This document shows positions 1 through 64,000 of a stretch of 64,000 bases of DNA, piece by piece; the stretch's first letter is position 1; the number at the start of each line of letters is the position of its first letter. The stretch is from positions 1-64,000 of the forward strand of contig PKUV01000077.1 in assembly GCA_003131315.1 (NCBI GenBank). The letters are read 5' to 3'. The position numbers and the translations under genes are program-made. This DNA is from Acidobacteriaceae bacterium. Lineage in GTDB: Bacteria > Acidobacteriota > Terriglobia > Terriglobales > Acidobacteriaceae. The notes beneath the pieces are model-generated. The model had not been told where the DNA came from and ran no database searches. It saw nothing but the letters and a program-made list of their open reading frames with translations.

Positions 1-27
1 GAACATGCACGGCGTACAACAGGAAAG

Positions 28-82
28 CCCGGCACGTGAGTGCCGGGAAGGCGGAAGTGGGCAATCGAGTCCCGCTAGGGAC
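28..82. repeat. Two REP-like palindromes
   Basis: An 8-bp perfect stem, CCCGGCAC and GTGCCGGG around a GTGA loop, lies at 28-47. A second palindrome, GTCCC-GCTA-GGGAC, lies at 69-82. Both fall in non-coding DNA. Short GC-rich hairpins of this style are common intergenic repeats in Acidobacteriota; that comparison is from memory, not a search. Neither has a following T-run, so they are better read as REP-type elements than as terminators. Confidence 0.45.
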
Positions 83-154
83 GGCACCTGGGCTGAGATA
101 GACTCCGGAGGGACGACCGAAATTCAGAAGGCTTACAACGGCGGGATGAATATA

Positions 155-203
155 TGGTGGGCGCTGTAGGATTTGAACCTACGACTTCCACCGTGTGAGG
201 ATA
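155..203 (-). pseudogene. tRNA-Val(CAC) 3' half
   Basis: Read on the minus strand, this piece begins in the anticodon loop (CTCACAC, anticodon CAC), continues through a perfect 5-bp T-arm (GTAGG/CCTAC around TTCAAAT) and ends GCGCCCACCA. There is no D-arm or 5' acceptor strand. The 5' anticodon-stem strand is replaced by unrelated sequence that pairs only through wobbles. It is a displaced 3' half of a tRNA-Val gene, as left by an element that recombined in the anticodon loop. It cannot make a functional tRNA alone. Confidence 0.7.
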
Positions 204-210
204 AGCGTAC

Positions 211-304
211 TAGGTTTTTCAACGACTTACAAGACCGCGGGGACTGCCAAAATTCGCGGAAGTCGTACAAGACACATCAATCTGTGGGTTGGCTTGTGGG
301 TTGG
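211..304 (+). repeat. 94-bp direct repeat, left copy (att-like)
   Basis: This segment aligns without gaps to 45344-45437 in the same orientation; by eye about 78 of 94 positions match. It starts TAGGTTTT and ends TGTGGGTTGG. It sits directly beside the tRNA-Val 3' half, which is where the end of a tRNA-integrating element is expected. Any short reading frame through it is not credible as a gene. Confidence 0.65.
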
Positions 305-1285
305 CTTTCCCCAACGACAGGACTGTCCCTAACGAAAATTTTGCGGAGCCGATGGCGAATGTCATCCTGTCATTCCCCAGGCGAACCGCAAAGCTCAAGC
401 AATTTGCCTAGCTGATCGGGTCTGGTGAATGGAACTTGCCATCGTGGTTGTACACGAAGAGCAAGCCGCAGATGTCGGCGTTTAGCCCTGTGCCACGCAG
501 TGGTGCCAGTTGGCTGATGGTCTCGATGGTGGGTTCATCTGCGTCGTTGGCGGTCAGTTGAGACAGGGGAACCGCCATATTCGTAATTTGCAAATCCTCC
601 CACATTATCAACAGCTTACACTCGTGGAGGCGCGTCAAGTGCGTGTTTCAACCCCAGTATTCGTGCGGGCCCGCGCTGAGTCGTGAGCTAACACGAGAGA
701 AACACGAGAGACTTTTCATCGCCGTGACGCCTTTCGCTGCAGCAGCTTCAGAAGCAGATTCCCGATTACTGCCGGTGGTGCTCCCCCCCACTTCCCACCA
801 ACGTGTACGACCGCTCAAACCCGTTCGGTCCCTTGACGATCATTTCCCAACGGTCGTTTTCGCGAGAGCTGTCCCCGATCCGTATAGCGGTGAGCTCTCC
901 TGCTGGTTGCATCCACCATCCACCCCATCAACGGCGGAAGCGAGAGATCCATCCTGACAGATTTCCGATTTTGTTTTCCCAAATCGCTGCGGTTCCGGCC
1001 CCGCGGAATCACAGCTGGGTTGGAGTCCTCAATCAAAAGAAGGGCACGAGATCACATTTCCGTCGCAGGCGACGAGCGGCGATAGCGTAGTCTAGTTCCC
1101 CGCACAGGGGAGAAAGATCTCGCTGCAAAGTGTGAGCACGTTCTTGGAGAGCCTAAACTGCGGTTCATCAGTGAGTTTCACAACGGCAACTGGCGAAATG
1201 CAAGGGGAGGCTTTGGACGAACCATGCCCTGCGAGCGACCAGTACACGATCCGCAGACGGGAAGCGTCTCGCTGAGGCCGCCGCA
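305..1285. other. Non-coding or eroded stretch
   Basis: Nothing here is supported as a gene. Short open frames occur on both strands (for example 408-638 minus and 1092-1286 in either direction), but none has a recognisable domain together with a convincing ribosome-binding site. The piece is bounded by an att-like repeat and an insertion sequence, so eroded gene remnants are the most likely content. Confidence 0.4.
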
Positions 1286-2105
1286 CTAGGGCGTGTTAAC
1301 ACTATCGCAAGGCCTCGACAATTAAGGCGAAGTTGAGAAATCCAAGAAAGAGGACGCCGAGTTTGTCGAAGCGGGAGAAGATGCGCCGGAAGCCCTTGAG
1401 TCGGCGAAAGAGCCTTTCCACTTCGTTTCGCTTGCGGTAAAGAGCCTTATCGTATTGCCACGGTTCCAATCGATTGCTTTTGGGAGGAACCACGGGAATG
1501 AAGCCGAAATCCAGCGCCAGTTGCCGGGTTTCGTTGTCTTCGTAGGCGCGATCCATGATGAGATGCAGGGGCGCGGGCAGCGGTCCAATGCCGCCCAGCA
1601 GGATGCGGCCATGCTTCGCGTCGGAGGCTTGGCCGGGCGAGAGCGCGAAACTTATCGCCGTTCGAGCATTCGCGGCAACCAGATGAATCTTGGTGGTCCA
1701 TCCGCCGCGGGACTTGCCGATGGCCTGGGGACCGTTTTTTTAACGCGCCGGTGCCATCGGGATGCACTTTGACGATGGTGGAGTCCAGTTTGACGGCCGT
1801 GATCTTGATGCGCACGATCTGCTCGCGCTGCAATTGCTCAAAGATGCGATCCAATACGCCATTTTTGGACCAGCGGTTCATCCGGGTGTAAATCGTGTGC
1901 CAGTTGCCGAAACGCTTGGGAAGCCCACGCCATTTGCAGCCTTGCTCGGCCACATACAGAATCGCGTTTAACACTGCCAGGTTGGTGAGGCTCACGTTGC
2001 CGCGCTGCCGCGGAAGACTGGACTCGATGCGACCGTACTGCACCTCGGTAATCTCCATGAAAAGAAGGATATCACAAAATCCTATTTAGTGTTAACATGC
2101 CCTAG
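1286..2105 (-). mobile_element. IS5-family insertion sequence (IS427-like), complete ends
   Basis: About 820 bp bounded by 19-bp terminal inverted repeats: CTAGGGCGTGTTAACACTA at 1286-1304 and the complement of CTAGGGCATGTTAACACTA at 2087-2105, one mismatch. CTAG at both tips is palindromic, so the short target duplication (TA or CTAG) cannot be separated from the repeat. The inside is filled by one transposase in two frames. It has landed beside a fossil of a restriction enzyme. Intact ends suggest recent arrival or trans-mobilisable status. Confidence 0.85.
1302..2058 (-). pseudogene. IS5-family transposase, split by a frame change
   Basis: The first frame (start 2058) carries the N-terminal DUF4096-type region and the first catalytic Asp (VKLDSTIV). 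It goes out of frame at an A7 run near 1735-1741. The second frame carries the second Asp (LIMDRAYED) and the Glu (KRNEVERLFRRLKG) and stops at 1302. Removing one A from the run would give LKNGPQAIGKSRGGW and a continuous DDE protein of about 250 residues. It may be a true frameshift mutation, or expression may rely on slippage at the A7 tract, as in some IS5-group elements. The stop codon lies inside the terminal repeat. Confidence 0.8.
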
Positions 2106-2107
2106 TC

Positions 2108-2236
2108 AGGTTGGCAACTGACGTAATGCTGCTGCTTGAGATCAAGGGCGAGGAAGACAACCGCGATAAAGCTAAACATGACGCTGCAAGGCGCTGGATA
2201 TCGGCGGTGAATAATTGGGTTGCTGTGGGGCGTTGA
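2108..2236 (+). pseudogene. Fragment of a type III-like restriction/helicase protein C-terminus
   Basis: About 40 codons read LLLEIKGEEDNRDKAKHD then AARRWISAVNNW. This resembles the C-terminal nuclease-like core (LxLExKG ... AKxxAAxxWVxAVNxxGxFGRW) of BPTD_3080/type III restriction-helicase proteins. It begins immediately after the insertion sequence and stops at 2234-2236. No upstream part is present in the window. Family assignment is from memory of the motif. Confidence 0.5.
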
Positions 2237-2486
2237 ATTCATCGCTGACAAGTCCAGCAAGCTGCCTTTCGCTCCGGAATTAAATTTCGCGGGACGCGTG
2301 GCACAAGCGGCGGGTAAACGCGGGCTCATCGTTTACCCAATCCAGGGGTGCGTAGACGGACTTTCGGGAGACCATCTGCTACTCGCGCCACCGGCGATCA
2401 TTACAGAGGAACAAATCGTGTGGGCAGTTCAGCAGTTGCGAGCGGCCGTGGAGGAAACAGGCTGCTCACTGCTGACATTTCTCTAG
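2211..2486 (+). pseudogene. Class-III aminotransferase, C-terminal fragment
   Basis: From about 2214 the frame reads IGLLWGVEFI and continues through about 88 residues ending at 2486. The pattern (GLLWGVEF, GLIVYPIQG, LLLAPPAIITEEQI) is the C-terminal small-domain end of PLP-dependent class-III aminotransferases. The pyridoxal-lysine domain is absent. The 5' end runs into the restriction-enzyme fragment in another frame, so this is a deletion junction rather than a gene start. Not expected to be active. Confidence 0.7.
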
Positions 2487-2658
2487 CACAGGATTTCTGA
2501 AAAGCCACGCGACGTCCGTGAGCGGTCGCAGACAATGGCTTTGCAAAATCGCATGCCATGAACTCTTACATCGGCAATTGCAGTTCGCGACGACAACTTG
2601 CAGCATCGGTACACGTCATCTTTCCAACCAGAAGTGCACCTGCGGGTGTTAACCGCCG

Positions 2659-3852
2659 TCACTTTACCAATCGATTGTACTTCCTCAGAACGTCTCGTAA
2701 CTGATCGTGTGGCAATGCAACCACCGTGTGGCCATTTATTCCTGTCATCGTCTTCGCGGCAATCATCGCGTTCACTACGGCTTCCTCGGTCGCCTGGACA
2801 GTCGCCAAGAAAAGAGCATTCATTTGGTCATTGGGAAGCATAGCTAATTGGTGAAGCCCTTTGAATGCAGCTGCTCCAGGATTCGCTGTGGAGAAGGCAA
2901 TGAAGATATCTCCGGACCCATTACCGGAATAGCTGCCATCCCGCGCCAAACCCAGTGACACACGCTTGGCTAGTCGCTTGAGTTGTGTCGGAATCAGTGG
3001 AGCATCCGTGGCCACGACGACGATGATCGATCCGACGTCGTCATCCCACACTTTATTCCCAGGAATCTCGCGACCGACGGGCACGCCTGCAATCCGCAGT
3101 TGATCGCGCTGTCCATAGTTGCATTGAACCAGAATACCAATTGTGTATCCGCCGTACTTAGCATCAAGGACACGGGAAGAGCTGCCGATCCCGCCTTTGA
3201 ATTCGTTGCAGATCATGCCGGTGCCGCCGCCTACGTTTCCTTCTTCCACGGCTCCTCCATGCGCGGTATCGAGAGCATGGAATACATCTTCTGGCTTGAC
3301 ATGGAATCCATTGATGTCATTTAAGTAGCCGTCCCAAGTTTCGGCTACCACGGGCAAAGACCACGAATAGCCGCTCTCATTTGGGGGGCCGTGTTTTAAC
3401 CGCCATGCAATAACAGCATCGCGGACCACGCCTACGCTGTGCGTGTTCGTGATCATTACGGGGCCCTCCAAAAACCCCGACTCTTCAACCCAAGTAGTAC
3501 CCGTCATCTCGCCATTGCCATTTTCGGTGAACCATCCCGCAAAAACTGGATCCGTTGAATCCTTACCACGAGGGAATACAGCAGTCACTCCGGTGCGAAT
3601 TGGGCCTACTCCCACTTTCGATAGTCCATCCCCAGATATGAGCGTCGTGTTCCCCACCTCCACAGCTTTAACGTCTGTGATTGCATTCAGCGGTCCCGTC
3701 ATGCCGTCGAATGGGATACCTAGGTCGCGGGCACGCGCATTATTCTGAGCGTGTACCGCACCAGTCAAACAGAAGAAGACAAAGGCGACGAGACTGAGGA
3801 TGAGCTTCAGAATCCTCCGAAAGTTCGAGAAAGCTTCACACGTTTTGTTCAC
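2659..3852 (-). CDS. Secreted P1-family aminopeptidase (DmpA-like)
   Basis: A P1-family (DmpA/L-aminopeptidase-D-esterase) N-terminal-nucleophile hydrolase that trims amino-terminal residues from peptides or amides. A hydrophobic export signal ending GAVHAQ precedes the mature part (ARDLGIPFDG). Family motifs visible are ITDVKAVEVG, TGVTAVFPRG, NTHSVGVVRDA and GGGTGMICNEFKGGIGSSSR. The expected self-cleavage is at Gly-Ser within GGIGSSS. I chose the GTG at 3852 because AGAGGAG lies about six bases upstream; an ATG pair just upstream (3870/3867) has no ribosome site. Length of about 397 residues is normal. It stands alone, convergent with the fossil to its left, and its substrate is not deducible. 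Confidence 0.88.
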   Translation of the reverse strand: MNKTCEAFSNFRRILKLILSLVAFVFFCLTGAVHAQNNARARDLGIPFDGMTGPLNAITDVKAVEVGNTTLISGDGLSKVGVGPIRTGVTAVFPRGKDSTDPVFAGWFTENGNGEMTGTTWVEESGFLEGPVMITNTHSVGVVRDAVIAWRLKHGPPNESGYSWSLPVVAETWDGYLNDINGFHVKPEDVFHALDTAHGGAVEEGNVGGGTGMICNEFKGGIGSSSRVLDAKYGGYTIGILVQCNYGQRDQLRIAGVPVGREIPGNKVWDDDVGSIIVVVATDAPLIPTQLKRLAKRVSLGLARDGSYSGNGSGDIFIAFSTANPGAAAFKGLHQLAMLPNDQMNALFLATVQATEEAVVNAMIAAKTMTGINGHTVVALPHDQLRDVLRKYNRLVK

Positions 3853-4041
3853 AAGATCTCCTCTCATCAATTGTCACCCACCCCGCCACGGGTCGCATTC
3901 GCCTGCTAAATCGTTCTCTCAAGAAGGTGCCCAGCCACCAAGAAAATGCGGGCGTGCGATAGCCGACCCAATGTGCGAATAACGTACACCAAGAATCACC
4001 CTCTTGTCGATCATGAAACTGCGTTTGGAAAGGCACAGGTT

Positions 4042-4878
4042 TTAGCTGAGCAATTGACCGAGCATTTGAGAATGTTCACGCAGGATCGGTAGGAGTCGTT
4101 TCATCATCTCGACAACCGAAACCCTGGCCGCATGAACACCTATGTTCATTCCGGCTACCATGCGTCCTTTGCGGTCCTTGACGGGTACTGCGATCGAGCG
4201 ATGGCCAAGCTCCAATTCCTCGCTGTTAAGTGCGAAACCCTCCATTCCGACTCGGGCAATGACATCAGCCAACGTGGCCTTGTCAACGATTGTCTTGGGG
4301 GTAAGACGTCTTAGCTCGGCTCTTTTGAGATAGGCAGACAATTCTTGTTCCGACAAGCCGGAGAGAAGAACACGGCCCATTGAAGTGCAATAGGCTGGAA
4401 AACGACTGCCCACTGAGAGTCCAATCGACATGACGCGCTTCGCCGTGGCACGAGCAACATAAACGACTTGATCGCCTTCGAGCACGCCCACCGAGCTCGA
4501 TTCGTGTACAAGTTCGATCACGTGCTCCAGAATCGGCTGCGCGAGGGTTGCAAGGGAGCTCGATGATAGATATGAAAACCCAAGCCTCATCACGCGCGAT
4601 TTAAGCCGGTATACTCGCCCATCGGACTCCGCATATCCGAGCAGCTCCAGCGTTATTAATATGCGCCGCACGGCGGCTCGCGAGAGCCTCGTTCGCCGAG
4701 AAACCTCCGCAGGCGAGATTCCCCCCGTGTGTCCTTCGAAAACCTCAATGACTCTTAGACCACGCGCAAGCGATAAGAGGAAATCAGGGTTGCCTTCAAA
4801 AGGAGCAAAATCCCCATTCGCTGGTAGATCAGAATGAGGCGCTCGGTTTTCATCAGTTAACGTTCTCGATTTTGCCAT
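4042..4878 (-). CDS. IclR-family transcriptional regulator (PcaR/PobR-like)
   Basis: 278 residues: an N-terminal winged helix at about 35-95 (SPAEVSRRTRLSRAAVRRIL) followed by the IclR effector-binding domain at about 110-275 (SMGRVLLSGLS, EELELGHRSIAVPV). The pattern is closest to the PcaR/PcaU/PobR branch, which responds to aromatic or small organic acids; that branch assignment is an inference. It is divergent from TonB receptor 1 across a 313-bp gap holding three tandem TTTACA iterons, so it is the natural candidate regulator of that receptor and perhaps of itself. No clear Shine-Dalgarno precedes the ATG at 4878. Confidence 0.88.
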   Translation of the reverse strand: MAKSRTLTDENRAPHSDLPANGDFAPFEGNPDFLLSLARGLRVIEVFEGHTGGISPAEVSRRTRLSRAAVRRILITLELLGYAESDGRVYRLKSRVMRLGFSYLSSSSLATLAQPILEHVIELVHESSSVGVLEGDQVVYVARATAKRVMSIGLSVGSRFPAYCTSMGRVLLSGLSEQELSAYLKRAELRRLTPKTIVDKATLADVIARVGMEGFALNSEELELGHRSIAVPVKDRKGRMVAGMNIGVHAARVSVVEMMKRLLPILREHSQMLGQLLS

Positions 4879-5072
4879 AATTCAAATAATCCGAATTCAC
4901 TAGCTTCTGTGCCTACCAAGAAGGCGAGTTCCAGCCTAGCTCGCTTGGTTTCACCTCGATGCCTTGCCAGCCCGACGACAAAATTCTCTAGTCTTTTACA
5001 TTCGGGCGCAGAGGTATCAATCTCATACGAGCACCGTTTCATACACCAACCCTGACGATGAACAGAAACTAA

Positions 5073-5113
5073 TTTACAGGAAGGATTTACAAGAAGCTGT
5101 TTACAAGAAGCTT
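5073..5113 (+). promoter_or_regulatory. Three tandem TTTACA iterons upstream of TonB receptor 1
   Basis: TTTACAGGAAGGA (5073-5085), TTTACAAGAAGCTG (5086-5099) and TTTACAAGAAGCTT (5100-5113) repeat head to tail at 13-14 bp spacing and run into the -35 element. Direct repeats in this position look like an operator. The divergent IclR gene is the obvious candidate binder, by inference. Confidence 0.5.
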
Positions 5114-5141
5114 GACAAGTGGGTTCGTTTTGACCTACTTT
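5112..5141 (+). promoter_or_regulatory. Predicted sigma-70 promoter for TonB receptor 1
   Basis: TTGACA at 5112-5117, an 18-base spacer, then TACTTT at 5136-5141. A start near 5148 would leave a leader of about 44 bases with AAGGAGGTGG shortly before the ATG at 5192. Confidence 0.45.
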
Positions 5142-5191
5142 CATTCGTCGCACATTATTGCGATTATCGCACAAGGAGGTGGAGGCGAGCC

Positions 5192-8100
5192 ATGGGAGTC
5201 TTGCAACGATTCATCTTTACCGCAGGAGCCATCGTGCTGTTCCTCTCCACGCTCAGTTGGGGGCAGGCTGCCACAACTTCCCTTCGCGGAACAGTTTCAG
5301 ACCCACAGGGTGCGGTTTTGGCAGGAACTAGCGTGAGCCTTTCGAATTCGAGCACGGGGTTTTCGCAGTCCACGAAGACAGACGATCATGGCATTTACCA
5401 GTTCCTGCAACTTCCGCCAGCCACGTACAGTCTGACTGTTAGCATGCCCGGATTCGCCACCCAGAAGCAGGAGAATCTGCAATTGCTCGTAAACCTCCCG
5501 AGCTCTGTGAACGTCGCCATGCATATAAGAGCGGAGGCTACGACGGTTGAAGTGCAGGCCGAGAGCGCGCAGGTGAACACTGAAAACGCCACGCTAGGTA
5601 ACGCATTCGGCGCGTCACAGATAGCAGCCCTTCCGTTCGAAGGTCGCGATCCAGCACAGATTCTGAGCCTGCAACCCGGCGTAACTTTCGTAGGAACCAA
5701 TGTCGATCAAAAGTTTGACAGCCGGGGCGGAGCAGTGAACGGAGCGCGCAGTGATCAGACGAATATAGTGCTCGATGGCATCGACAACAATGATCAGACA
5801 AAAGGATTTGCTTTCCAGGGTGCTTTGCGCTCAACCTTGGATTCACTGCAGGAGTTCCGTGTCACCACAAGCAATGCCAATGCTGATGAGGGCCGTTCCT
5901 CAGGAGCGCAAGTCTCACTGGTCACTAAAGGTGGGACGAATCGCTTTCACGGTTCGGCCTACGAATATAACCGAACCAATGTCGGACAGGCCAATGACTG
6001 GTTCAACAAGCGTTCGGAGTTGCAATCCGGACTGCCTAATGTTCCCGGCCAACTGATCCGCAACACCTTTGGAGCGACCTTTGGGGGCCCAGTTCTCAAG
6101 GATCACGTGTTCTTCTTCTTGGCATATGAGGGGCAGCGAACGCGGGAGAGTACGCAGATAACTCGTGTCGTGCCCAGTGACAATCTGCGGCAGGGGATTC
6201 TGAGCTACCACTGCGCGGACGATCCTGCTTGTCCGGCCGGCGGGATTCAGACGTTAACGGCGCAGGACTTGGCCAAGATGGATCCTAACTGCCCTGCAAA
6301 TGGTACCTGCCCGCTCGGCGCAGGTCCCGACCCAGCGGTATTAGCCCTTTTTCAACAGTATCCGCATCCCAACACTACCGGGGGTGATGGTATTAATTTT
6401 CAAGGTTTCACGTTTTCGGCGCCCACTCCGGGGAGTCTGAATACATATATCGCCAAGCTCGACTTCAACCTTACGCAGAATCATCGTGTGTTCGTAAGAG
6501 GTGGATTAGTGGGAGACAATTCTTCATTGGGTGCGCCCCAATTCCCCGCGCAGCCGCAGAGTACTGTGGCGACCAACACAAGCAAAGGACTCATTGCGGG
6601 TTATGCCGCCAATTTAGGGCCGAGGTTGTTTAACAATCTCCGCTACGGGTACACCCGTCAGGCGACAGGGGATAGTGGGTTACAAACCCGCCCGTACATT
6701 CAATTCGGGGATCTCGATAGTCTCTTCGCCTTCACTCCGACAGATAGAGCGAATGTGCCCGTGCACAACTTTGTGGACGACGTCGCCTGGGTGAAGGGCA
6801 ACCACACTCTGCAGTTTGGGGGCAACCTTCGCATCATTACCGATAACCGCGTCTCTAACGACAACTCATTTTCGTCGGTCATTGCGTACTTTCTTTGGGT
6901 GGGGCAACCCGGACTTGCACGTTCAGGGGGCAGCCTGGATCCCGCAGCTTTTGGTTTTCCAGCCGTGGATGTGCTCACAGTGCCTAACTACAATGACTCG
7001 GCGGTGGCGGTAACCGGTCTACTCTTGCAATCATATTCCAACTTTAACTTCAACAAGCAAGGAACCGCTCTGCCGCAAGGCGCGCCGGTCGTTCGCCATT
7101 TCCGCGATCACGAACTCGAGTGGTACGGGCAAGATTCCTGGCATGTGAAGCCAAACCTCATGCTCACCTACGGACTGCGCTACACCCTGTTGCAGCCTCC
7201 CTACGAAACCACAGGCACGCAGGCGGCCCCTACGACCAGTATGAACGACTTTTTCCGCAAGCGGGCGGCAGCGATGGTTGCTGGCGAGACCTACGACCCG
7301 CTGATTAGCTTTGATCTCTCGGGCCAAGCCAATGGCCGCAAGCCTTATTGGGCCTGGGACTACAAGAACTTGGCACCACGAGTCGCCATTGCCTGGTCGC
7401 CGAAAGCGGAGGGTGGTTTTCTGAAAACCTTGCTGGGAGGTCCCGGAAAGAGCTCGGTCCGGGGCGGTTACGGAATCTACTTCGACCACTTCGGCGTAGG
7501 AATCGTTAACACCTTTGACAAAACCGGAACCTTCGGCCTGACTACGTCGATTGGCAATCAGGTAGGCCAATTCGGCGTCGACGATGCGCCGCGATTCACG
7601 GACCTCTACTCAATTCCACCGGCCTTGATTGCGCCGACACCCCAGGGAGGATTCCCCAACACTCCCTTTGCCAACACCAGTCCGGCCATTTACTGGGGGT
7701 TGGATGACAAGCTCAAGACCCCATATTCGCACGTGTTTGATTTTTCGATTACCCGCGAGCTTCCGAAGGGCTTCGCGTTCGAGGCGGCTTACATCGGGCG
7801 GCTGGGCCGACGTTTGCTGCAAGAGGAAGATCTTGCCATGCCCCTGGACATTCGTGACCCCAAATCCGGCATGGACTACTTCACCGCCGCGACCCTCTTG
7901 GCTAAGGCTGCGGAGAATGGGGTTCCCCTCCAGAACCTGGCTCCGATTCCCTTTTGGGAGAATGTATTCCCAGGCGCTGCAGGTACGCCTCCAAATCCGG
8001 GAAACGGTGAGAGCTGTGCACCGGGGGGATCCAGCTTCAGGGGGTCCACGACAGCGACCCAGGCAATGTATGACTTCTATTCCTGCGGTCTGCATAATGA

Positions 8101-9070
8101 AACCTTTCCTCTGTTCATTGCGGATTCACCGGCATTTGCGTCCGGCAACCTGCCCCCTGGCGTCAGCCCCGGTCCAGGAGGCTGTTACCCGTCCTGTGCA
8201 ACCATTGATGGCAAAATCACGCCAAACGCGTTCTACCATCAACAGTTTTCGTCACTGTATGCATGGAGAAGCATAGGCAGCAGCTCTTACAACGGACTGC
8301 AACTGATGCTGCGCCATAGAATGGCTGGCGGTTTGCAGTGGGACTTCAACTATACTTTCTCGAAATCGCTCGACATTGGGTCCAACGCCGAGCGCATCAA
8401 CCAATTTGAGGCGTTTGGCCAATTCGATCAAGTTATCAATTCCTGGTCACCCAAACAGCTTCGAGCAGTCTCTGATTTCGACACGACGCATCAGTTCAAC
8501 ACTAACTGGGTATATGACCTGCCATTTGGCCGCGGACGGCATTTTGGAGCCAGCTCGAATCGCTTGATGAACGGGCTACTAGGGGGTTGGCAGTGGTCTG
8601 GGCTGGCACGCTGGACTAGTGGCTTCCCCACGACGATCTCGACCGGCTGCTGTTTCCCCACAAATTGGGAACTGTATTCATCGGCGATCCTAGTTGGACC
8701 AAAGCCGCAGACTGGTCGATTTACTGACCAAAATGGCAATCCCAACTTGTTCAAGGACCCGGTCGCGGCTGCCAAAGCGTTTCGCTTCTCCTACCCAGGT
8801 GAATCGGGACAACGCAACGAGCTTCGCGGGCCAGGTTACTTCGGGATAGACTTCGGCCTAAGTAAGTCGTGGGACTTTACTGAATCACAAAAGCTGAAAT
8901 TTAGCTGGGAAGTGTTCAACGTCACGAACGCAGTGCGATTTGATGTCGCGCCATTGCCCCAGAGTAGCAATGGCCGGCTTGATTCTGCTGGCACAGACGT
9001 CTTCGGTACGTTCAACAGTACATTGACCAAACCCCGAGTGATGCAGTTTGCAATGCGATACAGCTTTTAG
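5192..9070 (+). CDS. TonB-dependent receptor, Oar-like (receptor 1)
   Basis: A very large outer-membrane receptor of about 1292 residues. A signal peptide ends near LSWGQA. A carboxypeptidase-regulatory-like (Ig-fold) domain follows (LRGTVSDPQGAVLAG ... YQFLQLPPATYSLTV), then a plug (LPFEGRDPAQILSLQPGV, NIVLDGIDNNDQ, LVTKGGTNRFHG) and a long barrel ending in an aromatic residue (MQFAMRYSF), typical for BAM insertion. This architecture is characteristic of Acidobacteriota. The frame is open further upstream to 4964, but the ATG at 5192 has a strong AAGGAGGTGG site and starts the signal peptide. Its ligand is unknown. The IclR gene on one side and the amidohydrolase on the other suggest uptake of an amide or organic compound. 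Confidence 0.92.
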   Translation: MGVLQRFIFTAGAIVLFLSTLSWGQAATTSLRGTVSDPQGAVLAGTSVSLSNSSTGFSQSTKTDDHGIYQFLQLPPATYSLTVSMPGFATQKQENLQLLVNLPSSVNVAMHIRAEATTVEVQAESAQVNTENATLGNAFGASQIAALPFEGRDPAQILSLQPGVTFVGTNVDQKFDSRGGAVNGARSDQTNIVLDGIDNNDQTKGFAFQGALRSTLDSLQEFRVTTSNANADEGRSSGAQVSLVTKGGTNRFHGSAYEYNRTNVGQANDWFNKRSELQSGLPNVPGQLIRNTFGATFGGPVLKDHVFFFLAYEGQRTRESTQITRVVPSDNLRQGILSYHCADDPACPAGGIQTLTAQDLAKMDPNCPANGTCPLGAGPDPAVLALFQQYPHPNTTGGDGINFQGFTFSAPTPGSLNTYIAKLDFNLTQNHRVFVRGGLVGDNSSLGAPQFPAQPQSTVATNTSKGLIAGYAANLGPRLFNNLRYGYTRQATGDSGLQTRPYIQFGDLDSLFAFTPTDRANVPVHNFVDDVAWVKGNHTLQFGGNLRIITDNRVSNDNSFSSVIAYFLWVGQPGLARSGGSLDPAAFGFPAVDVLTVPNYNDSAVAVTGLLLQSYSNFNFNKQGTALPQGAPVVRHFRDHELEWYGQDSWHVKPNLMLTYGLRYTLLQPPYETTGTQAAPTTSMNDFFRKRAAAMVAGETYDPLISFDLSGQANGRKPYWAWDYKNLAPRVAIAWSPKAEGGFLKTLLGGPGKSSVRGGYGIYFDHFGVGIVNTFDKTGTFGLTTSIGNQVGQFGVDDAPRFTDLYSIPPALIAPTPQGGFPNTPFANTSPAIYWGLDDKLKTPYSHVFDFSITRELPKGFAFEAAYIGRLGRRLLQEEDLAMPLDIRDPKSGMDYFTAATLLAKAAENGVPLQNLAPIPFWENVFPGAAGTPPNPGNGESCAPGGSSFRGSTTATQAMYDFYSCGLHNETFPLFIADSPAFASGNLPPGVSPGPGGCYPSCATIDGKITPNAFYHQQFSSLYAWRSIGSSSYNGLQLMLRHRMAGGLQWDFNYTFSKSLDIGSNAERINQFEAFGQFDQVINSWSPKQLRAVSDFDTTHQFNTNWVYDLPFGRGRHFGASSNRLMNGLLGGWQWSGLARWTSGFPTTISTGCCFPTNWELYSSAILVGPKPQTGRFTDQNGNPNLFKDPVAAAKAFRFSYPGESGQRNELRGPGYFGIDFGLSKSWDFTESQKLKFSWEVFNVTNAVRFDVAPLPQSSNGRLDSAGTDVFGTFNSTLTKPRVMQFAMRYSF

Positions 9071-9231
9071 CGAACTCGCGGAAGGCTTTTCCCGTGAGGA
9101 TGCGCCAGAGACCTGTGCCTGAACCTATCTGATACGAAGCGGCCGACCGCGCATTCTGGGAGCTGATGGTTGTGAACATAACGAAGTTTCTATCGCAATG
9201 CCTCGGATCGTGGCACAACTGGAGCGGCGGC

Positions 9232-10962
9232 ATGCAAATGCGCCCTGTGACGTGCCTGAGGATGCGCGGGGCTTTGCGCGTCCGCGGTCGGTTTCTTGTC
9301 GCACTTGTCACGCTGCTGGTCGTACCAGTCTTTTCCCCACTCCGGGCGCAATCGCCGACCCCCGACACCATTTTCGTCGGCAAGTTCCTGACACTGGATC
9401 GCTCACATCCGCAGGCCGAAGCTGTAGCCGTGTCTGGAGGCCGCATAGTTGCAGTTGGTTCCCGGTCCGATGTGGAGGCGCTGGCAAATAAAAGCACTCG
9501 GAGAATCACGATCTCCGGCGTTGCGCTGCCCGGTTTTGCCGACGCGCACATACACGTCGCGGGCGTCGGTGGGGAGCTCGAGAGGCTCAATCTCAGGGGT
9601 CTAACCAAAGCGGAGATCCTGGCGAAGGTCGCGGAGGCGGTCCGCTCCGCTCCCCCCGGGGGATGGATCTCTGGCGGGGGTTGGGATGAAGGCTTTTGGC
9701 AGCCAGCAGTCTTTCCCACGGCGCGTGAGCTCGACGCCATCAGCGGGGATCACCCGGTTGTCCTCAGTCGCATTGATGGGCATTCCACGTGGGTCAACTC
9801 CAAGGTGCTGGCGCTGGCCAAGATCTCCCGCGATACTCCTGATCCTGACGGCGGACTGATTCGCCGGAACGCCGCGCACGAGCCAACGGGTATGCTGGTT
9901 GACAACGCCCAGGAATTGATTAGGCGAGTAACACCGAAGCCCACCCACGCCGATCAAGAACGCCGCATTCGCGCCGCCCTTCAGCAGCTCACCCGGTGGG
10001 GGCTAACCAGCGTTCATGACGCCGGGGTGGATCTCGACACGATTGCCATCTATAAGGATCTGCTCAAGCGTGGAGAGCTTCCCGTCAGGGTCTATGCAAT
10101 GGCTGATGGTGAGGCGGCTATTACGCACTACCTCGCGAGCGGACCAGAGCCTGACCTGGGCAACGGAATGCTCGCGGTTCGAAGCTTCAAGCTCTTTCTT
10201 GACGGCGCCCTGGGCTCGCGCGGGGCCGAGATGACGGAGGCGTACAAGGATGCGCCGGGGGAGCATGGGCTGCAACTGATGAACGACGCGGATCTTGAGC
10301 GAATCGTCCGGGCCGCGCGCCAAAAGGGATTCCAGGTCAACACCCACGCGATCGGGGACCGCGCCGTGACGCGTGCGCTGGATGCGTTCGAGAAAGGTGG
10401 TGTAACAAAGGGAGAGCGTTTCCGGGTAGAACATGCTTCGATTGTCACGAATGGCGACTTATTGCGGTTTGCGCGTCTCGGCATCATCGCCTCGATTCAG
10501 CCAGTGTTCGTGGGTGAATACAGCCGGTGGGCCGAGGACCGAGTGGGGCCGTCACGCGTTCGCTGGGTACTTCGCACGCGCGATTTGCTCAACGCGGGTG
10601 CGACCCTGGCATCGGGCTCGGATTACCCCGCTTCCGATTCGGGCACGCCCATCGCCACCCTGCATGGCCTGGTGACACGTCAAAGCGCCGCCGGGAAGCC
10701 GGAAGCTGGCTGGTATAACGACCAACGCGTTGACGTTGACCAGGCACTCCGCATGATGACTGCGGGTCCAGCATTCGCGGCTTTCCAGGAAAAGGATCTC
10801 GGCGCGCTCACCGTCGGCCGTTACGCCGATTTCACTGTCGTTTCTGCGAACCCGTATCAGGTGCCAAGCAACGATCTGCGGACACTCACTATCCGCATGA
10901 CCGTGGTGGCGGGACGTGTGACTTACGATGCCCGCCAAGATCAAACTACGGCTCGCCGCTGA
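9232..10962 (+). CDS. Secreted amidohydrolase family 3 protein (YtcJ-like)
   Basis: A metal-dependent amidohydrolase of the YtcJ/amidohydro_3 group. After a hydrophobic export segment ending SPLRAQ it shows the N-terminal beta domain (DTIFVGKFLTLD), the metal-binding HxH (ADAHIHVAG), QVNTHAIGDRA, a late Asp region (SGSDYP) and the C-terminal GRYADFTVVS strand. I prefer the ATG at 9232 (GGAG seven bases upstream, good signal peptide); an in-frame ATG at 9166 adds 22 residues and has a poorly spaced site. It lies 161 bp after receptor 1 on the same strand and may be co-transcribed, hydrolysing an amide taken up by the receptor. YtcJ-type substrates are poorly known. Confidence 0.85.
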   Translation: MQMRPVTCLRMRGALRVRGRFLVALVTLLVVPVFSPLRAQSPTPDTIFVGKFLTLDRSHPQAEAVAVSGGRIVAVGSRSDVEALANKSTRRITISGVALPGFADAHIHVAGVGGELERLNLRGLTKAEILAKVAEAVRSAPPGGWISGGGWDEGFWQPAVFPTARELDAISGDHPVVLSRIDGHSTWVNSKVLALAKISRDTPDPDGGLIRRNAAHEPTGMLVDNAQELIRRVTPKPTHADQERRIRAALQQLTRWGLTSVHDAGVDLDTIAIYKDLLKRGELPVRVYAMADGEAAITHYLASGPEPDLGNGMLAVRSFKLFLDGALGSRGAEMTEAYKDAPGEHGLQLMNDADLERIVRAARQKGFQVNTHAIGDRAVTRALDAFEKGGVTKGERFRVEHASIVTNGDLLRFARLGIIASIQPVFVGEYSRWAEDRVGPSRVRWVLRTRDLLNAGATLASGSDYPASDSGTPIATLHGLVTRQSAAGKPEAGWYNDQRVDVDQALRMMTAGPAFAAFQEKDLGALTVGRYADFTVVSANPYQVPSNDLRTLTIRMTVVAGRVTYDARQDQTTARR

Positions 10963-11162
10963 CTGTACGAGCAGCAATTCGCAGCCAGCAATTAGCAATC
11001 AAATGCGTGGCCCTTATTTACAGCCTTGCTAATGCGGCAACCTCTGCATCGACTGCCGATCTGCATGTTGTCCGCCGTAAGGAATTCCGTCGCTTTGCGT
11101 ATGAATGTGAAGGTTCGCAGACAGGGCTCTCCGAAATAGCGGGCCCTTCCTTATGAATTCTT

Positions 11163-11270
11163 ATGAACAAGATCGTCGGTAGTGCACAGGAGGCGGTAAG
11201 CGACATTTTTGATGGCGCCATCATTATGGTGGTGGGGGCGGCCTGTGTGGCATTCCCGAAAATTTACCCA
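11163..11270 (+). pseudogene. scoA-like CoA-transferase subunit A, N-terminal fossil
   Basis: The ATG at 11163 begins MNKIVGSAQEAVSDI then FDGAIIMV, matching the N-terminus of 3-oxoacid CoA-transferase subunit A. One base later the frame slips: the next frame reads GGGLCGIPENLP, the expected continuation. The gene then ends within about 36 codons. The body and subunit B are absent, so this is a deletion remnant at an island edge. Confidence 0.6.
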
Positions 11271-11578
11271 CAATAACTGGTGATTCTGACCCCGCCCAGT
11301 GGGAGTATCCCTCTCCCTCCGCCAGCCTCCGACGCAGTGGTAACGGGTCCCACAGACGAAGAAAATGCCTCTCTCGGCATCTGAGCGGCAGAGCGGGTGA
11401 TTCGAGGGGCAATTCCAGCCCGTGATTCCAGCCCGTGAATTGCTTCGCGTCGGTCGCAAAGCAGGGAAACTTCTCACCTGTAAAATCACCTGTAAGAATT
11501 CCGATTTGCACGTATTAACACGTGCTAAGTCAGTCCCCGACGGTCTCTAAGTTATTGGAAGTATGGAACCACGGAAGC
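11271..11578. other. Non-coding stretch with CACCTGTAAAA repeat
   Basis: No supported gene. It contains one tandem CACCTGTAAAA/CACCTGTAAG pair at about 11475-11496, related to the pairs at 11674-11699 and 14896-14922 that follow integrase 3' ends. This is likely residue of another copy of the same integrative element. Confidence 0.4.
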
Positions 11579-11617
11579 GTGTCAAGGTAGCGCTCTAACC
11601 AACTGAGCTACGCGCCT
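11579..11617 (-). pseudogene. tRNA-Val(GAC) 5' half
   Basis: On the minus strand this reads AGGCGCG (acceptor strand), TA, a D-arm (GCTC ... GAGC), the anticodon-stem strand CTACC and the loop TTGACAC with anticodon GAC. It stops exactly there: the expected GGTAG stem strand, T-arm and 3' end are replaced by unrelated sequence. It is the complement of the situation at 155-203 and marks an integration or excision point in an anticodon loop. Confidence 0.7.
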
Positions 11618-11735
11618 ACAGTGAGCCGTTTCAATAGTTTAGCAAACTTTTGCTGACGGCCGAAGACGGAAATCACCTGTAAAACGTCACCTGTAAAACT
11701 CAGTTTACCGCGTTCGAACCGTTTCGCAAAATCGC
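11603..11735 (-). repeat. Integrase-tail/att repeat, copy A
   Basis: About 133 bp similar to 14827-14958. On the minus strand the order is the last codons of an integrase (AILRNGSNAVN, stop at 11700-11702), a tandem CACCTGTAAAA pair, a spacer, then the start of the tRNA-Val 5' half. The middle spacer diverges between copies while the two ends are nearly identical. Confidence 0.7.
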
Positions 11736-11978
11736 GCTGAGCTATGCGAGATGACATTTCTCCCATCGTCGGCACCTTCTCCCGGCGTCCTCTAGTCCGC
11801 GGTCGGAACTCGGTCGATGAGCGTTATGACGGTTTTACGTCACCCATCCTTTTGAGGCCCCGCCAAATCCCCGGCTTCATTGACTTGACCGTTTCGCGCA
11901 CGTAGGATTCTGCCCGAGTGATCGACCAAACCATTTCCCTACCGCATCGTCTAAAGTTCGGAGTTTCGGAGGATCTGC

Positions 11979-13943
11979 ATGCCGCATTCATTTTCCCATC
12001 GTAGAGGCGCTGCAGCGGTTTTCGCGGCTCTATGCATTGCCCTAACCGCAACCGCGCATGCGCAGAATTCACCTGGCCCACAGCCAGTACCGCTTCCTCC
12101 GCCCATTGTTGCGCCGGCTGACACGCCTTATCCCGGCACGATTTCGCTGCTCGTCGATGCCACCAACATAACGGATCGCATACTGAGTGTGCATGAGACG
12201 ATTCCCATCAAAGGCCGCGATATTACGCTGCTCTACCCTGAGTGGCTTCCCGGGACGCACTCGCCGTCGAACCCAGCGAGCGAACTCGCCGGCCTCATCG
12301 TCACGGCGAATGGCAAACGCATCCCATGGGTGCGCGACCGCGTGGACATGTACGCGTTCCATGTCGAGGCGCCAAAAGATGCAACAATGCTGGATATAAA
12401 TTTCCAGTACCTGGCCCCGCAGGATCCAAAACGAGGCCGCATTTCCGCGAAGTTCGCCGACGTTACCTGGAACAGCGTGCTTCTCTATCCCGCGGGATAC
12501 TTCTCGCGCGATATCAAATTCGAAACTGCGATCCGTTTGCCGGAGGCATGGCAATTCGCCTGCTCCCTGGACGTGAAATCGCAGAATGGCAATCTGGTTC
12601 AGTTCAAAGAAACGACGCTGAATACGCTCGTCGATTCCGCCCTTTATGCGGGCGTCAACTTCAAGCGTTTAGACCTGTCCACTGGGCCGGACAACCCGGT
12701 GTACCTCGATGTCTTCGCCGACAAACCTGCCGATCTCGAGATCACTCCGGAAGAACTGCAATACCACAAGAACCTTGTGATCGAGGCGCAGAAGCTTTTC
12801 AATTCGCATCACTATGATCGCTATGATTTTCTCTTTTCTGTCAGCGACATTGTCAGCGGCAAAGGCCTGGAGCACCATCAATCGAGTGAGGACGGTTCTC
12901 GCGCCAATTACTTCACGGACTGGGGTGCAGGAGTTGCCGGCCGGGCTCTCCTGCCCCACGAATACACCCATTCGTGGAACGGCAAGTTCCGCCGGCCGGC
13001 TGACTTGTGGACACCCAACTTCAACGTCCCCATGCGCAACGACCTGCTATGGGTTTATGAGGGATTGACGGACTATTACGGCAACGTGCTCACAGCGCGT
13101 TCCGGAATGCGTGCTCCCGAGCAGGCCCGCGATGTATTCGCACAAATCGCCGCGGGCTTCGAAATCAGCCCGGGACGCACCTGGCGCTCTTTGCAAGACA
13201 CCACCAACGAGCCCATTATTTCGTCTCGCTTTGTCCCGGGGACCTGGCAAAGCTGGCAGCGTTCCTACGACTACTATCCGGAGTCAGACCTTATCTGGCT
13301 CGACGCCGACACGAAGATCCGCGAACTGAGCGGCGGAAAGAAGTCTCTTGACGATTTCGCGAAGCTCTTTTTCGGGATCGATAATGGGAGCTATATCACC
13401 GTTACTTATACGTTTGACGACATCGTGAAGGCCTTGAATACCGTGCAACCCTACGATTGGGCAGGATTGCTCCGTACCCGGGTTTACGAGGTCAACCCGA
13501 ACGTTCCGGAGAACGGGTTTACGCAGGGCGGATATCGGCTTGTCTACAACGATAACGAACCGGAGTGGCTGAAGAAGGCAGAGAGCGTTCGTGGAGTGAG
13601 CTTCGCTACCTCACTGGGCTTCTCGGTAAAGTCAGACATCAGCGGCCCTGATTCCCATGGCGGCATTGATCAGGTTTGGTGGGACAGTCTGGCTTTCAAA
13701 GCTGGCATCACGCCGGATATGCAACTGCAAGCCGTCAACGATCAGAAGTACACTCCCGCGGTCCTGCGCGAAACCATCCTCGCCGCAGAGAAAAGTCAGG
13801 AACCAATCAAGCTCTTGCTTAAGCGTGGTGACGAATTTGTCACAATCTCTCTGGACTACCACGGCGGAATGCGCTACCCGCACTTGGAGAGAGTCGAGAC
13901 AACCCCAGATCGGCTGGATGCGATACTCGCGCCGGCGAAATAG
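11979..13943 (+). CDS. Exported M61-family metallopeptidase with PDZ domain
   Basis: 654 residues: a signal peptide ending TATAHAQ, an N-terminal beta-rich M61 domain, the catalytic zinc site HEYTH at about 327-331 (LLPHEYTHSWN) with the upstream GLEHHQSS element, and the downstream Glu region WVYEGLTDYYG. A C-terminal PDZ-like domain follows (about 545-640). M61 enzymes are periplasmic or secreted glycyl-type aminopeptidases. GGAGG lies six bases before the ATG. The gene is intact although both flanks hold integrase tails and gene fossils, so it appears to be cargo retained between element scars. Confidence 0.9.
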   Translation: MPHSFSHRRGAAAVFAALCIALTATAHAQNSPGPQPVPLPPPIVAPADTPYPGTISLLVDATNITDRILSVHETIPIKGRDITLLYPEWLPGTHSPSNPASELAGLIVTANGKRIPWVRDRVDMYAFHVEAPKDATMLDINFQYLAPQDPKRGRISAKFADVTWNSVLLYPAGYFSRDIKFETAIRLPEAWQFACSLDVKSQNGNLVQFKETTLNTLVDSALYAGVNFKRLDLSTGPDNPVYLDVFADKPADLEITPEELQYHKNLVIEAQKLFNSHHYDRYDFLFSVSDIVSGKGLEHHQSSEDGSRANYFTDWGAGVAGRALLPHEYTHSWNGKFRRPADLWTPNFNVPMRNDLLWVYEGLTDYYGNVLTARSGMRAPEQARDVFAQIAAGFEISPGRTWRSLQDTTNEPIISSRFVPGTWQSWQRSYDYYPESDLIWLDADTKIRELSGGKKSLDDFAKLFFGIDNGSYITVTYTFDDIVKALNTVQPYDWAGLLRTRVYEVNPNVPENGFTQGGYRLVYNDNEPEWLKKAESVRGVSFATSLGFSVKSDISGPDSHGGIDQVWWDSLAFKAGITPDMQLQAVNDQKYTPAVLRETILAAEKSQEPIKLLLKRGDEFVTISLDYHGGMRYPHLERVETTPDRLDAILAPAK

Positions 13944-13989
13944 AAGTCAATAACCGAAGTGCGATTAGCCGGCATGCGCTCGTGGGCTT

Positions 13990-14119
13990 TGCCGCGTTTA
14001 CCGACACCGGCGTATAGTCGCTTCGCCGCCTACAAAGAATTTCTTACCCTCTGGAAGGCGCCGACCCCGACATCCCCATCCAGAAGGAAGCCAAAGCCGA
14101 GTACGCGAAGCTGCAATAG
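13990..14119 (+). pseudogene. C-terminal fossil of a TPR-type protein
   Basis: The plus strand reads AAYKEFLTLWK, then after a one-base slip DADPDIPIQKEAKAEYAKLQ and a stop at 14117-14119. This ending is typical of large acidobacterial TPR proteins attached to Ser/Thr kinases or DNA-binding domains (recognised from memory). Everything upstream is missing. Confidence 0.45.
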
Positions 14120-14176
14120 CCCAGCCGCCTGGGAGAATCCTTGCCGTTCTAGTTCGGACGTCTGGTCGTCGGCTGC

Positions 14177-14224
14177 TCAGTTTACGGCGTTCGAACCGTT
14201 TCGCAAAATCGCCTTCAGCATCGA
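14177..14224 (-). repeat. Integrase-tail repeat, copy B
   Basis: On the minus strand the frame reads SMLKAILRNGSNAVN and a TGA stop (14177-14179), identical in protein sequence to the end of the integrase remnant at 14923. Only this tail is left; neither the CACCTGTAAAA pair nor the tRNA fragment follows it. Confidence 0.65.
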
Positions 14225-14290
14225 TAAGGAAGATCTTAACCGAGAATTGGAAATTTCAGACCGGCCAGTTTTGGCATTGGCGTGCCGTTT

Positions 14291-14743
14291 CTAGCCGGGA
14301 TACTTTCCGGTAATGTAGCCCTCCAGATCCTGAATAGTTTGCGCCTGACCCGAGATGATCCACTTCACCAGATCGCCAATCGACACCACACCCACGACAG
14401 TGTCTCCCTCCACGACAGGCAGATGACGAAAATGGTGCTTGGTCATGATCGCCATGCACCCGTCCACTGTGTTCTGCCGAGCCACGAAGACCACCGGGCT
14501 GGTCATAATCTCCTGGACCAGGGTCTCTTTCGAGGATCGGCCTTTGAGGATGACTTTGCGGGCATAGTCACGCTCCGACAGGATGCCAACCAGCTTGTTT
14601 TTGGATATCACCAGCAACGCACCTATACCCTCCTCAGCCATCTTCTCGATGGCTTCATAGACAGACTGGTCGGGCGTTACGGACAGGACTCTATTGTCGC
14701 TCTTCTGCTTTAACAGCGATTCAATTGTGTCGGTAAGTTGCAT
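14291..14743 (-). CDS. Two-CBS-domain protein
   Basis: 150 residues made almost entirely of a tandem CBS (Bateman) module: the first repeat at about 18-65 ([25 protein letters not shown]) and the second at about 80-135 ([22 protein letters not shown]). Such stand-alone modules bind adenine nucleotides and act as energy-state sensors for a partner protein, not identifiable here. GAGG sits six bases before the ATG. Length and motif spacing are normal and no frame damage is seen, despite integrase debris on both sides. Confidence 0.9.
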
Positions 14744-14826
14744 GAGGAACCTCGCGCGGGAGAATCATGAGCAACGGGTTCTCGGTTGCCTAAAAGGTTT
14801 CGTTACGACTCGGGAAGGGATTAAAC

Positions 14827-14958
14827 CTGAGCTACGCGCCTACATGAGCCGTTTCAGTAGTTTACCAAACTTTCTCAGGCCCACGATGACGCTTTACACC
14901 TGTAAAACGTCACCTGTAAAACTCAGTTTACCGCGTTCGAACCGTTTCGCAAAATCGC
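14827..14958 (-). repeat. Integrase-tail/att repeat, copy C
   Basis: The partner of copy A. On the minus strand: integrase stop at 14923-14925, tandem CACCTGTAAAA-CGT-CACCTGTAAAA at 14896-14922, spacer, then a tRNA 5' fragment (AGGCGCGTAGCTCAG) that breaks off inside the D-arm at about 14827. Here the upstream integrase still has its catalytic domain. Confidence 0.7.
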
Positions 14959-15345
14959 CTTTAGCATCGATTCCTGCGCTTCCACCATCGACGCATTCAC
15001 GCTTTGAGCATACAGCCCGAGCGTGGTAGACACGTTGGCGTGGCGGAGCAGTCCTTGGACCGTCTTCGTGTCGTTCTCCTTATTAATGAGGAAGGTCGCC
15101 AGTGAGTGACGAAGATTGTGAAACCCGAACCTCTGTCCCGGCTTGAGCACAACGCCAGCCGCGATAGCAGCGGGACGAAGATGATCTGCTGCAAGAATGC
15201 TGGCGGTTCGAGGTTGACGCCCCTTAAGTCTGGAGGAGGCAAAGATCCAGTCGCTCGGTTGAGCGTACGGGGTCTGCTGGTGCCAACACTTTAAGACCTC
15301 CGCCAACGTGGGACTCATCGTGGCGGGCGAAAACCCGATCCTCTG
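14923..15345 (-). pseudogene. Tyrosine integrase, C-terminal catalytic fragment
   Basis: About 130 residues of a tyrosine recombinase from MSPTLAEVLKCW onward. The HxxR box (HNLRHSLATF), the LLRHANVSTT box and the nucleophile Tyr (LGLYAQS) are present. The N-terminal and core-binding domains and the first catalytic Arg are missing. Upstream (15345-15380) the frame runs without a start into the 3' end of the RND pump gene, so the junction is a breakpoint. Downstream lie the CACCTGTAAAA pair and a tRNA fragment. Not expected to be functional. Confidence 0.75.
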
Positions 15346-15380
15346 GCTTCCTAAACCCTCTCCCCCGTCACAGCTAATGT

Positions 15381-18300
15381 TCACGATTGCTCCGCTGCCG
15401 GTTGTTTTGTCAAAGTGCCATGCCGCAGCGCGCGGCGCTTCATCAAGAAGAAAAAGACCGGCACCAGAATCAAGACGTGAATCGTCGATGTAATCATCCC
15501 GCCCACGATGGGAGCGGCTATCGGTTTCATGACATCGGATCCGATGCCCGACTCCCACAAGATCGGGGCAAGACTGAGGATTACGGCGGTCACGGTCATT
15601 AGCTTGGGGCGCAACCGCTGGACCGCACCTTCGATTGTGGCCTGCTCTACGTCTTCGTCGGTTAAGGTCGTACCTGTGGCGAGCCGGTGCTGAAGCGCTT
15701 CGTGCAGGTAAACCACCATCACCACCCCGGTTTCGACCGCGATGCCAAACAGCGCGATGTATCCCACCCACACAGCGACGCTGAAGTTGTAACCCAGCAC
15801 CCATTGCAGGATGAGTCCCCCAGACATGGCATAGAGGGTCGGAAAGATCAGCACCGCCGCCTCGGCTGCGGACTTGAAGACCATGTAGAGCAACAGAAAG
15901 ATGACGAAGAACACGATCGGCAGGATGATTTTCAGCCGTTCTTTCGCGCGCAGTTCGAACTCATACTCGCCCGCCCAGCGATAGGTGTACCCCGCAGGGA
16001 GGTTCAGCTTGCTCCGCAACAGCTTGTCTGCTTGGTCCACGAATCCGCCGTAGTCTTTTGTTTTCAAATCGAGATAGACGTAGCCGGTGAGCGCGCCGTC
16101 TTCATCGCGAATCATCGCCGGTCCCCGCGAAAAAGAAAGCCGCGCTATTTCGCTGATGGGAATCTGCGCTCCTGACGGCGTACCGACGAGAGCCCGGCCT
16201 AACGCTTCGGGATCGTCGCGGAAATCGCGCTCGTAGCGGACATTGATCGGAAAACGCTGGCGGCCTTCGATATTCTGAGCGATATTTGCGCCGCCGATGG
16301 CAGAGGTAATAACCCGCTGAACGTCTCCCACTGTTAGCCCATATCTTGCAGCTTCGGGTCGATTCACCTCTACGTTCAGGTAAAACCCTTGAGACACTCG
16401 CTCTGCGAATACCGAACTGGTCGTAGGTATGCTGGTAAGAATCTGTTGCATTCGTGCGCCGATATCCTGAATATGCGCCAGATCGGGCCCTTGGATCTTC
16501 AGACCAACCGGGGTTTTGATGCCCGTGAGTTCCATGTCGAGCCGGTTTCGCACTGGCATGGTCCAAGTGTTGGTCAGACCGGGGAATTGGAGCTTGGCAT
16601 CCATTTCCGCAATCAGCTTTTCATACGTCATACCCGGTCGCCACTTCTCCTGAGGCTTCAACATGATGGTGGTGTCGTACATGTCAAGCGGTGCATTGTC
16701 AGTGGCGCTATCGGAACGGCCCACGGTGCCGAATACGCTTTCCACCTCCGGAAAGGAACGGATAATACGGTCCTGCTCCTGCATCAGCAGGCTCGCCTGC
16801 TGAATGGAAATCCCCGGCAGGGCGGTCGGCATGTACAGGGCTGATCCCTCGTACAAGGCGGGCATGAATTGGCTGCCTAGTTTGAAATACAACGGAATGG
16901 TCACCGCCAGAAAGATCAGATTGATCGCGATTAGCAGTTTCCAGTGCCTCAAACACCAGCGTAGGACGGGGAGATAAACAGCTTGAGTGATGCGGGCCGC
17001 CGGGTTTTGCGATTCAGGACGCAAGCGGCCTCGAATGAACAACGGCATCAGCACGGGAACCAACGTGATCGAAAGCAGCGAGGAAAACGCCAACGCCAGC
17101 GTCTTGGTCCAGGCCAAGGGACGGAACATTCGGCCTTCCTGGGCCTCCAACAAGAACACGGGAAGGAACGACACCAGAATGATAATCAGTGAATAGAACA
17201 ACGCAGGGCCAACCTGCTTTGCCGCTCGCACCAATATAGATCTGCGTTCCTGGGAGCTGAGTTTGTCGGTATGTTCGCCGGCGCCCAGGCCGCTACGTTC
17301 CGCCAGATGCTTGTAACCGTTCTCGACCATCACGATAGCGGCATCGATCAACACCCCAATCCCCAAAGCCAGTCCGCCCAACGACATAACGTTGGAACTT
17401 ACGTTGAGGTAGTACATCGGGATGAAGGCCGCTAGCACCGCAATCGGCAGCGTGATAATAGGCACCAACGCCGAACGCAGATGGAACAGGAAGGCAATGC
17501 ATACGAAGCTGACGATGATGGCTTCCAGGATCAGATCCCGCTTCAGAGTCTTGATGGATTCATTGATAAGCCATGAGCGATCGTAGCCGGTCACAATTTC
17601 CACTCCAGGAGGGAGTGACGGTGCAATCTCACGCAGTTTGGCTTTCACCCCAGTGATCACGTCAAGCGCGTTCATACCGAACCGCATGACTACAATGCCG
17701 CCAACGGCTTCCCCTTCGCCCTGCCAATCGGCAGCCCCGCGACGTACCTCCGGCCCAAAATCTACGCTGCCCAGATCGCGTAGCAGCACGGACGTTCCAT
17801 TTTTTGTCGCGACGGGAACGTTCTCCAGGTCGGCGACTGACCGCAGGTAACCAAGCCCTCTCACCATGTACTCTGCGCCGTTCATCTCCAGAACATTGCC
17901 GCCAACTTCGTTTGTGCTGTCGCGCACGCGCTCGATTACGGTAGAGACAGGAATGCCATATGAGAACAGCTTGTTGGGATCGAGCTTCACCTGGTATTGC
18001 CGGACGTAGCCACCGATGGTTGCGACCTCGGCCACGCCGGAGACGGTTTCGAGCTGGTAGCGCAGATACCAGTCTTGCAGAGCACGCAAGTCGGCCAGGC
18101 TCTTGGTGTGAGTACGATCAATGACGGCGTACTCATACACCCAACCGGCTCCGGTGGCATCGGGTCCGATGGCGGGATGAACGTCCGCTGGCAGCCGTCC
18201 CCCGATCTGCTGCAGGTACTCAGTCACCCGCGAACGCGCCCAGTAAAGATCCGTTCCGTCTTCAAATACGACGAAAACGTACGAGTCCCCGAACATTGTC

Positions 18301-18554
18301 TGCGCACGCACAGACTTAACGTGAGGTGCTGCCAGCAGAGTGGTGACGATTGGGTAAGTGACCTGGTCTTCGATAACATTGGGCGGTTCCCCCGGCCATT
18401 CGGTGTGGATGACCACCTGCACATCGCTGATATCGGGAAGCGCATCCAGCGGGATGTGACGCAGGCTCCAAACACCCGCTACCGTTAGCAGCACGACCCC
18501 GGTAAAAACCAAGAAACGATTCTGTTCACACCACTCAATAATTCGGGAGATCAT
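15381..18554 (-). CDS. cusA: CusA/CzcA-family heavy-metal RND efflux pump
   Basis: 1057 residues, full length for a heavy-metal-efflux RND protein. The proton-relay residues known from CusA are visible: Asp in LIDAAIVMVENG, Glu in GIAVETGVV, Lys in RLRPKLMTVT. Met-containing periplasmic stretches (PLDMYDTTIM, NRLDMELTGIK) match the copper/silver rather than the zinc/cobalt subgroup, so Cu(I)/Ag(I) is the likely substrate (inference). The start overlaps the adaptor stop by one base (TAATG) with GGGAGG upstream, so the two are translationally coupled. The stop is only about 35 bp from a broken integrase. Confidence 0.92.
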   Translation of the reverse strand: MISRIIEWCEQNRFLVFTGVVLLTVAGVWSLRHIPLDALPDISDVQVVIHTEWPGEPPNVIEDQVTYPIVTTLLAAPHVKSVRAQTMFGDSYVFVVFEDGTDLYWARSRVTEYLQQIGGRLPADVHPAIGPDATGAGWVYEYAVIDRTHTKSLADLRALQDWYLRYQLETVSGVAEVATIGGYVRQYQVKLDPNKLFSYGIPVSTVIERVRDSTNEVGGNVLEMNGAEYMVRGLGYLRSVADLENVPVATKNGTSVLLRDLGSVDFGPEVRRGAADWQGEGEAVGGIVVMRFGMNALDVITGVKAKLREIAPSLPPGVEIVTGYDRSWLINESIKTLKRDLILEAIIVSFVCIAFLFHLRSALVPIITLPIAVLAAFIPMYYLNVSSNVMSLGGLALGIGVLIDAAIVMVENGYKHLAERSGLGAGEHTDKLSSQERRSILVRAAKQVGPALFYSLIIILVSFLPVFLLEAQEGRMFRPLAWTKTLALAFSSLLSITLVPVLMPLFIRGRLRPESQNPAARITQAVYLPVLRWCLRHWKLLIAINLIFLAVTIPLYFKLGSQFMPALYEGSALYMPTALPGISIQQASLLMQEQDRIIRSFPEVESVFGTVGRSDSATDNAPLDMYDTTIMLKPQEKWRPGMTYEKLIAEMDAKLQFPGLTNTWTMPVRNRLDMELTGIKTPVGLKIQGPDLAHIQDIGARMQQILTSIPTTSSVFAERVSQGFYLNVEVNRPEAARYGLTVGDVQRVITSAIGGANIAQNIEGRQRFPINVRYERDFRDDPEALGRALVGTPSGAQIPISEIARLSFSRGPAMIRDEDGALTGYVYLDLKTKDYGGFVDQADKLLRSKLNLPAGYTYRWAGEYEFELRAKERLKIILPIVFFVIFLLLYMVFKSAAEAAVLIFPTLYAMSGGLILQWVLGYNFSVAVWVGYIALFGIAVETGVVMVVYLHEALQHRLATGTTLTDEDVEQATIEGAVQRLRPKLMTVTAVILSLAPILWESGIGSDVMKPIAAPIVGGMITSTIHVLILVPVFFFLMKRRALRHGTLTKQPAAEQS

Positions 18555-20131
18555 TACATGCCTCCCGTGGCGCTTACGCTGAGCTGCTTGCTGGCAATCG
18601 TCTGACTGCCACGTTTCACCACTACCGTGACTTGCCAGGTCCCGCTGGTTTCGAGATTCAGCGGGCCTTCGTAAACGCCATCCCCTTTTTCGCGGAGCGT
18701 CGCTACGCTTCGCACAGCGGCCATACCCATCGCCGGCATTGCTGCCATGAAGAAGGTCGCGGTCACTTCCGCTCCGGCGACGGGTTTGCCTTCCGAACTG
18801 GTGAGCTTCACTCGGACCGAGTTCGCTCCTTTATGTGGCGGTGACGGATCAGTGCTGAAATCGACAGCAATGCGCTCGGCTGGTGCATTCATCGCCGCCG
18901 CTGCTCCTGCCCCTGGCGGAGGAGGCGTGAACGACCCAATTGCTGCCTGCAGCTGCGATTCTGAATCCACAAGGAAGTTGGCCGAGCTGACAATACGCTC
19001 GCCAACCTTCAAGCCCGTCAGAACGACTACGTGATCATCCAGCCGCGGTCCGACCTTAATCTCCCGCGGTTCGAGATAACCGTCGCCACGGTCGATAAAG
19101 GCCATTTCCTGCGTGCCGGAATGCAGGACGCCAGAAGAAGGAATGACAAGTTGACGGCCAAGTGGAACCGCAATGCTGACGTTGACGTACATGCCAGGCC
19201 TGAGCGCGATTCCCGGATTGTTGAAAACGAAGCGCACGGGTACGGTGCGCGTCGTGACATCGACCTGAGGCAGGACTTGATCAATGCGTCCTTTGAACGT
19301 ACGTCCTGGATAGGCATCAACCGTTACTGTGGCGGGCATTCCTGGCTTCAGGGCGCCGATGCCAGTCTGAAAAACGTTGGCGTTTACCCAAACTGTGGAA
19401 AGATCTGCGATGGTGTAAAGCTTCGTTTCAGGTTGCACGTATTGATTGGGAAGTGCGTTGAATTCGGTGATGTAGCCGGATGCAGGGGAATCAATGGTCA
19501 CATCATGCTGCACTGTGCCTGTTTGCTCCAGTCTGGCGATCTCGCTCGGCGGCACGCCAAATTGGCGCAAACGATCGGCAGCAGCCTGAAGAAGCCAATC
19601 GCTCTCGTGCGATGCAGTCCCATGCGCGTCGCCCGCGAAAGCCTGCTGGTTTTGCTTGACCAGTAGATACTCTTGCTCAGTACTGACCAACTCGGGGCTG
19701 TAGATGGTGAAGATCGGCTGCCCCTTGCGCACGTACTGGTATGTGGCATTAGCAAAGACCTTCTGGATCCAGCCAGGAAAACGGGTTTGCACGTAGGCGC
19801 GCTGCCTCTCATTCATGTCCACGTTGCCCGGCACGCGCAGCTCGTTGCTGACGTTTCGCATCTCAACAATCGCAGTCTTCACGCCTATTGCCTGCATCCG
19901 CTGCGGAGAAAGTTGCACCGGAGTGAGGGACACAGCTGTACCGGAGGAGGGCACGGTGCTACCCGGCGGGTGCTCCGGAACGTCGGGGCCTTTGGCCATC
20001 ACAGGGCTCGCATCATCGGTTGCAGGCGCCACGCGACCGCGACCCCAGATGACATACGCAAGCGTGCCGGCCAACACAAGGCAAATTACTGCACTAATTA
20101 CAAAGGCTTGCTTATAAGTGCGCTCGCTCAT
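18554..20131 (-). CDS. cusB: RND membrane-fusion adaptor, CusB-like, with YtkA/FixH-like C-terminus
   Basis: 525 residues: one N-terminal membrane anchor (about 8-30), a barrel-sandwich and alpha-hairpin region (FPGWIQKVFANATYQYVRKGQPIFTI...), beta-barrel (TVTVDAYPGRTFKGRID) and membrane-proximal domain, then an extra C-terminal beta-sandwich of about 110 residues (HKGANSVRVKL ... MAAMPAMGM ... YEGPLNLETSGTWQV). That extra domain resembles YtkA/FixH-like modules and is Met-rich, which may add metal handling. The start overlaps the TolC-family gene by four bases. This is the periplasmic adaptor of the efflux complex. Confidence 0.9.
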   Translation of the reverse strand: MSERTYKQAFVISAVICLVLAGTLAYVIWGRGRVAPATDDASPVMAKGPDVPEHPPGSTVPSSGTAVSLTPVQLSPQRMQAIGVKTAIVEMRNVSNELRVPGNVDMNERQRAYVQTRFPGWIQKVFANATYQYVRKGQPIFTIYSPELVSTEQEYLLVKQNQQAFAGDAHGTASHESDWLLQAAADRLRQFGVPPSEIARLEQTGTVQHDVTIDSPASGYITEFNALPNQYVQPETKLYTIADLSTVWVNANVFQTGIGALKPGMPATVTVDAYPGRTFKGRIDQVLPQVDVTTRTVPVRFVFNNPGIALRPGMYVNVSIAVPLGRQLVIPSSGVLHSGTQEMAFIDRGDGYLEPREIKVGPRLDDHVVVLTGLKVGERIVSSANFLVDSESQLQAAIGSFTPPPPGAGAAAAMNAPAERIAVDFSTDPSPPHKGANSVRVKLTSSEGKPVAGAEVTATFFMAAMPAMGMAAVRSVATLREKGDGVYEGPLNLETSGTWQVTVVVKRGSQTIASKQLSVSATGGM

Positions 20132-21468
20132 TTCGTCACCTCCGGGGTATTGGGTTGTCCTGTCCTGTCGATTGGCGCTCCGACCGCGAGTTCCAAATCA
20201 GTGAATCGCGTTTCGAAGTCCGCCATGGACTGGAAATAAGCGAGGTCTATGTCCACAACAGTTGTCTGGCTGTCGAGGAGATTTAGGAAGTCCGTGCGGT
20301 CATTCTCGTAAGCTATGACGGTCGAGCGCAGAGTGGCTTGAGCTTGGGGCTGCAGCAAACTCTTATAAAGGTCTGCAAGCCTTTTCGCGGACCGCACCTG
20401 TGCCAGTGCTTCCTGAATTTGGCCGAAGGCGGAGTTCCGCAAAGCAGCAAGCTCGGCATCTTGCTCGCTGACCTGAGCCTTGGCCTCAGAAATTTCGGCG
20501 TCATGCTTGCGCCGGTTCAACCAGGGCAGGTTGATCGAGCCTTCAACCATGTAGCTGTTGCGGTAATTCGAGCCGCTCGGCATCAGCATGTAACCCGCTG
20601 AAACGGTCAAATCGGGGGTGTAACTCTTGTCTGCCAGCGCTTGCTGCTGATGACTCTTCTCCAAGGCGGCTTGCGCCTGGGCCAAGTCCGGCCGCGAGGC
20701 AATCGCCAATTTTTCCAGCGCTTCTGTTCCCGGCAAGTGCTGCGGAATGGCGTAGTCTCCGCCAACATGGATGGACGCGGCTGGGTCATGGCCCAGGAGG
20801 GTGTTCAGGCGAGCGCGGGCGACTTCGGCATCCTGCTCGAAATGAATCAGGTGCTCGGCCAGGCGAGTCAGTTCGACTTGTGCCTTCAGGATGTCTTGCT
20901 GAGGCACTTTGCCCACCGTGTATTTGATCCTTGCTGCCTCCACTGCCTGCCGAGCGATGGCCACGTGCCCGTCGTGGATGTGAAGCTCATCCTCAGCGCG
21001 CAGCAGATCATAAAAGGCCTTGCGCACCCGGACGCGGACATCGAGGCGCGCGTTATCCAGCGCCGCCTTTGCTTCGGCTACATCGCTGTGGGCAATGTCA
21101 GTGCGTAGAGCTCGTTTTCCGAATCCCGGAAACGGCTGGCTCACCATGAACATGTTTTGAGCCGCGTTGTAATCCCAGAGTCGGCGCAGCGGTACGCCCC
21201 AACCCCGATACATCAATGAGGGATCATCGAGGGCGCCAGCCGTGGGCACGTGGGCTTCAACGACAGCCAAGTGCCGAACTGCAACCTGAATGTCCGGGTT
21301 GCCGAGCAGCGCCATTTGCTCGATCTCGTCAAGCGTGAAGGCGGGTCCTGATGCGGCCGAGTGCTCGTGCTGCGGCAACAACGCATTTGCAGCGGGAAAG
21401 GGGTCCTCGGCTGCAGCGCTCACCACGCACGCGCACACTAAGAACAGTGCGTATGGAACTCTCATCAT
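20128..21468 (-). CDS. TolC-family outer-membrane efflux protein (CusC-like)
   Basis: 446 residues with a signal peptide (ending VVSAAA) and two repeated TolC-type helical segments. It provides the outer-membrane duct for the RND pump encoded downstream. A His/Glu segment (LLPQHEHSA) just after the signal could touch metal. GGAGAGA precedes the ATG directly. The gene overlaps the adaptor gene by four bases, giving the order outer membrane-adaptor-pump in one minus-strand operon. It lacks an obvious lipobox Cys, so unlike E. coli CusC it may not be lipidated. Confidence 0.88.
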   Translation of the reverse strand: MMRVPYALFLVCACVVSAAAEDPFPAANALLPQHEHSAASGPAFTLDEIEQMALLGNPDIQVAVRHLAVVEAHVPTAGALDDPSLMYRGWGVPLRRLWDYNAAQNMFMVSQPFPGFGKRALRTDIAHSDVAEAKAALDNARLDVRVRVRKAFYDLLRAEDELHIHDGHVAIARQAVEAARIKYTVGKVPQQDILKAQVELTRLAEHLIHFEQDAEVARARLNTLLGHDPAASIHVGGDYAIPQHLPGTEALEKLAIASRPDLAQAQAALEKSHQQQALADKSYTPDLTVSAGYMLMPSGSNYRNSYMVEGSINLPWLNRRKHDAEISEAKAQVSEQDAELAALRNSAFGQIQEALAQVRSAKRLADLYKSLLQPQAQATLRSTVIAYENDRTDFLNLLDSQTTVVDIDLAYFQSMADFETRFTDLELAVGAPIDRTGQPNTPEVTK

Positions 21469-21534
21469 TCTCTCCGTCAGTTAGAAAGACACTTCGGGCT
21501 TTGGCCCAAAACAAGCAGGAGGACGGAGAACTGC

Positions 21535-21894
21535 CTAGACCCTCAGGACAGTTGTGTCAGGGAGATATTCGTTTGGTGGATGGTCGGAAATGTTGTGGTG
21601 GAACCAGTTCAAGCACGGCAGCGATGCCGGAACAGGGAGAGCTGCAACTACCTGCAATATTGGACGAGCCTGCTGGCTGCGTGTCACAACGATCGTTGTG
21701 CCCGGTCGAACTTCCGTCTTACAGCAAGAGTGCGACTGCGGCATGTTCGCCGAACCGCACATCTGGGCCATATGCTTGCAGCATTCCCGCTCTGGAGCTG
21801 TCATCGCTCTGTCTGGGATCATGCACGCCAACAGTGGCGCTGCAGTCCAGCAGATTACCAGGAAGGCAACGGCAATGGCGGCGAAACGTCGCAT
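21535..21894 (-). CDS. Small exported Cys/Met/His-rich protein, leader of the efflux operon
   Basis: 119 residues, not assigned to a named family. A signal peptide (ending APLLAC) leads into a stretch with paired cysteines and metal-friendly residues (RECCKHMAQMCGSANM, HSCCKTE). The rest is Pro-rich and featureless. It lies 66 bp upstream of the TolC-family gene on the same strand and is probably the first gene of the operon. A periplasmic copper/silver-binding or sensing role is inferred from composition and position only. No Shine-Dalgarno is evident at the ATG. Confidence 0.65.
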   Translation of the reverse strand: MRRFAAIAVAFLVICWTAAPLLACMIPDRAMTAPERECCKHMAQMCGSANMPQSHSCCKTEVRPGTTIVVTRSQQARPILQVVAALPVPASLPCLNWFHHNISDHPPNEYLPDTTVLRV

Positions 21895-21928
21895 GATGTG
21901 AGTCTAGGCCGGCAGTGTCTCGGGCGCA

Positions 21929-21944
21929 AGTGATCCCAATCACA
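21929..21944 (-). promoter_or_regulatory. CRP/FNR-type palindrome upstream of the efflux operon
   Basis: On the minus strand TGTGATTGGGATCACT, a TGTGA-N6-TCACT inverted repeat, ends 35 bp before the first start codon. The half-site spacing is that of CRP/FNR-family operators. The binder is unknown. Confidence 0.45.
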
Positions 21945-22126
21945 GCGCTGAGTGACCTTGGGCTTCCGACTCCTGGCGCGCAGAAACCAATACCGCTACC
22001 CAAAGGCGGTCGTCACAAAGCCATTCACACAGGCTCAATGATACCGATGCGGGCACATACCCGACTGGAGCGGGAGAAGCCGTTGTCGTAAAGCGGGTTC
22101 ACCGTTTATTTGCACGACGTGGGGCG

Positions 22127-22963
22127 CTACCAGTCATAAACGTTCTTCGCAGTATTTCCAAACACCCATTCCTGTTCGGATGTCGATAGACCGGAAATGG
22201 CATGGTCGACAACATTGACCCATTCTTCGTAAGTGCAAGCAACCAGAGATACGGGCCAATCAGAACCGAACATGAGCCGCCGTGGTCCGAAGCATTCCAG
22301 AAGAATATCGATGTAAGGCTTGAGGTCCGCCTCCGTCCAGTTCTTCCAATTCGCTTCGGTCACCATCCCTGACAACTTACAGGAGACATTTCCTCGCCTA
22401 GCAAGTTCCTGCATCTGCTCCCGCCAAGGCGAGATCAAGCCATCCTTTATTCTTGGCTTTGCGATGTGGTCGATGATGAACACCTGGCTTGGATGGCGAT
22501 CCACTAATTCGATTGTCTGGGGAAGATGGCGTTCGAAGATTAAAATGTCATAGCGCAACCCGAATTGTTTCAGTAACCCAATGCCGTTATTGAAGTCCTT
22601 CCGAAGCATGTAAAAATCATCCGGTTCGTCGTGAAGGACGTGCCGAACCGCTTTCAGCTTAGGGTGGTCGGCGTATTTTTCTAGGTGGGAAGCAACGGTT
22701 GGATCGGTGAGAGGAACCCATCCCACAACAGCGCGCATGAATTCATGACGAGAAGCCAGATCGAGCAGCCACTCAGTTTCCGCTGTGCTCTGTCTAGCTT
22801 GAACGGTCACGACGCCCTCGATTCCTCCTTCTTGCATCGCGCGTTTCAGTTCAGGAATCAGGAAATTGCGGCGAATGGACTCCATGCTATCCAGCATCCA
22901 CGGATAATCCTCGGGGGTGTACCTCCAGAGGTGATGGTGCGCATCGATTCGCTCGGCGCTCAT
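22127..22963 (-). CDS. Amidohydrolase-2 family lactonase (L-fucono-1,5-lactonase-like)
   Basis: 278 residues of the COG3618 amidohydrolase group, which opens sugar 1,5-lactones such as L-fucono-, L-rhamnono- and L-galactono-lactone. The metal-binding HxH (IDAHHHLW, residues 9-11), VGWVPLTDP, FIIDHIAKP and RLMFGSDWPVS are visible. The start codon is five bases beyond the stop of the upstream aldo/keto reductase, a layout implying coupled translation and consecutive reactions: sugar to lactone to aldonate. Fucose is favoured because GH29 and GH141-type enzymes lie in the same locus; rhamnose or galactose cannot be excluded. Confidence 0.85.
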   Translation of the reverse strand: MSAERIDAHHHLWRYTPEDYPWMLDSMESIRRNFLIPELKRAMQEGGIEGVVTVQARQSTAETEWLLDLASRHEFMRAVVGWVPLTDPTVASHLEKYADHPKLKAVRHVLHDEPDDFYMLRKDFNNGIGLLKQFGLRYDILIFERHLPQTIELVDRHPSQVFIIDHIAKPRIKDGLISPWREQMQELARRGNVSCKLSGMVTEANWKNWTEADLKPYIDILLECFGPRRLMFGSDWPVSLVACTYEEWVNVVDHAISGLSTSEQEWVFGNTAKNVYDW

Positions 22964-22968
22964 GGCTG

Positions 22969-23898
22969 CTAGTTGTTTTCTGGCCGGCCAAGAGTCCAGC
23001 CGTGGTCCTTAATGGGCGCAAGAATTTCCTGCACTTTTGCCATCAGCATTTTATCGATCGGCTCCTCGATCCATTTCACATCCTTTTCGATATTGGCAGG
23101 ATCTGCTGTTCCGACCAATGTTGTATGGATACTCGGATTGCTCAGCGAAAACTGCATCGCTAGTTTAGCAATGTCGGTCCCCTGGCTGCGGCAGTACTCT
23201 GCCGCAGCCGCACAAGCTTTCCTCACGTCTGGTTGGGCAGGATGCCAGACTGGGAGTTCGTGATTCGTGAGCAAACCTTGGGAAACCGGCGAAGCATTGA
23301 TAATGCCGACGTCTTTCTGGCTAAGCCAGGGCAGCAGGCCCGCCAATGTCGTGTCGTTCAGAGTGTAATGGTTGTAGGAAAGAATGGTGTCCACGTCGGT
23401 GCGAGACAGAATGGATTTGAAAATCTTGAGCGGATAGCCTGTCACCCCTACGAAGCGTGTTTTGCCTTGCTGCTGGATGCGCCGCAGAGCGGGGATAGTT
23501 TCATTGACAACCTGATCCAAATCCCCGTACTCGTTATCATGGGATTGGATGATATCCACGTAATCAACTCCCAGCCTGCGCAAGCTCTCCTCCACGCTGG
23601 CGAGGGATCGCTGGGCTGTGAAATCGAATTCGTCGTCGCCATAGCGCCCGACTTTTGTCGCCAAATAGTAACGATCACGCGGGACCCCCCTCAGGGCTTT
23701 GCCTAGAGCTTCCTCTGCTTTCGTGTATCCGTAGAATGGAGATACATCGATGAAGTTGATGCCAAGATCCAAAGCAGTATGAACCGTCCGGATCGCCGTA
23801 GACTCCTCTACCGGTTTGAACACACCGCCCAGAGAGGAAGCCCCGAAACTTAGGGCTGAGACCTTCAAACCAGTCTTACCAAGCGTTCGATATTCCAA
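22969..23898 (-). CDS. Aldo/keto reductase, L-fucose (aldose) 1-dehydrogenase-like
   Basis: 309 residues with the complete AKR tetrad visible: Asp51 (NFIDVSP), Tyr56 (FYGYTKAE), Lys82 (LATKVGRYG) and His120 (IIQSHDNEY). The group resembles L-galactose/D-threo-aldose dehydrogenases, which oxidise C1 of L-fucose-type sugars with NAD(P)+. It starts with TTG preceded by AAGGAG at eight bases. It lies 30 bp after the symporter gene and five before the lactonase gene. Predicted first step of the oxidative fucose pathway (family plus context). Confidence 0.87.
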   Translation of the reverse strand: MEYRTLGKTGLKVSALSFGASSLGGVFKPVEESTAIRTVHTALDLGINFIDVSPFYGYTKAEEALGKALRGVPRDRYYLATKVGRYGDDEFDFTAQRSLASVEESLRRLGVDYVDIIQSHDNEYGDLDQVVNETIPALRRIQQQGKTRFVGVTGYPLKIFKSILSRTDVDTILSYNHYTLNDTTLAGLLPWLSQKDVGIINASPVSQGLLTNHELPVWHPAQPDVRKACAAAAEYCRSQGTDIAKLAMQFSLSNPSIHTTLVGTADPANIEKDVKWIEEPIDKMLMAKVQEILAPIKDHGWTLGRPENN

Positions 23899-23928
23899 GA
23901 CAGACTCCTTAAACCGCGAAGAGCGCCC

Positions 23929-25539
23929 CTAGCGGAACACGTAATAAAGTACAGCCATGGTGAGCAGCAGTACGCCGGAGAGAAGCCTAGGCGCCAATGA
24001 ATTTGTTCCGGATTCACCGAAAATGACAGAAATAGGATTTTTCCACGTGAGGCCCTCGATCTGTTCGGGCCGAGGTGGTGGTGTGAGCAAACTCACGATC
24101 ACGTACAAGACACTGCAAAGGCAGAATACCCACCACGCCTGCATGAGGAACGGAATCCCCAGTTTATGGCTGATGATTTTCTCCGTGCCGAATACCGGAA
24201 GGTCGAGTACGAATGACAGTGCTCCTATCAGAAAACCGAACGTGAGCGTCGCAATCGAAGCCTGTTTTGTGCCGCGGCGCCAGAATATACCAAACAGGAA
24301 CACGGTCGTAATCGGAGGAGCGAGGTCGGCGGCAATGACATTGATTGCTTCAAAAATGCTGGAGTACCTGCCGCCCTGGGTTGACCACAGTATAGCCAGC
24401 AGCATAACTGCGACAGAACTGACGCGACCGACGAGCACCTGCATTTTGTCCGATGTCTGGGGCCGGAGCCTCTTGACAATGTCCACCGCGACGAGCGTTC
24501 CTGAGCTGTTTAGCGCGGCTGAAACTGCACTCAGGAGAGCCGCGAGAACAGCTGCGGAGATGAGCCCTTTAAGACCAGTCGGTAGTAACTGATTGATGAG
24601 AACCGGCAGGGTTTGATTGCTTGACGTACCGATCAGGTCCTTGAACAGCACGTAGGCGATTACGCCGGGTAGAACCAGGAAGAACACCGGCAAAATCTTG
24701 AGAAACCCGGCTAGCAGTGGGCCAAGCTGCGCATCACGCTCCGACCTCGCTCCTAACACGCGCTGCACAATTGTTTGATCGGTACACCAGTACCAGACGC
24801 CCAAGATCGGATAACCAAGAAAGATCGCGTACCAATTCAGACCGACGGCGCTATGCGATTGGAGCATATGCAACTGGTCAGGCCGCGTTGCCGCCGTGAA
24901 TTGGGCGAGCGTGTGAATACCATGTTGGGGCAGGGCAAGCAAGGCGTAGACGGTGATGATACAAGCGCCGATCAACAAGAATACGGTATTGAAAGTCTCG
25001 GTGATAACAACTGCCTTCAACCCGCCGAGCACCGTGTAAATCGAAACTACAATTGAGATTATCAGGATCGAGGTGACGACGCTGATTCCAAAGAACTGCT
25101 GGAAGACTGCGGCTCCCGCGTAGATGCTCATACCGATGTGGATGAACAGTGCGGCTACGATCGCCATGAAGGCCAGAAAAGAACGCGAGGCGGGGCTGTA
25201 ACGCCGCTCGAGAAACTCTGGCAATGTCGAGATTCTGCTACGGAAATAAAACGGTGCAAAGACGAGTGAAAGCAGGATCAGCGTGAATGCCGCCATCCAC
25301 TCGAAATTTCCCCAGACCAGACCTTCGTTATATCCGGACGCCGTAAGCCCAACCAGATGGATGGTAGAGATGTTGCTCGCGAAGAGCGCCGCACCCACAA
25401 TCCCCCAAGGAAGCGAACGACCGGCGAGGAAAAAAACTTGCCCGGTTACTGTTTGTTTCCGTGTGGAGAGTATGCCGATGCACAAAATCGCGATGATGTA
25501 GCCAACTATGATTGCTAGGTCGAGGATAGGAATTCGCAA
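23929..25539 (-). CDS. Sodium/sugar symporter, SSS (SGLT) family
   Basis: 536 residues with 13-14 hydrophobic segments. The N-terminal SSS signature is clear (VFFLAGRSLPW, LFASNISTIHLVGLTASGY, GNFEWMAA), as is the mid-protein GYPILGVWYWCTDQTIVQR typical of sugar SGLT members. Na+-coupled uptake across the inner membrane is expected; L-fucose is the likely cargo from context. It begins with TTG after AGGAGGAAA. It sits 30 bp after the zinc dehydrogenase gene in the same minus-strand operon. Confidence 0.9.
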   Translation of the reverse strand: MRIPILDLAIIVGYIIAILCIGILSTRKQTVTGQVFFLAGRSLPWGIVGAALFASNISTIHLVGLTASGYNEGLVWGNFEWMAAFTLILLSLVFAPFYFRSRISTLPEFLERRYSPASRSFLAFMAIVAALFIHIGMSIYAGAAVFQQFFGISVVTSILIISIVVSIYTVLGGLKAVVITETFNTVFLLIGACIITVYALLALPQHGIHTLAQFTAATRPDQLHMLQSHSAVGLNWYAIFLGYPILGVWYWCTDQTIVQRVLGARSERDAQLGPLLAGFLKILPVFFLVLPGVIAYVLFKDLIGTSSNQTLPVLINQLLPTGLKGLISAAVLAALLSAVSAALNSSGTLVAVDIVKRLRPQTSDKMQVLVGRVSSVAVMLLAILWSTQGGRYSSIFEAINVIAADLAPPITTVFLFGIFWRRGTKQASIATLTFGFLIGALSFVLDLPVFGTEKIISHKLGIPFLMQAWWVFCLCSVLYVIVSLLTPPPRPEQIEGLTWKNPISVIFGESGTNSLAPRLLSGVLLLTMAVLYYVFR

Positions 25540-25569
25540 TTGCTTTCCTCCTTGATGAAGCTTGGCGTT

Positions 25570-26553
25570 CTATACGTCCGAATCATCCAACTCGACGATC
25601 GCCTTGATTAATCTCGATTTGCTGGGAAGATCTTTGAATCGCAGGGGCACCTCAGCCAGTGTCAAACGATCTGTGATCCATGGAGTTGTGTCAATCTTTC
25701 CTTCTTCAATCATCCGGATGATCCTGGGGAATTGAGCACAACTATTGCGGCTTGCGTAGATCGTAACCTCGCGCCGGTGCAGCAATGCGTCATTGATAAC
25801 GACCGGATCCTTCGTGAGTCCCACAAACACCAAACGCCCGCTTGCAGCTACATGTTCCAAGCTGTTGCTCATCGATTCTGAGCTTCCGGTGGCGTCGAAC
25901 ACAACGTCAGCGAGTTGGTCATTGATCTGGGGGAAGGCCTCCGCACCCATCAGTGCGGCAAACTTGCGACGCCACGGATTGTGCTCTACCACTCGCACGA
26001 TTGCGCCAGCAAGCTGCGCGAACTGGATGACACCAAGCCCGATTGGACCAGCTCCGATGACCAACGCGCTTTCGTCCTTCTTTAGGCCACTTCTGACCAC
26101 AGCATGCGCGCCAATCCCCAGAGTTTCAATCAGCGCCAACTGATCGAGCGATAAAGTCCGGGATTTATGAAGAAGATCAAGTCGCACGGACAGGAAGCCC
26201 TGCATCCCGCCATCAACATGAACGCCGTACAGGCGAAGTTGCTCGCAACAGTTGGTTCGGCCTCGGCGACAGGCGCGGCAAGAACCACAATAGATATAAG
26301 GGTCAATGGCGCACTTGTCGCCAACGCTGATGCCATTTTCGTTCTTCGGAATTTCGACAATTTCCCCCGCGAGTTCGTGTCCCAGTACGCGAGGATAGGT
26401 GTACACGGGATGGCGGCCAGCGAAGGCATGGAAATCGCTGCCGCACACCCCCACCCGCCGCATGCGCACCAAAGCCTCGCCGGTTTGTGCTGAAGACCGT
26501 TGCACTTGACGTTCGACCAACTCACCCGGCGCGGCTAGCAGGATCTGTCTCAT
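25570..26553 (-). CDS. Zinc-dependent medium-chain alcohol dehydrogenase
   Basis: 327 residues from the ATG at 26553 (AAGGAAG upstream); an in-frame start at 26655 lacks a ribosome site. Catalytic zinc ligands are Cys37 (GVCGSD) and the GHE motif at about 58-60. A structural-zinc cluster follows (YCGSCRACRRGRTNCC). The Rossmann fold shows VIGAGPIGLGVIQFAQ. It belongs to the MDR group that oxidises sugars, polyols or sugar acids. As first gene of the operon with the symporter, reductase and lactonase it probably oxidises a fucose-derived intermediate (for example 2-keto-3-deoxy-L-fuconate); this step is inference. Confidence 0.87.
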   Translation of the reverse strand: MRQILLAAPGELVERQVQRSSAQTGEALVRMRRVGVCGSDFHAFAGRHPVYTYPRVLGHELAGEIVEIPKNENGISVGDKCAIDPYIYCGSCRACRRGRTNCCEQLRLYGVHVDGGMQGFLSVRLDLLHKSRTLSLDQLALIETLGIGAHAVVRSGLKKDESALVIGAGPIGLGVIQFAQLAGAIVRVVEHNPWRRKFAALMGAEAFPQINDQLADVVFDATGSSESMSNSLEHVAASGRLVFVGLTKDPVVINDALLHRREVTIYASRNSCAQFPRIIRMIEEGKIDTTPWITDRLTLAEVPLRFKDLPSKSRLIKAIVELDDSDV

Positions 26554-26597
26554 TCTTACTTCCTTTTGCTGAACAGTCTTGTGAATGTAGAAAGCAA

Positions 26598-26610
26598 TTG
26601 GTTCAGCCAA
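26598..26610. promoter_or_regulatory. Candidate operator TTGGTTCAGCCAA
   Basis: A TTGG-N5-CCAA inverted repeat 45 bp upstream of the operon start at 26553, within the divergent region shared with the FadR-type regulator. A similar element, TTGGTTGGATCAA, occurs at 35702-35714 just after the promoter of TonB receptor 2. Assignment to the regulator is speculative. Confidence 0.3.
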
Positions 26611-26805
26611 GTTAAGTGCGACAGCATTATAGGTACCCCGGCCACTTACGGTCAAGGGAATTCAAGGACAATACTAAACCGACCGTCCAAAGCGATGATT
26701 AACACAACCAAGCCCAAAACCCAGACCGCTTATCGAGGAGCCGCCTAATTGCTGTACCAATGATGGCATCATCGTTAGGAATACGCTTTGGTCTACGCTT
26801 TTCTC

Positions 26806-26834
26806 TGTCAAAGATCGAGGTTCCCACCTATAAT
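26806..26834 (+). promoter_or_regulatory. Promoter of the FadR-type regulator, likely leaderless transcript
   Basis: TGTCAA at 26806-26811, a 17-base spacer and a perfect TATAAT at 26829-26834. The ATG is at 26849, so transcription from the usual position would start within about 8 bases of the start codon. No Shine-Dalgarno is present. Confidence 0.55.
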
Positions 26835-26848
26835 CTGGGCGCAGTGCA

Positions 26849-27556
26849 ATGGCAAATTCAGTAAAAGCCCGTCTCAAGGAGCCGGTCGACACTCGGGTCA
26901 CCGCCAAGTTGATCGAGAAGATCAAGCGCCTTATCTCGACCGGAGCCGTCGCGCCAGGAGCTAAGTTTCCGCCCGAACGTGAGCTGGCGAAAGAGTTTGG
27001 TGTAAACCGGGCCTCCCTCCGTCAGGCCTTGAAAGTGCTTGAGATCATGGGTGTTTTGACCCAGAGAGTTGGCGACGGGACGTATCTCAGTGCAAGCGCG
27101 GAGTTGATTCTGAAGGAACCGCTTGATTTCCTGATCCTCCTGGACGATCTCTCGCACCACGAACTCATGGAGACACGCATGATCGTCGAACCGGAACTTG
27201 CGGCGCGAGCCGCCGAGAGGGCAACCACCGAGGATATCGTCAGCATGAGGCGTGCGATTGCCGCCATGGAAAGGTGCCGCACCAACCAGGAAAGACTGGA
27301 AGCAGATCTCGCTTTTCACCAGTGCATTTTCCGTGCCAGCGGGAACCGCATCTGCCATTTGCTGTTCAATGTGATTCACCGCAGCCTCTTGACCAGCATG
27401 TCGCAGCTTTCCACCCGCGTGCCGCTCGACCGGCCGCTCACATTTCATAAGCGAATCTTTGCAGCAATTCAACAGCGGAATGCGGAAGACGCCCGCCGCC
27501 AGATGCTTGAGCACATTAATGACATCAAAACACTTCTGGCCTCGACTACGAAGTAG
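26849..27556 (+). CDS. GntR-family regulator, FadR/FCD subfamily
   Basis: 235 residues: a winged helix at about 14-80 (APGAKFPPERELAKEFGVNRASLRQALKVL in two contiguous motifs) and an all-alpha FCD ligand domain at about 95-220 with the metal-binding DLAFHQCIF and ASGN segments. FCD regulators of this kind usually repress sugar-acid catabolic genes and respond to aldonates or keto-deoxy acids. It is divergent from the dehydrogenase-symporter-reductase-lactonase operon and lies in the middle of the fucoside locus, so it is the best candidate for its regulator. Confidence 0.9.
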   Translation: MANSVKARLKEPVDTRVTAKLIEKIKRLISTGAVAPGAKFPPERELAKEFGVNRASLRQALKVLEIMGVLTQRVGDGTYLSASAELILKEPLDFLILLDDLSHHELMETRMIVEPELAARAAERATTEDIVSMRRAIAAMERCRTNQERLEADLAFHQCIFRASGNRICHLLFNVIHRSLLTSMSQLSTRVPLDRPLTFHKRIFAAIQQRNAEDARRQMLEHINDIKTLLASTTK

Positions 27557-27592
27557 TCCCCCCTGTGATGCAGAGCACTGCGGGTCGACTTA

Positions 27593-29668
27593 CTATTTGC
27601 TGACGGCTGCGACCTCCAGGCCAGTTGATTTCGTTGACTCCAGCCCCAACCAGACTATGAGGTCGCTGCCTTCGAGGGTGGGAACGAAACCGTATCGGAA
27701 AGTTGCGCCGCGGGCGACTACCTTCCCGTCGATCCTCAGTTTGGGTTCAGCATCTCCCCAATTCTTGATGACGAAGGCCGGGTTGACCAGAGGGGATTCG
27801 GAGCTTGCTTTAAGCACTGACCGGAACTGCGCGGCGGAAGAACCCGACTTACGAGCGATTACATAGGCACGCTGGGTCTGGTCGTAGCCCTGACTCTGGA
27901 ATCCTTCGCCACTGACCTCGATACTGGGGGAAGAGAGCCAGGACTTGGCCAGCGGAACCAACTCCGCCGCAGATTTCGTAGTCAGCCCATGCAGCAGGAT
28001 CTTCGTCATCGTATTTTCTGTCTTCGCGTATGGCTCCCAAAAGATGTGCGACAACGAAGAATGCGAGGGTCTGTCCGGCGCAACCGCAGAAATACCGCTG
28101 GATCTCACTTGCGCTACCGGCCAGTGATTCCACCACTCAAACATCGAATAGGTGACTTCTCCCGTATAGGCCTTCATCGACGAGTTCACCGGCGACACGA
28201 TCTGAAAGGGCTTCCAGTTGGATTTCATGTTTACAAGCTGGATGTTGGGGTTCTCCGGACGTTCCATTTTCTTGGGAGGAAGGCCATTTCCCCAGGAATA
28301 AGTCACCATCTCGCCTTTCATATTCCCTATGGTCAGGGCGTCGGCCTGAATGTTGTCCTCGGGTCTTGTACCCGGTCCGTTGATAACAATGGTTTCCTGG
28401 AACTCGTGCCAATTCTTGAAATTCGAAGTCCAAAGAACCTGCTTTCGGACAGCCACGCCGTCTGGATAAACCGTGAAATACTCGTCCGCCCAATCAGTCC
28501 AGCCGGTGTTCGGGTCCGGATTGGCACAGGCATAGTTCACAACCTCGCAAAGTCCGTACCGCCAGTGAACCACGGCGCGTGCATCCGTATTCTCCAGAAT
28601 GCGAACGTGGGAGTACCGGTTCTCCTTGTCCGACATCGGTTCGCAATCCTCGCCCCCCGGACAGTCGACTTTCCCACCGGTTTCCAGGAATTCGTCGGTG
28701 TACCACTTATTATTTTCGGTGACCCAGTCTCCGCCGTAGTTAGTCCCCTGCCAGAACACCAGGCGAATGGGAGCCTGATCGAAGCGAACCACGACGTCGG
28801 AATTCGGTCCGACGCGGCGTGGCGCATCCCACATCTCGTCATACTTGAGCGTTGTGTAGTAAGCGCCGAAGTGTCCTACTCCCGGCGGGCCTGACGGAAG
28901 AACCGGCCAGGGCAGCACATCTGTAGTCGGCGCGTGCGCGTCAGCGTATGCTTTCGCGATCTCCTCGGAAGGCAGGCTACGGTCGTAAAGGCGGATTTCA
29001 TCGAGAACGCCGTCAAACGAATACCGGACCGCAATCTTGGGATGGATCCACTGCGCGGGAAGAACCGCATCCTGAACTCTGCCGATGACAAGGTCTTCCC
29101 GTTCGGCCGGGCTGAGAGGTCCCTGCAATGACAACTCTCCGACAGATTGTCCATTCAGATAGATGGCCATTCCTATTGCAGGATCATACGTGCCAGCGAC
29201 GTGAGCCCATTTCTTAAGCGGGATCTGGGACTTCGAAACCAGGGACCACCATTCACCGTTGACCGCGACTTTCAACCCCACGTGGCCGAACGAATCGATT
29301 CCGAAGGAGTAGCCAGCCTGTTCTTCTCGCCGGTGTTCCACGATGGGAACCCAGTTCCACGGATATGCGTTGACCGCCACCCATGCTTCCGCCGTCAGCC
29401 CGGCAGCGGTCGCGGGGACACTCTTGTAAGAGCGAGTGATGACGGTGGACTCTCCGTCAAAGCGGAGGCCCCCTCCGGAGACGCCATTCACGCGCTTGAA
29501 CAAACCGCTGATGGCATCATCCGTGCCGCTGACTGAGTCGTGCGCGATCGGACCGTTGGCCTCGTCGAATGACCACTCGGCAATGGGTCCGTTCGCTTGG
29601 GCAAGTGCAGAAACCGGGACGAACAGAAACAGAAGAAGACAGAAAGCTCCAATGAGAACTCGTTTCAT
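27593..29668 (-). CDS. Secreted LamG-domain protein with large uncharacterised C-terminal region
   Basis: 691 residues from ATG 29668. The signal peptide ends ALAQA. Residues about 20-225 form a LamG/concanavalin-like module (IAEWSFDEANGPIAHD, LTAEAWVAVN, GTYDPAIGMAIYLNGQ, LDEIRLYDRSL). The remaining roughly 450 residues, starting near LPSGPPGVGHFGAYY, match nothing I can name. They are rich in Trp, Tyr, Asp and Glu (for example WTDWADEYFTVYPDGVAV, FEWWNHWPVAQV), as in a carbohydrate-active beta-sandwich. It ends 36 bp from the convergent regulator and is divergent from the GH141-like gene. A polysaccharide-binding or -cleaving enzyme is plausible, not shown. Confidence 0.75.
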   Translation of the reverse strand: MKRVLIGAFCLLLFLFVPVSALAQANGPIAEWSFDEANGPIAHDSVSGTDDAISGLFKRVNGVSGGGLRFDGESTVITRSYKSVPATAAGLTAEAWVAVNAYPWNWVPIVEHRREEQAGYSFGIDSFGHVGLKVAVNGEWWSLVSKSQIPLKKWAHVAGTYDPAIGMAIYLNGQSVGELSLQGPLSPAEREDLVIGRVQDAVLPAQWIHPKIAVRYSFDGVLDEIRLYDRSLPSEEIAKAYADAHAPTTDVLPWPVLPSGPPGVGHFGAYYTTLKYDEMWDAPRRVGPNSDVVVRFDQAPIRLVFWQGTNYGGDWVTENNKWYTDEFLETGGKVDCPGGEDCEPMSDKENRYSHVRILENTDARAVVHWRYGLCEVVNYACANPDPNTGWTDWADEYFTVYPDGVAVRKQVLWTSNFKNWHEFQETIVINGPGTRPEDNIQADALTIGNMKGEMVTYSWGNGLPPKKMERPENPNIQLVNMKSNWKPFQIVSPVNSSMKAYTGEVTYSMFEWWNHWPVAQVRSSGISAVAPDRPSHSSLSHIFWEPYAKTENTMTKILLHGLTTKSAAELVPLAKSWLSSPSIEVSGEGFQSQGYDQTQRAYVIARKSGSSAAQFRSVLKASSESPLVNPAFVIKNWGDAEPKLRIDGKVVARGATFRYGFVPTLEGSDLIVWLGLESTKSTGLEVAAVSK

Positions 29669-29802
29669 CGCCTGCCTCTCATCAGTGGACCAGTCTATGA
29701 ATGGCTGAACCACTTCGTCGAAAGTCTAGCCACGGAGATTCAAACTGTCAACCCCGTTCCAAGTTGTGCCCAATAAGTTGGCGTAAAATATATCCACTGC
29801 CC

Positions 29803-29830
29803 TTGACTTGTTGACCAACTGGTGTACGAT
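29803..29830 (+). promoter_or_regulatory. Predicted promoter of the GH141-like/mutarotase pair
   Basis: TTGACT at 29803-29808, 16-base spacer, TACGAT at 29825-29830. The spacer holds TTGTTGACCAA, which may be a regulator site. The leader to the ATG at 29857 is about 20 bases and shows no Shine-Dalgarno. Confidence 0.4.
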
Positions 29831-29856
29831 TTGGTTCGTCCATTCTAGACTTTGTT

Positions 29857-32163
29857 ATGCAGAGACGAGAATTCTTGAAGCTGAGCGGCGCGGCCTTGGC
29901 GGCCGCAACGGTCGTTCGCGGCCACCGTGAGGTTCTGCAAAGTGTAGCTGACGCCCAGTCGGGTTTGGCGGGAACATTCTACGTTGCTGCCTCCGGCAAC
30001 GACAACAATCCGGGCACGGCGAATCGGCCGTTCGTAACTCTCCAGCGGGCACAGCAGGCGGTTCGCCAAACGAACAACGGTTCCGCGCCGATCAAAGTCT
30101 TAGTCCGGGAAGGGACGTACTACCTGGAGGATCGGTTCACCCTCCGCCCTCAAGACTCCGGCACCAGCTCTGCACCAGTCATTTTTGCCGCCTATCCGGG
30201 CGAACGTGTCACCATCAGCGGCGGACGCAAACTAGCCTGTGATTGGACGCCTTACCAGGCCGGCATCATGATGACATCGGTTCCGTCGGGCCTCAATTTC
30301 AGCCAGCTCTTCATTAACGGCAAACGCCAGATCCGCGCTCGATATCCCAATTACGATGCCTCCGATCCAGGGAAATCGGGATACCTTCAGGCTGTTGGTC
30401 CGATCCCGCCAGGAACCACAAGCCTCTATGCGGGCCCTGACGACGATATGACATTTCCCACCGAAGCGCCCAGGGGAATTCGATTTGACCCCGCTACGTT
30501 CACCAAGAAGAAATGGGCGAATCCGCAGGATGCGGAGATCAACATTTTCCAGGCCGCGTATTGGGGAAACTTGCAATGGAAGATCAAAGGGATAGATTTC
30601 AGCACGAACTCGATCTGGTTTGGCGACGGCGGGAAGCAGATCGGCGCCAAGTGGAGCGAGAATCCCGCGGTTCTTAACCAGAGATCACGGTTCTTCATCG
30701 ACAACGTCCTCGAGGAACTGGATGCACCCGGGGAATGGTTTCTGGACAGGCAGAAAAACCTCCTCTACTACTATCCAGAACCAGGAACTGACTTGGGGAC
30801 GGCTTTGGTAGAAGTTCCTGTGTTCGAAGAAGCGATACGATTCATCGGCACGCAGGAAAACCCGGTCCATCACGTTTCGCTGCAGGGCTTTCGCATTGCG
30901 CATACGGTCGCGACATATCTCGACGCTTATGAAGTGCCATCCTTGAGCGATTGGGCGATTCACCGGGGCGGCTCCGTCTTCGCCGAGGGTACCCGCAATT
31001 GCTCCGTCGAAGCCTGCTGGTTTGACGCCGTGGGCGGTAACGCCGTGTTCGTGAACAACTACAACCGCGGATTTTCCGTGGCGGGCTGCAAGTTTACCGA
31101 GACTGGCGATAGTGCGATCTGCTTTGTTGGCGATCTGGAAAAAACCAATGGCACGCAGCGTGCGTTTCCGTACGAATGCCAGGCCAGCAACAACCTCATT
31201 CACGATTGCGGGTTTTTTGGCAAGCAGATCGCGGGGGTGTACATCTCCCGCGCCAAACGCATCACGGCCGGTCACAATCTGATTTACAACATGCCACGTT
31301 CAGCCATATGCATTGGTGACGGCACTTGGGGAGGGCACGTCATCGAGTACAACCAGACTCATGACACAGTCCGGGAGACCAGCGACCACGGTCCTTTCAA
31401 TGCTTGGGGACGTGACCGAGCATGGGCCTTGGCCCAGTCGCACGCGCCCTACACCGCGAACCGTAGCCTGGATGCGTGGGATGTGCTCGTCGACGCCATG
31501 GAACCCGTCATCGTTCGCAACAACTTCTTTGATGAGAAATCCGGCTGGGGTCTGGACTTGGACGATGGTGCTTCGAATTACGAGATCTACAACAACATCT
31601 CCGTGGGCGGCGTCAGTGTGAAGTTGCGTGAAGGCGCATACCGCAAGGTTTACAACAACATCTGGTACTTGTCGAAGGGTGCTCCCTGTTTCCACGTGGG
31701 AAACAATGACAACCATGACCAGTACTTCAACAACATTACCGTCATGGATCCCGGTCAAACCAAGTGGCCTGATGGCTGGCCATGGTGGCCGCAAATGGTT
31801 TACTCGGTGATTGCACCGCCTGCAGTGGGACCATGGTTCGAAAAAATCGACAACAACTGTTTCTACTGTGTAGGCGGAGAATTCCAGGCAGTCGTGGATC
31901 AGTTGCGCTCCGAAGATGGAAAACGCAATGCGAAACGCTACAACCTGGAGGAGTGGCAGAAGTTGGGTTTTGATCAGCATTCCGTCTTCGCCGACCCTCT
32001 TTTTGTTGATCCCAAGAACCATGACTTCCAGGTGCGGACGGAATCGCTGGCCTTGAAAATTGGCTTCAAGAACTTCGAAATGGGCAAGTGGGGATTGAGC
32101 GAAAACTTCCCTAAACAGTGGCGCGAACCCAAAACCTATCGTGCGAGTGAGAGGAAACTATGA
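29857..32163 (+). CDS. Tat-exported right-handed beta-helix glycosidase, GH141-like
   Basis: 768 residues. A twin-arginine signal (QRREFLKLSGAALAAAT) is followed by the start typical of GH141/beta-helix enzymes (FYVAASGNDNNPGTANRPF, LQRAQQAV, VLVREGTYYLEDRF). Then come many short beta-helix coils with Asn ladders (YNQTHDTVRETSDHGPF, NNISVGGVSVKLREG). GH141 contains alpha-L-fucosidase and xylanase activities. With a GH29 fucosidase and fucose-type catabolic genes nearby, fucoside hydrolysis in the periplasm or outside the cell is the favoured role. A polysaccharide lyase of the same fold remains possible. It overlaps the mutarotase gene by four bases. Confidence 0.75.
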   Translation: MQRREFLKLSGAALAAATVVRGHREVLQSVADAQSGLAGTFYVAASGNDNNPGTANRPFVTLQRAQQAVRQTNNGSAPIKVLVREGTYYLEDRFTLRPQDSGTSSAPVIFAAYPGERVTISGGRKLACDWTPYQAGIMMTSVPSGLNFSQLFINGKRQIRARYPNYDASDPGKSGYLQAVGPIPPGTTSLYAGPDDDMTFPTEAPRGIRFDPATFTKKKWANPQDAEINIFQAAYWGNLQWKIKGIDFSTNSIWFGDGGKQIGAKWSENPAVLNQRSRFFIDNVLEELDAPGEWFLDRQKNLLYYYPEPGTDLGTALVEVPVFEEAIRFIGTQENPVHHVSLQGFRIAHTVATYLDAYEVPSLSDWAIHRGGSVFAEGTRNCSVEACWFDAVGGNAVFVNNYNRGFSVAGCKFTETGDSAICFVGDLEKTNGTQRAFPYECQASNNLIHDCGFFGKQIAGVYISRAKRITAGHNLIYNMPRSAICIGDGTWGGHVIEYNQTHDTVRETSDHGPFNAWGRDRAWALAQSHAPYTANRSLDAWDVLVDAMEPVIVRNNFFDEKSGWGLDLDDGASNYEIYNNISVGGVSVKLREGAYRKVYNNIWYLSKGAPCFHVGNNDNHDQYFNNITVMDPGQTKWPDGWPWWPQMVYSVIAPPAVGPWFEKIDNNCFYCVGGEFQAVVDQLRSEDGKRNAKRYNLEEWQKLGFDQHSVFADPLFVDPKNHDFQVRTESLALKIGFKNFEMGKWGLSENFPKQWREPKTYRASERKL

Positions 32164-32573
32164 GAAAGAAACTTTTGGCGATACTGATTGCAGGCGCTGT
32201 GTTTTTCGCAGTGGGGCTATATGGGAAGAGTCAGAGCCCCCAGGTGCAGCGCGTGGGTATGGTGATCGGGCTAAAGCCCGATCAGATCAGCGCCTATGAA
32301 GCGCTGCATGCGGCTTCCAATGCGGGTGTGCGCGATCTGTTGGAGAAATATCACATGCACAATTTCTCCATCTACATGCATAGACTCGACAATAGGCAGT
32401 ACTACCTATTTGGGTATTACGAGTACACCGGCACGGATTACAACGCAGACATGGCAAAACTTGCGGCTGAACCCCGCAACCAAAAGTGGCTCTCCGTTAC
32501 GGGTCCGATGCAAGTTCCGCTTCCCGGGGAGCAGTCCTGGGCGACGATGAAAGAGGTCTATCACAACCCTTAA
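32160..32573 (+). CDS. Exported L-rhamnose/L-fucose mutarotase-family protein
   Basis: 137 residues. The C-terminal 105 or so match the RhaM mutarotase family, a dimeric ferredoxin-like fold that interconverts alpha and beta anomers (RVGMVIGLKPDQISAYEALH, YHMHNFSIYMHRLDNRQYYLFGY as adjoining motifs, LAAEPRNQKWLSV). Unlike ordinary cytoplasmic RhaM of about 104 residues it carries an N-terminal hydrophobic signal or anchor (LLAILIAGAVFFAVGLY), so it probably acts outside the cytoplasm. ATG overlaps the stop of the GH141-like gene (ATGA), with GAGAGG upstream. It would present freshly released sugar in the anomer preferred by the symporter or dehydrogenase. Confidence 0.82.
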   Translation: MRKKLLAILIAGAVFFAVGLYGKSQSPQVQRVGMVIGLKPDQISAYEALHAASNAGVRDLLEKYHMHNFSIYMHRLDNRQYYLFGYYEYTGTDYNADMAKLAAEPRNQKWLSVTGPMQVPLPGEQSWATMKEVYHNP

Positions 32574-32714
32574 CCGCGCGAATTCGACTGCCAATGAAAG
32601 TCAGAAGCGACAGCCACCTGGAACACTTAACAATCTCAGGGGGATGACAGTTTTATGTTGCTGTTAGGGTGAAAGTCCTGGGCGACGATGAAAGAGGTCT
32701 ATCACAATCCTTAA
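32534..32714 (+). repeat. 41-bp direct repeat of the mutarotase 3' end
   Basis: The last codons of the mutarotase gene (32534-32574, encoding SWATMKEVYHNP and stop) recur at 32674-32714 with a single C/T difference, 140 bp downstream. The second copy has no upstream gene, so it is a leftover of a duplicated or deleted mutarotase paralogue. Confidence 0.75.
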
Positions 32715-32980
32715 GGCAAGAGAATTCAGGCGGCAAGCTGAAATCCACGCGGAATTTCAGGATCGCGCAGAGCTTTTGATGGGATACCCATGCTGATGCT
32801 GGCGCATGTGTTGGAATTTGTTCTTAGTCGTGGTCCTTTGTCGCTGTGTAATCGGGCAGAAAAACGGTTTGGCAGCATACTGGCCGTGGTCTGGATTTGG
32901 GCGCAGCTAACTGGGCCGTCAAACTTTTCGGTAACGCCAACGTCGGGATCACACTGAATTCAGAACGGTGGCCACAGTGA
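32575..32980. other. Intergenic stretch, convergent
   Basis: About 400 bp between two convergent genes. Apart from the repeated mutarotase tail at 32674-32714 nothing is recognisable: no gene, no clear terminator hairpin with T-run. Confidence 0.4.
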
Positions 32981-34309
32981 TTAAGCCTCGAGAGGCTCAA
33001 CCAGATAGAGATCTCGTCCGGCTTGTTCCACGATCAGAGTGTCAGGGTCGCTGTCGTAATCTTCCCGATGGAAGGCGTGTGGGTCCATAAAGCGCAGATT
33101 CACTTGCCGGCAGGTGTCTGGATCGACCGCCGATGCCAAGGTGATCGAATAACGCGGCACGATTGTGCCGTCGGTGAGCCGTCGCCCCGCAAAACTGACG
33201 TGCGCAAGGTGAGCTGCCACGCAAAGGTTCTGCTGCAATTCTGGCGATTGCGCGACCAGTTCGCGGATCCTCTCCAGCGGGGCATAACCGTATCGCTTGA
33301 TCAACGCGCCGTGAGTCTCAGACAAGGAAGTAAGGTGCGGGGCGTAGATGATCAGTGCACCATCCTCTTCGATCACCGGGCCGAGACGGTAGCTCGCTTT
33401 GCCGCCAACCCAGAGATCTTCATAGTGCTCATCGAGCAAAGCGATGACTCGCTTGTACTTTCGTCCCGTGTATTTGATATGGACGTGGCGGCTCACATCG
33501 GCCGCTTTTCGAACAGCTTGCCGGAAGTCCCCACAAAAAAGCGCGTGCGTACGGAGTCGGCCACTGTCGCGCGTTACGACTGAGCTAAGCGAGATTACCC
33601 GGGAGGGCACGAAATCCGCAGCCGCTTCGAACAGGTGACGCGGAGGTGTTTCCACCCGGCCAATGACATTTTCAATGGTTGCTAATGCACCTAACCAGTG
33701 CGTGGCGTGGGTCAGTTCCGGTCCGGCCACGCCGGGAAAGAAGTATTTTGCCCCGCCAGAAAAACCTGCAACTTCATGCGGAGCAGTTGTTCCGAAGATC
33801 AAGACAGTATCGTAGAGTCCAGGGGCCAGCAGTCGGTTGACTTTCAACTCTATCGACCTGTCAATTAACCCGCCGGTAATCTCTTTCACACGTGCAGCAT
33901 TCAAAACGCCGATCGTCACCAGTTTGTTTGGATCCGCCCAGTCGTGGTCGAAGATGTGACCGAGCCCGGGCATTTGTGTTGTGCCAACGGCTCCGATCTT
34001 TGTCCGCTTATCCCGCTCGCTCATTGGCGCGTGGGTGCCTTGCGCGACAAGAGCATCAAGCTTTGCAATTTTGCGATCTGCCAGGATCTGAACCGCCGAA
34101 GGGAACAAAACATCCGTGTTATCGTCCCGCGTTTTATCTGCCACAATCGCCAAGACAGATGAGCCTGAAGAGATTGTGGAGAGGGCCTCCGAAAGGATTT
34201 CGCGCAGTTCGGCTGGAGAGAGATCGAAATTCGGGTGGCCTTTCCCGGTTATGAAAGACGCCGGCGCGGATACGATGCTCACTTTCGAACCTCCCGGTTG
34301 GAACGGCAT
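32981..34309 (-). CDS. LarA-family nickel-pincer racemase/epimerase
   Basis: 442 residues of the lactate-racemase (LarA) family, which uses the nickel-pincer nucleotide (NPN) to racemise 2-hydroxy acids by hydride transfer. Residues equivalent to the L. plantarum active site are visible: Arg61 (ADKTRDD), His93 (QGTHAP), His178 (APHEVAG), Lys188 (SGGAKYFFPG) and His204 (THATHW). The His-Lys and Lys-His spacings (10 and 16) equal those of LarA. LarA homologues include sugar-acid C2 epimerases. In this locus a sugar acid such as fuconate is a likelier substrate than lactate (inference). The NPN biosynthesis genes larB, larC and larE are not in the window. It is 14 bp behind the PfkB kinase gene. 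Confidence 0.85.
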   Translation of the reverse strand: MPFQPGGSKVSIVSAPASFITGKGHPNFDLSPAELREILSEALSTISSGSSVLAIVADKTRDDNTDVLFPSAVQILADRKIAKLDALVAQGTHAPMSERDKRTKIGAVGTTQMPGLGHIFDHDWADPNKLVTIGVLNAARVKEITGGLIDRSIELKVNRLLAPGLYDTVLIFGTTAPHEVAGFSGGAKYFFPGVAGPELTHATHWLGALATIENVIGRVETPPRHLFEAAADFVPSRVISLSSVVTRDSGRLRTHALFCGDFRQAVRKAADVSRHVHIKYTGRKYKRVIALLDEHYEDLWVGGKASYRLGPVIEEDGALIIYAPHLTSLSETHGALIKRYGYAPLERIRELVAQSPELQQNLCVAAHLAHVSFAGRRLTDGTIVPRYSITLASAVDPDTCRQVNLRFMDPHAFHREDYDSDPDTLIVEQAGRDLYLVEPLEA

Positions 34310-34323
34310 TGTTTCATCTTTGC

Positions 34324-35406
34324 TCAGCGCTGAACGCGCGCCGTCCCGCCCTGCGCAAAGGATCGGACTTGGTCTAATGTCGCCATTGTCGTGTCGCCGG
34401 GAAAAGTCGTAAGGAGCGCACCATGTGCCCAGCCAAGTTTCATCGCTTGTTCCGGTGACTCCCCGGCGAGAATCCCGTAGAAGAATCCGGACGCGAAACC
34501 ATCGCCGCCGCCGATACGGTCGTAAACGTCGAGTTCACATTGTGGAGACATGCAGGTTTGACCATTGATCCATGCCACACCGCCCCAGCCGTGACGGTTC
34601 GTGGAATGGACTTCACGTAAGGTAGTGGCGATGATCTTGATCTGAGGATACCGCTGCAGAACCTTATCAATCATCCCCAGGAAGGCGCGCGGGTCGAGTT
34701 TTGATGTCGCAGTCGCCTCGGGGCCGGTAATCCCAAGCCCTTTTTGCAGATCCTCTTCGTTGCCGACGAGAACATCGACGTTTCTTAGAATGCGTCCAAT
34801 CACCTGGCGCGCACGCTCTTGTCCACCCGATAGATTCCACAGCTTCTCCCGGAAGTTCAGATCGAAGGAGACAACGGCCCCGGAGTTCCTCGCGGCCTGC
34901 ATGGCCTCAATGATCAACTGCGGGGTCGTATCAGAAAGAGCCGCGAAAATCCCGCCGCTATGAAACCAGCGTACGCCGGAGCCGAAAATTGTATTCCAGT
35001 CAAAGTCGCCTGGTTTCAGTTCCGCCGCTGCCTCATTCGCCCGGTTGTAAAAGACCACGGGCGCACGCACACCGTATCCACGGTCGCTATAGACAGCAGC
35101 GATATTGGGGCCGTTGACGCCATTATGCTGGAACATTTTATAGAACGGGGTCACACCCATGGCCCGAACCCTATCGGCGACAAGGTCGCCGATAGGATAC
35201 TTGACCATCGCGGTAACGATGCCCGTCTGCAGGGCGAAACAGTCCGAAAGGTTGGCGGCTACATTGAATTCACCACCGCTGACGTGAATCTGGCATTGGT
35301 TCGCCTTGCGGAAAGGAATGATGCCCGGGTCGAGCCGATGAACAAGCGCGCCGAGACACACGAAGTCTAGGGTTGCCGAGTCACGAATTGTAAGACCGTA
35401 GTTCAT
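34324..35406 (-). CDS. PfkB-family sugar kinase (2-keto-3-deoxygluconate kinase-like)
   Basis: 360 residues from ATG 35406 (GAGAG upstream; the frame is open to 35430). Ribokinase/PfkB features: GGEFNVAANLS near the N-terminus, VSFDLNFREKLW, VLVGNEEDL and the C-terminal anion-hole/catalytic segment DRIGGGDGFASGFFYG. This arrangement is typical of 2-keto-3-deoxy-aldonate kinases. The likely reaction is ATP-dependent phosphorylation of a keto-deoxy sugar acid. It precedes the LarA-family gene by 14 bp in a two-gene minus-strand unit divergent from TonB receptor 2. Confidence 0.83.
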   Translation of the reverse strand: MNYGLTIRDSATLDFVCLGALVHRLDPGIIPFRKANQCQIHVSGGEFNVAANLSDCFALQTGIVTAMVKYPIGDLVADRVRAMGVTPFYKMFQHNGVNGPNIAAVYSDRGYGVRAPVVFYNRANEAAAELKPGDFDWNTIFGSGVRWFHSGGIFAALSDTTPQLIIEAMQAARNSGAVVSFDLNFREKLWNLSGGQERARQVIGRILRNVDVLVGNEEDLQKGLGITGPEATATSKLDPRAFLGMIDKVLQRYPQIKIIATTLREVHSTNRHGWGGVAWINGQTCMSPQCELDVYDRIGGGDGFASGFFYGILAGESPEQAMKLGWAHGALLTTFPGDTTMATLDQVRSFAQGGTARVQR

Positions 35407-35769
35407 GGCGATCACTCTCGAAAAGCACATTCAGCGCCGGAGCCGCATGTTGCCGGGGTCACTTCTCTTCTTAGGCAGCTGAACACAAGTTGTACATATT
35501 GGATGAACCATCCCGCTACATCGTAGGAGCAAGACGGGTGCTTCGTCAATCGTTAAGCCCGAAATCGATAAACAACACCAATATCACTTCATTTATCGCC
35601 TAATCGAAGCAATCAAAGCGGTCATTGTGGCTTGCAAGTCCCCTTGAAACAAAAAGTGCTTGACAGCGAAAATGGGGCGGTGCTACCGTTTGCGGTCGTG
35701 ATTGGTTGGATCAATTTGCACCCGTCTTTGTAGAGCTAAACTTCTTGGGAAACAGAAGAGGGTAGACAC
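35407..35769. other. Divergent promoter region (kinase / TonB receptor 2)
   Basis: About 360 bp with no gene. It is AT-rich compared with the flanking genes, holds the receptor promoter at 35660-35689 and the candidate operator at 35702-35714. No clear promoter for the kinase could be assigned. Confidence 0.45.
35660..35689 (+). promoter_or_regulatory. Predicted promoter of TonB receptor 2
   Basis: TTGACA at 35660-35665, an 18-base spacer and TACCGT at 35684-35689. This is the same -35 hexamer and spacer length as seen for receptor 1. TTGGTTGGATCAA at 35702-35714 lies just downstream of the expected start. Confidence 0.45.
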
Positions 35770-38700
35770 ATGAGATCTCCGAATTGCGCTTCGTTGAGAA
35801 TCCTGATTTTGGCAACGTTAGGTACGGCTATCTGTTTCGGCTTGTCCGGCACAGTCGCAGCTCAAGCCGGGACCGCTGCAGCCGCTCTGAACGGCACGGT
35901 CCGAGATCCTTCGGGGGCGGTGGTGCCAGACGCAACGATCACCCTGACCAATACCAGAACCGCGTTCAAGCAAGTGGCGAAAAGCAACTCGACCGGAAAC
36001 TATTCCCTGGTTAATATCACTCCGGGGAACTACACAGCTACGGTTTCGAAAGAGGGTTTTTCCACCGGGAAGTCACCCGAGTTTGAACTCTCGGTGAATC
36101 AGACAGCCACCATTAACTTCGATTTACAAGTTGGCAGCGCCAACAGTACGGTTGAGGTCTCCGCGGGCGGCGTACAGATCGAAACATCCACGGCCGAACT
36201 TGGGACTGTGATCGGAACCAGCGAAGTCAGCTCCTTGCCGCTGAATGGGCGCAATTTCACAGAGCTACTGCTGCTCGGACCTGGAATCAGTTCCATAAAC
36301 ACTACGGAGGGCGTCAGTGGGATCGGTAATCCAATCGGGACCGTCGTTCTTCCCGCGGTGAATGGCCAAAACAACCGCAGCAACATGTTTCTGCTGGATG
36401 GCGTCAATGACTATGGCTCGATTCGCGACACCTATGCCGTGCAGCCCACGATGGATGACATCCAGGAGTTCAAACTCCAATCCCACAACGACGAAGCGCA
36501 GTTCGGACAGGTCCTGGGTGGGATCATAAACGTGGTTACCAAGTCAGGAGGCAACCAGTTCCATGGTGGCGCCTGGGAATTTCTGCGAAACGACGCAATG
36601 GATGCGGCAAACTATTTCAACCCAGTCAAGACCCCGCTGAAGCAAAACCAGTTCGGTGGAGCAATCGGTGGCCCAGTGATTTTGCCGCACTATAACGGCC
36701 ACGATAAGACGTTCTTCTACGTTTCCTACGAGGGATACCGCAACCACACCGCATCGAACAACTTCTTTCGGACCCCAACCGCGGCGCAATTAGCCGGCGA
36801 CTTCAGCAATCTCGACGGCCAAACACAGATCTATAATCCGTTCAGCTCGGTCGCTGACCCCACGACCGCAACGGGATTCGCTCTCCAACCGTTTATGTGC
36901 GATGGGACTGGGGTGCCGCTCCCGGCCCCGGGCAATATCCAGCCAGCAGGAACTCCTTGCAACAAGATTCCGTCCAGCATGCTCAACCCCTCGACGGTTT
37001 ACTTTGCGCAGACGTTCTACCCGGCCCCGGTCGACGTACCCGGTTACCCACAATGGAATGGCCGCGATACGACTCCGAATATTACCCGTCAGGATCAGGT
37101 TTCCGTTCGTTTCGACCAACAATTCGGCACGAAGGATCGCCTTTTCGTGCGGTGGACGGCAGCCTGGCAGCCTGTTACCGGATCCGGAGGTTACCCGGGG
37201 TTAAACACAAATACCAAGAATAGCAATTACAACGTGGCGGTGAACTGGACCCACACTTTTGGTCCAAGTTCTGTGCTGCAGCTAACATTTGGTCGTGTTT
37301 CAGCACAGAACAACCGCACACCAAATTTCGCGAATGTGCCGTCGGACTTCTCCCAAAACTCTGGATTTGCTAGCTATTTCTACAACCACGGGGTTTTTGG
37401 TGGCCTCCGCGTTCCGTCGATTCAAGTTGGCGAAAACTACATCGCTGGCACCAATTATGTCGGTAAGCTGCATTACTCAAACATTTGGGAATACCGCGGC
37501 GATTACTCCAAAACTGTTGGACGGCACAACTTCCGCACGGGCGCGAGCCTGGCCACCGATGGATGGGAACAACCATTCTACGGCTCCGAGGCTGACTTTG
37601 CTCAGACGCAGACGCAGAATGGTAATCTGGACCCGAATACCGGCGACGCCATGGCGTCCATGGTGCTGGGTGTCCCGGATTATGCCGAAGTGGACAACGT
37701 GTATTCGCTGCTCCACGGCGGAAAGATCATCGGAGGCTATTTCCAGGATCAGTGGAGGGTCACCGATAAGCTCACAATCAACTGGGGCGTGCGTTACGAC
37801 CTCACCGTCAATCCTCGCCAAGGCAAGGCATCCAACGGAAGCAACATTACTGGCAACTTCGACTTCAGCAACGGAACCTACATTCTCCAGAACCCCGCTC
37901 CGGCATGTTCGTCAAGCCAGGGGGCACCCTGCATCCCCCCTGGAACTGATCTTACACATATCACGATCGCGAAAAACGGAAAAATCAACAACGATAACTA
38001 CGACAATTTTCAGCCCAGAATCGGTTTTGCCTATCGCCTGACACCGGGAACAGTTATGCATGGTGGATATGGCAGGTTCTTCGACAATTGGGCGGGTCTA
38101 ACTGAGAATCAGTCGAACTACACCCAGCTCTGGCCGAATGTGGCGTTCGTAGCCTCACCCGGCGGCTTCAATCTCTTCGGACCACCCACCGGGCTAGCTA
38201 ATGATCCTCTCAACTTTGGAAACAATGCGGTTATTCAGCCCGCGCCATCGCCGTTTGACCCTCTAAATTGGAGTCCTTACACCGACCCCCACCTCAAGAA
38301 CGGGTATTCGGATCAATGGAATTTCGGATTCCAGCGAGATCTGGCTCCGGGTGCTATCGCAACCATCAACTACGTAGGCTCGCGTAACGCGCGAATCGCC
38401 ACCACGGTCACGGCCAATGCTGCGCCCACGCCTGGGGGGGCCATCCCTTACCCGTACATTTTGATTGCGCAAGTGCCATACACGAAGAGCATCTCGTCAA
38501 CCGACTACAACGCGCTGCAAATTTCCTCACAAGTCAAGTTGCATTCCGGGATCACTTCTACGATTGCATACACCTGGTCGAAGGCGCTCACTATCGGTTG
38601 TGACGGGTACAACTCCGGCTGCGTGATCCAAAACCCATACAATTTGAAGATGGATCGAGGCCCAGCGGCCCACGATCTCCGCCACATCTTCACCGGCAGC

Positions 38701-39234
38701 TTTGTACTTCCGCTTCCGTTTGGCGGAGGAAGACGATTCAGCGCGGGCAGCAGGTTTGTGAATCACATCATCGGTAACTGGCAGCTGAATGGAATCGTGT
38801 CTTTGCACAGTGGGCCGGGTTATAGCGTGTTTACCGATAATTCGATTTCCAATATCCAAAACTTTAATGGCGCCGAACTTGCCAATCTGGTGGGAGATCC
38901 TCACGCGAGCACCCCCGGGTATCCGCTGGACAAAGTACATCCGATTAACCCAGCAGCTTTCGCCAACCCCGATCCGGGATCTTTCGGGCATATGGGGCGA
39001 AACACTCTGCGCGCCGACTGGGGCAGGAACTTGGATCTTTCGTTGTTCCGGTCGTTCTCCATATCCGAGTCCAAGAGATTCGAATTCAGAGCCGAAGCTT
39101 TCAACGCGACCAATACGCCGATAATGGGGTATCCCGACACCAATCTTCTAGATGGCCCGGGTTTTTTTGGCGTAGTTTCTTATCAAGCAAACACAGAGCG
39201 CCAGATGCAGGTTGCGTTGAAGTTTTATTTCTAA
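35770..39234 (+). CDS. TonB-dependent receptor, Oar-like (receptor 2, fucoside locus)
   Basis: 1154 residues. The signal peptide ends TVAAQA. A carboxypeptidase-regulatory-like domain follows at about 37-118 (LNGTVRDPSGAVVPDATITL ... LVNITPGNYTATV), then a plug at about 130-260 (LPLNGRNFTELLLLGPG, MFLLDGVNDYG, VVTKSGGNQFHGG) and a barrel ending in QVALKFYF. GAGGGTAGACAC precedes the ATG. Lying between the kinase/racemase unit and the fucosidase genes, it is expected to import fucose-containing oligosaccharides across the outer membrane. That cargo is inference from context. Confidence 0.92.
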   Translation: MRSPNCASLRILILATLGTAICFGLSGTVAAQAGTAAAALNGTVRDPSGAVVPDATITLTNTRTAFKQVAKSNSTGNYSLVNITPGNYTATVSKEGFSTGKSPEFELSVNQTATINFDLQVGSANSTVEVSAGGVQIETSTAELGTVIGTSEVSSLPLNGRNFTELLLLGPGISSINTTEGVSGIGNPIGTVVLPAVNGQNNRSNMFLLDGVNDYGSIRDTYAVQPTMDDIQEFKLQSHNDEAQFGQVLGGIINVVTKSGGNQFHGGAWEFLRNDAMDAANYFNPVKTPLKQNQFGGAIGGPVILPHYNGHDKTFFYVSYEGYRNHTASNNFFRTPTAAQLAGDFSNLDGQTQIYNPFSSVADPTTATGFALQPFMCDGTGVPLPAPGNIQPAGTPCNKIPSSMLNPSTVYFAQTFYPAPVDVPGYPQWNGRDTTPNITRQDQVSVRFDQQFGTKDRLFVRWTAAWQPVTGSGGYPGLNTNTKNSNYNVAVNWTHTFGPSSVLQLTFGRVSAQNNRTPNFANVPSDFSQNSGFASYFYNHGVFGGLRVPSIQVGENYIAGTNYVGKLHYSNIWEYRGDYSKTVGRHNFRTGASLATDGWEQPFYGSEADFAQTQTQNGNLDPNTGDAMASMVLGVPDYAEVDNVYSLLHGGKIIGGYFQDQWRVTDKLTINWGVRYDLTVNPRQGKASNGSNITGNFDFSNGTYILQNPAPACSSSQGAPCIPPGTDLTHITIAKNGKINNDNYDNFQPRIGFAYRLTPGTVMHGGYGRFFDNWAGLTENQSNYTQLWPNVAFVASPGGFNLFGPPTGLANDPLNFGNNAVIQPAPSPFDPLNWSPYTDPHLKNGYSDQWNFGFQRDLAPGAIATINYVGSRNARIATTVTANAAPTPGGAIPYPYILIAQVPYTKSISSTDYNALQISSQVKLHSGITSTIAYTWSKALTIGCDGYNSGCVIQNPYNLKMDRGPAAHDLRHIFTGSFVLPLPFGGGRRFSAGSRFVNHIIGNWQLNGIVSLHSGPGYSVFTDNSISNIQNFNGAELANLVGDPHASTPGYPLDKVHPINPAAFANPDPGSFGHMGRNTLRADWGRNLDLSLFRSFSISESKRFEFRAEAFNATNTPIMGYPDTNLLDGPGFFGVVSYQANTERQMQVALKFYF

Positions 39235-39255
39235 GCTGCTTTCGAGCATGAGGCA

Positions 39256-39290
39256 CACGGCGGTGGAGTACGGGCCACTCCGCCGCCGTG
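39256..39290 (+). terminator. Hairpin after TonB receptor 2
   Basis: CACGGCGGTGGAGT and ACTCCGCCGCCGTG can pair as a stem of about 13 bp around a short loop, 22 bases after the receptor stop. There is no T-run behind it, so it may be a weak or mRNA-protecting structure that lowers read-through into the SDR and fucosidase genes. Confidence 0.5.
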
Positions 39291-39419
39291 GCCTGCAACT
39301 AAGCAAACGCTTAACTGAGACTCTCCACCGAAACTCGGAACTAAAGCCATGCTCAGACCAGCTAATGTTCATGCAATTGAAGCTTTCACCAGAAGACAGC
39401 GGAAATTGCGGGAGGGAAA

Positions 39420-40196
39420 ATGGCTTACCGTGGTTTGGATCTAAAGGGCAGAACCGCCGTGGTAGTCGGCGGTACGTCCGGCATTGGCCGGGCAATCGCC
39501 CTGGGACTGGCAAACGCGGGTGCTGATGTCGTCGCAAGTGGTCGCCGACCTGACCAAGTAAAGGTAGTTGCCGCCGAAATCGAAGCCGTGGGCCGTCAGG
39601 CTTTGTCCATCACAGTGGATGTCAACGACAAGTCTTCACTCGAGCACCTGCTCTCTGCTGCCTTGGATGCATTCGGAAAAGTGGACATCCTTGTCAATTC
39701 CGCCGGTCAGATAAAACGGGGACCTACGATCGACTCGTCCGAGAGCGATTGGCACGGCATTCTGGATACGAATCTCATGGGTGTGCTTCGCGCCTGCCAG
39801 GTTTTCGGCCGACACATGCTTCAAAAGGGATATGGGCGAATCATTAACATCACTTCGCTCAATGCATTCGTCGCGCTGCACGAGGTTGCTGCCTACGCAG
39901 CAAGCAAAGCGGCGGTCCAGTCACTGACGAGGTCCTTGGCTGTCGAATGGGCAACCTGTGGAGTTTGCGTCAATGCGATCGCGCCGGGTGTATTTCCGAC
40001 CTCGTTGAATTCGAAGTTACTACAGGGCGCCGGCAGAGGGCAAGAACTGCTGATGCGGACACCGATGAAAAGGTTTGGAGATGCGGAAGAGGTAGTGGGT
40101 GCAGCCATTCTTCTTGCTTCAGACGCAGCCAGCTTTATGACCGGTTCCGTAGTGATAGTCGACGGCGGTTTTTTGGCCAGCGGTGTGAATCAGTGA
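39420..40196 (+). CDS. SDR-family oxidoreductase
   Basis: 258 residues, classical short-chain dehydrogenase: nucleotide-binding GGTSGIG at 17-23, NSAG in the mid fold, catalytic Ser146 (INITSLN), Tyr159 and Lys163 (YAASK). The C-terminal GGFLASG end is intact. Close in style to gluconate 5-dehydrogenase, glucose dehydrogenase and 2-keto-3-deoxy-L-fuconate dehydrogenase, and the last would fit the locus. GGGAGGGAAA precedes the ATG. The exact substrate cannot be read from the sequence. Confidence 0.88.
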   Translation: MAYRGLDLKGRTAVVVGGTSGIGRAIALGLANAGADVVASGRRPDQVKVVAAEIEAVGRQALSITVDVNDKSSLEHLLSAALDAFGKVDILVNSAGQIKRGPTIDSSESDWHGILDTNLMGVLRACQVFGRHMLQKGYGRIINITSLNAFVALHEVAAYAASKAAVQSLTRSLAVEWATCGVCVNAIAPGVFPTSLNSKLLQGAGRGQELLMRTPMKRFGDAEEVVGAAILLASDAASFMTGSVVIVDGGFLASGVNQ

Positions 40197-40291
40197 CTCT
40201 CATGCCTGCGACCTTGGCACATTCGCGCTTGGGAAGTTGGGCCGGCTGAGGACCATTTCAGGAGAGTTTGAACCAAGGGCAAGATTACGCG

Positions 40292-40473
40292 ATGAGCTAC
40301 ACAAGACGACACGTTTACAAGCCGGACTCGTCATTTCAGCAGGGGCTTTGATTGCGTTCGGAGTTCCATCAGAAACAGAGCCGAACAGAAAGTCCATCTG
40401 CTCAGCCGCTGGTCGGTTGCGACGTTTCAGTACGGCTGAACCCGTTCGCGGCTGGCGACCGTTGTTGGCGTAG
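40292..40473 (+). pseudogene. Fossil N-terminus of a Tat-exported protein
   Basis: The ATG at 40292 begins MSYTRRH. After a short indel the adjacent frame continues LQAGLVISAGALIAFGVPSE and stops at 40473. This mirrors the fucosidase signal at 41359 (MSYTRRDILTASLALSAGSLL). It is the stub of a second, deleted exported enzyme. Confidence 0.5.
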
Positions 40474-40504
40474 TCGGATGTCTTGTGATCGAGCGTGACT
40501 TCAA

Positions 40505-41248
40505 TGGATTAACAGGCTGGTTACCGGCGCGAGTAGCGGCATAGGTGCAGAGACGGCAATCCGATTTGGGGCCAACGGCGCGTATACGCTTATTCACTAC
40601 TATGAAAACCTGCAGGGCGCCACAGAGGTTCTTGAGCGGATCCGCCGTACCGGTGGCGATGGGGAACTCATCCCCGCAGATTTAAGTCATGCTACGACGA
40701 TTGCACAATTCACGCGTCTACTGGAGAGCATGCAGAGACCGATTGACATCTTGGTCAATAACGCGGGCTCGCTAATAATGAGAAAACCGTTCCTGTAAAT
40801 TACCCAAGAACTGTGGGTAGAAGTCTTCACATTGAATGTAACAAGTGCTTTCCTTACGACAAAGGCTGTTATTCCCTTGATGCTGCAGCGCCAGCGAGGT
40901 TTTGTGGTGAATATTTCCTCAGTACCTGCTCGCTTTGGCGGCGGAATTGGGTCAATTGCGTACTCCTCTGCAAAGGCGGCACTGTCTGCCATGACCAAGG
41001 GACTCGCTCGGGAATTTGGACCAAAAGGCATCCGCGTAAATGCAGTATCACCTGGCGCCATCGATACCAATTATCACAAGAAGTTCTCTACGCGGGAGGC
41101 ACTTGATGCAGTTGTAGCGTCGACCCCGTTACAGCGCCTTGGAACCGGGGCTGATATTGCCGATGTGGTTGTTTTTCTTTGTTCGGAAGGGGCACGTTTC
41201 ATCCAGGGCCAGATTATCGAGGTGAACGGGGGCTTTCTGATGGTTTGA
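40505..41248 (+). pseudogene. SDR-family oxidoreductase, inactivated
   Basis: A second short-chain dehydrogenase: the glycine motif (VTGASSGIGAETA), VNNAGSL, the SxxxxxxxxxxYSSAK active site and the GGFLMV end are all readable in one frame. A TAA at 40797-40799 interrupts it after MRKPFL, where the family normally has Glu (GAA to TAA is a single change). The N-terminus also lacks an in-frame start: ATGGAT at 40504 is out of phase with the rest. The 3' part is open from 40832. Probably recent decay. Confidence 0.8.
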
Positions 41249-41358
41249 GGTGCCCAGCCGGCAATTGGACAACCTTGGAGAGAAAACGAAATATCGGTCG
41301 ATGCTTCGAGTAATTTCACAAGTCGCGGTACGCCAGCACTACGAGGAGACTAAATACG

Positions 41359-42906
41359 ATGAGCTACACACGACGAGATATTCTAACGGCCAGCTTGGCC
41401 CTTTCTGCAGGGTCTCTGCTTGCAAACACCCCTTTAGCGGCAAGTGCAACCAGTGCGGCAAAAGAGACGAATGCAGGCGCGGCAGTTGGCAAGCTTTTTC
41501 AGCCGACGTGGAACTCCCTAAGAACGTTGAGCACACCGCAGTGGCTGAGGGATGGAAAATTCGGGATCTACACGCATTGGGGCGTGTATTCCGTTCCTGC
41601 TTTTGGGAAAAATGGTACCTGGTATATCAACAACGTTTACTGGAAACCAGACTCTCCTCAGAGAAAATACCATGAGGCTACGTACGGTCCCCTCGAAAAA
41701 TTCGGTTATAAGGACTTTATCCCGATGTTCACCGGCGCGAAGTTCGATGCCGATGAGTGGGCAGACCTATTCCGTAGGGCGGGAGCCCGCTTTGCGGGGC
41801 CAGTGGCAGAACACCACGACGGATTCTCGATGTGGGATACCAAATATTCGGAATGGAACGCAGCGAAGATGGGGCCTAAACAAGACGTTGTTGGCAAACT
41901 CTCAAAGTCAATCAAAGGCCACGGAATGAAGTTTGTCACAGCATTCCATCACGCAGAAAACTGGTTCTTCTTCCCCACTACCGATAAACGCTATGACTGC
42001 TCGGATCCCCGCTACTCCGGTTTGTACGGCCCAATTCATGAGGAGGGCGCGCTGCCATCAAAGGAGTTTCTTGATAAGTGGAAGGGGAAAATCATCGAGG
42101 TCGTGGACAAATACGACCCTGACCTCATCTGGTTTGATTTCGGATTAGAAATGGTTCAGGAGAGCTACAAGAAAGATATGCTTGCATACTATTTCAACAA
42201 AGCGGCTCGAGCAAGGAAGGATGTGACCGCTACGTATAAGCACCACGATCTTCCACCTGGGGTTGGCGTGGATGACTTGGAATTAGGCCAAGAGCGCGAG
42301 TTGACGTACAACGATTGGATCACCGATTCCTCCGTCGATAATCAGGGAGCATGGGGCTACGTTCGCGATGCGGGTTTCAAGTCTGTTGACAATTTGGTGG
42401 ACAATCTCGTCGATCGCGTGAGCAAGAACGGGTATTTGCTACTCAACGTAGGTCCCAAACCAGATGGCACTATCCCGGATGAGGCTAAAGAGCGGCTGCT
42501 CGGTCTGGGGAAGTGGCTTGATACCAACGGCGAAGCCATCTACGGCACCACACCTTGGCTTATTGCCGGTGAAGGCCCAACGCAACTCGAGAAGAACGGA
42601 CCGTTCAACGAGAGCAACGAGCTCCGTTACACAGCGCAGGATATACGCTTCACTGCCAAAGACAACGTCCTTTACGCGATTGCCCTCGATTGGCCTAGCG
42701 ATAAGATTCTTATCAGGAGCCTTGTCCCGAAGGGACGGACTTGGACTGGGCTGTATCCGTCGGAAATCGCCTCCATCAGTATGCTCGGGGATGGAAACGA
42801 GCTTAAGTGGGAGATGGCGAAAGAAGGTCTAATTGTAGAGACCCCGAAAGTGAAGCCATGTGATTACGCTTTCGCTTTCAAGATCGTCCGCAAATCGCCA
42901 TTTTGA
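41359..42906 (+). CDS. GH29 alpha-L-fucosidase, Tat-exported
   Basis: 515 residues. A twin-arginine signal (SYTRRDILTASLALSAG) directs it to the periplasm or beyond. The GH29 core is clear: WLRDGKFGIYTHWGVYSVP at about 62-80, EHHDGFSMWD at 151-160 and the nucleophile Asp260 in LIWFDFGLE. The later conserved segments (NGYLLLNVGPKPDG, LGKWLDTNGEAIYGT) are intact, followed by a small C-terminal beta domain. It removes terminal alpha-linked L-fucose, and this gene anchors the reading of the locus as fucoside utilisation. GAGGAG lies upstream of the ATG. Confidence 0.95.
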   Translation: MSYTRRDILTASLALSAGSLLANTPLAASATSAAKETNAGAAVGKLFQPTWNSLRTLSTPQWLRDGKFGIYTHWGVYSVPAFGKNGTWYINNVYWKPDSPQRKYHEATYGPLEKFGYKDFIPMFTGAKFDADEWADLFRRAGARFAGPVAEHHDGFSMWDTKYSEWNAAKMGPKQDVVGKLSKSIKGHGMKFVTAFHHAENWFFFPTTDKRYDCSDPRYSGLYGPIHEEGALPSKEFLDKWKGKIIEVVDKYDPDLIWFDFGLEMVQESYKKDMLAYYFNKAARARKDVTATYKHHDLPPGVGVDDLELGQERELTYNDWITDSSVDNQGAWGYVRDAGFKSVDNLVDNLVDRVSKNGYLLLNVGPKPDGTIPDEAKERLLGLGKWLDTNGEAIYGTTPWLIAGEGPTQLEKNGPFNESNELRYTAQDIRFTAKDNVLYAIALDWPSDKILIRSLVPKGRTWTGLYPSEIASISMLGDGNELKWEMAKEGLIVETPKVKPCDYAFAFKIVRKSPF

Positions 42907-43867
42907 GCAGATCAATGCACCATCACGAAAGAATTCGAACAACAACAACCAGCCTGCAGGCGCGAAGTATGAGCCATGGGGAATAGATGGTGATCCAGAA
43001 GAAGATCCAGAAGAACTGTGGAGCACCGCCGCCCCAGGAGTTCCCCCACCAAAGTGGACCTGTGGTGCGCACAAATTCGATCAGCAGCTTGCAACCTGTA
43101 GAAGTCCCGAGGCATTCGGAGCCTTTCACGTTCGATTCTATCAACCCGAGTTGCGGGACGGACAGCTCACACGCGTGCAGAAGTCGCACCGTCTCTGTGC
43201 CAAGGATCGGAAGCACTACTCACCGAAGTCGAAGCCAGTGCAGTTGCTGTGCGATGACCTCTTGCGCAAGGTGAACACAGCGACGGTGACCGAGCAGGAC
43301 ACGACGGTCGCGCAGTTCTGGGAGAAGCACTACCTGCCGTACTGCGAAGAGATGGTCAAGCTGACCGGCGAACCACGCAAGAAGGTTTCGACGATTCGCG
43401 GCTACAAGCAAATTTGGAAGCAGCATCTCGAAGCGCACTTTGGCAAGCTCACGCTGCAAGAGTACGAGCCACACCTCGGCACTCGGTTTCTTCAATCCTT
43501 AACCGGTACACAGGCAAAGAACACACTCAAGCACGTCCGCGCGTGCGCGTCATCCTTATTCAAGCGCGCCGTCAACGAGCAGCGGATCAAGACTAATCCC
43601 TGGCACGAGGTGCAGATGCCGGACGATGCGATCGAGTCGAGCGAGACACAGCACTACACGCTCGAAGAAGCCGAGAACATCATCTCGGCGCTGGTGGACC
43701 ACGTCGATTGCCAGCTGGTGATGGCGCTCTCTTGCTTCCTCGGCTTGCGTCCGGGCGAGATCGCTGCGCTGCGCTGGGAAGACTTCGACCCAGAGAGTGT
43801 GAACATCAGGCGTTCAAGCGGTGCGCCGATGCGTTTGTCCGCGCCGATTTGCGTCTGCGTGTTTTAG
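42860..43867 (+). pseudogene. Tyrosine integrase, N-terminal part only
   Basis: Integrase-like sequence starts at about 43130 (HVRFYQPELRDG). The SAM-like core-binding domain and the first catalytic Arg (LGLRPGEIAALRWEDFD) are present. The frame then loses similarity and stops at 43865-43867, so the HxxR and Tyr boxes are missing. There is no credible start: the frame opens inside the fucosidase 3' end and the first 90 residues are low-complexity. The protein is distinct in style from the integrase fragment at 14923. It is non-functional residue of an element next to ardC. Confidence 0.7.
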
Positions 43868-44868
43868 GCTGCTGGCTGCGCCGCCTCGGTGGTATCCGCC
43901 GGTGCGGGCAAGTAACCTGCATCTTGGGTTTCGGGTGTCGCCTCGGGCGCGGACTGCGGTTCTTGTGCTTCTGCCGGGGCAGGTTCTTCCATTTGAATTG
44001 CCGCCAGAATCACGGCTGAGGTTTGCTGCACAACCTCAAGACTTTCCATCAACAACTCGGCGTTGCCGTGGTAAAGCTGAATGTATGAGGCGCTGGAATT
44101 CGGATTCAGCCCGATGGCTTTCGAGACCACAAAAGCAATGGCTTCGGCTTCCGTTTCGCGCACCGTCTTGGTCGTAGTTGTACGGCGCTCAGAGTGCCCA
44201 AGTTTCAAATGAGCGTACTCATGCACCAATGTGGCTAGTTCCTCCGCCTCGGTCTGTCCTGGTAGCAGGCGAATGGTCTTGCCGAATGCCGTGCCCAAGG
44301 CCGGGGCAATGTCGCTGCTGAGTTCGACGGTGATACCTTGCGCGTGAACGAACTCCCGCAAGCGGTCGAGATACACAGTGGCGTCTCCGGTGACCTCGCC
44401 GATGGATGGCAACGGTGCGCCTTCGGTTTGAGTTTCAGACCACACATACACGCGGCGGAATCCTAGCAGCGTGGATTTGTTTGCCTCTTCTTCGGTTCCG
44501 GTGTCCGTATTCTGCTTCTTGCGGCGTTTGCCGATCATTGGGGCAAGAATGACAATTCCCTTTTCGCCGCGCTTGACCCGGCGGCCAAGCTGGTTCCAGG
44601 TGAACATCCCGGCAACTCTGGTGGCGTCGGGCTTTTGCCTTGCTATTAGGAGGACGTTACCCAGCGAATACGCGTGAAAATTCGCCATCGCGTTCAGAAA
44701 GGCGGTGAGCGTCTCGCTGTGTCCCGCTTCAAGCTGCTCGATGAGATACTTCACGTTGTCGCGGATGAGTTGCTGTGCGGTGGCTGGCTTCCGGTTGTTA
44801 CTGCCGGAAGCAGCATGGACGGCGGCTGAGCCGTCGCGGTTGGTGTTGTTGTTGCTGTGATATTCCAT
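43864..44868 (-). CDS. ardC: ArdC-like antirestriction protein (ssDNA-binding plus zincin)
   Basis: 334 residues from ATG 44868 (AAGGAAAAAACA upstream; the longer open frame to 45123 is low-complexity). N-terminal ArdC ssDNA-binding domain at about 30-150 (FHAYSLGNVLLIARQKPDATRV split across motifs, FTWNQLGRRVKRGEKGIVIL). C-terminal metallopeptidase-like domain with HEYAH (ATLVHEYAHLKLGH) and a downstream ETEAEAIAFV. The C-tail is Pro/Glu/Ala-rich. ArdC proteins travel on plasmids and integrative elements and protect incoming DNA from host restriction. Its stop overlaps the end of the broken integrase. Confidence 0.85.
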   Translation of the reverse strand: MEYHSNNNTNRDGSAAVHAASGSNNRKPATAQQLIRDNVKYLIEQLEAGHSETLTAFLNAMANFHAYSLGNVLLIARQKPDATRVAGMFTWNQLGRRVKRGEKGIVILAPMIGKRRKKQNTDTGTEEEANKSTLLGFRRVYVWSETQTEGAPLPSIGEVTGDATVYLDRLREFVHAQGITVELSSDIAPALGTAFGKTIRLLPGQTEAEELATLVHEYAHLKLGHSERRTTTTKTVRETEAEAIAFVVSKAIGLNPNSSASYIQLYHGNAELLMESLEVVQQTSAVILAAIQMEEPAPAEAQEPQSAPEATPETQDAGYLPAPADTTEAAQPAA

Positions 44869-45343
44869 TGTTTTTTCCTTTGTCTGCCCGGTGGGGCGTT
44901 TTTTTCTTTCACCCAGAGCGAAGCGAAGGAAAAAACGGACCACCGGGAGACAAAGAGGAACGACGGAGGGCGGGGGGGAAGGACCGAGAGGCGGGCAGGG
45001 CAAGTGCCAAACAGCCTTATCGTTTGGCGCGCAGCCGTGCTGTCCCGAAGGGCCGTCCCGAAGCGAAGCGGAGTGGTCACCCTCGACCGTGGGAGTGGAG
45101 AAAAGACGCGCGGCCAAGCGCATCCGGGCAGTTGCTTTTGCGTTGCAGAATTAGGCACTGGAGCGAAAAAATAAGCTTGTCAGATATGACTACTAAAACT
45201 GATGGGAATCAGCACACAGCGGGCACCCACGGGAAGTCTCAAACGTGGTGAGCGTGGCGTTGGCGACTCACCGACATCCATGTAAGTCGGCGGGGCAAGT
45301 AGCTTGTTCCGCTCAGAACGCTGCCGTGACAGCGCTGCGTGAT
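44869..45343. other. Non-coding region upstream of ardC
   Basis: About 475 bp with purine/pyrimidine-skewed, low-complexity tracts. Frames through it are not credible as genes. It probably holds the ardC promoter and the element end. Confidence 0.4.
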
Positions 45344-45437
45344 TAGGTTTTACAACAACTTACAAGACCGCGCGGACTGCCAAAATACCCGTAAGTCGTA
45401 CAAGGCATCATCTTTTATGGGTTGGGTTGTGGGTTGG
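45344..45437 (+). repeat. 94-bp direct repeat, right copy (att-like)
   Basis: Same length and orientation as 211-304, about 78 of 94 positions equal by eye. The first 60 bases and the final TGGGTTGG stretch are conserved; the middle (about positions 62-74) differs. tRNA-Asp and tRNA-Met 3' halves lie 116 and 228 bp further on. Confidence 0.65.
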
Positions 45438-45552
45438 AAAATCCGCACCCGAGGCCCCTGCCCTCTCCCGGCAGCGGTCAACGTTGGGTCGCGCCCGCTG
45501 CAAGGAAATTACACGACGGCTAGAGGGATGGTGGGTATATCCACTGCTTGCC

Positions 45553-45590
45553 AAGAGGACTCGAGCCCGCGACCTCCTACGTGACAGACA
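45553..45590 (-). pseudogene. tRNA-Asp(GTC) 3'-side fragment
   Basis: On the minus strand CTGTCAC (anticodon loop, GTC), GTAGG, AGGTC and GCGGGCTCGAGTCC follow each other as in tRNA-Asp. The fragment breaks inside the T-arm, where the 3' strand no longer pairs. No 5' half is adjacent. This is consistent with residue of an integration event in tRNA-Asp. Confidence 0.6.
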
Positions 45591-45664
45591 GGTGACTCGC
45601 CTTTCACCCTTGTCAATTCGGATGGTTGCGGGGTATTCGGAAGGCGTTGGCTCAGAACAGTTCT

Positions 45665-45713
45665 TGGTTGCGGAGGCTGGATTTGAACCACCGACCTTTG
45701 GGTTATGAGTGCC
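45665..45713 (-). pseudogene. tRNA-Met(CAT) 3' half
   Basis: On the minus strand the sequence starts GGCACTCATAACCC (anticodon loop with CAT), continues AAAGGTCGGTGGTTCAAATCC and ends CCTCCGCAACCA. All positions 3' of the anticodon are present and nothing 5' of it is. Same kind of displaced half as at 155-203. Confidence 0.7.
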
Positions 45714-46085
45714 CCAGTTAACGGAATCTAATGGACTTACGCGGCGCAAAGAGTAACGTAATGTCTTTGATTCGAACCTATCGGAATCGTAACTGCCCTC
45801 TCGTTGCCCTTTTTGGCGCATGGCCATTTGAGTCGCTTGAGTCTACGAGGATTACACTGGCGCACTGAACAAATCGAAAGGTCGCGGCCATTCGTTGAGA
45901 TCATCGCACGTGCTTGGGACCGATTTTCCAACTGGCGGTATGCTGTGGTTACCGAAAATCTCGTCCATGCCGATGACCTGCTTCCATCGATTGGCGTGCA
46001 TTCTCGATGCTAGTCAGTCCAATAAATTAGCCGAGCACTACAAGCCAGCGTTGCAGACACTGGCTCGGCCGGCTTACACTAAAAG
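45714..46085. other. Non-coding stretch
   Basis: About 370 bp between the tRNA-Met fragment and the small acidic gene. Short frames exist on both strands (for example 45804-46013 plus), but none shows a domain or a clear ribosome site. Confidence 0.35.
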
Positions 46086-46397
46086 ATGAAACCAGCACAA
46101 TTCTCTAGCTCCCGATCTTCAGACCTTTCCTTCTCACATCCCCCTTGTAACTCTAGTTCAGCGGCATCCCGTAGTTCCGATTCGGACTCGCTGGCACAAC
46201 GCTGTGCCACAGAGACCCCAGAATGCCCCGACTCGGCCGCTCCTGATCACTCTGTTGCCGATGTCCTCCTTCGGCAAGAGCCCGACGAGGAAGAGGACGA
46301 AGAGGAAGACGACCCCAAGAAGGACGATGACGATGATGACGACACGACTGACGACGGCTACTCCGAGTTAAATGCTTGCATTTACTTCAGTGGATGA
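46086..46397 (+). CDS. Small protein with Ser-rich head and poly-acidic tail
   Basis: 103 residues, family not named. The first half is Ser/Pro-rich. The second half reads LLRQEPDEEEDEEEDDPKK and then a run of Asp ending DDGYSE. Similar short acidic proteins occur just upstream of zincin-like metallopeptidase genes in Acidobacteriota (from memory), and such a gene start follows here at 46401. The function is unknown; a chaperone-like or metal-buffering role for the acidic tail is only a guess. It could be partly degraded, as its neighbour is. Confidence 0.45.
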   Translation: MKPAQFSSSRSSDLSFSHPPCNSSSAASRSSDSDSLAQRCATETPECPDSAAPDHSVADVLLRQEPDEEEDEEEDDPKKDDDDDDDTTDDGYSELNACIYFSG

Positions 46398-46400
46398 AGG

Positions 46401-46583
46401 ATGAAATGTGAACATTTCGTCAAGGTAGTTGAGGAGGCGTTCGACTCGCTTCGGCACGAATTTCGCAGTGGCATCCGTAACGTTGCTGTTCTGGTAGAGG
46501 ATGTGCCGCCGCACCAGAGATCCCCGCAGTCGGGACAGAAACAACGGTTGATTCCGAGTTGCCCAACCTTCACTCAGAGATAG
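46401..46583 (+). pseudogene. Truncated COG3824-type metallopeptidase (N-terminal stub)
   Basis: The first 35 or so residues (VKVVEEAFDSLRHEFRSGI, NVAVLVEDVPP) match the start of the small zincin-like peptidase family (DUF1025/COG3824). After PPHQRSPQSGQ similarity ends and the catalytic HExxH part never appears. The stub stops at 46583 near the end of the convergent NHL gene, so the 3' half has been deleted. Confidence 0.55.
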
Positions 46584-46630
46584 CAGTGTCCAGTGAGCAT
46601 CAGCAGCTTTTTTGCCGCCAGAAACCGGAC

Positions 46631-47695
46631 CTACTGACTAGGTTCGAGAACCAGTTTCTGCACACGCCAGTTCAAGATTTCTGCGACATACAGCTCGTTT
46701 TCCGAGGGACAAGCGATTTCGTGAATCCATCCGAACTGTCCCAATTGCTTACCTGACTTGCCAAATGTGCCGAGGACTTTTCCGTCAAGGCTGAGTTTGT
46801 AGATCCGTCCGGGAAACGCATCTGAGCTATACAGCACCTGGTGTGGTGGAGGCGTGATGCAGATTGCCCAAGGCGAACCCGGCGTCCTCGACCCAGTCGG
46901 GTGCTCCGTCTTGTTACCGATCGCAGGCCGTGCGCCTGGGTCGACAGCTACATCAATGGTGATCTGGCGCAAGAATGTCCCGTCACGGCTGAACACCTGA
47001 ATGCGATGATTGCCGCGATCTGCCACGTAGATGTTGTCCTGCGCGTCGACAGCAATACTGTGGGGAGTGTCGAACTGTCCTGGCTTGTCGCCGGGCTCGC
47101 CCCAGGACTTCAGCCAATTGCCCTCTTTGTCGATCTTCGCAATTCGGGAATTGATGTAACCATCACTGATATAGGTATTGCCAGCCGCGTCCCAGGCCAC
47201 ATCCGTTACTTGCCGGAACTGTCCATCTACCGGGGGAAGCGGTGGCTTGACTTCCTTGAGGGGTCCCGTTCCCTCGTCCGAAGCTTCCTGCTTGCGAGCG
47301 AAAACCATGGCAACACGTCCTTCAGGATTGAACTTGATCACCATGTCAGAGCCCTTGTCCGTGACCCAAATGTTGTCGTGAGGGTCGACCTTGACTGTAT
47401 GCGTGTAAGACCAGGCATACAGGTTGTGGCCAATCTCGCGAAGAAAGTTACCGCTGGCGTCAAACTCCAAAAGTTGCGCGGCGCTGGCCGCGTAGGCTGG
47501 ACCAGTGGAGTTACAACGGGAAAAGACAACAATGTGTCCTTTGGAATTCACAGCGACTCCGCTAACTTCACCGAAATACAAGTCTGGTGGAAGTTGCAAG
47601 AAATCGGGTACTGAGCGGTACCCCACTTCGGGTACCGGAGACTGTGCGAAGAGCGAGCAGACCGCAACAAATAGCAGAAGAATGACCCATCTCAT
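46631..47695 (-). CDS. Exported NHL-repeat six-bladed beta-propeller protein
   Basis: 354 residues from ATG 47695 (GGAGG upstream). The signal peptide ends SLFAQ. At least five NHL blades are visible, each with the D-x-x-G-N-x-Y-V/I-x-D pattern (DPHDNIWVTDKGSD, DAAGNTYISDGYIN, DAQDNIYVADRGNH, SENELYVAEILN). Similar propellers include peptidyl-alpha-hydroxyglycine lyase domains and secreted binding proteins; no catalytic set could be confirmed. It is probably a periplasmic binding or enzymatic propeller. Its 3' end lies next to the truncated peptidase. Confidence 0.82.
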   Translation of the reverse strand: MRWVILLLFVAVCSLFAQSPVPEVGYRSVPDFLQLPPDLYFGEVSGVAVNSKGHIVVFSRCNSTGPAYAASAAQLLEFDASGNFLREIGHNLYAWSYTHTVKVDPHDNIWVTDKGSDMVIKFNPEGRVAMVFARKQEASDEGTGPLKEVKPPLPPVDGQFRQVTDVAWDAAGNTYISDGYINSRIAKIDKEGNWLKSWGEPGDKPGQFDTPHSIAVDAQDNIYVADRGNHRIQVFSRDGTFLRQITIDVAVDPGARPAIGNKTEHPTGSRTPGSPWAICITPPPHQVLYSSDAFPGRIYKLSLDGKVLGTFGKSGKQLGQFGWIHEIACPSENELYVAEILNWRVQKLVLEPSQ

Positions 47696-47756
47696 GGAGG
47701 CCTCCGAGGAGTCCGAGGTTGAAACACAACACATGCATTCATCAATTGTCTTAGCG

Positions 47757-48046
47757 TACGTCCAACGCGAGGCTGGGATGCCGCAACAAACGTCCTGAGT
47801 GCCGTGGCCCAACGGCAAGCCGATGTCTATGTTTTCGCTCTTTTGAAGCACCGCGACAAGGACACTGTCGACCCTCTGGACGCAGATCAATGGGAGTTCT
47901 ATGTCCTCCCCACAAGTGTTCTTAACGCGCGAACTCGAAGCCAGCACTCGATTACATTGAAATCGCTAAGCGAGTTGTGTCGTCCAGTGAGGTGCTCCGC
48001 GCTCTCTGAACAAGTTAGTCGGGCCGGGAGTGTCAGGAAGTCCTGA
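47757..48046 (+). pseudogene. C-terminal fragment of an unidentified protein
   Basis: An open frame without its own start reads GWDAATNVLSAVAQRQAD, VYVFALLKHRDKDTVDPLD, QWEFYVLPTSVLN and ends at 48046. It looks like real protein (similar strings occur near the end of restriction-associated hypothetical proteins, from memory) rather than chance. It sits between two minus-strand genes in a gap of about 400 bp and is likely a remnant. Confidence 0.35.
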
Positions 48047-48100
48047 CAATCGCGTCCCGCAATCGAGCGACAACTGAGATCCAATCCGCTCCGCAGCGTT

Positions 48101-49336
48101 TCAGTCGTCGCCCGAGAACCTTCTTCCCTTATTCTCCGGGCCTAGCCAAAAGACGATCACGAGCGCGGTAATCGTAACACTTTCAAAAATCGCCAGAGCG
48201 CCTCCATAGCCACAGCGATTCTTCAATGAATATTCAATCGAGCCGGCCGGAGATCCTAATAGTACGCCGACCTGATATGATAGGCCCCCAAACAGAGCGC
48301 GCACGGCGTTCGGGGCTAGCTCAACGAGATGAGCTGGTATCACGCCCCAGGCGCCGGAAACCCCGACTTGCATAAAAAAGGCACCTGCAGCGAGAACTAT
48401 CAGTGTTTTGCCAAAAGCCCAAGCAGGAATGGCAAGAACGCAAAGCGCCAAAGCCCAGATGATTGTTTTTCTTCTTTCCAAGAACTCGGAACCTTGTCCC
48501 GCGCAGATCGAACCCAAAATCGCGCCCACACTATAGATCATTGCCACCTCAGCCGCAAGGTTCGAATTCACTCCGCGTGCTGTTTTCAGGAAATCCGGAT
48601 ACAAATCCTGAGTACCATGTGAAAGGCCTACCATCAAAGTTAGGGCGATCACAACATAGACAAAACTTCGCCGATGCCCCCACAGTTCATGAAAGATCCC
48701 ACCCAGATTCGGTGTGCGCCTGTGATCCCACGCCTGCGATTCCTCTGACTTATAAATGAGAAGCATCGTTACGATTGTTGGCGCGATCCCTGCCCAACAC
48801 ATTGGTCTCCATCCCCAGACAGGGAGTATCAGCCTTGCCATAATGGCCGCAAGAAGATACCCAAGGGGATATCCGGCCTGTATGAACCCGGAGAGAATGC
48901 CACGCCATCGATCCGGAGCAGTTTCCAGTGCCAAACTCGCTCCCACCCCCCAGAACCCACCCATACCGATCCCGTATAAAGCCCGCAATGCCAGAAAAGT
49001 GACATAGTTTGGGGCTGCGCCACTCAAGAACGCAATTACGACGAAGTACGCTGCGAGTCCGAGGAGAGGCTTCCGGCGACCGTATCTATCGGCAATCGTC
49101 CCGAATAGTAATGCTCCAACAGGACGCATCGCCAAGGTCGCAACAAACGTCATGATTATAGCGCTCTTGGAAACGCGGAACTCCCTGCCAAGAGTGTCAA
49201 CTATGAACACAACAACAAAGTATTCATATGCCTCCAACGTCCATCCTAGAATTGCTGCAGAGACTCCATAAAAGCTAGATTTACGTGCATGAGCCTTTGT
49301 TCCGTTCAGATCACACGTCACTTGCCTAACTAGCAT
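48101..49336 (-). CDS. MFS transporter, SHS/AAHS-like (organic-acid:H+ symporter)
   Basis: 411 residues with twelve hydrophobic segments. The first helix segment (GWTLEAYEYFVVVFIVDTLG in two halves) and the loop 2-3 motif (GTIADRYGRRKPLLG) place it in the lactate/sialate/aromatic-acid proton-symporter groups of the major facilitator superfamily. Arg-rich loop 8-9 (EFLERRKTIIW) is present. It should import a carboxylate across the inner membrane. GAGG lies eight bases before the ATG. It starts the minus-strand side of the second catabolic neighbourhood. Confidence 0.85.
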   Translation of the reverse strand: MLVRQVTCDLNGTKAHARKSSFYGVSAAILGWTLEAYEYFVVVFIVDTLGREFRVSKSAIIMTFVATLAMRPVGALLFGTIADRYGRRKPLLGLAAYFVVIAFLSGAAPNYVTFLALRALYGIGMGGFWGVGASLALETAPDRWRGILSGFIQAGYPLGYLLAAIMARLILPVWGWRPMCWAGIAPTIVTMLLIYKSEESQAWDHRRTPNLGGIFHELWGHRRSFVYVVIALTLMVGLSHGTQDLYPDFLKTARGVNSNLAAEVAMIYSVGAILGSICAGQGSEFLERRKTIIWALALCVLAIPAWAFGKTLIVLAAGAFFMQVGVSGAWGVIPAHLVELAPNAVRALFGGLSYQVGVLLGSPAGSIEYSLKNRCGYGGALAIFESVTITALVIVFWLGPENKGRRFSGDD

Positions 49337-49462
49337 CAGATCGGCCTCTGCACATTAGTCATTCCTTATAGAAGACACTACGACACCGACGACTAAGGCA
49401 CGTGCCCATGCGCTGAGTGCAATAGTCGTAGATTAGAACTCTACATGATTACAGCTCGCCAA

Positions 49463-50485
49463 TCACTTTGTCTGAGTGGTTGTTACCCGATAAGCCGTTT
49501 CTACATTTGCAATAACCGTCTTGGAAAAGTCGCGGGGAAATTGTGAGCCATACTTGTCCAGGAGAGTTGGTATGATCCGACTCTTAGTCTCCTCGAGACT
49601 AGCACCCTGGGCAGCAGCGCTGGCCGTTTCTGCCAATAACTCGGTGAAGTATTGTCTCCAGAGAATAAGTGTGTCCTTTCCCTGCAATACATCCCCGTGT
49701 CCGCCAATCACGTATTTAAAGTCCAGATCTTCGACTGCTTTGAGCTGCTGAAGCCAGTCGTAAATAGAGGCGTCGCCCATTGTAGGCACCCAACCCTGCA
49801 GCGCATCACCTGTCGCGATGACTCTTCTCTTTGGGTCATAAACAAACACATCGCCATCGGAATGACCTTTGCCCAGGAAAAGAACCTCAAGCGTATCGGT
49901 ATCGCTATGAATCGTTAAGCGCCGGTCGAAGGTCACATTCGGAAGACTGACCTTCATCTGTTTAAGTTCAGTCAGATAGGCTTGCGCCTCACTTAGTTGA
50001 TGCTCAATTGTCGCCTTTTCCTTGTCATCACTCGCCTTCTTCAAGTCGGCGGTCAATTTCTCCATGGCGATGGGAACTGTCACGAGTTCCCGCTGCATCC
50101 TGGTAATCCCCTGGCTCCGTATCCCGTCGCGCGTTGATTCCGAGGATATGATCTGCACTCCGGGCCAGGCGTCCACGTATGCCTCTGCACCTTGAAAATG
50201 ATCTCCATGCAAGTGTGTGATCACCAGGTATTTCACAGGCTTGTCTGTCAACCGCTTGATTTGTGCGATCACTTCCCGGGTAGCCGAGGGTTTCGACTCG
50301 GCATCAACAACAACGACCTCGCGATTAAGGATAAAGATCGCAGCATTGCAGTTAGTCCTAAACGTGGGCCTCGCAATCGCAGCGTAAACATCATCCGTAA
50401 CCGGTTTAACGTCGAAAAGTTGCGCAGCAAGGAAATGGCCCTGAACCGCGATCAGAACGAGAAACAGCCAGCGAGCACACTTCAT
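49463..50485 (-). CDS. Exported metallo-beta-lactamase-fold hydrolase
   Basis: 340 residues from ATG 50485. The signal peptide ends GHFLAAQ. The zinc site HLHGDH is at about 91-96, with a later Asp/His set (GKGHSDGDVFVYD, YVIGGHGDVLQG). A charged insertion lies in the middle (LKKASDDKEKATIEHQ). Subclass-B3-like or quinoprotein-associated MBL hydrolases share this plan. Beta-lactamase activity is not implied; a secreted ester or lactone hydrolase is equally possible. It follows 71 bp behind the DUF4440 gene on the same strand. Confidence 0.85.
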   Translation of the reverse strand: MKCARWLFLVLIAVQGHFLAAQLFDVKPVTDDVYAAIARPTFRTNCNAAIFILNREVVVVDAESKPSATREVIAQIKRLTDKPVKYLVITHLHGDHFQGAEAYVDAWPGVQIISSESTRDGIRSQGITRMQRELVTVPIAMEKLTADLKKASDDKEKATIEHQLSEAQAYLTELKQMKVSLPNVTFDRRLTIHSDTDTLEVLFLGKGHSDGDVFVYDPKRRVIATGDALQGWVPTMGDASIYDWLQQLKAVEDLDFKYVIGGHGDVLQGKDTLILWRQYFTELLAETASAAAQGASLEETKSRIIPTLLDKYGSQFPRDFSKTVIANVETAYRVTTTQTK

Positions 50486-50555
50486 GATTCCTATCCCTCC
50501 TACCACCTTGTTAACTCGAGTCGATCGATTGTCAAACGTGGCGCTCACGCGATTC

Positions 50556-51011
50556 CTAAGGCGTGAGGCGGGTAGATTGATACGCGATTAACTGCCAATG
50601 TCCCTTGCGTTGGGCATAAACCTCAGTGACCCGAATAGAAAGGACATTCTCTTTGCTCTCATGGACCACGTGGATTTCGCTCCGGGCCGTAATGACCGCG
50701 GTGCTTTCTAGAACACGTATGTTGACGTCAGAATATTTGATCGATGTGTAGATCCGTTTACCCGATTTGAGATCGGCCATGAGCTCCGCCTTGTTTTGAA
50801 CTAGTCCCGAGGCGTGAATATACGTGAGATCGTCTCCCAACATGCTGTCCAGAACTTCGAAATCTCGTCGGACCTGCGCATCGGCTCGCTCACGGTCCAG
50901 CGTTGCGATCGTTTTCGTGATCTGAGCCGTATCTGATGCGTGAATATCGGTCTGCGAATACAGCAAGGGTAGAAGAACCAGGAGGACGCAAAGGATCTCT
51001 CTGGGCTTCAT
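50556..51011 (-). CDS. Exported DUF4440/NTF2-like protein
   Basis: 151 residues from ATG 51011 (AAGGAGTTGAAG upstream). A signal peptide (VLLVLLPLLYSQ) is followed by a SnoaL/NTF2-type cone fold (DRERADAQVRRDFEVLDSML, DLTYIHASG, YTSIKYSDVNIRV, GHWQLIAYQSTRL). Such proteins are small ligand-binding or isomerase-like modules. A second member starts the next locus at the end of the window (63739). The role is unknown; it is probably co-transcribed with the following hydrolase. Confidence 0.8.
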   Translation of the reverse strand: MKPREILCVLLVLLPLLYSQTDIHASDTAQITKTIATLDRERADAQVRRDFEVLDSMLGDDLTYIHASGLVQNKAELMADLKSGKRIYTSIKYSDVNIRVLESTAVITARSEIHVVHESKENVLSIRVTEVYAQRKGHWQLIAYQSTRLTP

Positions 51012-51097
51012 CTTCAACTCCTTCCGAAGCGTGGCTAGCAGTATCAGAACGCGCAGCCACGGTAGCACGTAGCGCCCGGTGAAGCCTTAATCGGCAG

Positions 51098-51115
51098 TTA
51101 ATTTCTGTTAAGCTT
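51098..51115 (+). promoter_or_regulatory. Shared promoter motif, copy 1
   Basis: TTAATTTCTGTTAAGCTT in the gap between the DUF4440 gene and the divergent ThDP enzyme gene. It agrees at 16 of 18 positions with 55332-55349, which occupies the same kind of divergent gap. Confidence 0.4.
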
Positions 51116-51355
51116 CCACATCATACCCAGTTGGTCTTCGGGGGCTAGCGATCCCATCGCAGCCCAGCACGGTCGTGCGGACGGCTTCGGTGGCAATAAC
51201 TCAGCAAGGCAGATTTGTTCGCGTTGGCAGCATGCACATGAACGGGAATTAATCTCCATTTCATTCTCTGTTTTCTGGGTTGCAGTAGGCTATCCCCGAA
51301 CCGCCACACCTAGCGGGAGAACGCACCCCACTGCCGACCGAAGGAGTACCAGTGA

Positions 51356-53167
51356 ATGTCTGCGACACTTAAGAACGAAGACGGAGCGAAGGCAGCGTCA
51401 ACTGGAGCCGCATACATTGCGGAGTTTTTGATTCAGCAAAGAGTGCCGTACGTCTTTGGACTATGCGGCCACGGCATACTCGGGCTCCTCGACGGACTAT
51501 TTGACCGCCAGCAGCAGATCAAGACTATTTCGGTACACCATGAGTCGGTTGCAGCATTCATGGCGGATGCATATTTTCGGGTTACTAAAAAACCTGTTGC
51601 TACTTATACGTCCTGCGGACCTGGATCTACAAATCTGCTCGTTGCCGTTGCGGCTGCTTTTGCCGACTCTTCAGCGATGCTCAACATCACTGGAAATGTG
51701 CCCACCGGCCAGTGGAATCGCGGCCCGTTCCAGGAGACTGGAAAATACTTCCAGGGCGATTTCGTGAATGTAATCCGACCGTATGTCAAACGCAGTTTCC
51801 AGCCGACGCGCCCGGAGATGCTGCCCCTCGCGCTGCGGCAGGCTTTTTCATTGATGACGAATGGACGTCCGGGGCCGGTTCACGTGGACGTGCCACTCAA
51901 CGTATTTGTCGAAACCGTCGAGCAGGGCGCGATTGACCGGGAAGGAAACTGGCCAGAGGCTGATTGGTCACGGCCCGCCGGGGACTCCGTGGCAGTTGAG
52001 AAAGCAAGACGAATGCTCGAACAAGCGATACGCCCAGTGATTGTTGCGGGGCACGGCGTGGAATTGAGCGGCGCGGAGCACGAGTTGCTTGCCTTCGCCC
52101 AAGCTATGCGCATTCCGGTGGCAACGACACCATTTGGGAAGGGAGTCTTTGATTCCCGCCACTCGTTAAGCATAGGGTCGACAGGACGAAATGGTTCCTA
52201 CATGGCCAACGCGGCGTGTCGCAATGCAGACGTCATCCTGGCACTCGGGACGCGATTTGACGACCGGGCAACCAGCGCATGGCTCCCTGGATTCACTTAC
52301 AGCATTCCCCCTACTCAGTTGATTCATGTGGACATCGATGCGAGCGAGATCGGACGCAACTTTCAGCCGGCAATTGGAATTATTGGCGACGCGAGGCTCG
52401 TCCTGCAGCAGTTACTAGGCGTAGGTCCCGCTGGCACTCCTAGCCGAAATGGCGCTTGGCTTGAGAGAATTGCGCGCTGGCGAAAGCGATGGGATGCAGT
52501 CACTGCACCGCCGCGTAACTCGGATGCTATACCCATTCGACCTGAGCGCGCGGTTGCTGACTTGCGGAAGGTTGTACCTGAGGATGGCATCGTGCTCGCA
52601 GACGTGGGTATTCACCACAACTGGCTTGTTGCAGAATGGGACGCCTCGAAGACCCGGACCTTCCTCCAAAGTTGGGGGTTTGCTTCGATGGGCTTTGGGG
52701 TCGCGGGCGCGCTGGGCGCAAAACTGGCTGCTCCCGACCACCCGGTGGTGGCCGTGTGTGGAGACGGCTGCTTCGCCATGAATGCCAGTGCCGTACTCAC
52801 GGCCGTGGAGTATGACATTCCAGTCGTATGGCTGGTCTGGAATAACCATGGTTACTGCTCCATCCGCGATCAACAGATGGGATATTTTGGCAAGGGCCGC
52901 GAACTCGCTACGAGCTTCAAGGACAGCAGTGGCAAGCTCTACTCCGCTGATTACGCAATGATGGCTCGCTCGATGGGCGCCACAGGTGTACTCGTGGAAA
53001 AGCCGAGCGATCTGGCTCCGCAGCTTGAGGCTGCAATTGCCTCACAGCGGCCCACGGTTCTTGACGTGCGAATCGATCGAGAGGTGCGCCCAATCTCTAC
53101 CGGCAGTTGGGATCTCCCTCCCATTCCGCATCCGCTTCCTTCCTTCGGATGGGGAGAAGACGACTAG
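51356..53167 (+). CDS. ThDP-dependent enzyme, acetolactate-synthase-like
   Basis: 603 residues with the three-domain layout of the acetolactate synthase/benzoylformate decarboxylase superfamily: an N-terminal Pyr domain with catalytic Glu63 (SVHHESVAAFMADAY), SCGPGSTNLL, a central FAD/transhydrogenase-like domain, and a C-terminal PP domain with the GDGCFAMN ... WNNHGY diphosphate-Mg motif. It catalyses C-C bond making or breaking on a 2-keto acid; which one is not readable. With an aldehyde dehydrogenase downstream, a 2-keto-acid decarboxylase producing an aldehyde is attractive (inference). GGAG sits upstream of the ATG at good spacing. Confidence 0.85.
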   Translation: MSATLKNEDGAKAASTGAAYIAEFLIQQRVPYVFGLCGHGILGLLDGLFDRQQQIKTISVHHESVAAFMADAYFRVTKKPVATYTSCGPGSTNLLVAVAAAFADSSAMLNITGNVPTGQWNRGPFQETGKYFQGDFVNVIRPYVKRSFQPTRPEMLPLALRQAFSLMTNGRPGPVHVDVPLNVFVETVEQGAIDREGNWPEADWSRPAGDSVAVEKARRMLEQAIRPVIVAGHGVELSGAEHELLAFAQAMRIPVATTPFGKGVFDSRHSLSIGSTGRNGSYMANAACRNADVILALGTRFDDRATSAWLPGFTYSIPPTQLIHVDIDASEIGRNFQPAIGIIGDARLVLQQLLGVGPAGTPSRNGAWLERIARWRKRWDAVTAPPRNSDAIPIRPERAVADLRKVVPEDGIVLADVGIHHNWLVAEWDASKTRTFLQSWGFASMGFGVAGALGAKLAAPDHPVVAVCGDGCFAMNASAVLTAVEYDIPVVWLVWNNHGYCSIRDQQMGYFGKGRELATSFKDSSGKLYSADYAMMARSMGATGVLVEKPSDLAPQLEAAIASQRPTVLDVRIDREVRPISTGSWDLPPIPHPLPSFGWGEDD

Positions 53168-53249
53168 CAGCATCGCTCTAGGATTCTCGGAACCGACAGA
53201 TTAAGGAGGACACACGTCCGCAAAACATAAAGTCGAGAGAGGCGAGTCA

Positions 53250-54545
53250 GTGTGGAAGAGCAAGCGACTTTATGTCGCTGTCTTCCTGTTCTTCAATCTC
53301 TTCATTAACTATATGGACCGTACCAGTGTGTCCATCGCCGCTCCGGTGATCGCCAAGGAATTTCATTGGAATTCCGCGACTGTGGGCGTGGTCCTTTCCT
53401 CTTTGATGTGGACCTACGCGCTTTGCCTCATCCCTTGGGGCTGGCTGTCAGACCGTATCGGAACGCGCAAGGTCAACGGCTTGTCTGTGTCGTTGTGGTC
53501 GATCTCCGCAATGCTGATGGGGGCTGCCGTCGGGTTTGGCAGCATGATCGCGGCCATGTTGCTTCTCGGCATCGGAGAGGCGGCATCTCTGCCAACTGCG
53601 GGGAAAATCGTGAGGCAATGGTTCCCCGCTCGGGAACGAGGACTAGCGACTGCAATTTTCAACGCAGGTACTTTCGCGGGACCAGCTTTGTCAGCCCCGA
53701 TTGTGGCGTGGATTGTGGTTCGGTTTGGTTGGCGAATCTCGTTTGTTGTGGCCGGAATGATTGGCCTGTTGTGGGTATTTCTGTGGCTAACCCTGTTCCA
53801 TCCTCCTGCAGATTGCTCATGGCTGCCATCGCAGGAGCGCGACTATATCTTAGCCGCAACTGACATGTCGGCACCTGCAGCTCCCGCGGGAAACAATGTG
53901 CCTAAGCTCCTGCGGCGACAAACCATGTGGGGGCTTCTCTTAACTCAAGGATGTTGTGCCTACAGCAATGTTCTCTTTCTTTCTTGGCTGCCTTCCTACT
54001 TGGTCCAGTCACGCCACATGCTTTTGATGAAGGCAGGATGGTTCACTTCCATACCTTATTTGATCGCCGCGGTGCTAGGGATTCTTATCGGGAAGCTGAG
54101 TGATACCTTACTGACCCCTGAAGCAGTGAAACATGGGAAGCGGCGCACTCTTCTGGTCGTCTTCATCTTATTGTCCAGTTGTGTTTTCATGGTCAACATG
54201 GTCGGCAACGAGTATGTCGTTCTCGTGTTGATTGCAATTTCTCTCGTCTGTATCTCCAGTGCTCTGACATTGAATATCGCCATGACGAACGACCTTGTGT
54301 GGCAGCACGAAATGGTGGGTACGGCTCTTGGCATTCTCATCACCGGCGGCATCACGTTTGGGATGCTGGCTCCAATGGTTACGGGATACATTGTGAAAAC
54401 CACAGGCAGCTTCGACAATGTATTCTATGTCGCCGGCGGTTTGTTGGTTTTAGGGGCAGTTATTTCCTTCACCATGACGCGCCGTCCGATGAGTTTTGAT
54501 GAGGTGGTCGAAACGGCCGGTGTCCAGGCTGGAGCAGCTAATTAA
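53250..54545 (+). CDS. MFS transporter, ACS family (anion:cation symporter)
   Basis: 431 residues, twelve hydrophobic segments. The start (FNLFINYMDRTSVSIAAPVI) and the loop motif (GWLSDRIGTRKVNG) together with GEAASLPTAGKIVRQWFP are characteristic of ACS-family importers of glucarate, hexuronates, phthalate and other organic anions. The gene begins with GTG after GAGGCGAG. It lies 82 bp behind the ThDP enzyme and is probably co-transcribed, so its cargo is likely the precursor of that enzyme's substrate. Confidence 0.88.
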   Translation: MWKSKRLYVAVFLFFNLFINYMDRTSVSIAAPVIAKEFHWNSATVGVVLSSLMWTYALCLIPWGWLSDRIGTRKVNGLSVSLWSISAMLMGAAVGFGSMIAAMLLLGIGEAASLPTAGKIVRQWFPARERGLATAIFNAGTFAGPALSAPIVAWIVVRFGWRISFVVAGMIGLLWVFLWLTLFHPPADCSWLPSQERDYILAATDMSAPAAPAGNNVPKLLRRQTMWGLLLTQGCCAYSNVLFLSWLPSYLVQSRHMLLMKAGWFTSIPYLIAAVLGILIGKLSDTLLTPEAVKHGKRRTLLVVFILLSSCVFMVNMVGNEYVVLVLIAISLVCISSALTLNIAMTNDLVWQHEMVGTALGILITGGITFGMLAPMVTGYIVKTTGSFDNVFYVAGGLLVLGAVISFTMTRRPMSFDEVVETAGVQAGAAN

Positions 54546-54571
54546 ATTCGAGACCGACTGGCTAGGCAACA

Positions 54572-55189
54572 CTAGTAGAACTGGCGCCACTTAAAAATGT
54601 CTGGGCGGTAGGATGCGGGATCCTGATACTCGACGAACTCAAGGTAGTTTTCCTCGGGATCGAGCGCGAAGAGGGCGAGAAATCCCTTTCGAACTTCGAG
54701 CGGTTCTGGGTTGACCAGCTTCACTTGACACTCGTTCAACCGCGCTAGCATCTCCTTCATGTCCGCAATCACAAACGTCATATATGCAAGACCCTGCCGC
54801 TCGAACGTCCACTCAGTGATGGGCTGCTTCTGCGGATGCATTTTGGTCTGAATGAGTTTGATTCTTTCTCCGTATGGCGTCTGCATTCGTACAATCCGGA
54901 AACCATCGGGCGCAGCTCGGAACGGTCTACTCATCTCGGGAGTAGCTTGCGCGTCAGAGACCACCTTGAGCCCGAGCACGCCCGTATAAAAATCGAGCAT
55001 GCGGTCGATGTCAAAACATACGATTCCCGGTTCCAGGGGAACTACCATCTTCAGGGACCACGGTTGCCGGGCATGAGCGTCCATCGGTGTTCTCCCCTCA
55101 GCGTCCAAAACCATTCCCGAAGCTCCAGCAACAGCAGCGCTCTTCAGAAATGTGCGACGATCTAGATTCATTTTGCCAGACTCTGCCAT
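54572..55189 (-). CDS. Tat-exported VOC (glyoxalase/dioxygenase-fold) protein
   Basis: 205 residues from ATG 55189. A twin-arginine signal (LDRRTFLKSAAVAGASG) is followed by one VOC module pair (PGIVCFDIDRMLDFYTGVLG, MTFVIADMKEMLARL, ENYLEFVEYQDP). VOC proteins bind a metal via His/Glu and act as glyoxalases, epimerases or extradiol dioxygenases. Tat export of a folded, metal-loaded VOC protein is unusual and suggests a periplasmic reaction. It is convergent with the MFS gene (26-bp gap) and divergent from the aldehyde dehydrogenase. Confidence 0.82.
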   Translation of the reverse strand: MAESGKMNLDRRTFLKSAAVAGASGMVLDAEGRTPMDAHARQPWSLKMVVPLEPGIVCFDIDRMLDFYTGVLGLKVVSDAQATPEMSRPFRAAPDGFRIVRMQTPYGERIKLIQTKMHPQKQPITEWTFERQGLAYMTFVIADMKEMLARLNECQVKLVNPEPLEVRKGFLALFALDPEENYLEFVEYQDPASYRPDIFKWRQFY

Positions 55190-55583
55190 CAAGTCCCCAT
55201 TTGTTATTTCGGATCAGGAATGCCGTCCCGAGCATCTTCAACGTTGCGCTGAGAAGTCATTGCCGGGGATCACGTTTCCGATCACGGAGATGAGGCTACC
55301 GCGGTCGCGAAACCAAAAAATGAAATAAAGATTAATTCCTGTTCAGCTTTAGTCAACACACAAGGCTGATATGGGAAACTTAATAAGAATTAAGGGTCAA
55401 TTAAGGCTTCGAAGAGGTCGCAGTGTTAGGTTGACAGTGCGCGATCTCAGATCTCCTAGCCTTCCCCCTTGCACAACCGTTCGCCAGATGTGCAACGAAG
55501 ACGAACGCGGAGAATCTGAGATGAGCCGGCTGGTCCAGCGCTCGGAGGCTGGTTGGTACTGACCACAGAGGAGAAAAACTTTA
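55190..55583. other. Divergent promoter region (VOC / aldehyde dehydrogenase)
   Basis: About 390 bp with no supported gene. It holds the AT-rich segment 55310-55400, including the motif at 55332-55349. Short frames in it are not credible. Confidence 0.4.
55332..55349 (+). promoter_or_regulatory. Shared promoter motif, copy 2
   Basis: TTAATTCCTGTTCAGCTT, two differences from 51098-51115. Both copies lie in divergent gaps of the same neighbourhood, so a common regulator is possible; none is encoded nearby. Confidence 0.4.
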
Positions 55584-57086
55584 ATGGCATTGACCTCGAC
55601 CTCGACAAACCTGAGCACAATTCCATTCCTGATTGGAGGGAAGTGGATCAGCGATACATCCGCGCATTTCACGCATATCAACCCCGCCACTGGCGAGGCG
55701 AACTACAACATATGCGCGGCTACGGAGGCTCATCTCGACGAGGCTGTGCAGTCTGCTCACGAAGCTGCAAGAAGACCATCGTGGCGCAACATGTTGCCAC
55801 ACGAGCGAGCGAGGATACTCCACCGGATCGCAGACCTGATGATCGAGCGTTCTGACGTGTTGGCGCGTTGTCAGATGCTGGAGAACGGGAAGGTCTGGAA
55901 GGAGTGTAAGAACCAAGTCATCAACGGAGCTGCGACCTTCCGCTACTGTGCCGCAGCCATCGAGACTCTGGGTTCGGAAATCACCCCACCTCGAGGCAAC
56001 TACCTCTCCATGACGGTGTACGAACCGTGGGGAGTGGTTGCTGCCATCACGCCATGGAACTCACCGATAACCCTTTCGTGCAACAAAATCGCAGCTGCCC
56101 TGGCCGCCGGCAATGGAGTGGTTCTCAAGCCGGCGTCTTATACACCGACCTGCGGCATCGAGTTGGGGCGTGTTGCGCTGGATGCTGGTGTTCCGCCCGG
56201 CATTCTGAATGTCATACCGGGTTCTGGAAGCAAGATTGGCGATGCGTTGGTATCGCACCCATTGGTTCGAATGGTGTCGTTTACCGGAGGCACGGAGGTT
56301 GGAAGAAGAATCTCTGAACTGGCGGGCAAAAAACTGATTACTACCGTGCTAGAACTGGGCGGGAAATCCCCCCACATCGTTTTCCCGGATGCCGATCTCA
56401 ACGCCGCCGCGGATGCAGTCACCGTCGCTATCTTTGAGGGAACAGGGCAATCGTGCACCGCAGGATCGCGGCTTTTTGTCCAACGCAAAATCATCGACGA
56501 GTTCATCTCGATGGTGATGGAAAGAGCGCGTAAGCTTCGTGTGGGAAGGCCGGATTCGCCCGACGCGCAGCTTGGGCCTCTGGCAAGCTTCGGGCAACGG
56601 GAGTTCGTCGAGAGTATCGTGGACGGAGCGCGCCGCGAGGGTGCAGAGATTCTGATCGGCGGTGCTCGCCCCTCGGATCCGGATCTGGAAAAGGGTGCAT
56701 TCTACATGCCCACAATGGTTACGGGCATCACGAACAGTTCGCCAATAGCGCAGCAAGAGATCTTCGGGCCGGTGCTGTGTGTATTGCCCTTCGACGACGA
56801 GGAAGATTTGATGCGGCAGGCCAACGATACGTCGTATGGCCTGGCATCTGGTATCTGGACTTCAGACTACAAGCGTGCCTGGCGAGTGGCGCGAGGTTTG
56901 GAGGCGGGTATGGTTTGGATCAACACGTACAAGCAGTTTTCAACCGCGTCGCCGTTTGGTGGCTTCAAGGACAGCGGGATAGGCCGAGAGAAAGGTCTGA
57001 TGGGCATCCGAACCTATCAACAGGTGAAGTCCATGTTCTGGAGTATGTCCGATTCATTCGACGGTGGGTTCAGCATAGCGAAGTGA
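55584..57086 (+). CDS. NAD(P)-dependent aldehyde dehydrogenase
   Basis: 500 residues, full-length class of ALDH. Catalytic residues are visible: Asn159 (ITPWNSP), Glu257 (LELGGKS) and Cys291 (GQSCTAGSR). The cofactor site shows FTGGTEVG and the C-terminal NPFG-type segment appears as ASPFGGFKDSG. The subgroup resembles betaine/aromatic/vanillin-type dehydrogenases. It would oxidise the aldehyde expected from the ThDP enzyme to a carboxylate, but this pairing is inference. GAGGAG precedes the ATG at long spacing (about 11 bases). It is convergent with the cytochrome gene. Confidence 0.9.
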   Translation: MALTSTSTNLSTIPFLIGGKWISDTSAHFTHINPATGEANYNICAATEAHLDEAVQSAHEAARRPSWRNMLPHERARILHRIADLMIERSDVLARCQMLENGKVWKECKNQVINGAATFRYCAAAIETLGSEITPPRGNYLSMTVYEPWGVVAAITPWNSPITLSCNKIAAALAAGNGVVLKPASYTPTCGIELGRVALDAGVPPGILNVIPGSGSKIGDALVSHPLVRMVSFTGGTEVGRRISELAGKKLITTVLELGGKSPHIVFPDADLNAAADAVTVAIFEGTGQSCTAGSRLFVQRKIIDEFISMVMERARKLRVGRPDSPDAQLGPLASFGQREFVESIVDGARREGAEILIGGARPSDPDLEKGAFYMPTMVTGITNSSPIAQQEIFGPVLCVLPFDDEEDLMRQANDTSYGLASGIWTSDYKRAWRVARGLEAGMVWINTYKQFSTASPFGGFKDSGIGREKGLMGIRTYQQVKSMFWSMSDSFDGGFSIAK

Positions 57087-57172
57087 GCGCCGATCTCGTG
57101 GAAAATATCTCTCAGGCGAAGCCTTCATCCTTTGTGTACAAGGATGCCAGTGCAAAGAGTGGAAACTGCATC

Positions 57173-57703
57173 TTACTTCGGTGTAGATGGCTCTACCGGT
57201 GCTGTAAGCGCGGAACGCACCGAAGTTGATAGCGTATCGGCATGGGCCAGCAAAAGCGAGACCTCCCACGCTTGGCGTTCTGACAGAGATTGCCGGAAAC
57301 CGGGCATGCCGGTCAGTCGAATTCCATTGACAACCTTCCAATACGTTTCGCCGGGCTCATCATCCGTAACGCCCTTTCCCTTGAAAAGCGCGGGAGCGTG
57401 CGGAAATAATCCTATGGCTATCGCAGATTGAGGAAGACCAGGAAGACCGTGGCAGACCGCACAGTTGTCCCGATAAATCTTGGCGCCTTCCAGGTAGATT
57501 GTCTCATCCGCCATAATTGGAACAGATTTTGGCCTCTCGCGACTAATTCGAGCCCTTAAGGCTGATTTCGCAAAGAAGTCTTCCAGGGGCATCGGGCTAG
57601 ACGCCGTGGCCGCTGGAGCGATCCCCGCCATAAAATACAGCGCCACTCCAGCCACAAGAATAGCTACGCCAGTCACAGCACCTAAAAGGAAAATCTTCGG
57701 CAC
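57173..57703 (-). CDS. Membrane-anchored class I cytochrome c
   Basis: 176 residues from the GTG at 57703 (GGGAGG about eight bases upstream; no better ATG). One N-terminal anchor or signal helix (LLGAVTGVAILVAGVALYF) leads to a single haem site CAVCHG at about 81-86, with the likely axial Met in RLTGMPGF. It is the cytochrome-c/cbb3-like small fold, facing the periplasm. It probably accepts electrons from a periplasmic oxidase or dehydrogenase of this neighbourhood. The YVTN propeller gene lies 95 bp upstream on the same strand. Confidence 0.87.
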   Translation of the reverse strand: MPKIFLLGAVTGVAILVAGVALYFMAGIAPAATASSPMPLEDFFAKSALRARISRERPKSVPIMADETIYLEGAKIYRDNCAVCHGLPGLPQSAIAIGLFPHAPALFKGKGVTDDEPGETYWKVVNGIRLTGMPGFRQSLSERQAWEVSLLLAHADTLSTSVRSALTAPVEPSTPK

Positions 57704-57798
57704 GATAAAGCCTCCCTCAAGAAATGAAAGCACGGATGTGAGATTAACCAGCCACAGATTTACGAGAACCAGGGTTTCCGAGGTTGCTAAGTCGACGA

Positions 57799-58833
57799 CT
57801 ATTTATCCAACACGAGAATCTTGAACGTGCCGGGCGCTCTCACGACAGCGGGACGGGGGTTCTCGGGCGTCGCTTGCGGAACTGTCACAGTTGCACTGGG
57901 AAGATAAACCTTACGAGTTTTAGGGTCGACCGCCAAGGTGTTCGCTTTTTGCTTCGTCGTCACCGTTTCGACGGCGCTGTATTCATCCGCCGAGTCTTGA
58001 TGAATGATGGTCACAGAACCGTTGTTGGCGTTGAAGATCAGCCTAGTTGCTGGATCAAAGGCGGTGGCATCGACATGGGGACCGATCGGCAAAGTCGTGA
58101 TGATTTTTCCAGAGTCCGCATTTGCGACTGCCATGAGCTGGTTGTTGCAGCCGATAAACAGGCGCCTTCGTTCACGATCGATTGCCATACTGGACGGGGC
58201 CTCGCATGGAGCAGTTGGCCAACGCCCGATTACCTTAAGGCTCTGGGCATCAATACGAACCAAAGTGCTTTTATCTTCGAGGTTCACCCAAACGCTTCCC
58301 TTTTCGTCATTGACAGGGAACTCCGGTTCTCCCCCAAGTTCGATCGTGTTTGCGACTTTTCCATCGCTTGCTCCGAAGACAGTCACGTTGTCACCGTGAT
58401 GGTTAAATGCGAACACCCGGCCTGAGACAGAGTCATATAGAACGCCATCTGGACTCTTTCCAGCTGGTACTTCACCCAGGTGTTTTAAAGTGTTCAGATC
58501 AAAGATAGTGACGGTGGATGATAAGCCACTGGTTATAAAGCCGCGTCCCAATTTCGAGGCGATAGCGATACCATGAACGCCGTTCAGATCGGTGACCCGG
58601 CCCACGAACTGTTCCGAATCGAGATCGAGGACTTCTACTTGTGTTTGGTGAGATACATAGAGCCGGCGGGCGTCTGGGTCGATAGTCATGTAATCCCAGG
58701 AGCCGTCTCCGCTAATCGGAATCTCTTTCACCAGATGATAGCCACCAGCAGATGCTGCCGAGACCAATGTGGCGGCACCGAAAATAAACAAGGCTAAATG
58801 ATTCTTGACTACACGTCTCACCAACCTGAGCAT
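57799..58833 (-). CDS. Exported YVTN-family beta-propeller
   Basis: 344 residues from ATG 58833 (GAAGGAG upstream). After an export signal (LFIFGAATLVSAASAG) the protein is a run of about seven 40-residue YVTN/YncE-like repeats (DPDARRLYVSHQTQVEVLDL, SVSGRVFAFNHHGDNVTVF, DRERRRLFIGCNNQLMAV, DPKTRKVYLPSATV). These propellers bind ligands or partner with periplasmic electron-transfer proteins. No catalytic residues can be named. It sits between the cytochrome c gene and the alpha/beta hydrolase gene on one strand, so a three-gene unit is likely. Confidence 0.85.
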   Translation of the reverse strand: MLRLVRRVVKNHLALFIFGAATLVSAASAGGYHLVKEIPISGDGSWDYMTIDPDARRLYVSHQTQVEVLDLDSEQFVGRVTDLNGVHGIAIASKLGRGFITSGLSSTVTIFDLNTLKHLGEVPAGKSPDGVLYDSVSGRVFAFNHHGDNVTVFGASDGKVANTIELGGEPEFPVNDEKGSVWVNLEDKSTLVRIDAQSLKVIGRWPTAPCEAPSSMAIDRERRRLFIGCNNQLMAVANADSGKIITTLPIGPHVDATAFDPATRLIFNANNGSVTIIHQDSADEYSAVETVTTKQKANTLAVDPKTRKVYLPSATVTVPQATPENPRPAVVRAPGTFKILVLDK

Positions 58834-58885
58834 AGCTTCTCCTTCGTGGAACAATAGATGTCCGGACAAACCAGAGATTCCTTAA

Positions 58886-60133
58886 TTATTCATTCTCTCG
58901 TGCGGGATTGGACGGTCCAGCGTTAGGCGACACCATGCGAATAATCCATGGCATCGTGACTTGCTGAAAGATTATGGGATCGGACCAGACCTTGGGATCC
59001 CTGCCCATGTGCCCGCCTAGAGGATTAATCCACGCTTCTTTTGGCGTCTGACCACTGTGAAGAAGCAAATCTACATCCGCGATCGGCACCTGTGTATCAA
59101 GGACGCCGCCGATTACCAGCATTGGTGCCATCGGTTTATCGAGGAAGCCCTGCTTCTTGAGCGACATTCGTTCCCGCACATCAGCTAACGCGTCCAGATT
59201 CGTCGCTCCCTCATACATGAACAGTTGGGCTTGGACGAAGCCAAAGAGATATTCCCTATTTTTGGAGAGCGCCATCGTCCGTGAGCGTGCAAACGTCTCG
59301 TCGATCGGTGGCGACTGTGATACAACGGCGCAAAGTCGATTCCCTTCGATTGCCGCTAGCAAGGTCGACCAGTATCCACCTAGACTGCTGCCATATATCG
59401 CGACTCGTTTCTTGTCCACGTCCGGCCGCTCGAACAAATAATCAACGGCGCGGACAAGCATGCGCTCCGCTCCGGGAGCGGCCTTGATGGGCGCCTGGCC
59501 ACCACCCGGTGGGTCCAGCGCTAGATAGCCGATTCCATAGGTAAGCAGCGGCCGCAGACGTTCGGCCATGTCTTCCTTGCGGCTATCCAGACCGCCAATC
59601 CCTACCACGATCGGCGCTTCTTTAATCCCCTTCGGCATTTGGAGATAGGCGATGATCTCCTTTCCCTCAAAGGGAATCCTCACTACCTCCAGCGGCGGAG
59701 TCAGCAACTTGCCATGAGCAAGATAGGCCTCGCGGGCCTTCTGGTAAGCTTTTTCTTTTCCCGGAGAATTGGGCACTGGCCAGCGAGCCATCGTGTGGTA
59801 GAGCCAAGCCTTGATGAAATCATCGTCCGCATTTTCTGATGATTTCTCCGACCGCGCCTTCTCCGTATAACGATTGCCAATGACCATCCAAGACGCTGCC
59901 CACTCATCCGGGTCCAGACTCTTAAGGCGACCCAAGGCCTCGCGGACATCGTCAGGAGCCACTCCGTTGAATGGATAGGCGTTGTGATCGGCTCTTTTCT
60001 GAGCTTCCGCCTTCAGTTCCTCCAAGGTGCGCTCTTGCGCCCGGCAGCGAAGCGCACCTGACACCAGAACCAAGAAGCATGCCCAGATTAGCAGCCGCGT
60101 GACAACAATTGGTCTTTCAAACTTCATCATCAT
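58886..60133 (-). CDS. Exported alpha/beta hydrolase (FrsA/C-C-hydrolase-like)
   Basis: 415 residues. Signal peptide, then a helical N-terminal cap of about 140 residues (as in FrsA and 2,6-dihydroxypseudooxynicotine hydrolase), then the alpha/beta hydrolase core: nucleophile elbow GSSLGG with Ser250, an acid in VIGGVLDTQVP and His in LGGHMGRD. The oxyanion region reads GIGGLDSRKED. It would hydrolyse an ester or a C-C bond in the periplasm. TonB receptor 3 lies just upstream on the same strand with a 37-bp gap, so substrate uptake and cleavage may be linked. Confidence 0.82.
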   Translation of the reverse strand: MMMKFERPIVVTRLLIWACFLVLVSGALRCRAQERTLEELKAEAQKRADHNAYPFNGVAPDDVREALGRLKSLDPDEWAASWMVIGNRYTEKARSEKSSENADDDFIKAWLYHTMARWPVPNSPGKEKAYQKAREAYLAHGKLLTPPLEVVRIPFEGKEIIAYLQMPKGIKEAPIVVGIGGLDSRKEDMAERLRPLLTYGIGYLALDPPGGGQAPIKAAPGAERMLVRAVDYLFERPDVDKKRVAIYGSSLGGYWSTLLAAIEGNRLCAVVSQSPPIDETFARSRTMALSKNREYLFGFVQAQLFMYEGATNLDALADVRERMSLKKQGFLDKPMAPMLVIGGVLDTQVPIADVDLLLHSGQTPKEAWINPLGGHMGRDPKVWSDPIIFQQVTMPWIIRMVSPNAGPSNPARENE

Positions 60134-60170
60134 TTGTCATGATCCCAAACCCTCGGAAAGGGCGATGTCA

Positions 60171-63100
60171 TCAGAAAATTATCTTCAATGCGAACTGCAC
60201 CTGTCTGGAGGTCGTAGAGGTGCTATCAATAAAACCTGCTCCCCCTATCGGGTTACCGCCCTGATCAAAGAGTGTGTTGTTGTCCAGGGGGGGTAAAAAA
60301 TTGGAGTGATTGAGCGCATTAAACAGCTCTGCCCGAAACTGTATGTTGAAAGTTTCCGAGATGCGGCGGATGTAGGTGTTCTTGAAGAATGAAAAATCAA
60401 GTTCCGTCGTTCGAGGACCGCGCAAACTGTTGCGCCCCGCATTTCCTAACAGGGTTAGAGGGTTAGGAGGACTAAAACAGTTAACGTTGATGTACTGAGC
60501 TGGATTGCCAGGATTGACCGCCGTCTTGCATCCTGGCCCCGTCGTCAGACGATTGGGGTATGCGTAAGGTGAATTGTCAAGCGTACCGAGGGGATCACCC
60601 CCGACGAGCGGCGTAAATGGAGCACCGGCATGGATGCTGAAGATGGCGCCTAACTGCCAGCCGTTGAGTGCAACCGCGGCGGGACCATGCAGGGACTTGA
60701 GAATGGGCGCGTTCCAAAGTGCGTTGAACGTCGCATTGTATGGCTCATCGAAATCGGACACGCCGCGGCTCAGACGCCGGTCAAAAAAGAACAGGTTGGA
60801 GATGGAGTTGTTGAAGGGATCACCCACGTTGCCCATGGACCCGGTATCAATGCTTTTGCTCCAGGTAAAGGAACCCTGGGCCTGAAATCCGTGCGCCATT
60901 TCTTTTTTCACTTGCGCCTGTAGTGAATCGTAGTAGGAACTGGATTGCCAATCTGTGTAGTCGATTCGGCCGAACGTTGGGTTGATTACAGTCCCCGGAG
61001 AAGACGGCCACAAGTAGCCGGCTGGGGTTAGAGTCGGCAATACCATGTTCGCATCATCTCCGCGGAACAACATATGTTTTCCACGTGAACCAACGTAGGC
61101 GACGGTTGCTGCCAGGTGGGGCGCCAGTTCTTGCTGTACGTTCAGGTTCCACGCGATCAAGTAGTTGCGCTTTGGGTTGTACTGGATATAGCCCTCGCGC
61201 AACTGATTCAGGCCCTGCAGAAGCGTAAAACATTCTGTTGGGAAGCACCCCGGCGGCAATGCGGTGGCGCGTCCTTGTTCTGTGAACGGAGCAGAACTGA
61301 AGGCTGTCAGCCCGTATTGGTACACGAGAGGCAGGACATCAAGTATGCCGGCGCCGCCGCGAATGGCCGTCTTCTGGTTTGCAAAGGGGGCCCAGGCAAA
61401 ACCGACTCTCGGTTCAAAGTTGCGGCGAGTAGGATTCTGAAAAAATGGATCGCCCAAGTGAGGCGCCGTAGCCGTTAGACTCCGCATATTTGCCAGCTTT
61501 CCGCGGGCCTCTGTCGGCACCGATGACGTCTCGTAGCGCAGCCCCAGATTCAGCGTAAAGTTGGGCTTCCATCGAAAATCATCTTGAATATACAGACCCA
61601 GGATGTTCTGCCGGTAATCTCTCGGGCTGTGCGCTGCCAGAAGTCCGGCCGACAATGCGACCGGGACGTTGGTCAAGAAATTTCGGAGTGAACCGAAGGA
61701 GTACTGTCCTCCATCCGTGTTGTCCTGAATCACGCTTGTGTACATGCGTTCGAAGGCGAAGCCAAATTTCACAATGTGTTTTCCCTTGGCCAGGAAAGCG
61801 TCATCGTATCCCTGATAGGAAGTGAAGCCAGCCTTAGTAAAACCGTAGTTGTTAAGGCCCCCCTGAAAGGTGGTAATCCCGGACACAGATAATTGCGGGG
61901 CGGTAAACCCGGGCACGGCCGCCAATGCTGGATCGGCGGCAAGAGGATTCAGGGCAGCATTGGCATAGCCACCATTGGCGGTCACTCGATTAACACCTAT
62001 CCGGAATGAGTTGATCAATTGCGGATTGAAGATGTGCCTTTCCTCGACGGCAAGGAACTGGCGACCTCTTTTCTGTCCCACTTGAATATTTCCCAGGGCA
62101 TCAGGCAGGGTGGTAAGACCCCTATCAAATTGGTAGGTCCCGAAGATGCTGTCCGCCGAGGTGATCGTCTGATCAACTCGACCGGTCACAAAGTTCCCGT
62201 TCGTTACCGCCTGTGCGGCAAACTTGTAGACGCCAGTGTCCCCGTCGCCTTGCAAGCCCGCGTTTGGCAGATGCCACAAGGGGAGATATGGCGCTACCAA
62301 TGGGTCCACAGTCACATTTCCGAGACCGTCATGCAGAATGCCATTGTGAGCGTCCCCTGACGGTACAACATCATTATTCGTAATTCCTAGCGATTGACGA
62401 ATCCCCTCATAGTTCGCAAAGAAAAACGTCCGGTCTTTACGGATGGGGCCTCCAAAAGAGGCTCCGAATTGATTCCGCCGGAAAGGTGGTTTCACTCCGT
62501 CAAAGTAGTTACGAGCGTCCAGAGCGCTATTGCGCAAGAAGTCGTATGCGGTGCCATGCCAGTGATTGGTTCCGGAATGAGTGACGGAATTGATCACGCC
62601 GCCTGAGGTGCGGCCGTACTCAGCGGAGTAATTGCTCGTCATCACTGAGAATTCCTCAACGGAGTCTACCCCTGCGGCAGCCCCGAGCACGCTGCCCGGG
62701 CCTCCGTTCAGCCAGTCGTTCACATTGACTCCATCCACGCGATAGCTGCTCTGTTGGGGACGGGTACCGGAGATCGTAAGCATGGTCCCGAACCCGCGAT
62801 TCCCGCGGCCGCCACCGGCCCCCCCGGTTGACGGTTGGATCGACTCCATCGAGTTGACGCCAGGAGTCAGAGTGGCTAAGAGAGTCCAGTCTCTTCCATT
62901 CAGGGGCAAATCGGTCACCGTCTTTGATCCCACTTGATCGCTGAGCGCGGAAGTGGTTAATTGCACGCCGGACGCGATATCTTGCACTTCGATTCTCTCT
63001 TGAGTTGTGCCCGGCTTCAGCTTCATGTTGATCAACATCTGCGAACCAACGGTGACATCGATTCCTAGCTGCGCCTCGGTAGCGAAACCAGCGGCCGTCA

Positions 63101-63356
63101 CGGTAATCGAGTAAGTGCCTGGTAAAAGATTAGATACGGAATACGACCCATTCCCATCTGTCGGTACAACTCGCGAGGTTCCAGTCGCAATATTTTTGAT
63201 GGTCACTTGCGCTCGCGCAATCACCGCGCCGGACGCATCACTGACTGTTCCGAGAATCGTTCCCCCAGCCACCTGCGCATGCGCGGGAGTAAACAGTGAA
63301 ACTCCAAGAACCATCACGAGAACAACACCGAACACCCACCGACCTTTGAGCGACAT
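60171..63356 (-). CDS. TonB-dependent receptor, Oar-like (receptor 3)
   Basis: 1061 residues. The signal peptide ends TPAHAQ. A carboxypeptidase-regulatory-like domain follows at about 33-115 (ILGTVSDASGAVIARAQVTI ... YSVSNLLPGTYSITV), then a plug (LPLNGRDWTLLATLTPGV, YRVDGVNVNDWL, GGVINSVTHSGTNHWHG) and a barrel ending QFALKIIF. GGAGG precedes the ATG. It heads a minus-strand series with the hydrolase, propeller and cytochrome genes. The substrate is unknown; by association it is whatever the periplasmic hydrolase cleaves. Confidence 0.92.
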   Translation of the reverse strand: MSLKGRWVFGVVLVMVLGVSLFTPAHAQVAGGTILGTVSDASGAVIARAQVTIKNIATGTSRVVPTDGNGSYSVSNLLPGTYSITVTAAGFATEAQLGIDVTVGSQMLINMKLKPGTTQERIEVQDIASGVQLTTSALSDQVGSKTVTDLPLNGRDWTLLATLTPGVNSMESIQPSTGGAGGGRGNRGFGTMLTISGTRPQQSSYRVDGVNVNDWLNGGPGSVLGAAAGVDSVEEFSVMTSNYSAEYGRTSGGVINSVTHSGTNHWHGTAYDFLRNSALDARNYFDGVKPPFRRNQFGASFGGPIRKDRTFFFANYEGIRQSLGITNNDVVPSGDAHNGILHDGLGNVTVDPLVAPYLPLWHLPNAGLQGDGDTGVYKFAAQAVTNGNFVTGRVDQTITSADSIFGTYQFDRGLTTLPDALGNIQVGQKRGRQFLAVEERHIFNPQLINSFRIGVNRVTANGGYANAALNPLAADPALAAVPGFTAPQLSVSGITTFQGGLNNYGFTKAGFTSYQGYDDAFLAKGKHIVKFGFAFERMYTSVIQDNTDGGQYSFGSLRNFLTNVPVALSAGLLAAHSPRDYRQNILGLYIQDDFRWKPNFTLNLGLRYETSSVPTEARGKLANMRSLTATAPHLGDPFFQNPTRRNFEPRVGFAWAPFANQKTAIRGGAGILDVLPLVYQYGLTAFSSAPFTEQGRATALPPGCFPTECFTLLQGLNQLREGYIQYNPKRNYLIAWNLNVQQELAPHLAATVAYVGSRGKHMLFRGDDANMVLPTLTPAGYLWPSSPGTVINPTFGRIDYTDWQSSSYYDSLQAQVKKEMAHGFQAQGSFTWSKSIDTGSMGNVGDPFNNSISNLFFFDRRLSRGVSDFDEPYNATFNALWNAPILKSLHGPAAVALNGWQLGAIFSIHAGAPFTPLVGGDPLGTLDNSPYAYPNRLTTGPGCKTAVNPGNPAQYINVNCFSPPNPLTLLGNAGRNSLRGPRTTELDFSFFKNTYIRRISETFNIQFRAELFNALNHSNFLPPLDNNTLFDQGGNPIGGAGFIDSTSTTSRQVQFALKIIF

Positions 63357-63738
63357 GGCTCACGACCTCCGTGTTATTTGAGCTGAGAACGACCAAAATG
63401 CTCACCTGCCTTTTGCAGCCGACGAACGACGACTCAAACCATGCTCGCTCGCCTTCCTGCACGCTGCTGGTTAGCGGCGAGACAGTACCACGAGTCGTGA
63501 AAGGCATGAATTAACCAAAAATTAATTTACTTTAACTTAATCCGCGCACAGGGCTCGTTCACCCCTGGACTTCGCAATTACACCCCAACCTTGCGATGTG
63601 CTATGGCTCCGCAATGGTGGTGGCTTAATGGGCACCCAGGCGCAAGAACGAAAGCAAGAAGACTCGTTGCACCGTTGTTTCACTCCTTTTCCCTCGAGGC
63701 TTCTTCACTGTCTCTTCTCGCGCGGGGAGAGATTTGGC
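63357..63738. other. Upstream region of TonB receptor 3
   Basis: About 380 bp with no gene. An AT-rich block at about 63500-63545 (on the minus strand containing TTAATTTTTGGTTAATTC) probably holds the receptor promoter. Confidence 0.4.
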
Positions 63739-64000
63739 TCATTGCTCCGCGATGGTCGTCGCATGATGAGCCACGAGCCGCCATTGGCCGCTCTGCTTCA
63801 TATAAACATTCGTAAACCGTCTCGCCTTGTTGTTGACTTTTCCGCGGTAGTTCACAAGCCCGCTGGCGCGTCCCGTCATGACAACCGTGTCTCCATAAAC
63901 GTGCACGCTAAAGTCGTCCTCCGTGAGGGATTCGTGCTTAGCAGCCCCAGACTGGATAGTGGAGAATCGTTGGGCTTTAGTATGAAGCTCCCCGAATACG
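63739..64000 (-). CDS. DUF4440/NTF2-like protein, C-terminal part (runs off the window)
   Basis: An open frame entering from beyond position 64000 reads VFGELHTKAQRFSTIQSG, VHVYGDTVVMTGRASG, RRFTNVYMKQSGQWRLVAH and HATTIAEQ before the TGA at 63739-63741. This is the C-terminal half of a SnoaL/DUF4440-type cone fold, related in style to the protein at 50556. The start and any signal peptide lie outside the window. It is upstream of TonB receptor 3 on the same strand. Confidence 0.75.
   Translation of the reverse strand, partial: VFGELHTKAQRFSTIQSGAAKHESLTEDDFSVHVYGDTVVMTGRASGLVNYRGKVNNKARRFTNVYMKQSGQWRLVAHHATTIAEQ

Follow-up and report, generated by a model that had tools for sequence, protein, structure and literature searches.

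The window, a 64,000 nt stretch of an Acidobacteriaceae bacterium contig (PKUV01000077.1), contains a two-gene module on its minus strand, in which a PfkB-family kinase gene (34324-35430) precedes a gene of the nickel-dependent LarA family (32981-34309). We consider it likely that the LarA protein epimerises D-mannonate to D-gluconate and that the PfkB protein is a gluconate kinase. As an epimerase the LarA protein is unremarkable within its family, its chemistry having already been published; the new element is its pairing with the kinase, which looks to have been recruited from another sugar-acid kinase family and is a predicted gluconate kinase. On balance, we also favour the broader view that, within hexuronate catabolism, a clade of Acidobacteriota PfkB proteins derived from KDG kinases phosphorylates gluconate (or mannonate) alongside three diverged LarA classes; gluconate kinase would then have arisen independently here, taking the place of GntK in the nickel route.

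The 442 aa open reading frame at 32981-34309, which has an ATG start, is a genuine member of the LarA superfamily with a complete active site, predicted to bind the nickel-pincer nucleotide (NPN) and to act as an epimerase. Its Lar_N domain scores 64 bits (E = 1.5e-17) against a Pfam cut-off of 23.3, and LarA residues D72, R75, H108, H174, K184, H200 and K298 align with D58, R61, H93, H178, K188, H204 and K304. The His-Lys and Lys-His spacings, of 10 and 16 residues respectively, are those of LarA (H178-K188-H204 against H174-K184-H200 in the reference numbering of PMC7583248), as was claimed in an earlier note on this DNA that had called the frame LarA-like. These seven catalytic or NPN positions are invariant across 50 aligned LarA-family sequences, a set in which the window appears a second time as L024 and from which six further rows, four with stops and two too short, were dropped. 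The AlphaFold model (pLDDT 87) has 19 matches in the PDB at E<=1e-3, every one of them LarA-family, the foremost being 4NAR (E = 6.3e-42, TM 0.85/0.89). The same entry is the best match in a sequence search of the PDB (E = 3.7e-56), the sole other match at E<=1e-3 being a lactate racemase (6e-4).

A LarA homologue was detected at E<=1e-20 in 75 of 396 sampled Acidobacteriota genomes, and these homologues were sorted by score into classes I, II and III; the 50 aligned sequences, sorted by best match, fall into three clades in a midpoint-rooted tree. The window protein belongs to class I, with 34-39% identity to class II and 30-36% to class III, save for one class III match at a contig end that reads 42%. 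Some class I homologues appear to have an in-frame stop or to be split in two pieces (L030 in genome G197, L032 in G038, and L023), which may be real or may reflect assembly errors. In genome G348 the homologue lies inside an 833 aa open frame (L060:8121-10619), of which the approximately 425 upstream residues have no Pfam match at E<=1e-6, with Pfam recognising only Lar_N; this frame may be a read-through.

The structure 4NAR is GntE2 of Thermotoga maritima, an assayed D-mannonate/D-gluconate 2-epimerase (PMC7583248), and the window protein is probably best read, on its sequence, as an NPN-dependent epimerase of this GntE type. The positions that determine specificity (F175, F176, W358 and T359 in LarA1) are E179, V180, A366 and H367 in the window protein; this combination is usual for GntEs, whereas lactate racemases carry F, F, W and E or Q (PMC11770544). 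Among the aligned sequences all three classes carry these same four residues, save for one gap at the A and H positions. The expectation of an aldonate rather than lactate as the likely substrate is supported, both by GntE2 being the nearest structure and by residues that are not those of a lactate racemase. The idea that C2 epimerisation would be a distinctive step fared less well: D-mannonate/D-gluconate 2-epimerases of the LarA family have already been assayed (PMC7583248, PMC11770544), and Rodionova et al. 2012 (cited in PMC6978723) had already pointed to gntE homologues in Acidobacterium and Terriglobus. The proposal was therefore right in kind, but not in its novelty. Membership of LarAH group 18 was considered and rejected, as the best NCBIfam model, NPN_18_hexonate (NF052594, putative hexonate epimerase), gives 220.9 bits, far under its equivalog cut-off of 500; the window protein is therefore treated as part of a related clade unnamed in NCBIfam.

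The LarA enzyme would carry the nickel-pincer nucleotide, the product of LarB, LarC and LarE. The earlier note had expected the cofactor genes to lie elsewhere, and had regarded a genome lacking NPN biosynthesis genes as decisive against its reading. All three were found in the window's genome (G000), once each over cut-off and on three other contigs: larB on C153 (300.1 bits, cut-off 175, with one more match below cut-off), larC on C73 (223.5 bits, cut-off 90) and larE on C17 (304.8 bits, cut-off 150, with two more matches below cut-off).

The kinase gene ends 14 bp upstream of the LarA gene on the same strand, and the pair are therefore probably a single transcript with the kinase first. PfkB is detected at 60.2 bits (E = 2.8e-16; Pfam cut-off 25.8), and the GGGD motif, ending in D310, is invariant in the alignment. 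By both sequence (E = 3.2e-49) and fold (TM 0.80/0.89), the nearest PDB entry is 2AFB, the T. maritima KDG kinase TM0067. The best KDG kinase equivalog model gives only 124.1 bits, under its cut-off of 440, and a model of aldolase-kinase fusions gives 245.4 bits of the 700 required. The KDG-site residues, mapped from the Thermus thermophilus KDG kinase, are presumably kept, a point against the gluconate reading.

Kinases with 66-77% identity to that of the window (the window itself being 100%) were found in 37 of the 396 genomes and are here termed clade A; they are sharply set apart from 99 further matches having 33-48% identity. In the kinase tree clade A is recovered as a single clade with modest support (0.82); the remaining homologues do not form one, and 'others' is used for them as a shorthand. 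Several residues are fixed in the 33 clade A sequences aligned, a number that includes the window a second time, and never occur in the 28 others, among them S51 (G in the others), E133 (T or S), H280 (N) and G311 (S). The other group has gaps at two N-terminal columns of the underlying alignment. A further candidate, N109 (R in the others), was dropped as alignment-dependent, a second alignment having N109 invariant in both groups.

The two sets of kinases keep different company. Within 6 kb of clade A kinases were found LarA at 20 of 37 loci, Gnd at 18, UxaE at seven, UxuB at six and KDPG aldolase at one; any of the first four was present at 26, and none of them at 11, some of which are cut by contig ends. 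Among 25 other kinases (20 of the better-scoring of the 99 further matches, plus five from genomes already studied), KDPG aldolase is near 21, UxaE and UxuB near one each, and LarA and Gnd near none. Flanks spanned 4-6 kb in most cases around the clade A kinases and some 4 kb around the others, shorter at contig ends, such that the counts are lower bounds in both sets. The association extends to whole genomes, with LarA present in 34 of the 37 genomes that have a clade A kinase, compared to 75 of 396 overall (P = 8e-25, ignoring phylogeny), and in 20 of 22 clade A genera compared to 32 of 211 (P = 9e-18, again ignoring phylogeny), one genus (g133) qualifying via different genomes. In the window the LarA match lies 18 bp from the kinase match, thereby linking the kinase to a predicted gluconate-forming enzyme, and KDPG aldolase is not at the locus; the same genome has a kinase outside clade A, 125 bp from a KDPG aldolase gene, on contig C60.

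Given the clade A association with LarA and Gnd, that of the others with KDPG aldolase, and the residues fixed in clade A, we infer that the clade A kinases phosphorylate a hexonate, most simply D-gluconate, to yield the substrate of Gnd. The earlier note had paired the epimerase with a keto-deoxy sugar kinase. A co-oriented PfkB kinase is indeed present, but the keto-deoxy role sits poorly with a clade found with LarA and Gnd and rarely with KDPG aldolase, and with the separate kinase-aldolase pair elsewhere in the genome; the window kinase is therefore probably of the PfkB family without being a keto-deoxy sugar kinase.

The neighbourhoods of LarA in related genomes, counted by tblastn because longest-ORF gene calls lose genes to long antisense frames, are in many cases those of hexuronate and gluconate metabolism. 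Three of 16 named relatives (L011, L012 and L021), whose LarA orthologues are 68-69% identical to that of the window, have the order UxaE-UxuB-PfkB-LarA, followed by an Ldh2-family gene, and also encode a GH28 enzyme close by. Gnd, UxaE and UxuB are recurrent neighbours of the class II and III homologues. Of four SDRs tested against the D-mannonate oxidoreductase model (cut-off 281), the UxuB-type proteins of L011, L054 and L064 passed, at 355.6-359.2 bits, and the SDR1-type protein of L070 fell below, at 235.8 bits. Class I genes with no kinase in the stretch examined include L016-L019, which adjoin KduI and GH88, and L013, near an altronate/galactarate dehydratase; the clade A kinase is absent from the stretches examined of 10 of the 16 named relatives, and from six of the nine sampled genomes with a class I LarA. 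This frequent lack of the kinase counts against the proposed pairing. Many of the relatives have a hexuronate or gluconate context around LarA; the window, where LarA lies within a fucose locus, has just the kinase and SDR1 close to it.

In the proposed pathway, D-fructuronate would be reduced to D-mannonate by an SDR reductase, here probably the KduD-like SDR1 (39420-40196, plus strand), predicted to be a fructuronate reductase, or D-mannonate dehydrogenase. The LarA enzyme would then invert C2 of D-mannonate by proton-coupled hydride transfer, and the resulting D-gluconate would be converted by the PfkB kinase to 6-phosphogluconate, which would enter the pentose phosphate pathway via 6-phosphogluconate dehydrogenase. 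The single 6PGDH (Gnd) match in the window's genome is of the short type, on contig C147, and exceeds the cut-offs of two models, naming NAD and NADP respectively. As for SDR1, among its best 25 NCBIfam models it passes only the broad PRK07231 'glucose 1-dehydrogenase' subfamily (216.2 bits of 215), and passes neither the KduD nor the D-mannonate oxidoreductase model; its assignment as fructuronate reductase is our inference from the neighbourhoods of its homologues. Those with 64-68% identity lie beside a clade A kinase with UxaE and LarA in genomes G049, G217, G382 and G388, and in G394 the homologue adjoins LarA and KDPG aldolase. SDR1 homologues of at least 64% identity and UxuB are each found at six of the 37 clade A loci, with no overlap between them. 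A second gene, SDR2 (40517-41248, plus strand), matches its L010 homologue by tblastn in one frame over 243 residues but is interrupted by an in-frame stop, leaving only 40832-41248 open; the stop is either a mutation or an assembly error.

The alternative that survives best, which we nevertheless think unlikely, retains the same epimerase but makes the kinase a second KDG kinase: mannonate or gluconate would be dehydrated, by ManD or a gluconate dehydratase, to make KDPG for KDPG aldolase, the epimerase merely widening the range of entering aldonates. The closest relatives of the window kinase, both KDG kinases and the aldolase-kinase fusion model, accord with this, as does the clade A locus of G394, with the order SDR1-KDPG aldolase-LarA-kinase. 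The window's genome also encodes ManD and KDPG aldolase. KDPG aldolase was found in all 15 genomes searched, and a ManD D-mannonate dehydratase is encoded on contig C94 (L121:7769-9784; 717.8 bits, cut-off 550), its best PDB matches including entries named mannonate dehydratase, adjoined by a paralogue of SDR1 with 64% identity. Mannonate can therefore also be consumed by dehydration, without any need for the epimerase, which weighs against the preferred reading. An argument from the absence of a mannonate dehydratase was dropped for the same reason: UxuA was found in none of the 15 genomes searched (from the 75 with LarA), with control genomes positive in five of 14 cases, but ManD is unrelated to UxuA, and the lack of one therefore does not show the lack of the other. 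UxaE was not found in a search of the window's genome, a further point against the preferred reading, and no clear gluconate dehydratase was seen among its one ILVD/EDD and seven MR_MLE matches. Six of the latter are over cut-off: ManD accounts for one, three others score above the cut-off for o-succinylbenzoate synthase (the closest PDB entries of one of these being N-acylamino acid racemases), and the remaining two reach the cut-off of no model among those listed. Weighing against a second KDG kinase are the opposite associations of the two sets, clade A being near KDPG aldolase once and Gnd 18 times in 37, and the others 21 times and never in 25, together with the kinase-aldolase pair already present on C60.

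Rather improbable, in our judgement, is that phosphorylation comes first, with the kinase acting on mannonate and LarA epimerising 6-phosphomannonate to 6-phosphogluconate. Both activities have been reported in extracts of Lactobacillus suebicus (PMC6978723), and the tie between the kinase clade and Gnd suits this order as well, as Gnd needs 6-phosphogluconate either way. However, the nearest characterised homologue, GntE2, acts on free D-mannonate (PMC7583248), and at six clade A loci (G188, G014, G125, G367, G325 and G380) Gnd is near the kinase without LarA in the flank examined, which fits gluconate better than mannonate as the substrate of the kinase; LarA is encoded elsewhere in five of the six genomes.

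A comparably doubtful reading, that of the earlier note, is that the epimerase serves the surrounding L-fucose or L-galactose pathway, inverting C2 of L-fuconate or L-galactonate. The note's description of a sugar-acid locus is supported, with genes for sugar oxidation, lactone opening and glycosidases around the pair, and in other respects this is a fucose locus. On the minus strand are an L-fuconolactonase-type amidohydrolase (22127-22963), whose best PDB match (3.7e-55) is 4dlf, named 'Amidohydrolase 2', which we take to be a fuconolactonase; an aldo/keto reductase of the L-galactose/L-fucose dehydrogenase type (22969-23898; best PDB match L-galactose dehydrogenase, 2.7e-107); a sodium:solute symporter (23929-25539; SSF 1.3e-69); and an RspB-like zinc alcohol dehydrogenase (25570-26655). 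On the plus strand are a GntR/FCD regulator (26849-27556; FCD 1.1e-24, GntR 5.5e-17), a GH141-like glycoside hydrolase (29857-32163; GH141_M 6.7e-9), a RhaM-family sugar mutarotase (32160-32573; rhaM 1.6e-19), an outer-membrane beta-barrel receptor, probably TonB-dependent (35770-39234; OMP_b-brl_4 3.7e-188), and a GH29 alpha-L-fucosidase (41359-42906; Alpha_L_fucos 8.8e-97).

Mobile-element genes flank the sugar locus on both sides. An ArdC-like anti-restriction protein (43864-45123, minus strand) lies beside the fucosidase; a frame without a Pfam match that looks like an integrase fragment is at 42860-43867 on the plus strand; a phage integrase match is found at 14923-15804 and an IS4/5-type transposase fragment at 1447-2058, both on the minus strand.

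The predicted genes of the window for L-fucose or L-galactose oxidation and lactone opening, with those for GH29, GH141 and RhaM, are grounds for a fucose-linked epimerase, along with L010, which keeps SDR2-SDR1-LarA with GH141-RhaM-regulator-AKR-ADH and in which no kinase was seen by tblastn in the 21 kb examined. However, orthologues with 64-69% identity in L011, L012, L016-L019 and L021 are surrounded by pectin or KduI/GH88 genes, and these loci have no match at E<=1e-20 to the GH29, GH141, RhaM, AKR, Zn-ADH, symporter or fuconolactonase genes of the window; an AKR match of 41% is nonetheless present in L054, which also carries LarA, the kinase and UxuB. Furthermore, a 6-deoxy acid would offer the kinase no 6-OH, and the L-fucose pathway is not known to need C2 inversion. 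L-fuconate and L-galactonate are thus not favoured as substrates, many relatives adjoining UxaE, mannonate oxidoreductase, Gnd or pectin genes, though the window's own LarA sub-lineage may have a fucose-linked one.

The Ldh2-family ('malate/L-lactate dehydrogenase') gene adjoining LarA in L011, L012 and L021 could point to another hydroxy acid, but this family also includes sugar-acid dehydrogenases. A plain lactate (or malate) racemase is very improbable. In its favour are this gene, low scores against Ni_dep_LarA (47.1 bits of the 460 required) and against NF052593, a model of malate racemase (66.8 of 500), and a GntR regulator whose best NCBIfam model is LldR (122 bits of 311); against it are E, V, A and H in place of the F, F, W and E/Q of lactate racemases (PMC11770544), and GntE2 as the nearest structure.

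Should the prediction of a gluconate kinase hold, assignment by similarity alone would mislead for a group of kinases whose closest named relatives are KDG kinases, and many Acidobacteriota would possess the kinase of a nickel-dependent pathway that leads from pectin-derived uronates into pentose phosphate metabolism. The analysis also names substrates that can be assayed directly for a LarA superfamily branch as yet uncharacterised. A literature search, made largely by title and with subscription papers mostly outside its coverage, returned no PfkB-family gluconate kinase.

The closest known system is that of T. maritima, comprising gnd, uxaE, uxaD, gntE and gntK (PMC3750489). Its GntE2 (4NAR) shares with the window protein the fold, the catalytic and NPN residues, the loop E and an aligned AAH motif, but the two are only around 30% identical in structural alignment, and the second loop residue is S in GntE2 (PMC7583248) and V in the window. 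The T. maritima operon and the relatives of the window LarA have UxaE, mannonate oxidoreductase and Gnd as partners in common (PMC3750489); in the window, by contrast, UxaE and Gnd are not adjacent, the former not being found genome-wide and the latter lying on another contig. LarAH group 18, the best NCBIfam model, has the same predicted chemistry but a cut-off that the window protein falls well short of, and its function is itself presented as a hypothesis (PMC7583248). The kinase resembles TM0067 (2AFB) as its closest structure, but clade A differs from KDG kinases of that type in having LarA and Gnd rather than KDPG aldolase as neighbours, and in its clade-specific residues. Where T. maritima has gntK, the Acidobacteriota relatives with this gene set, and likewise the window, carry a PfkB gene in its place.
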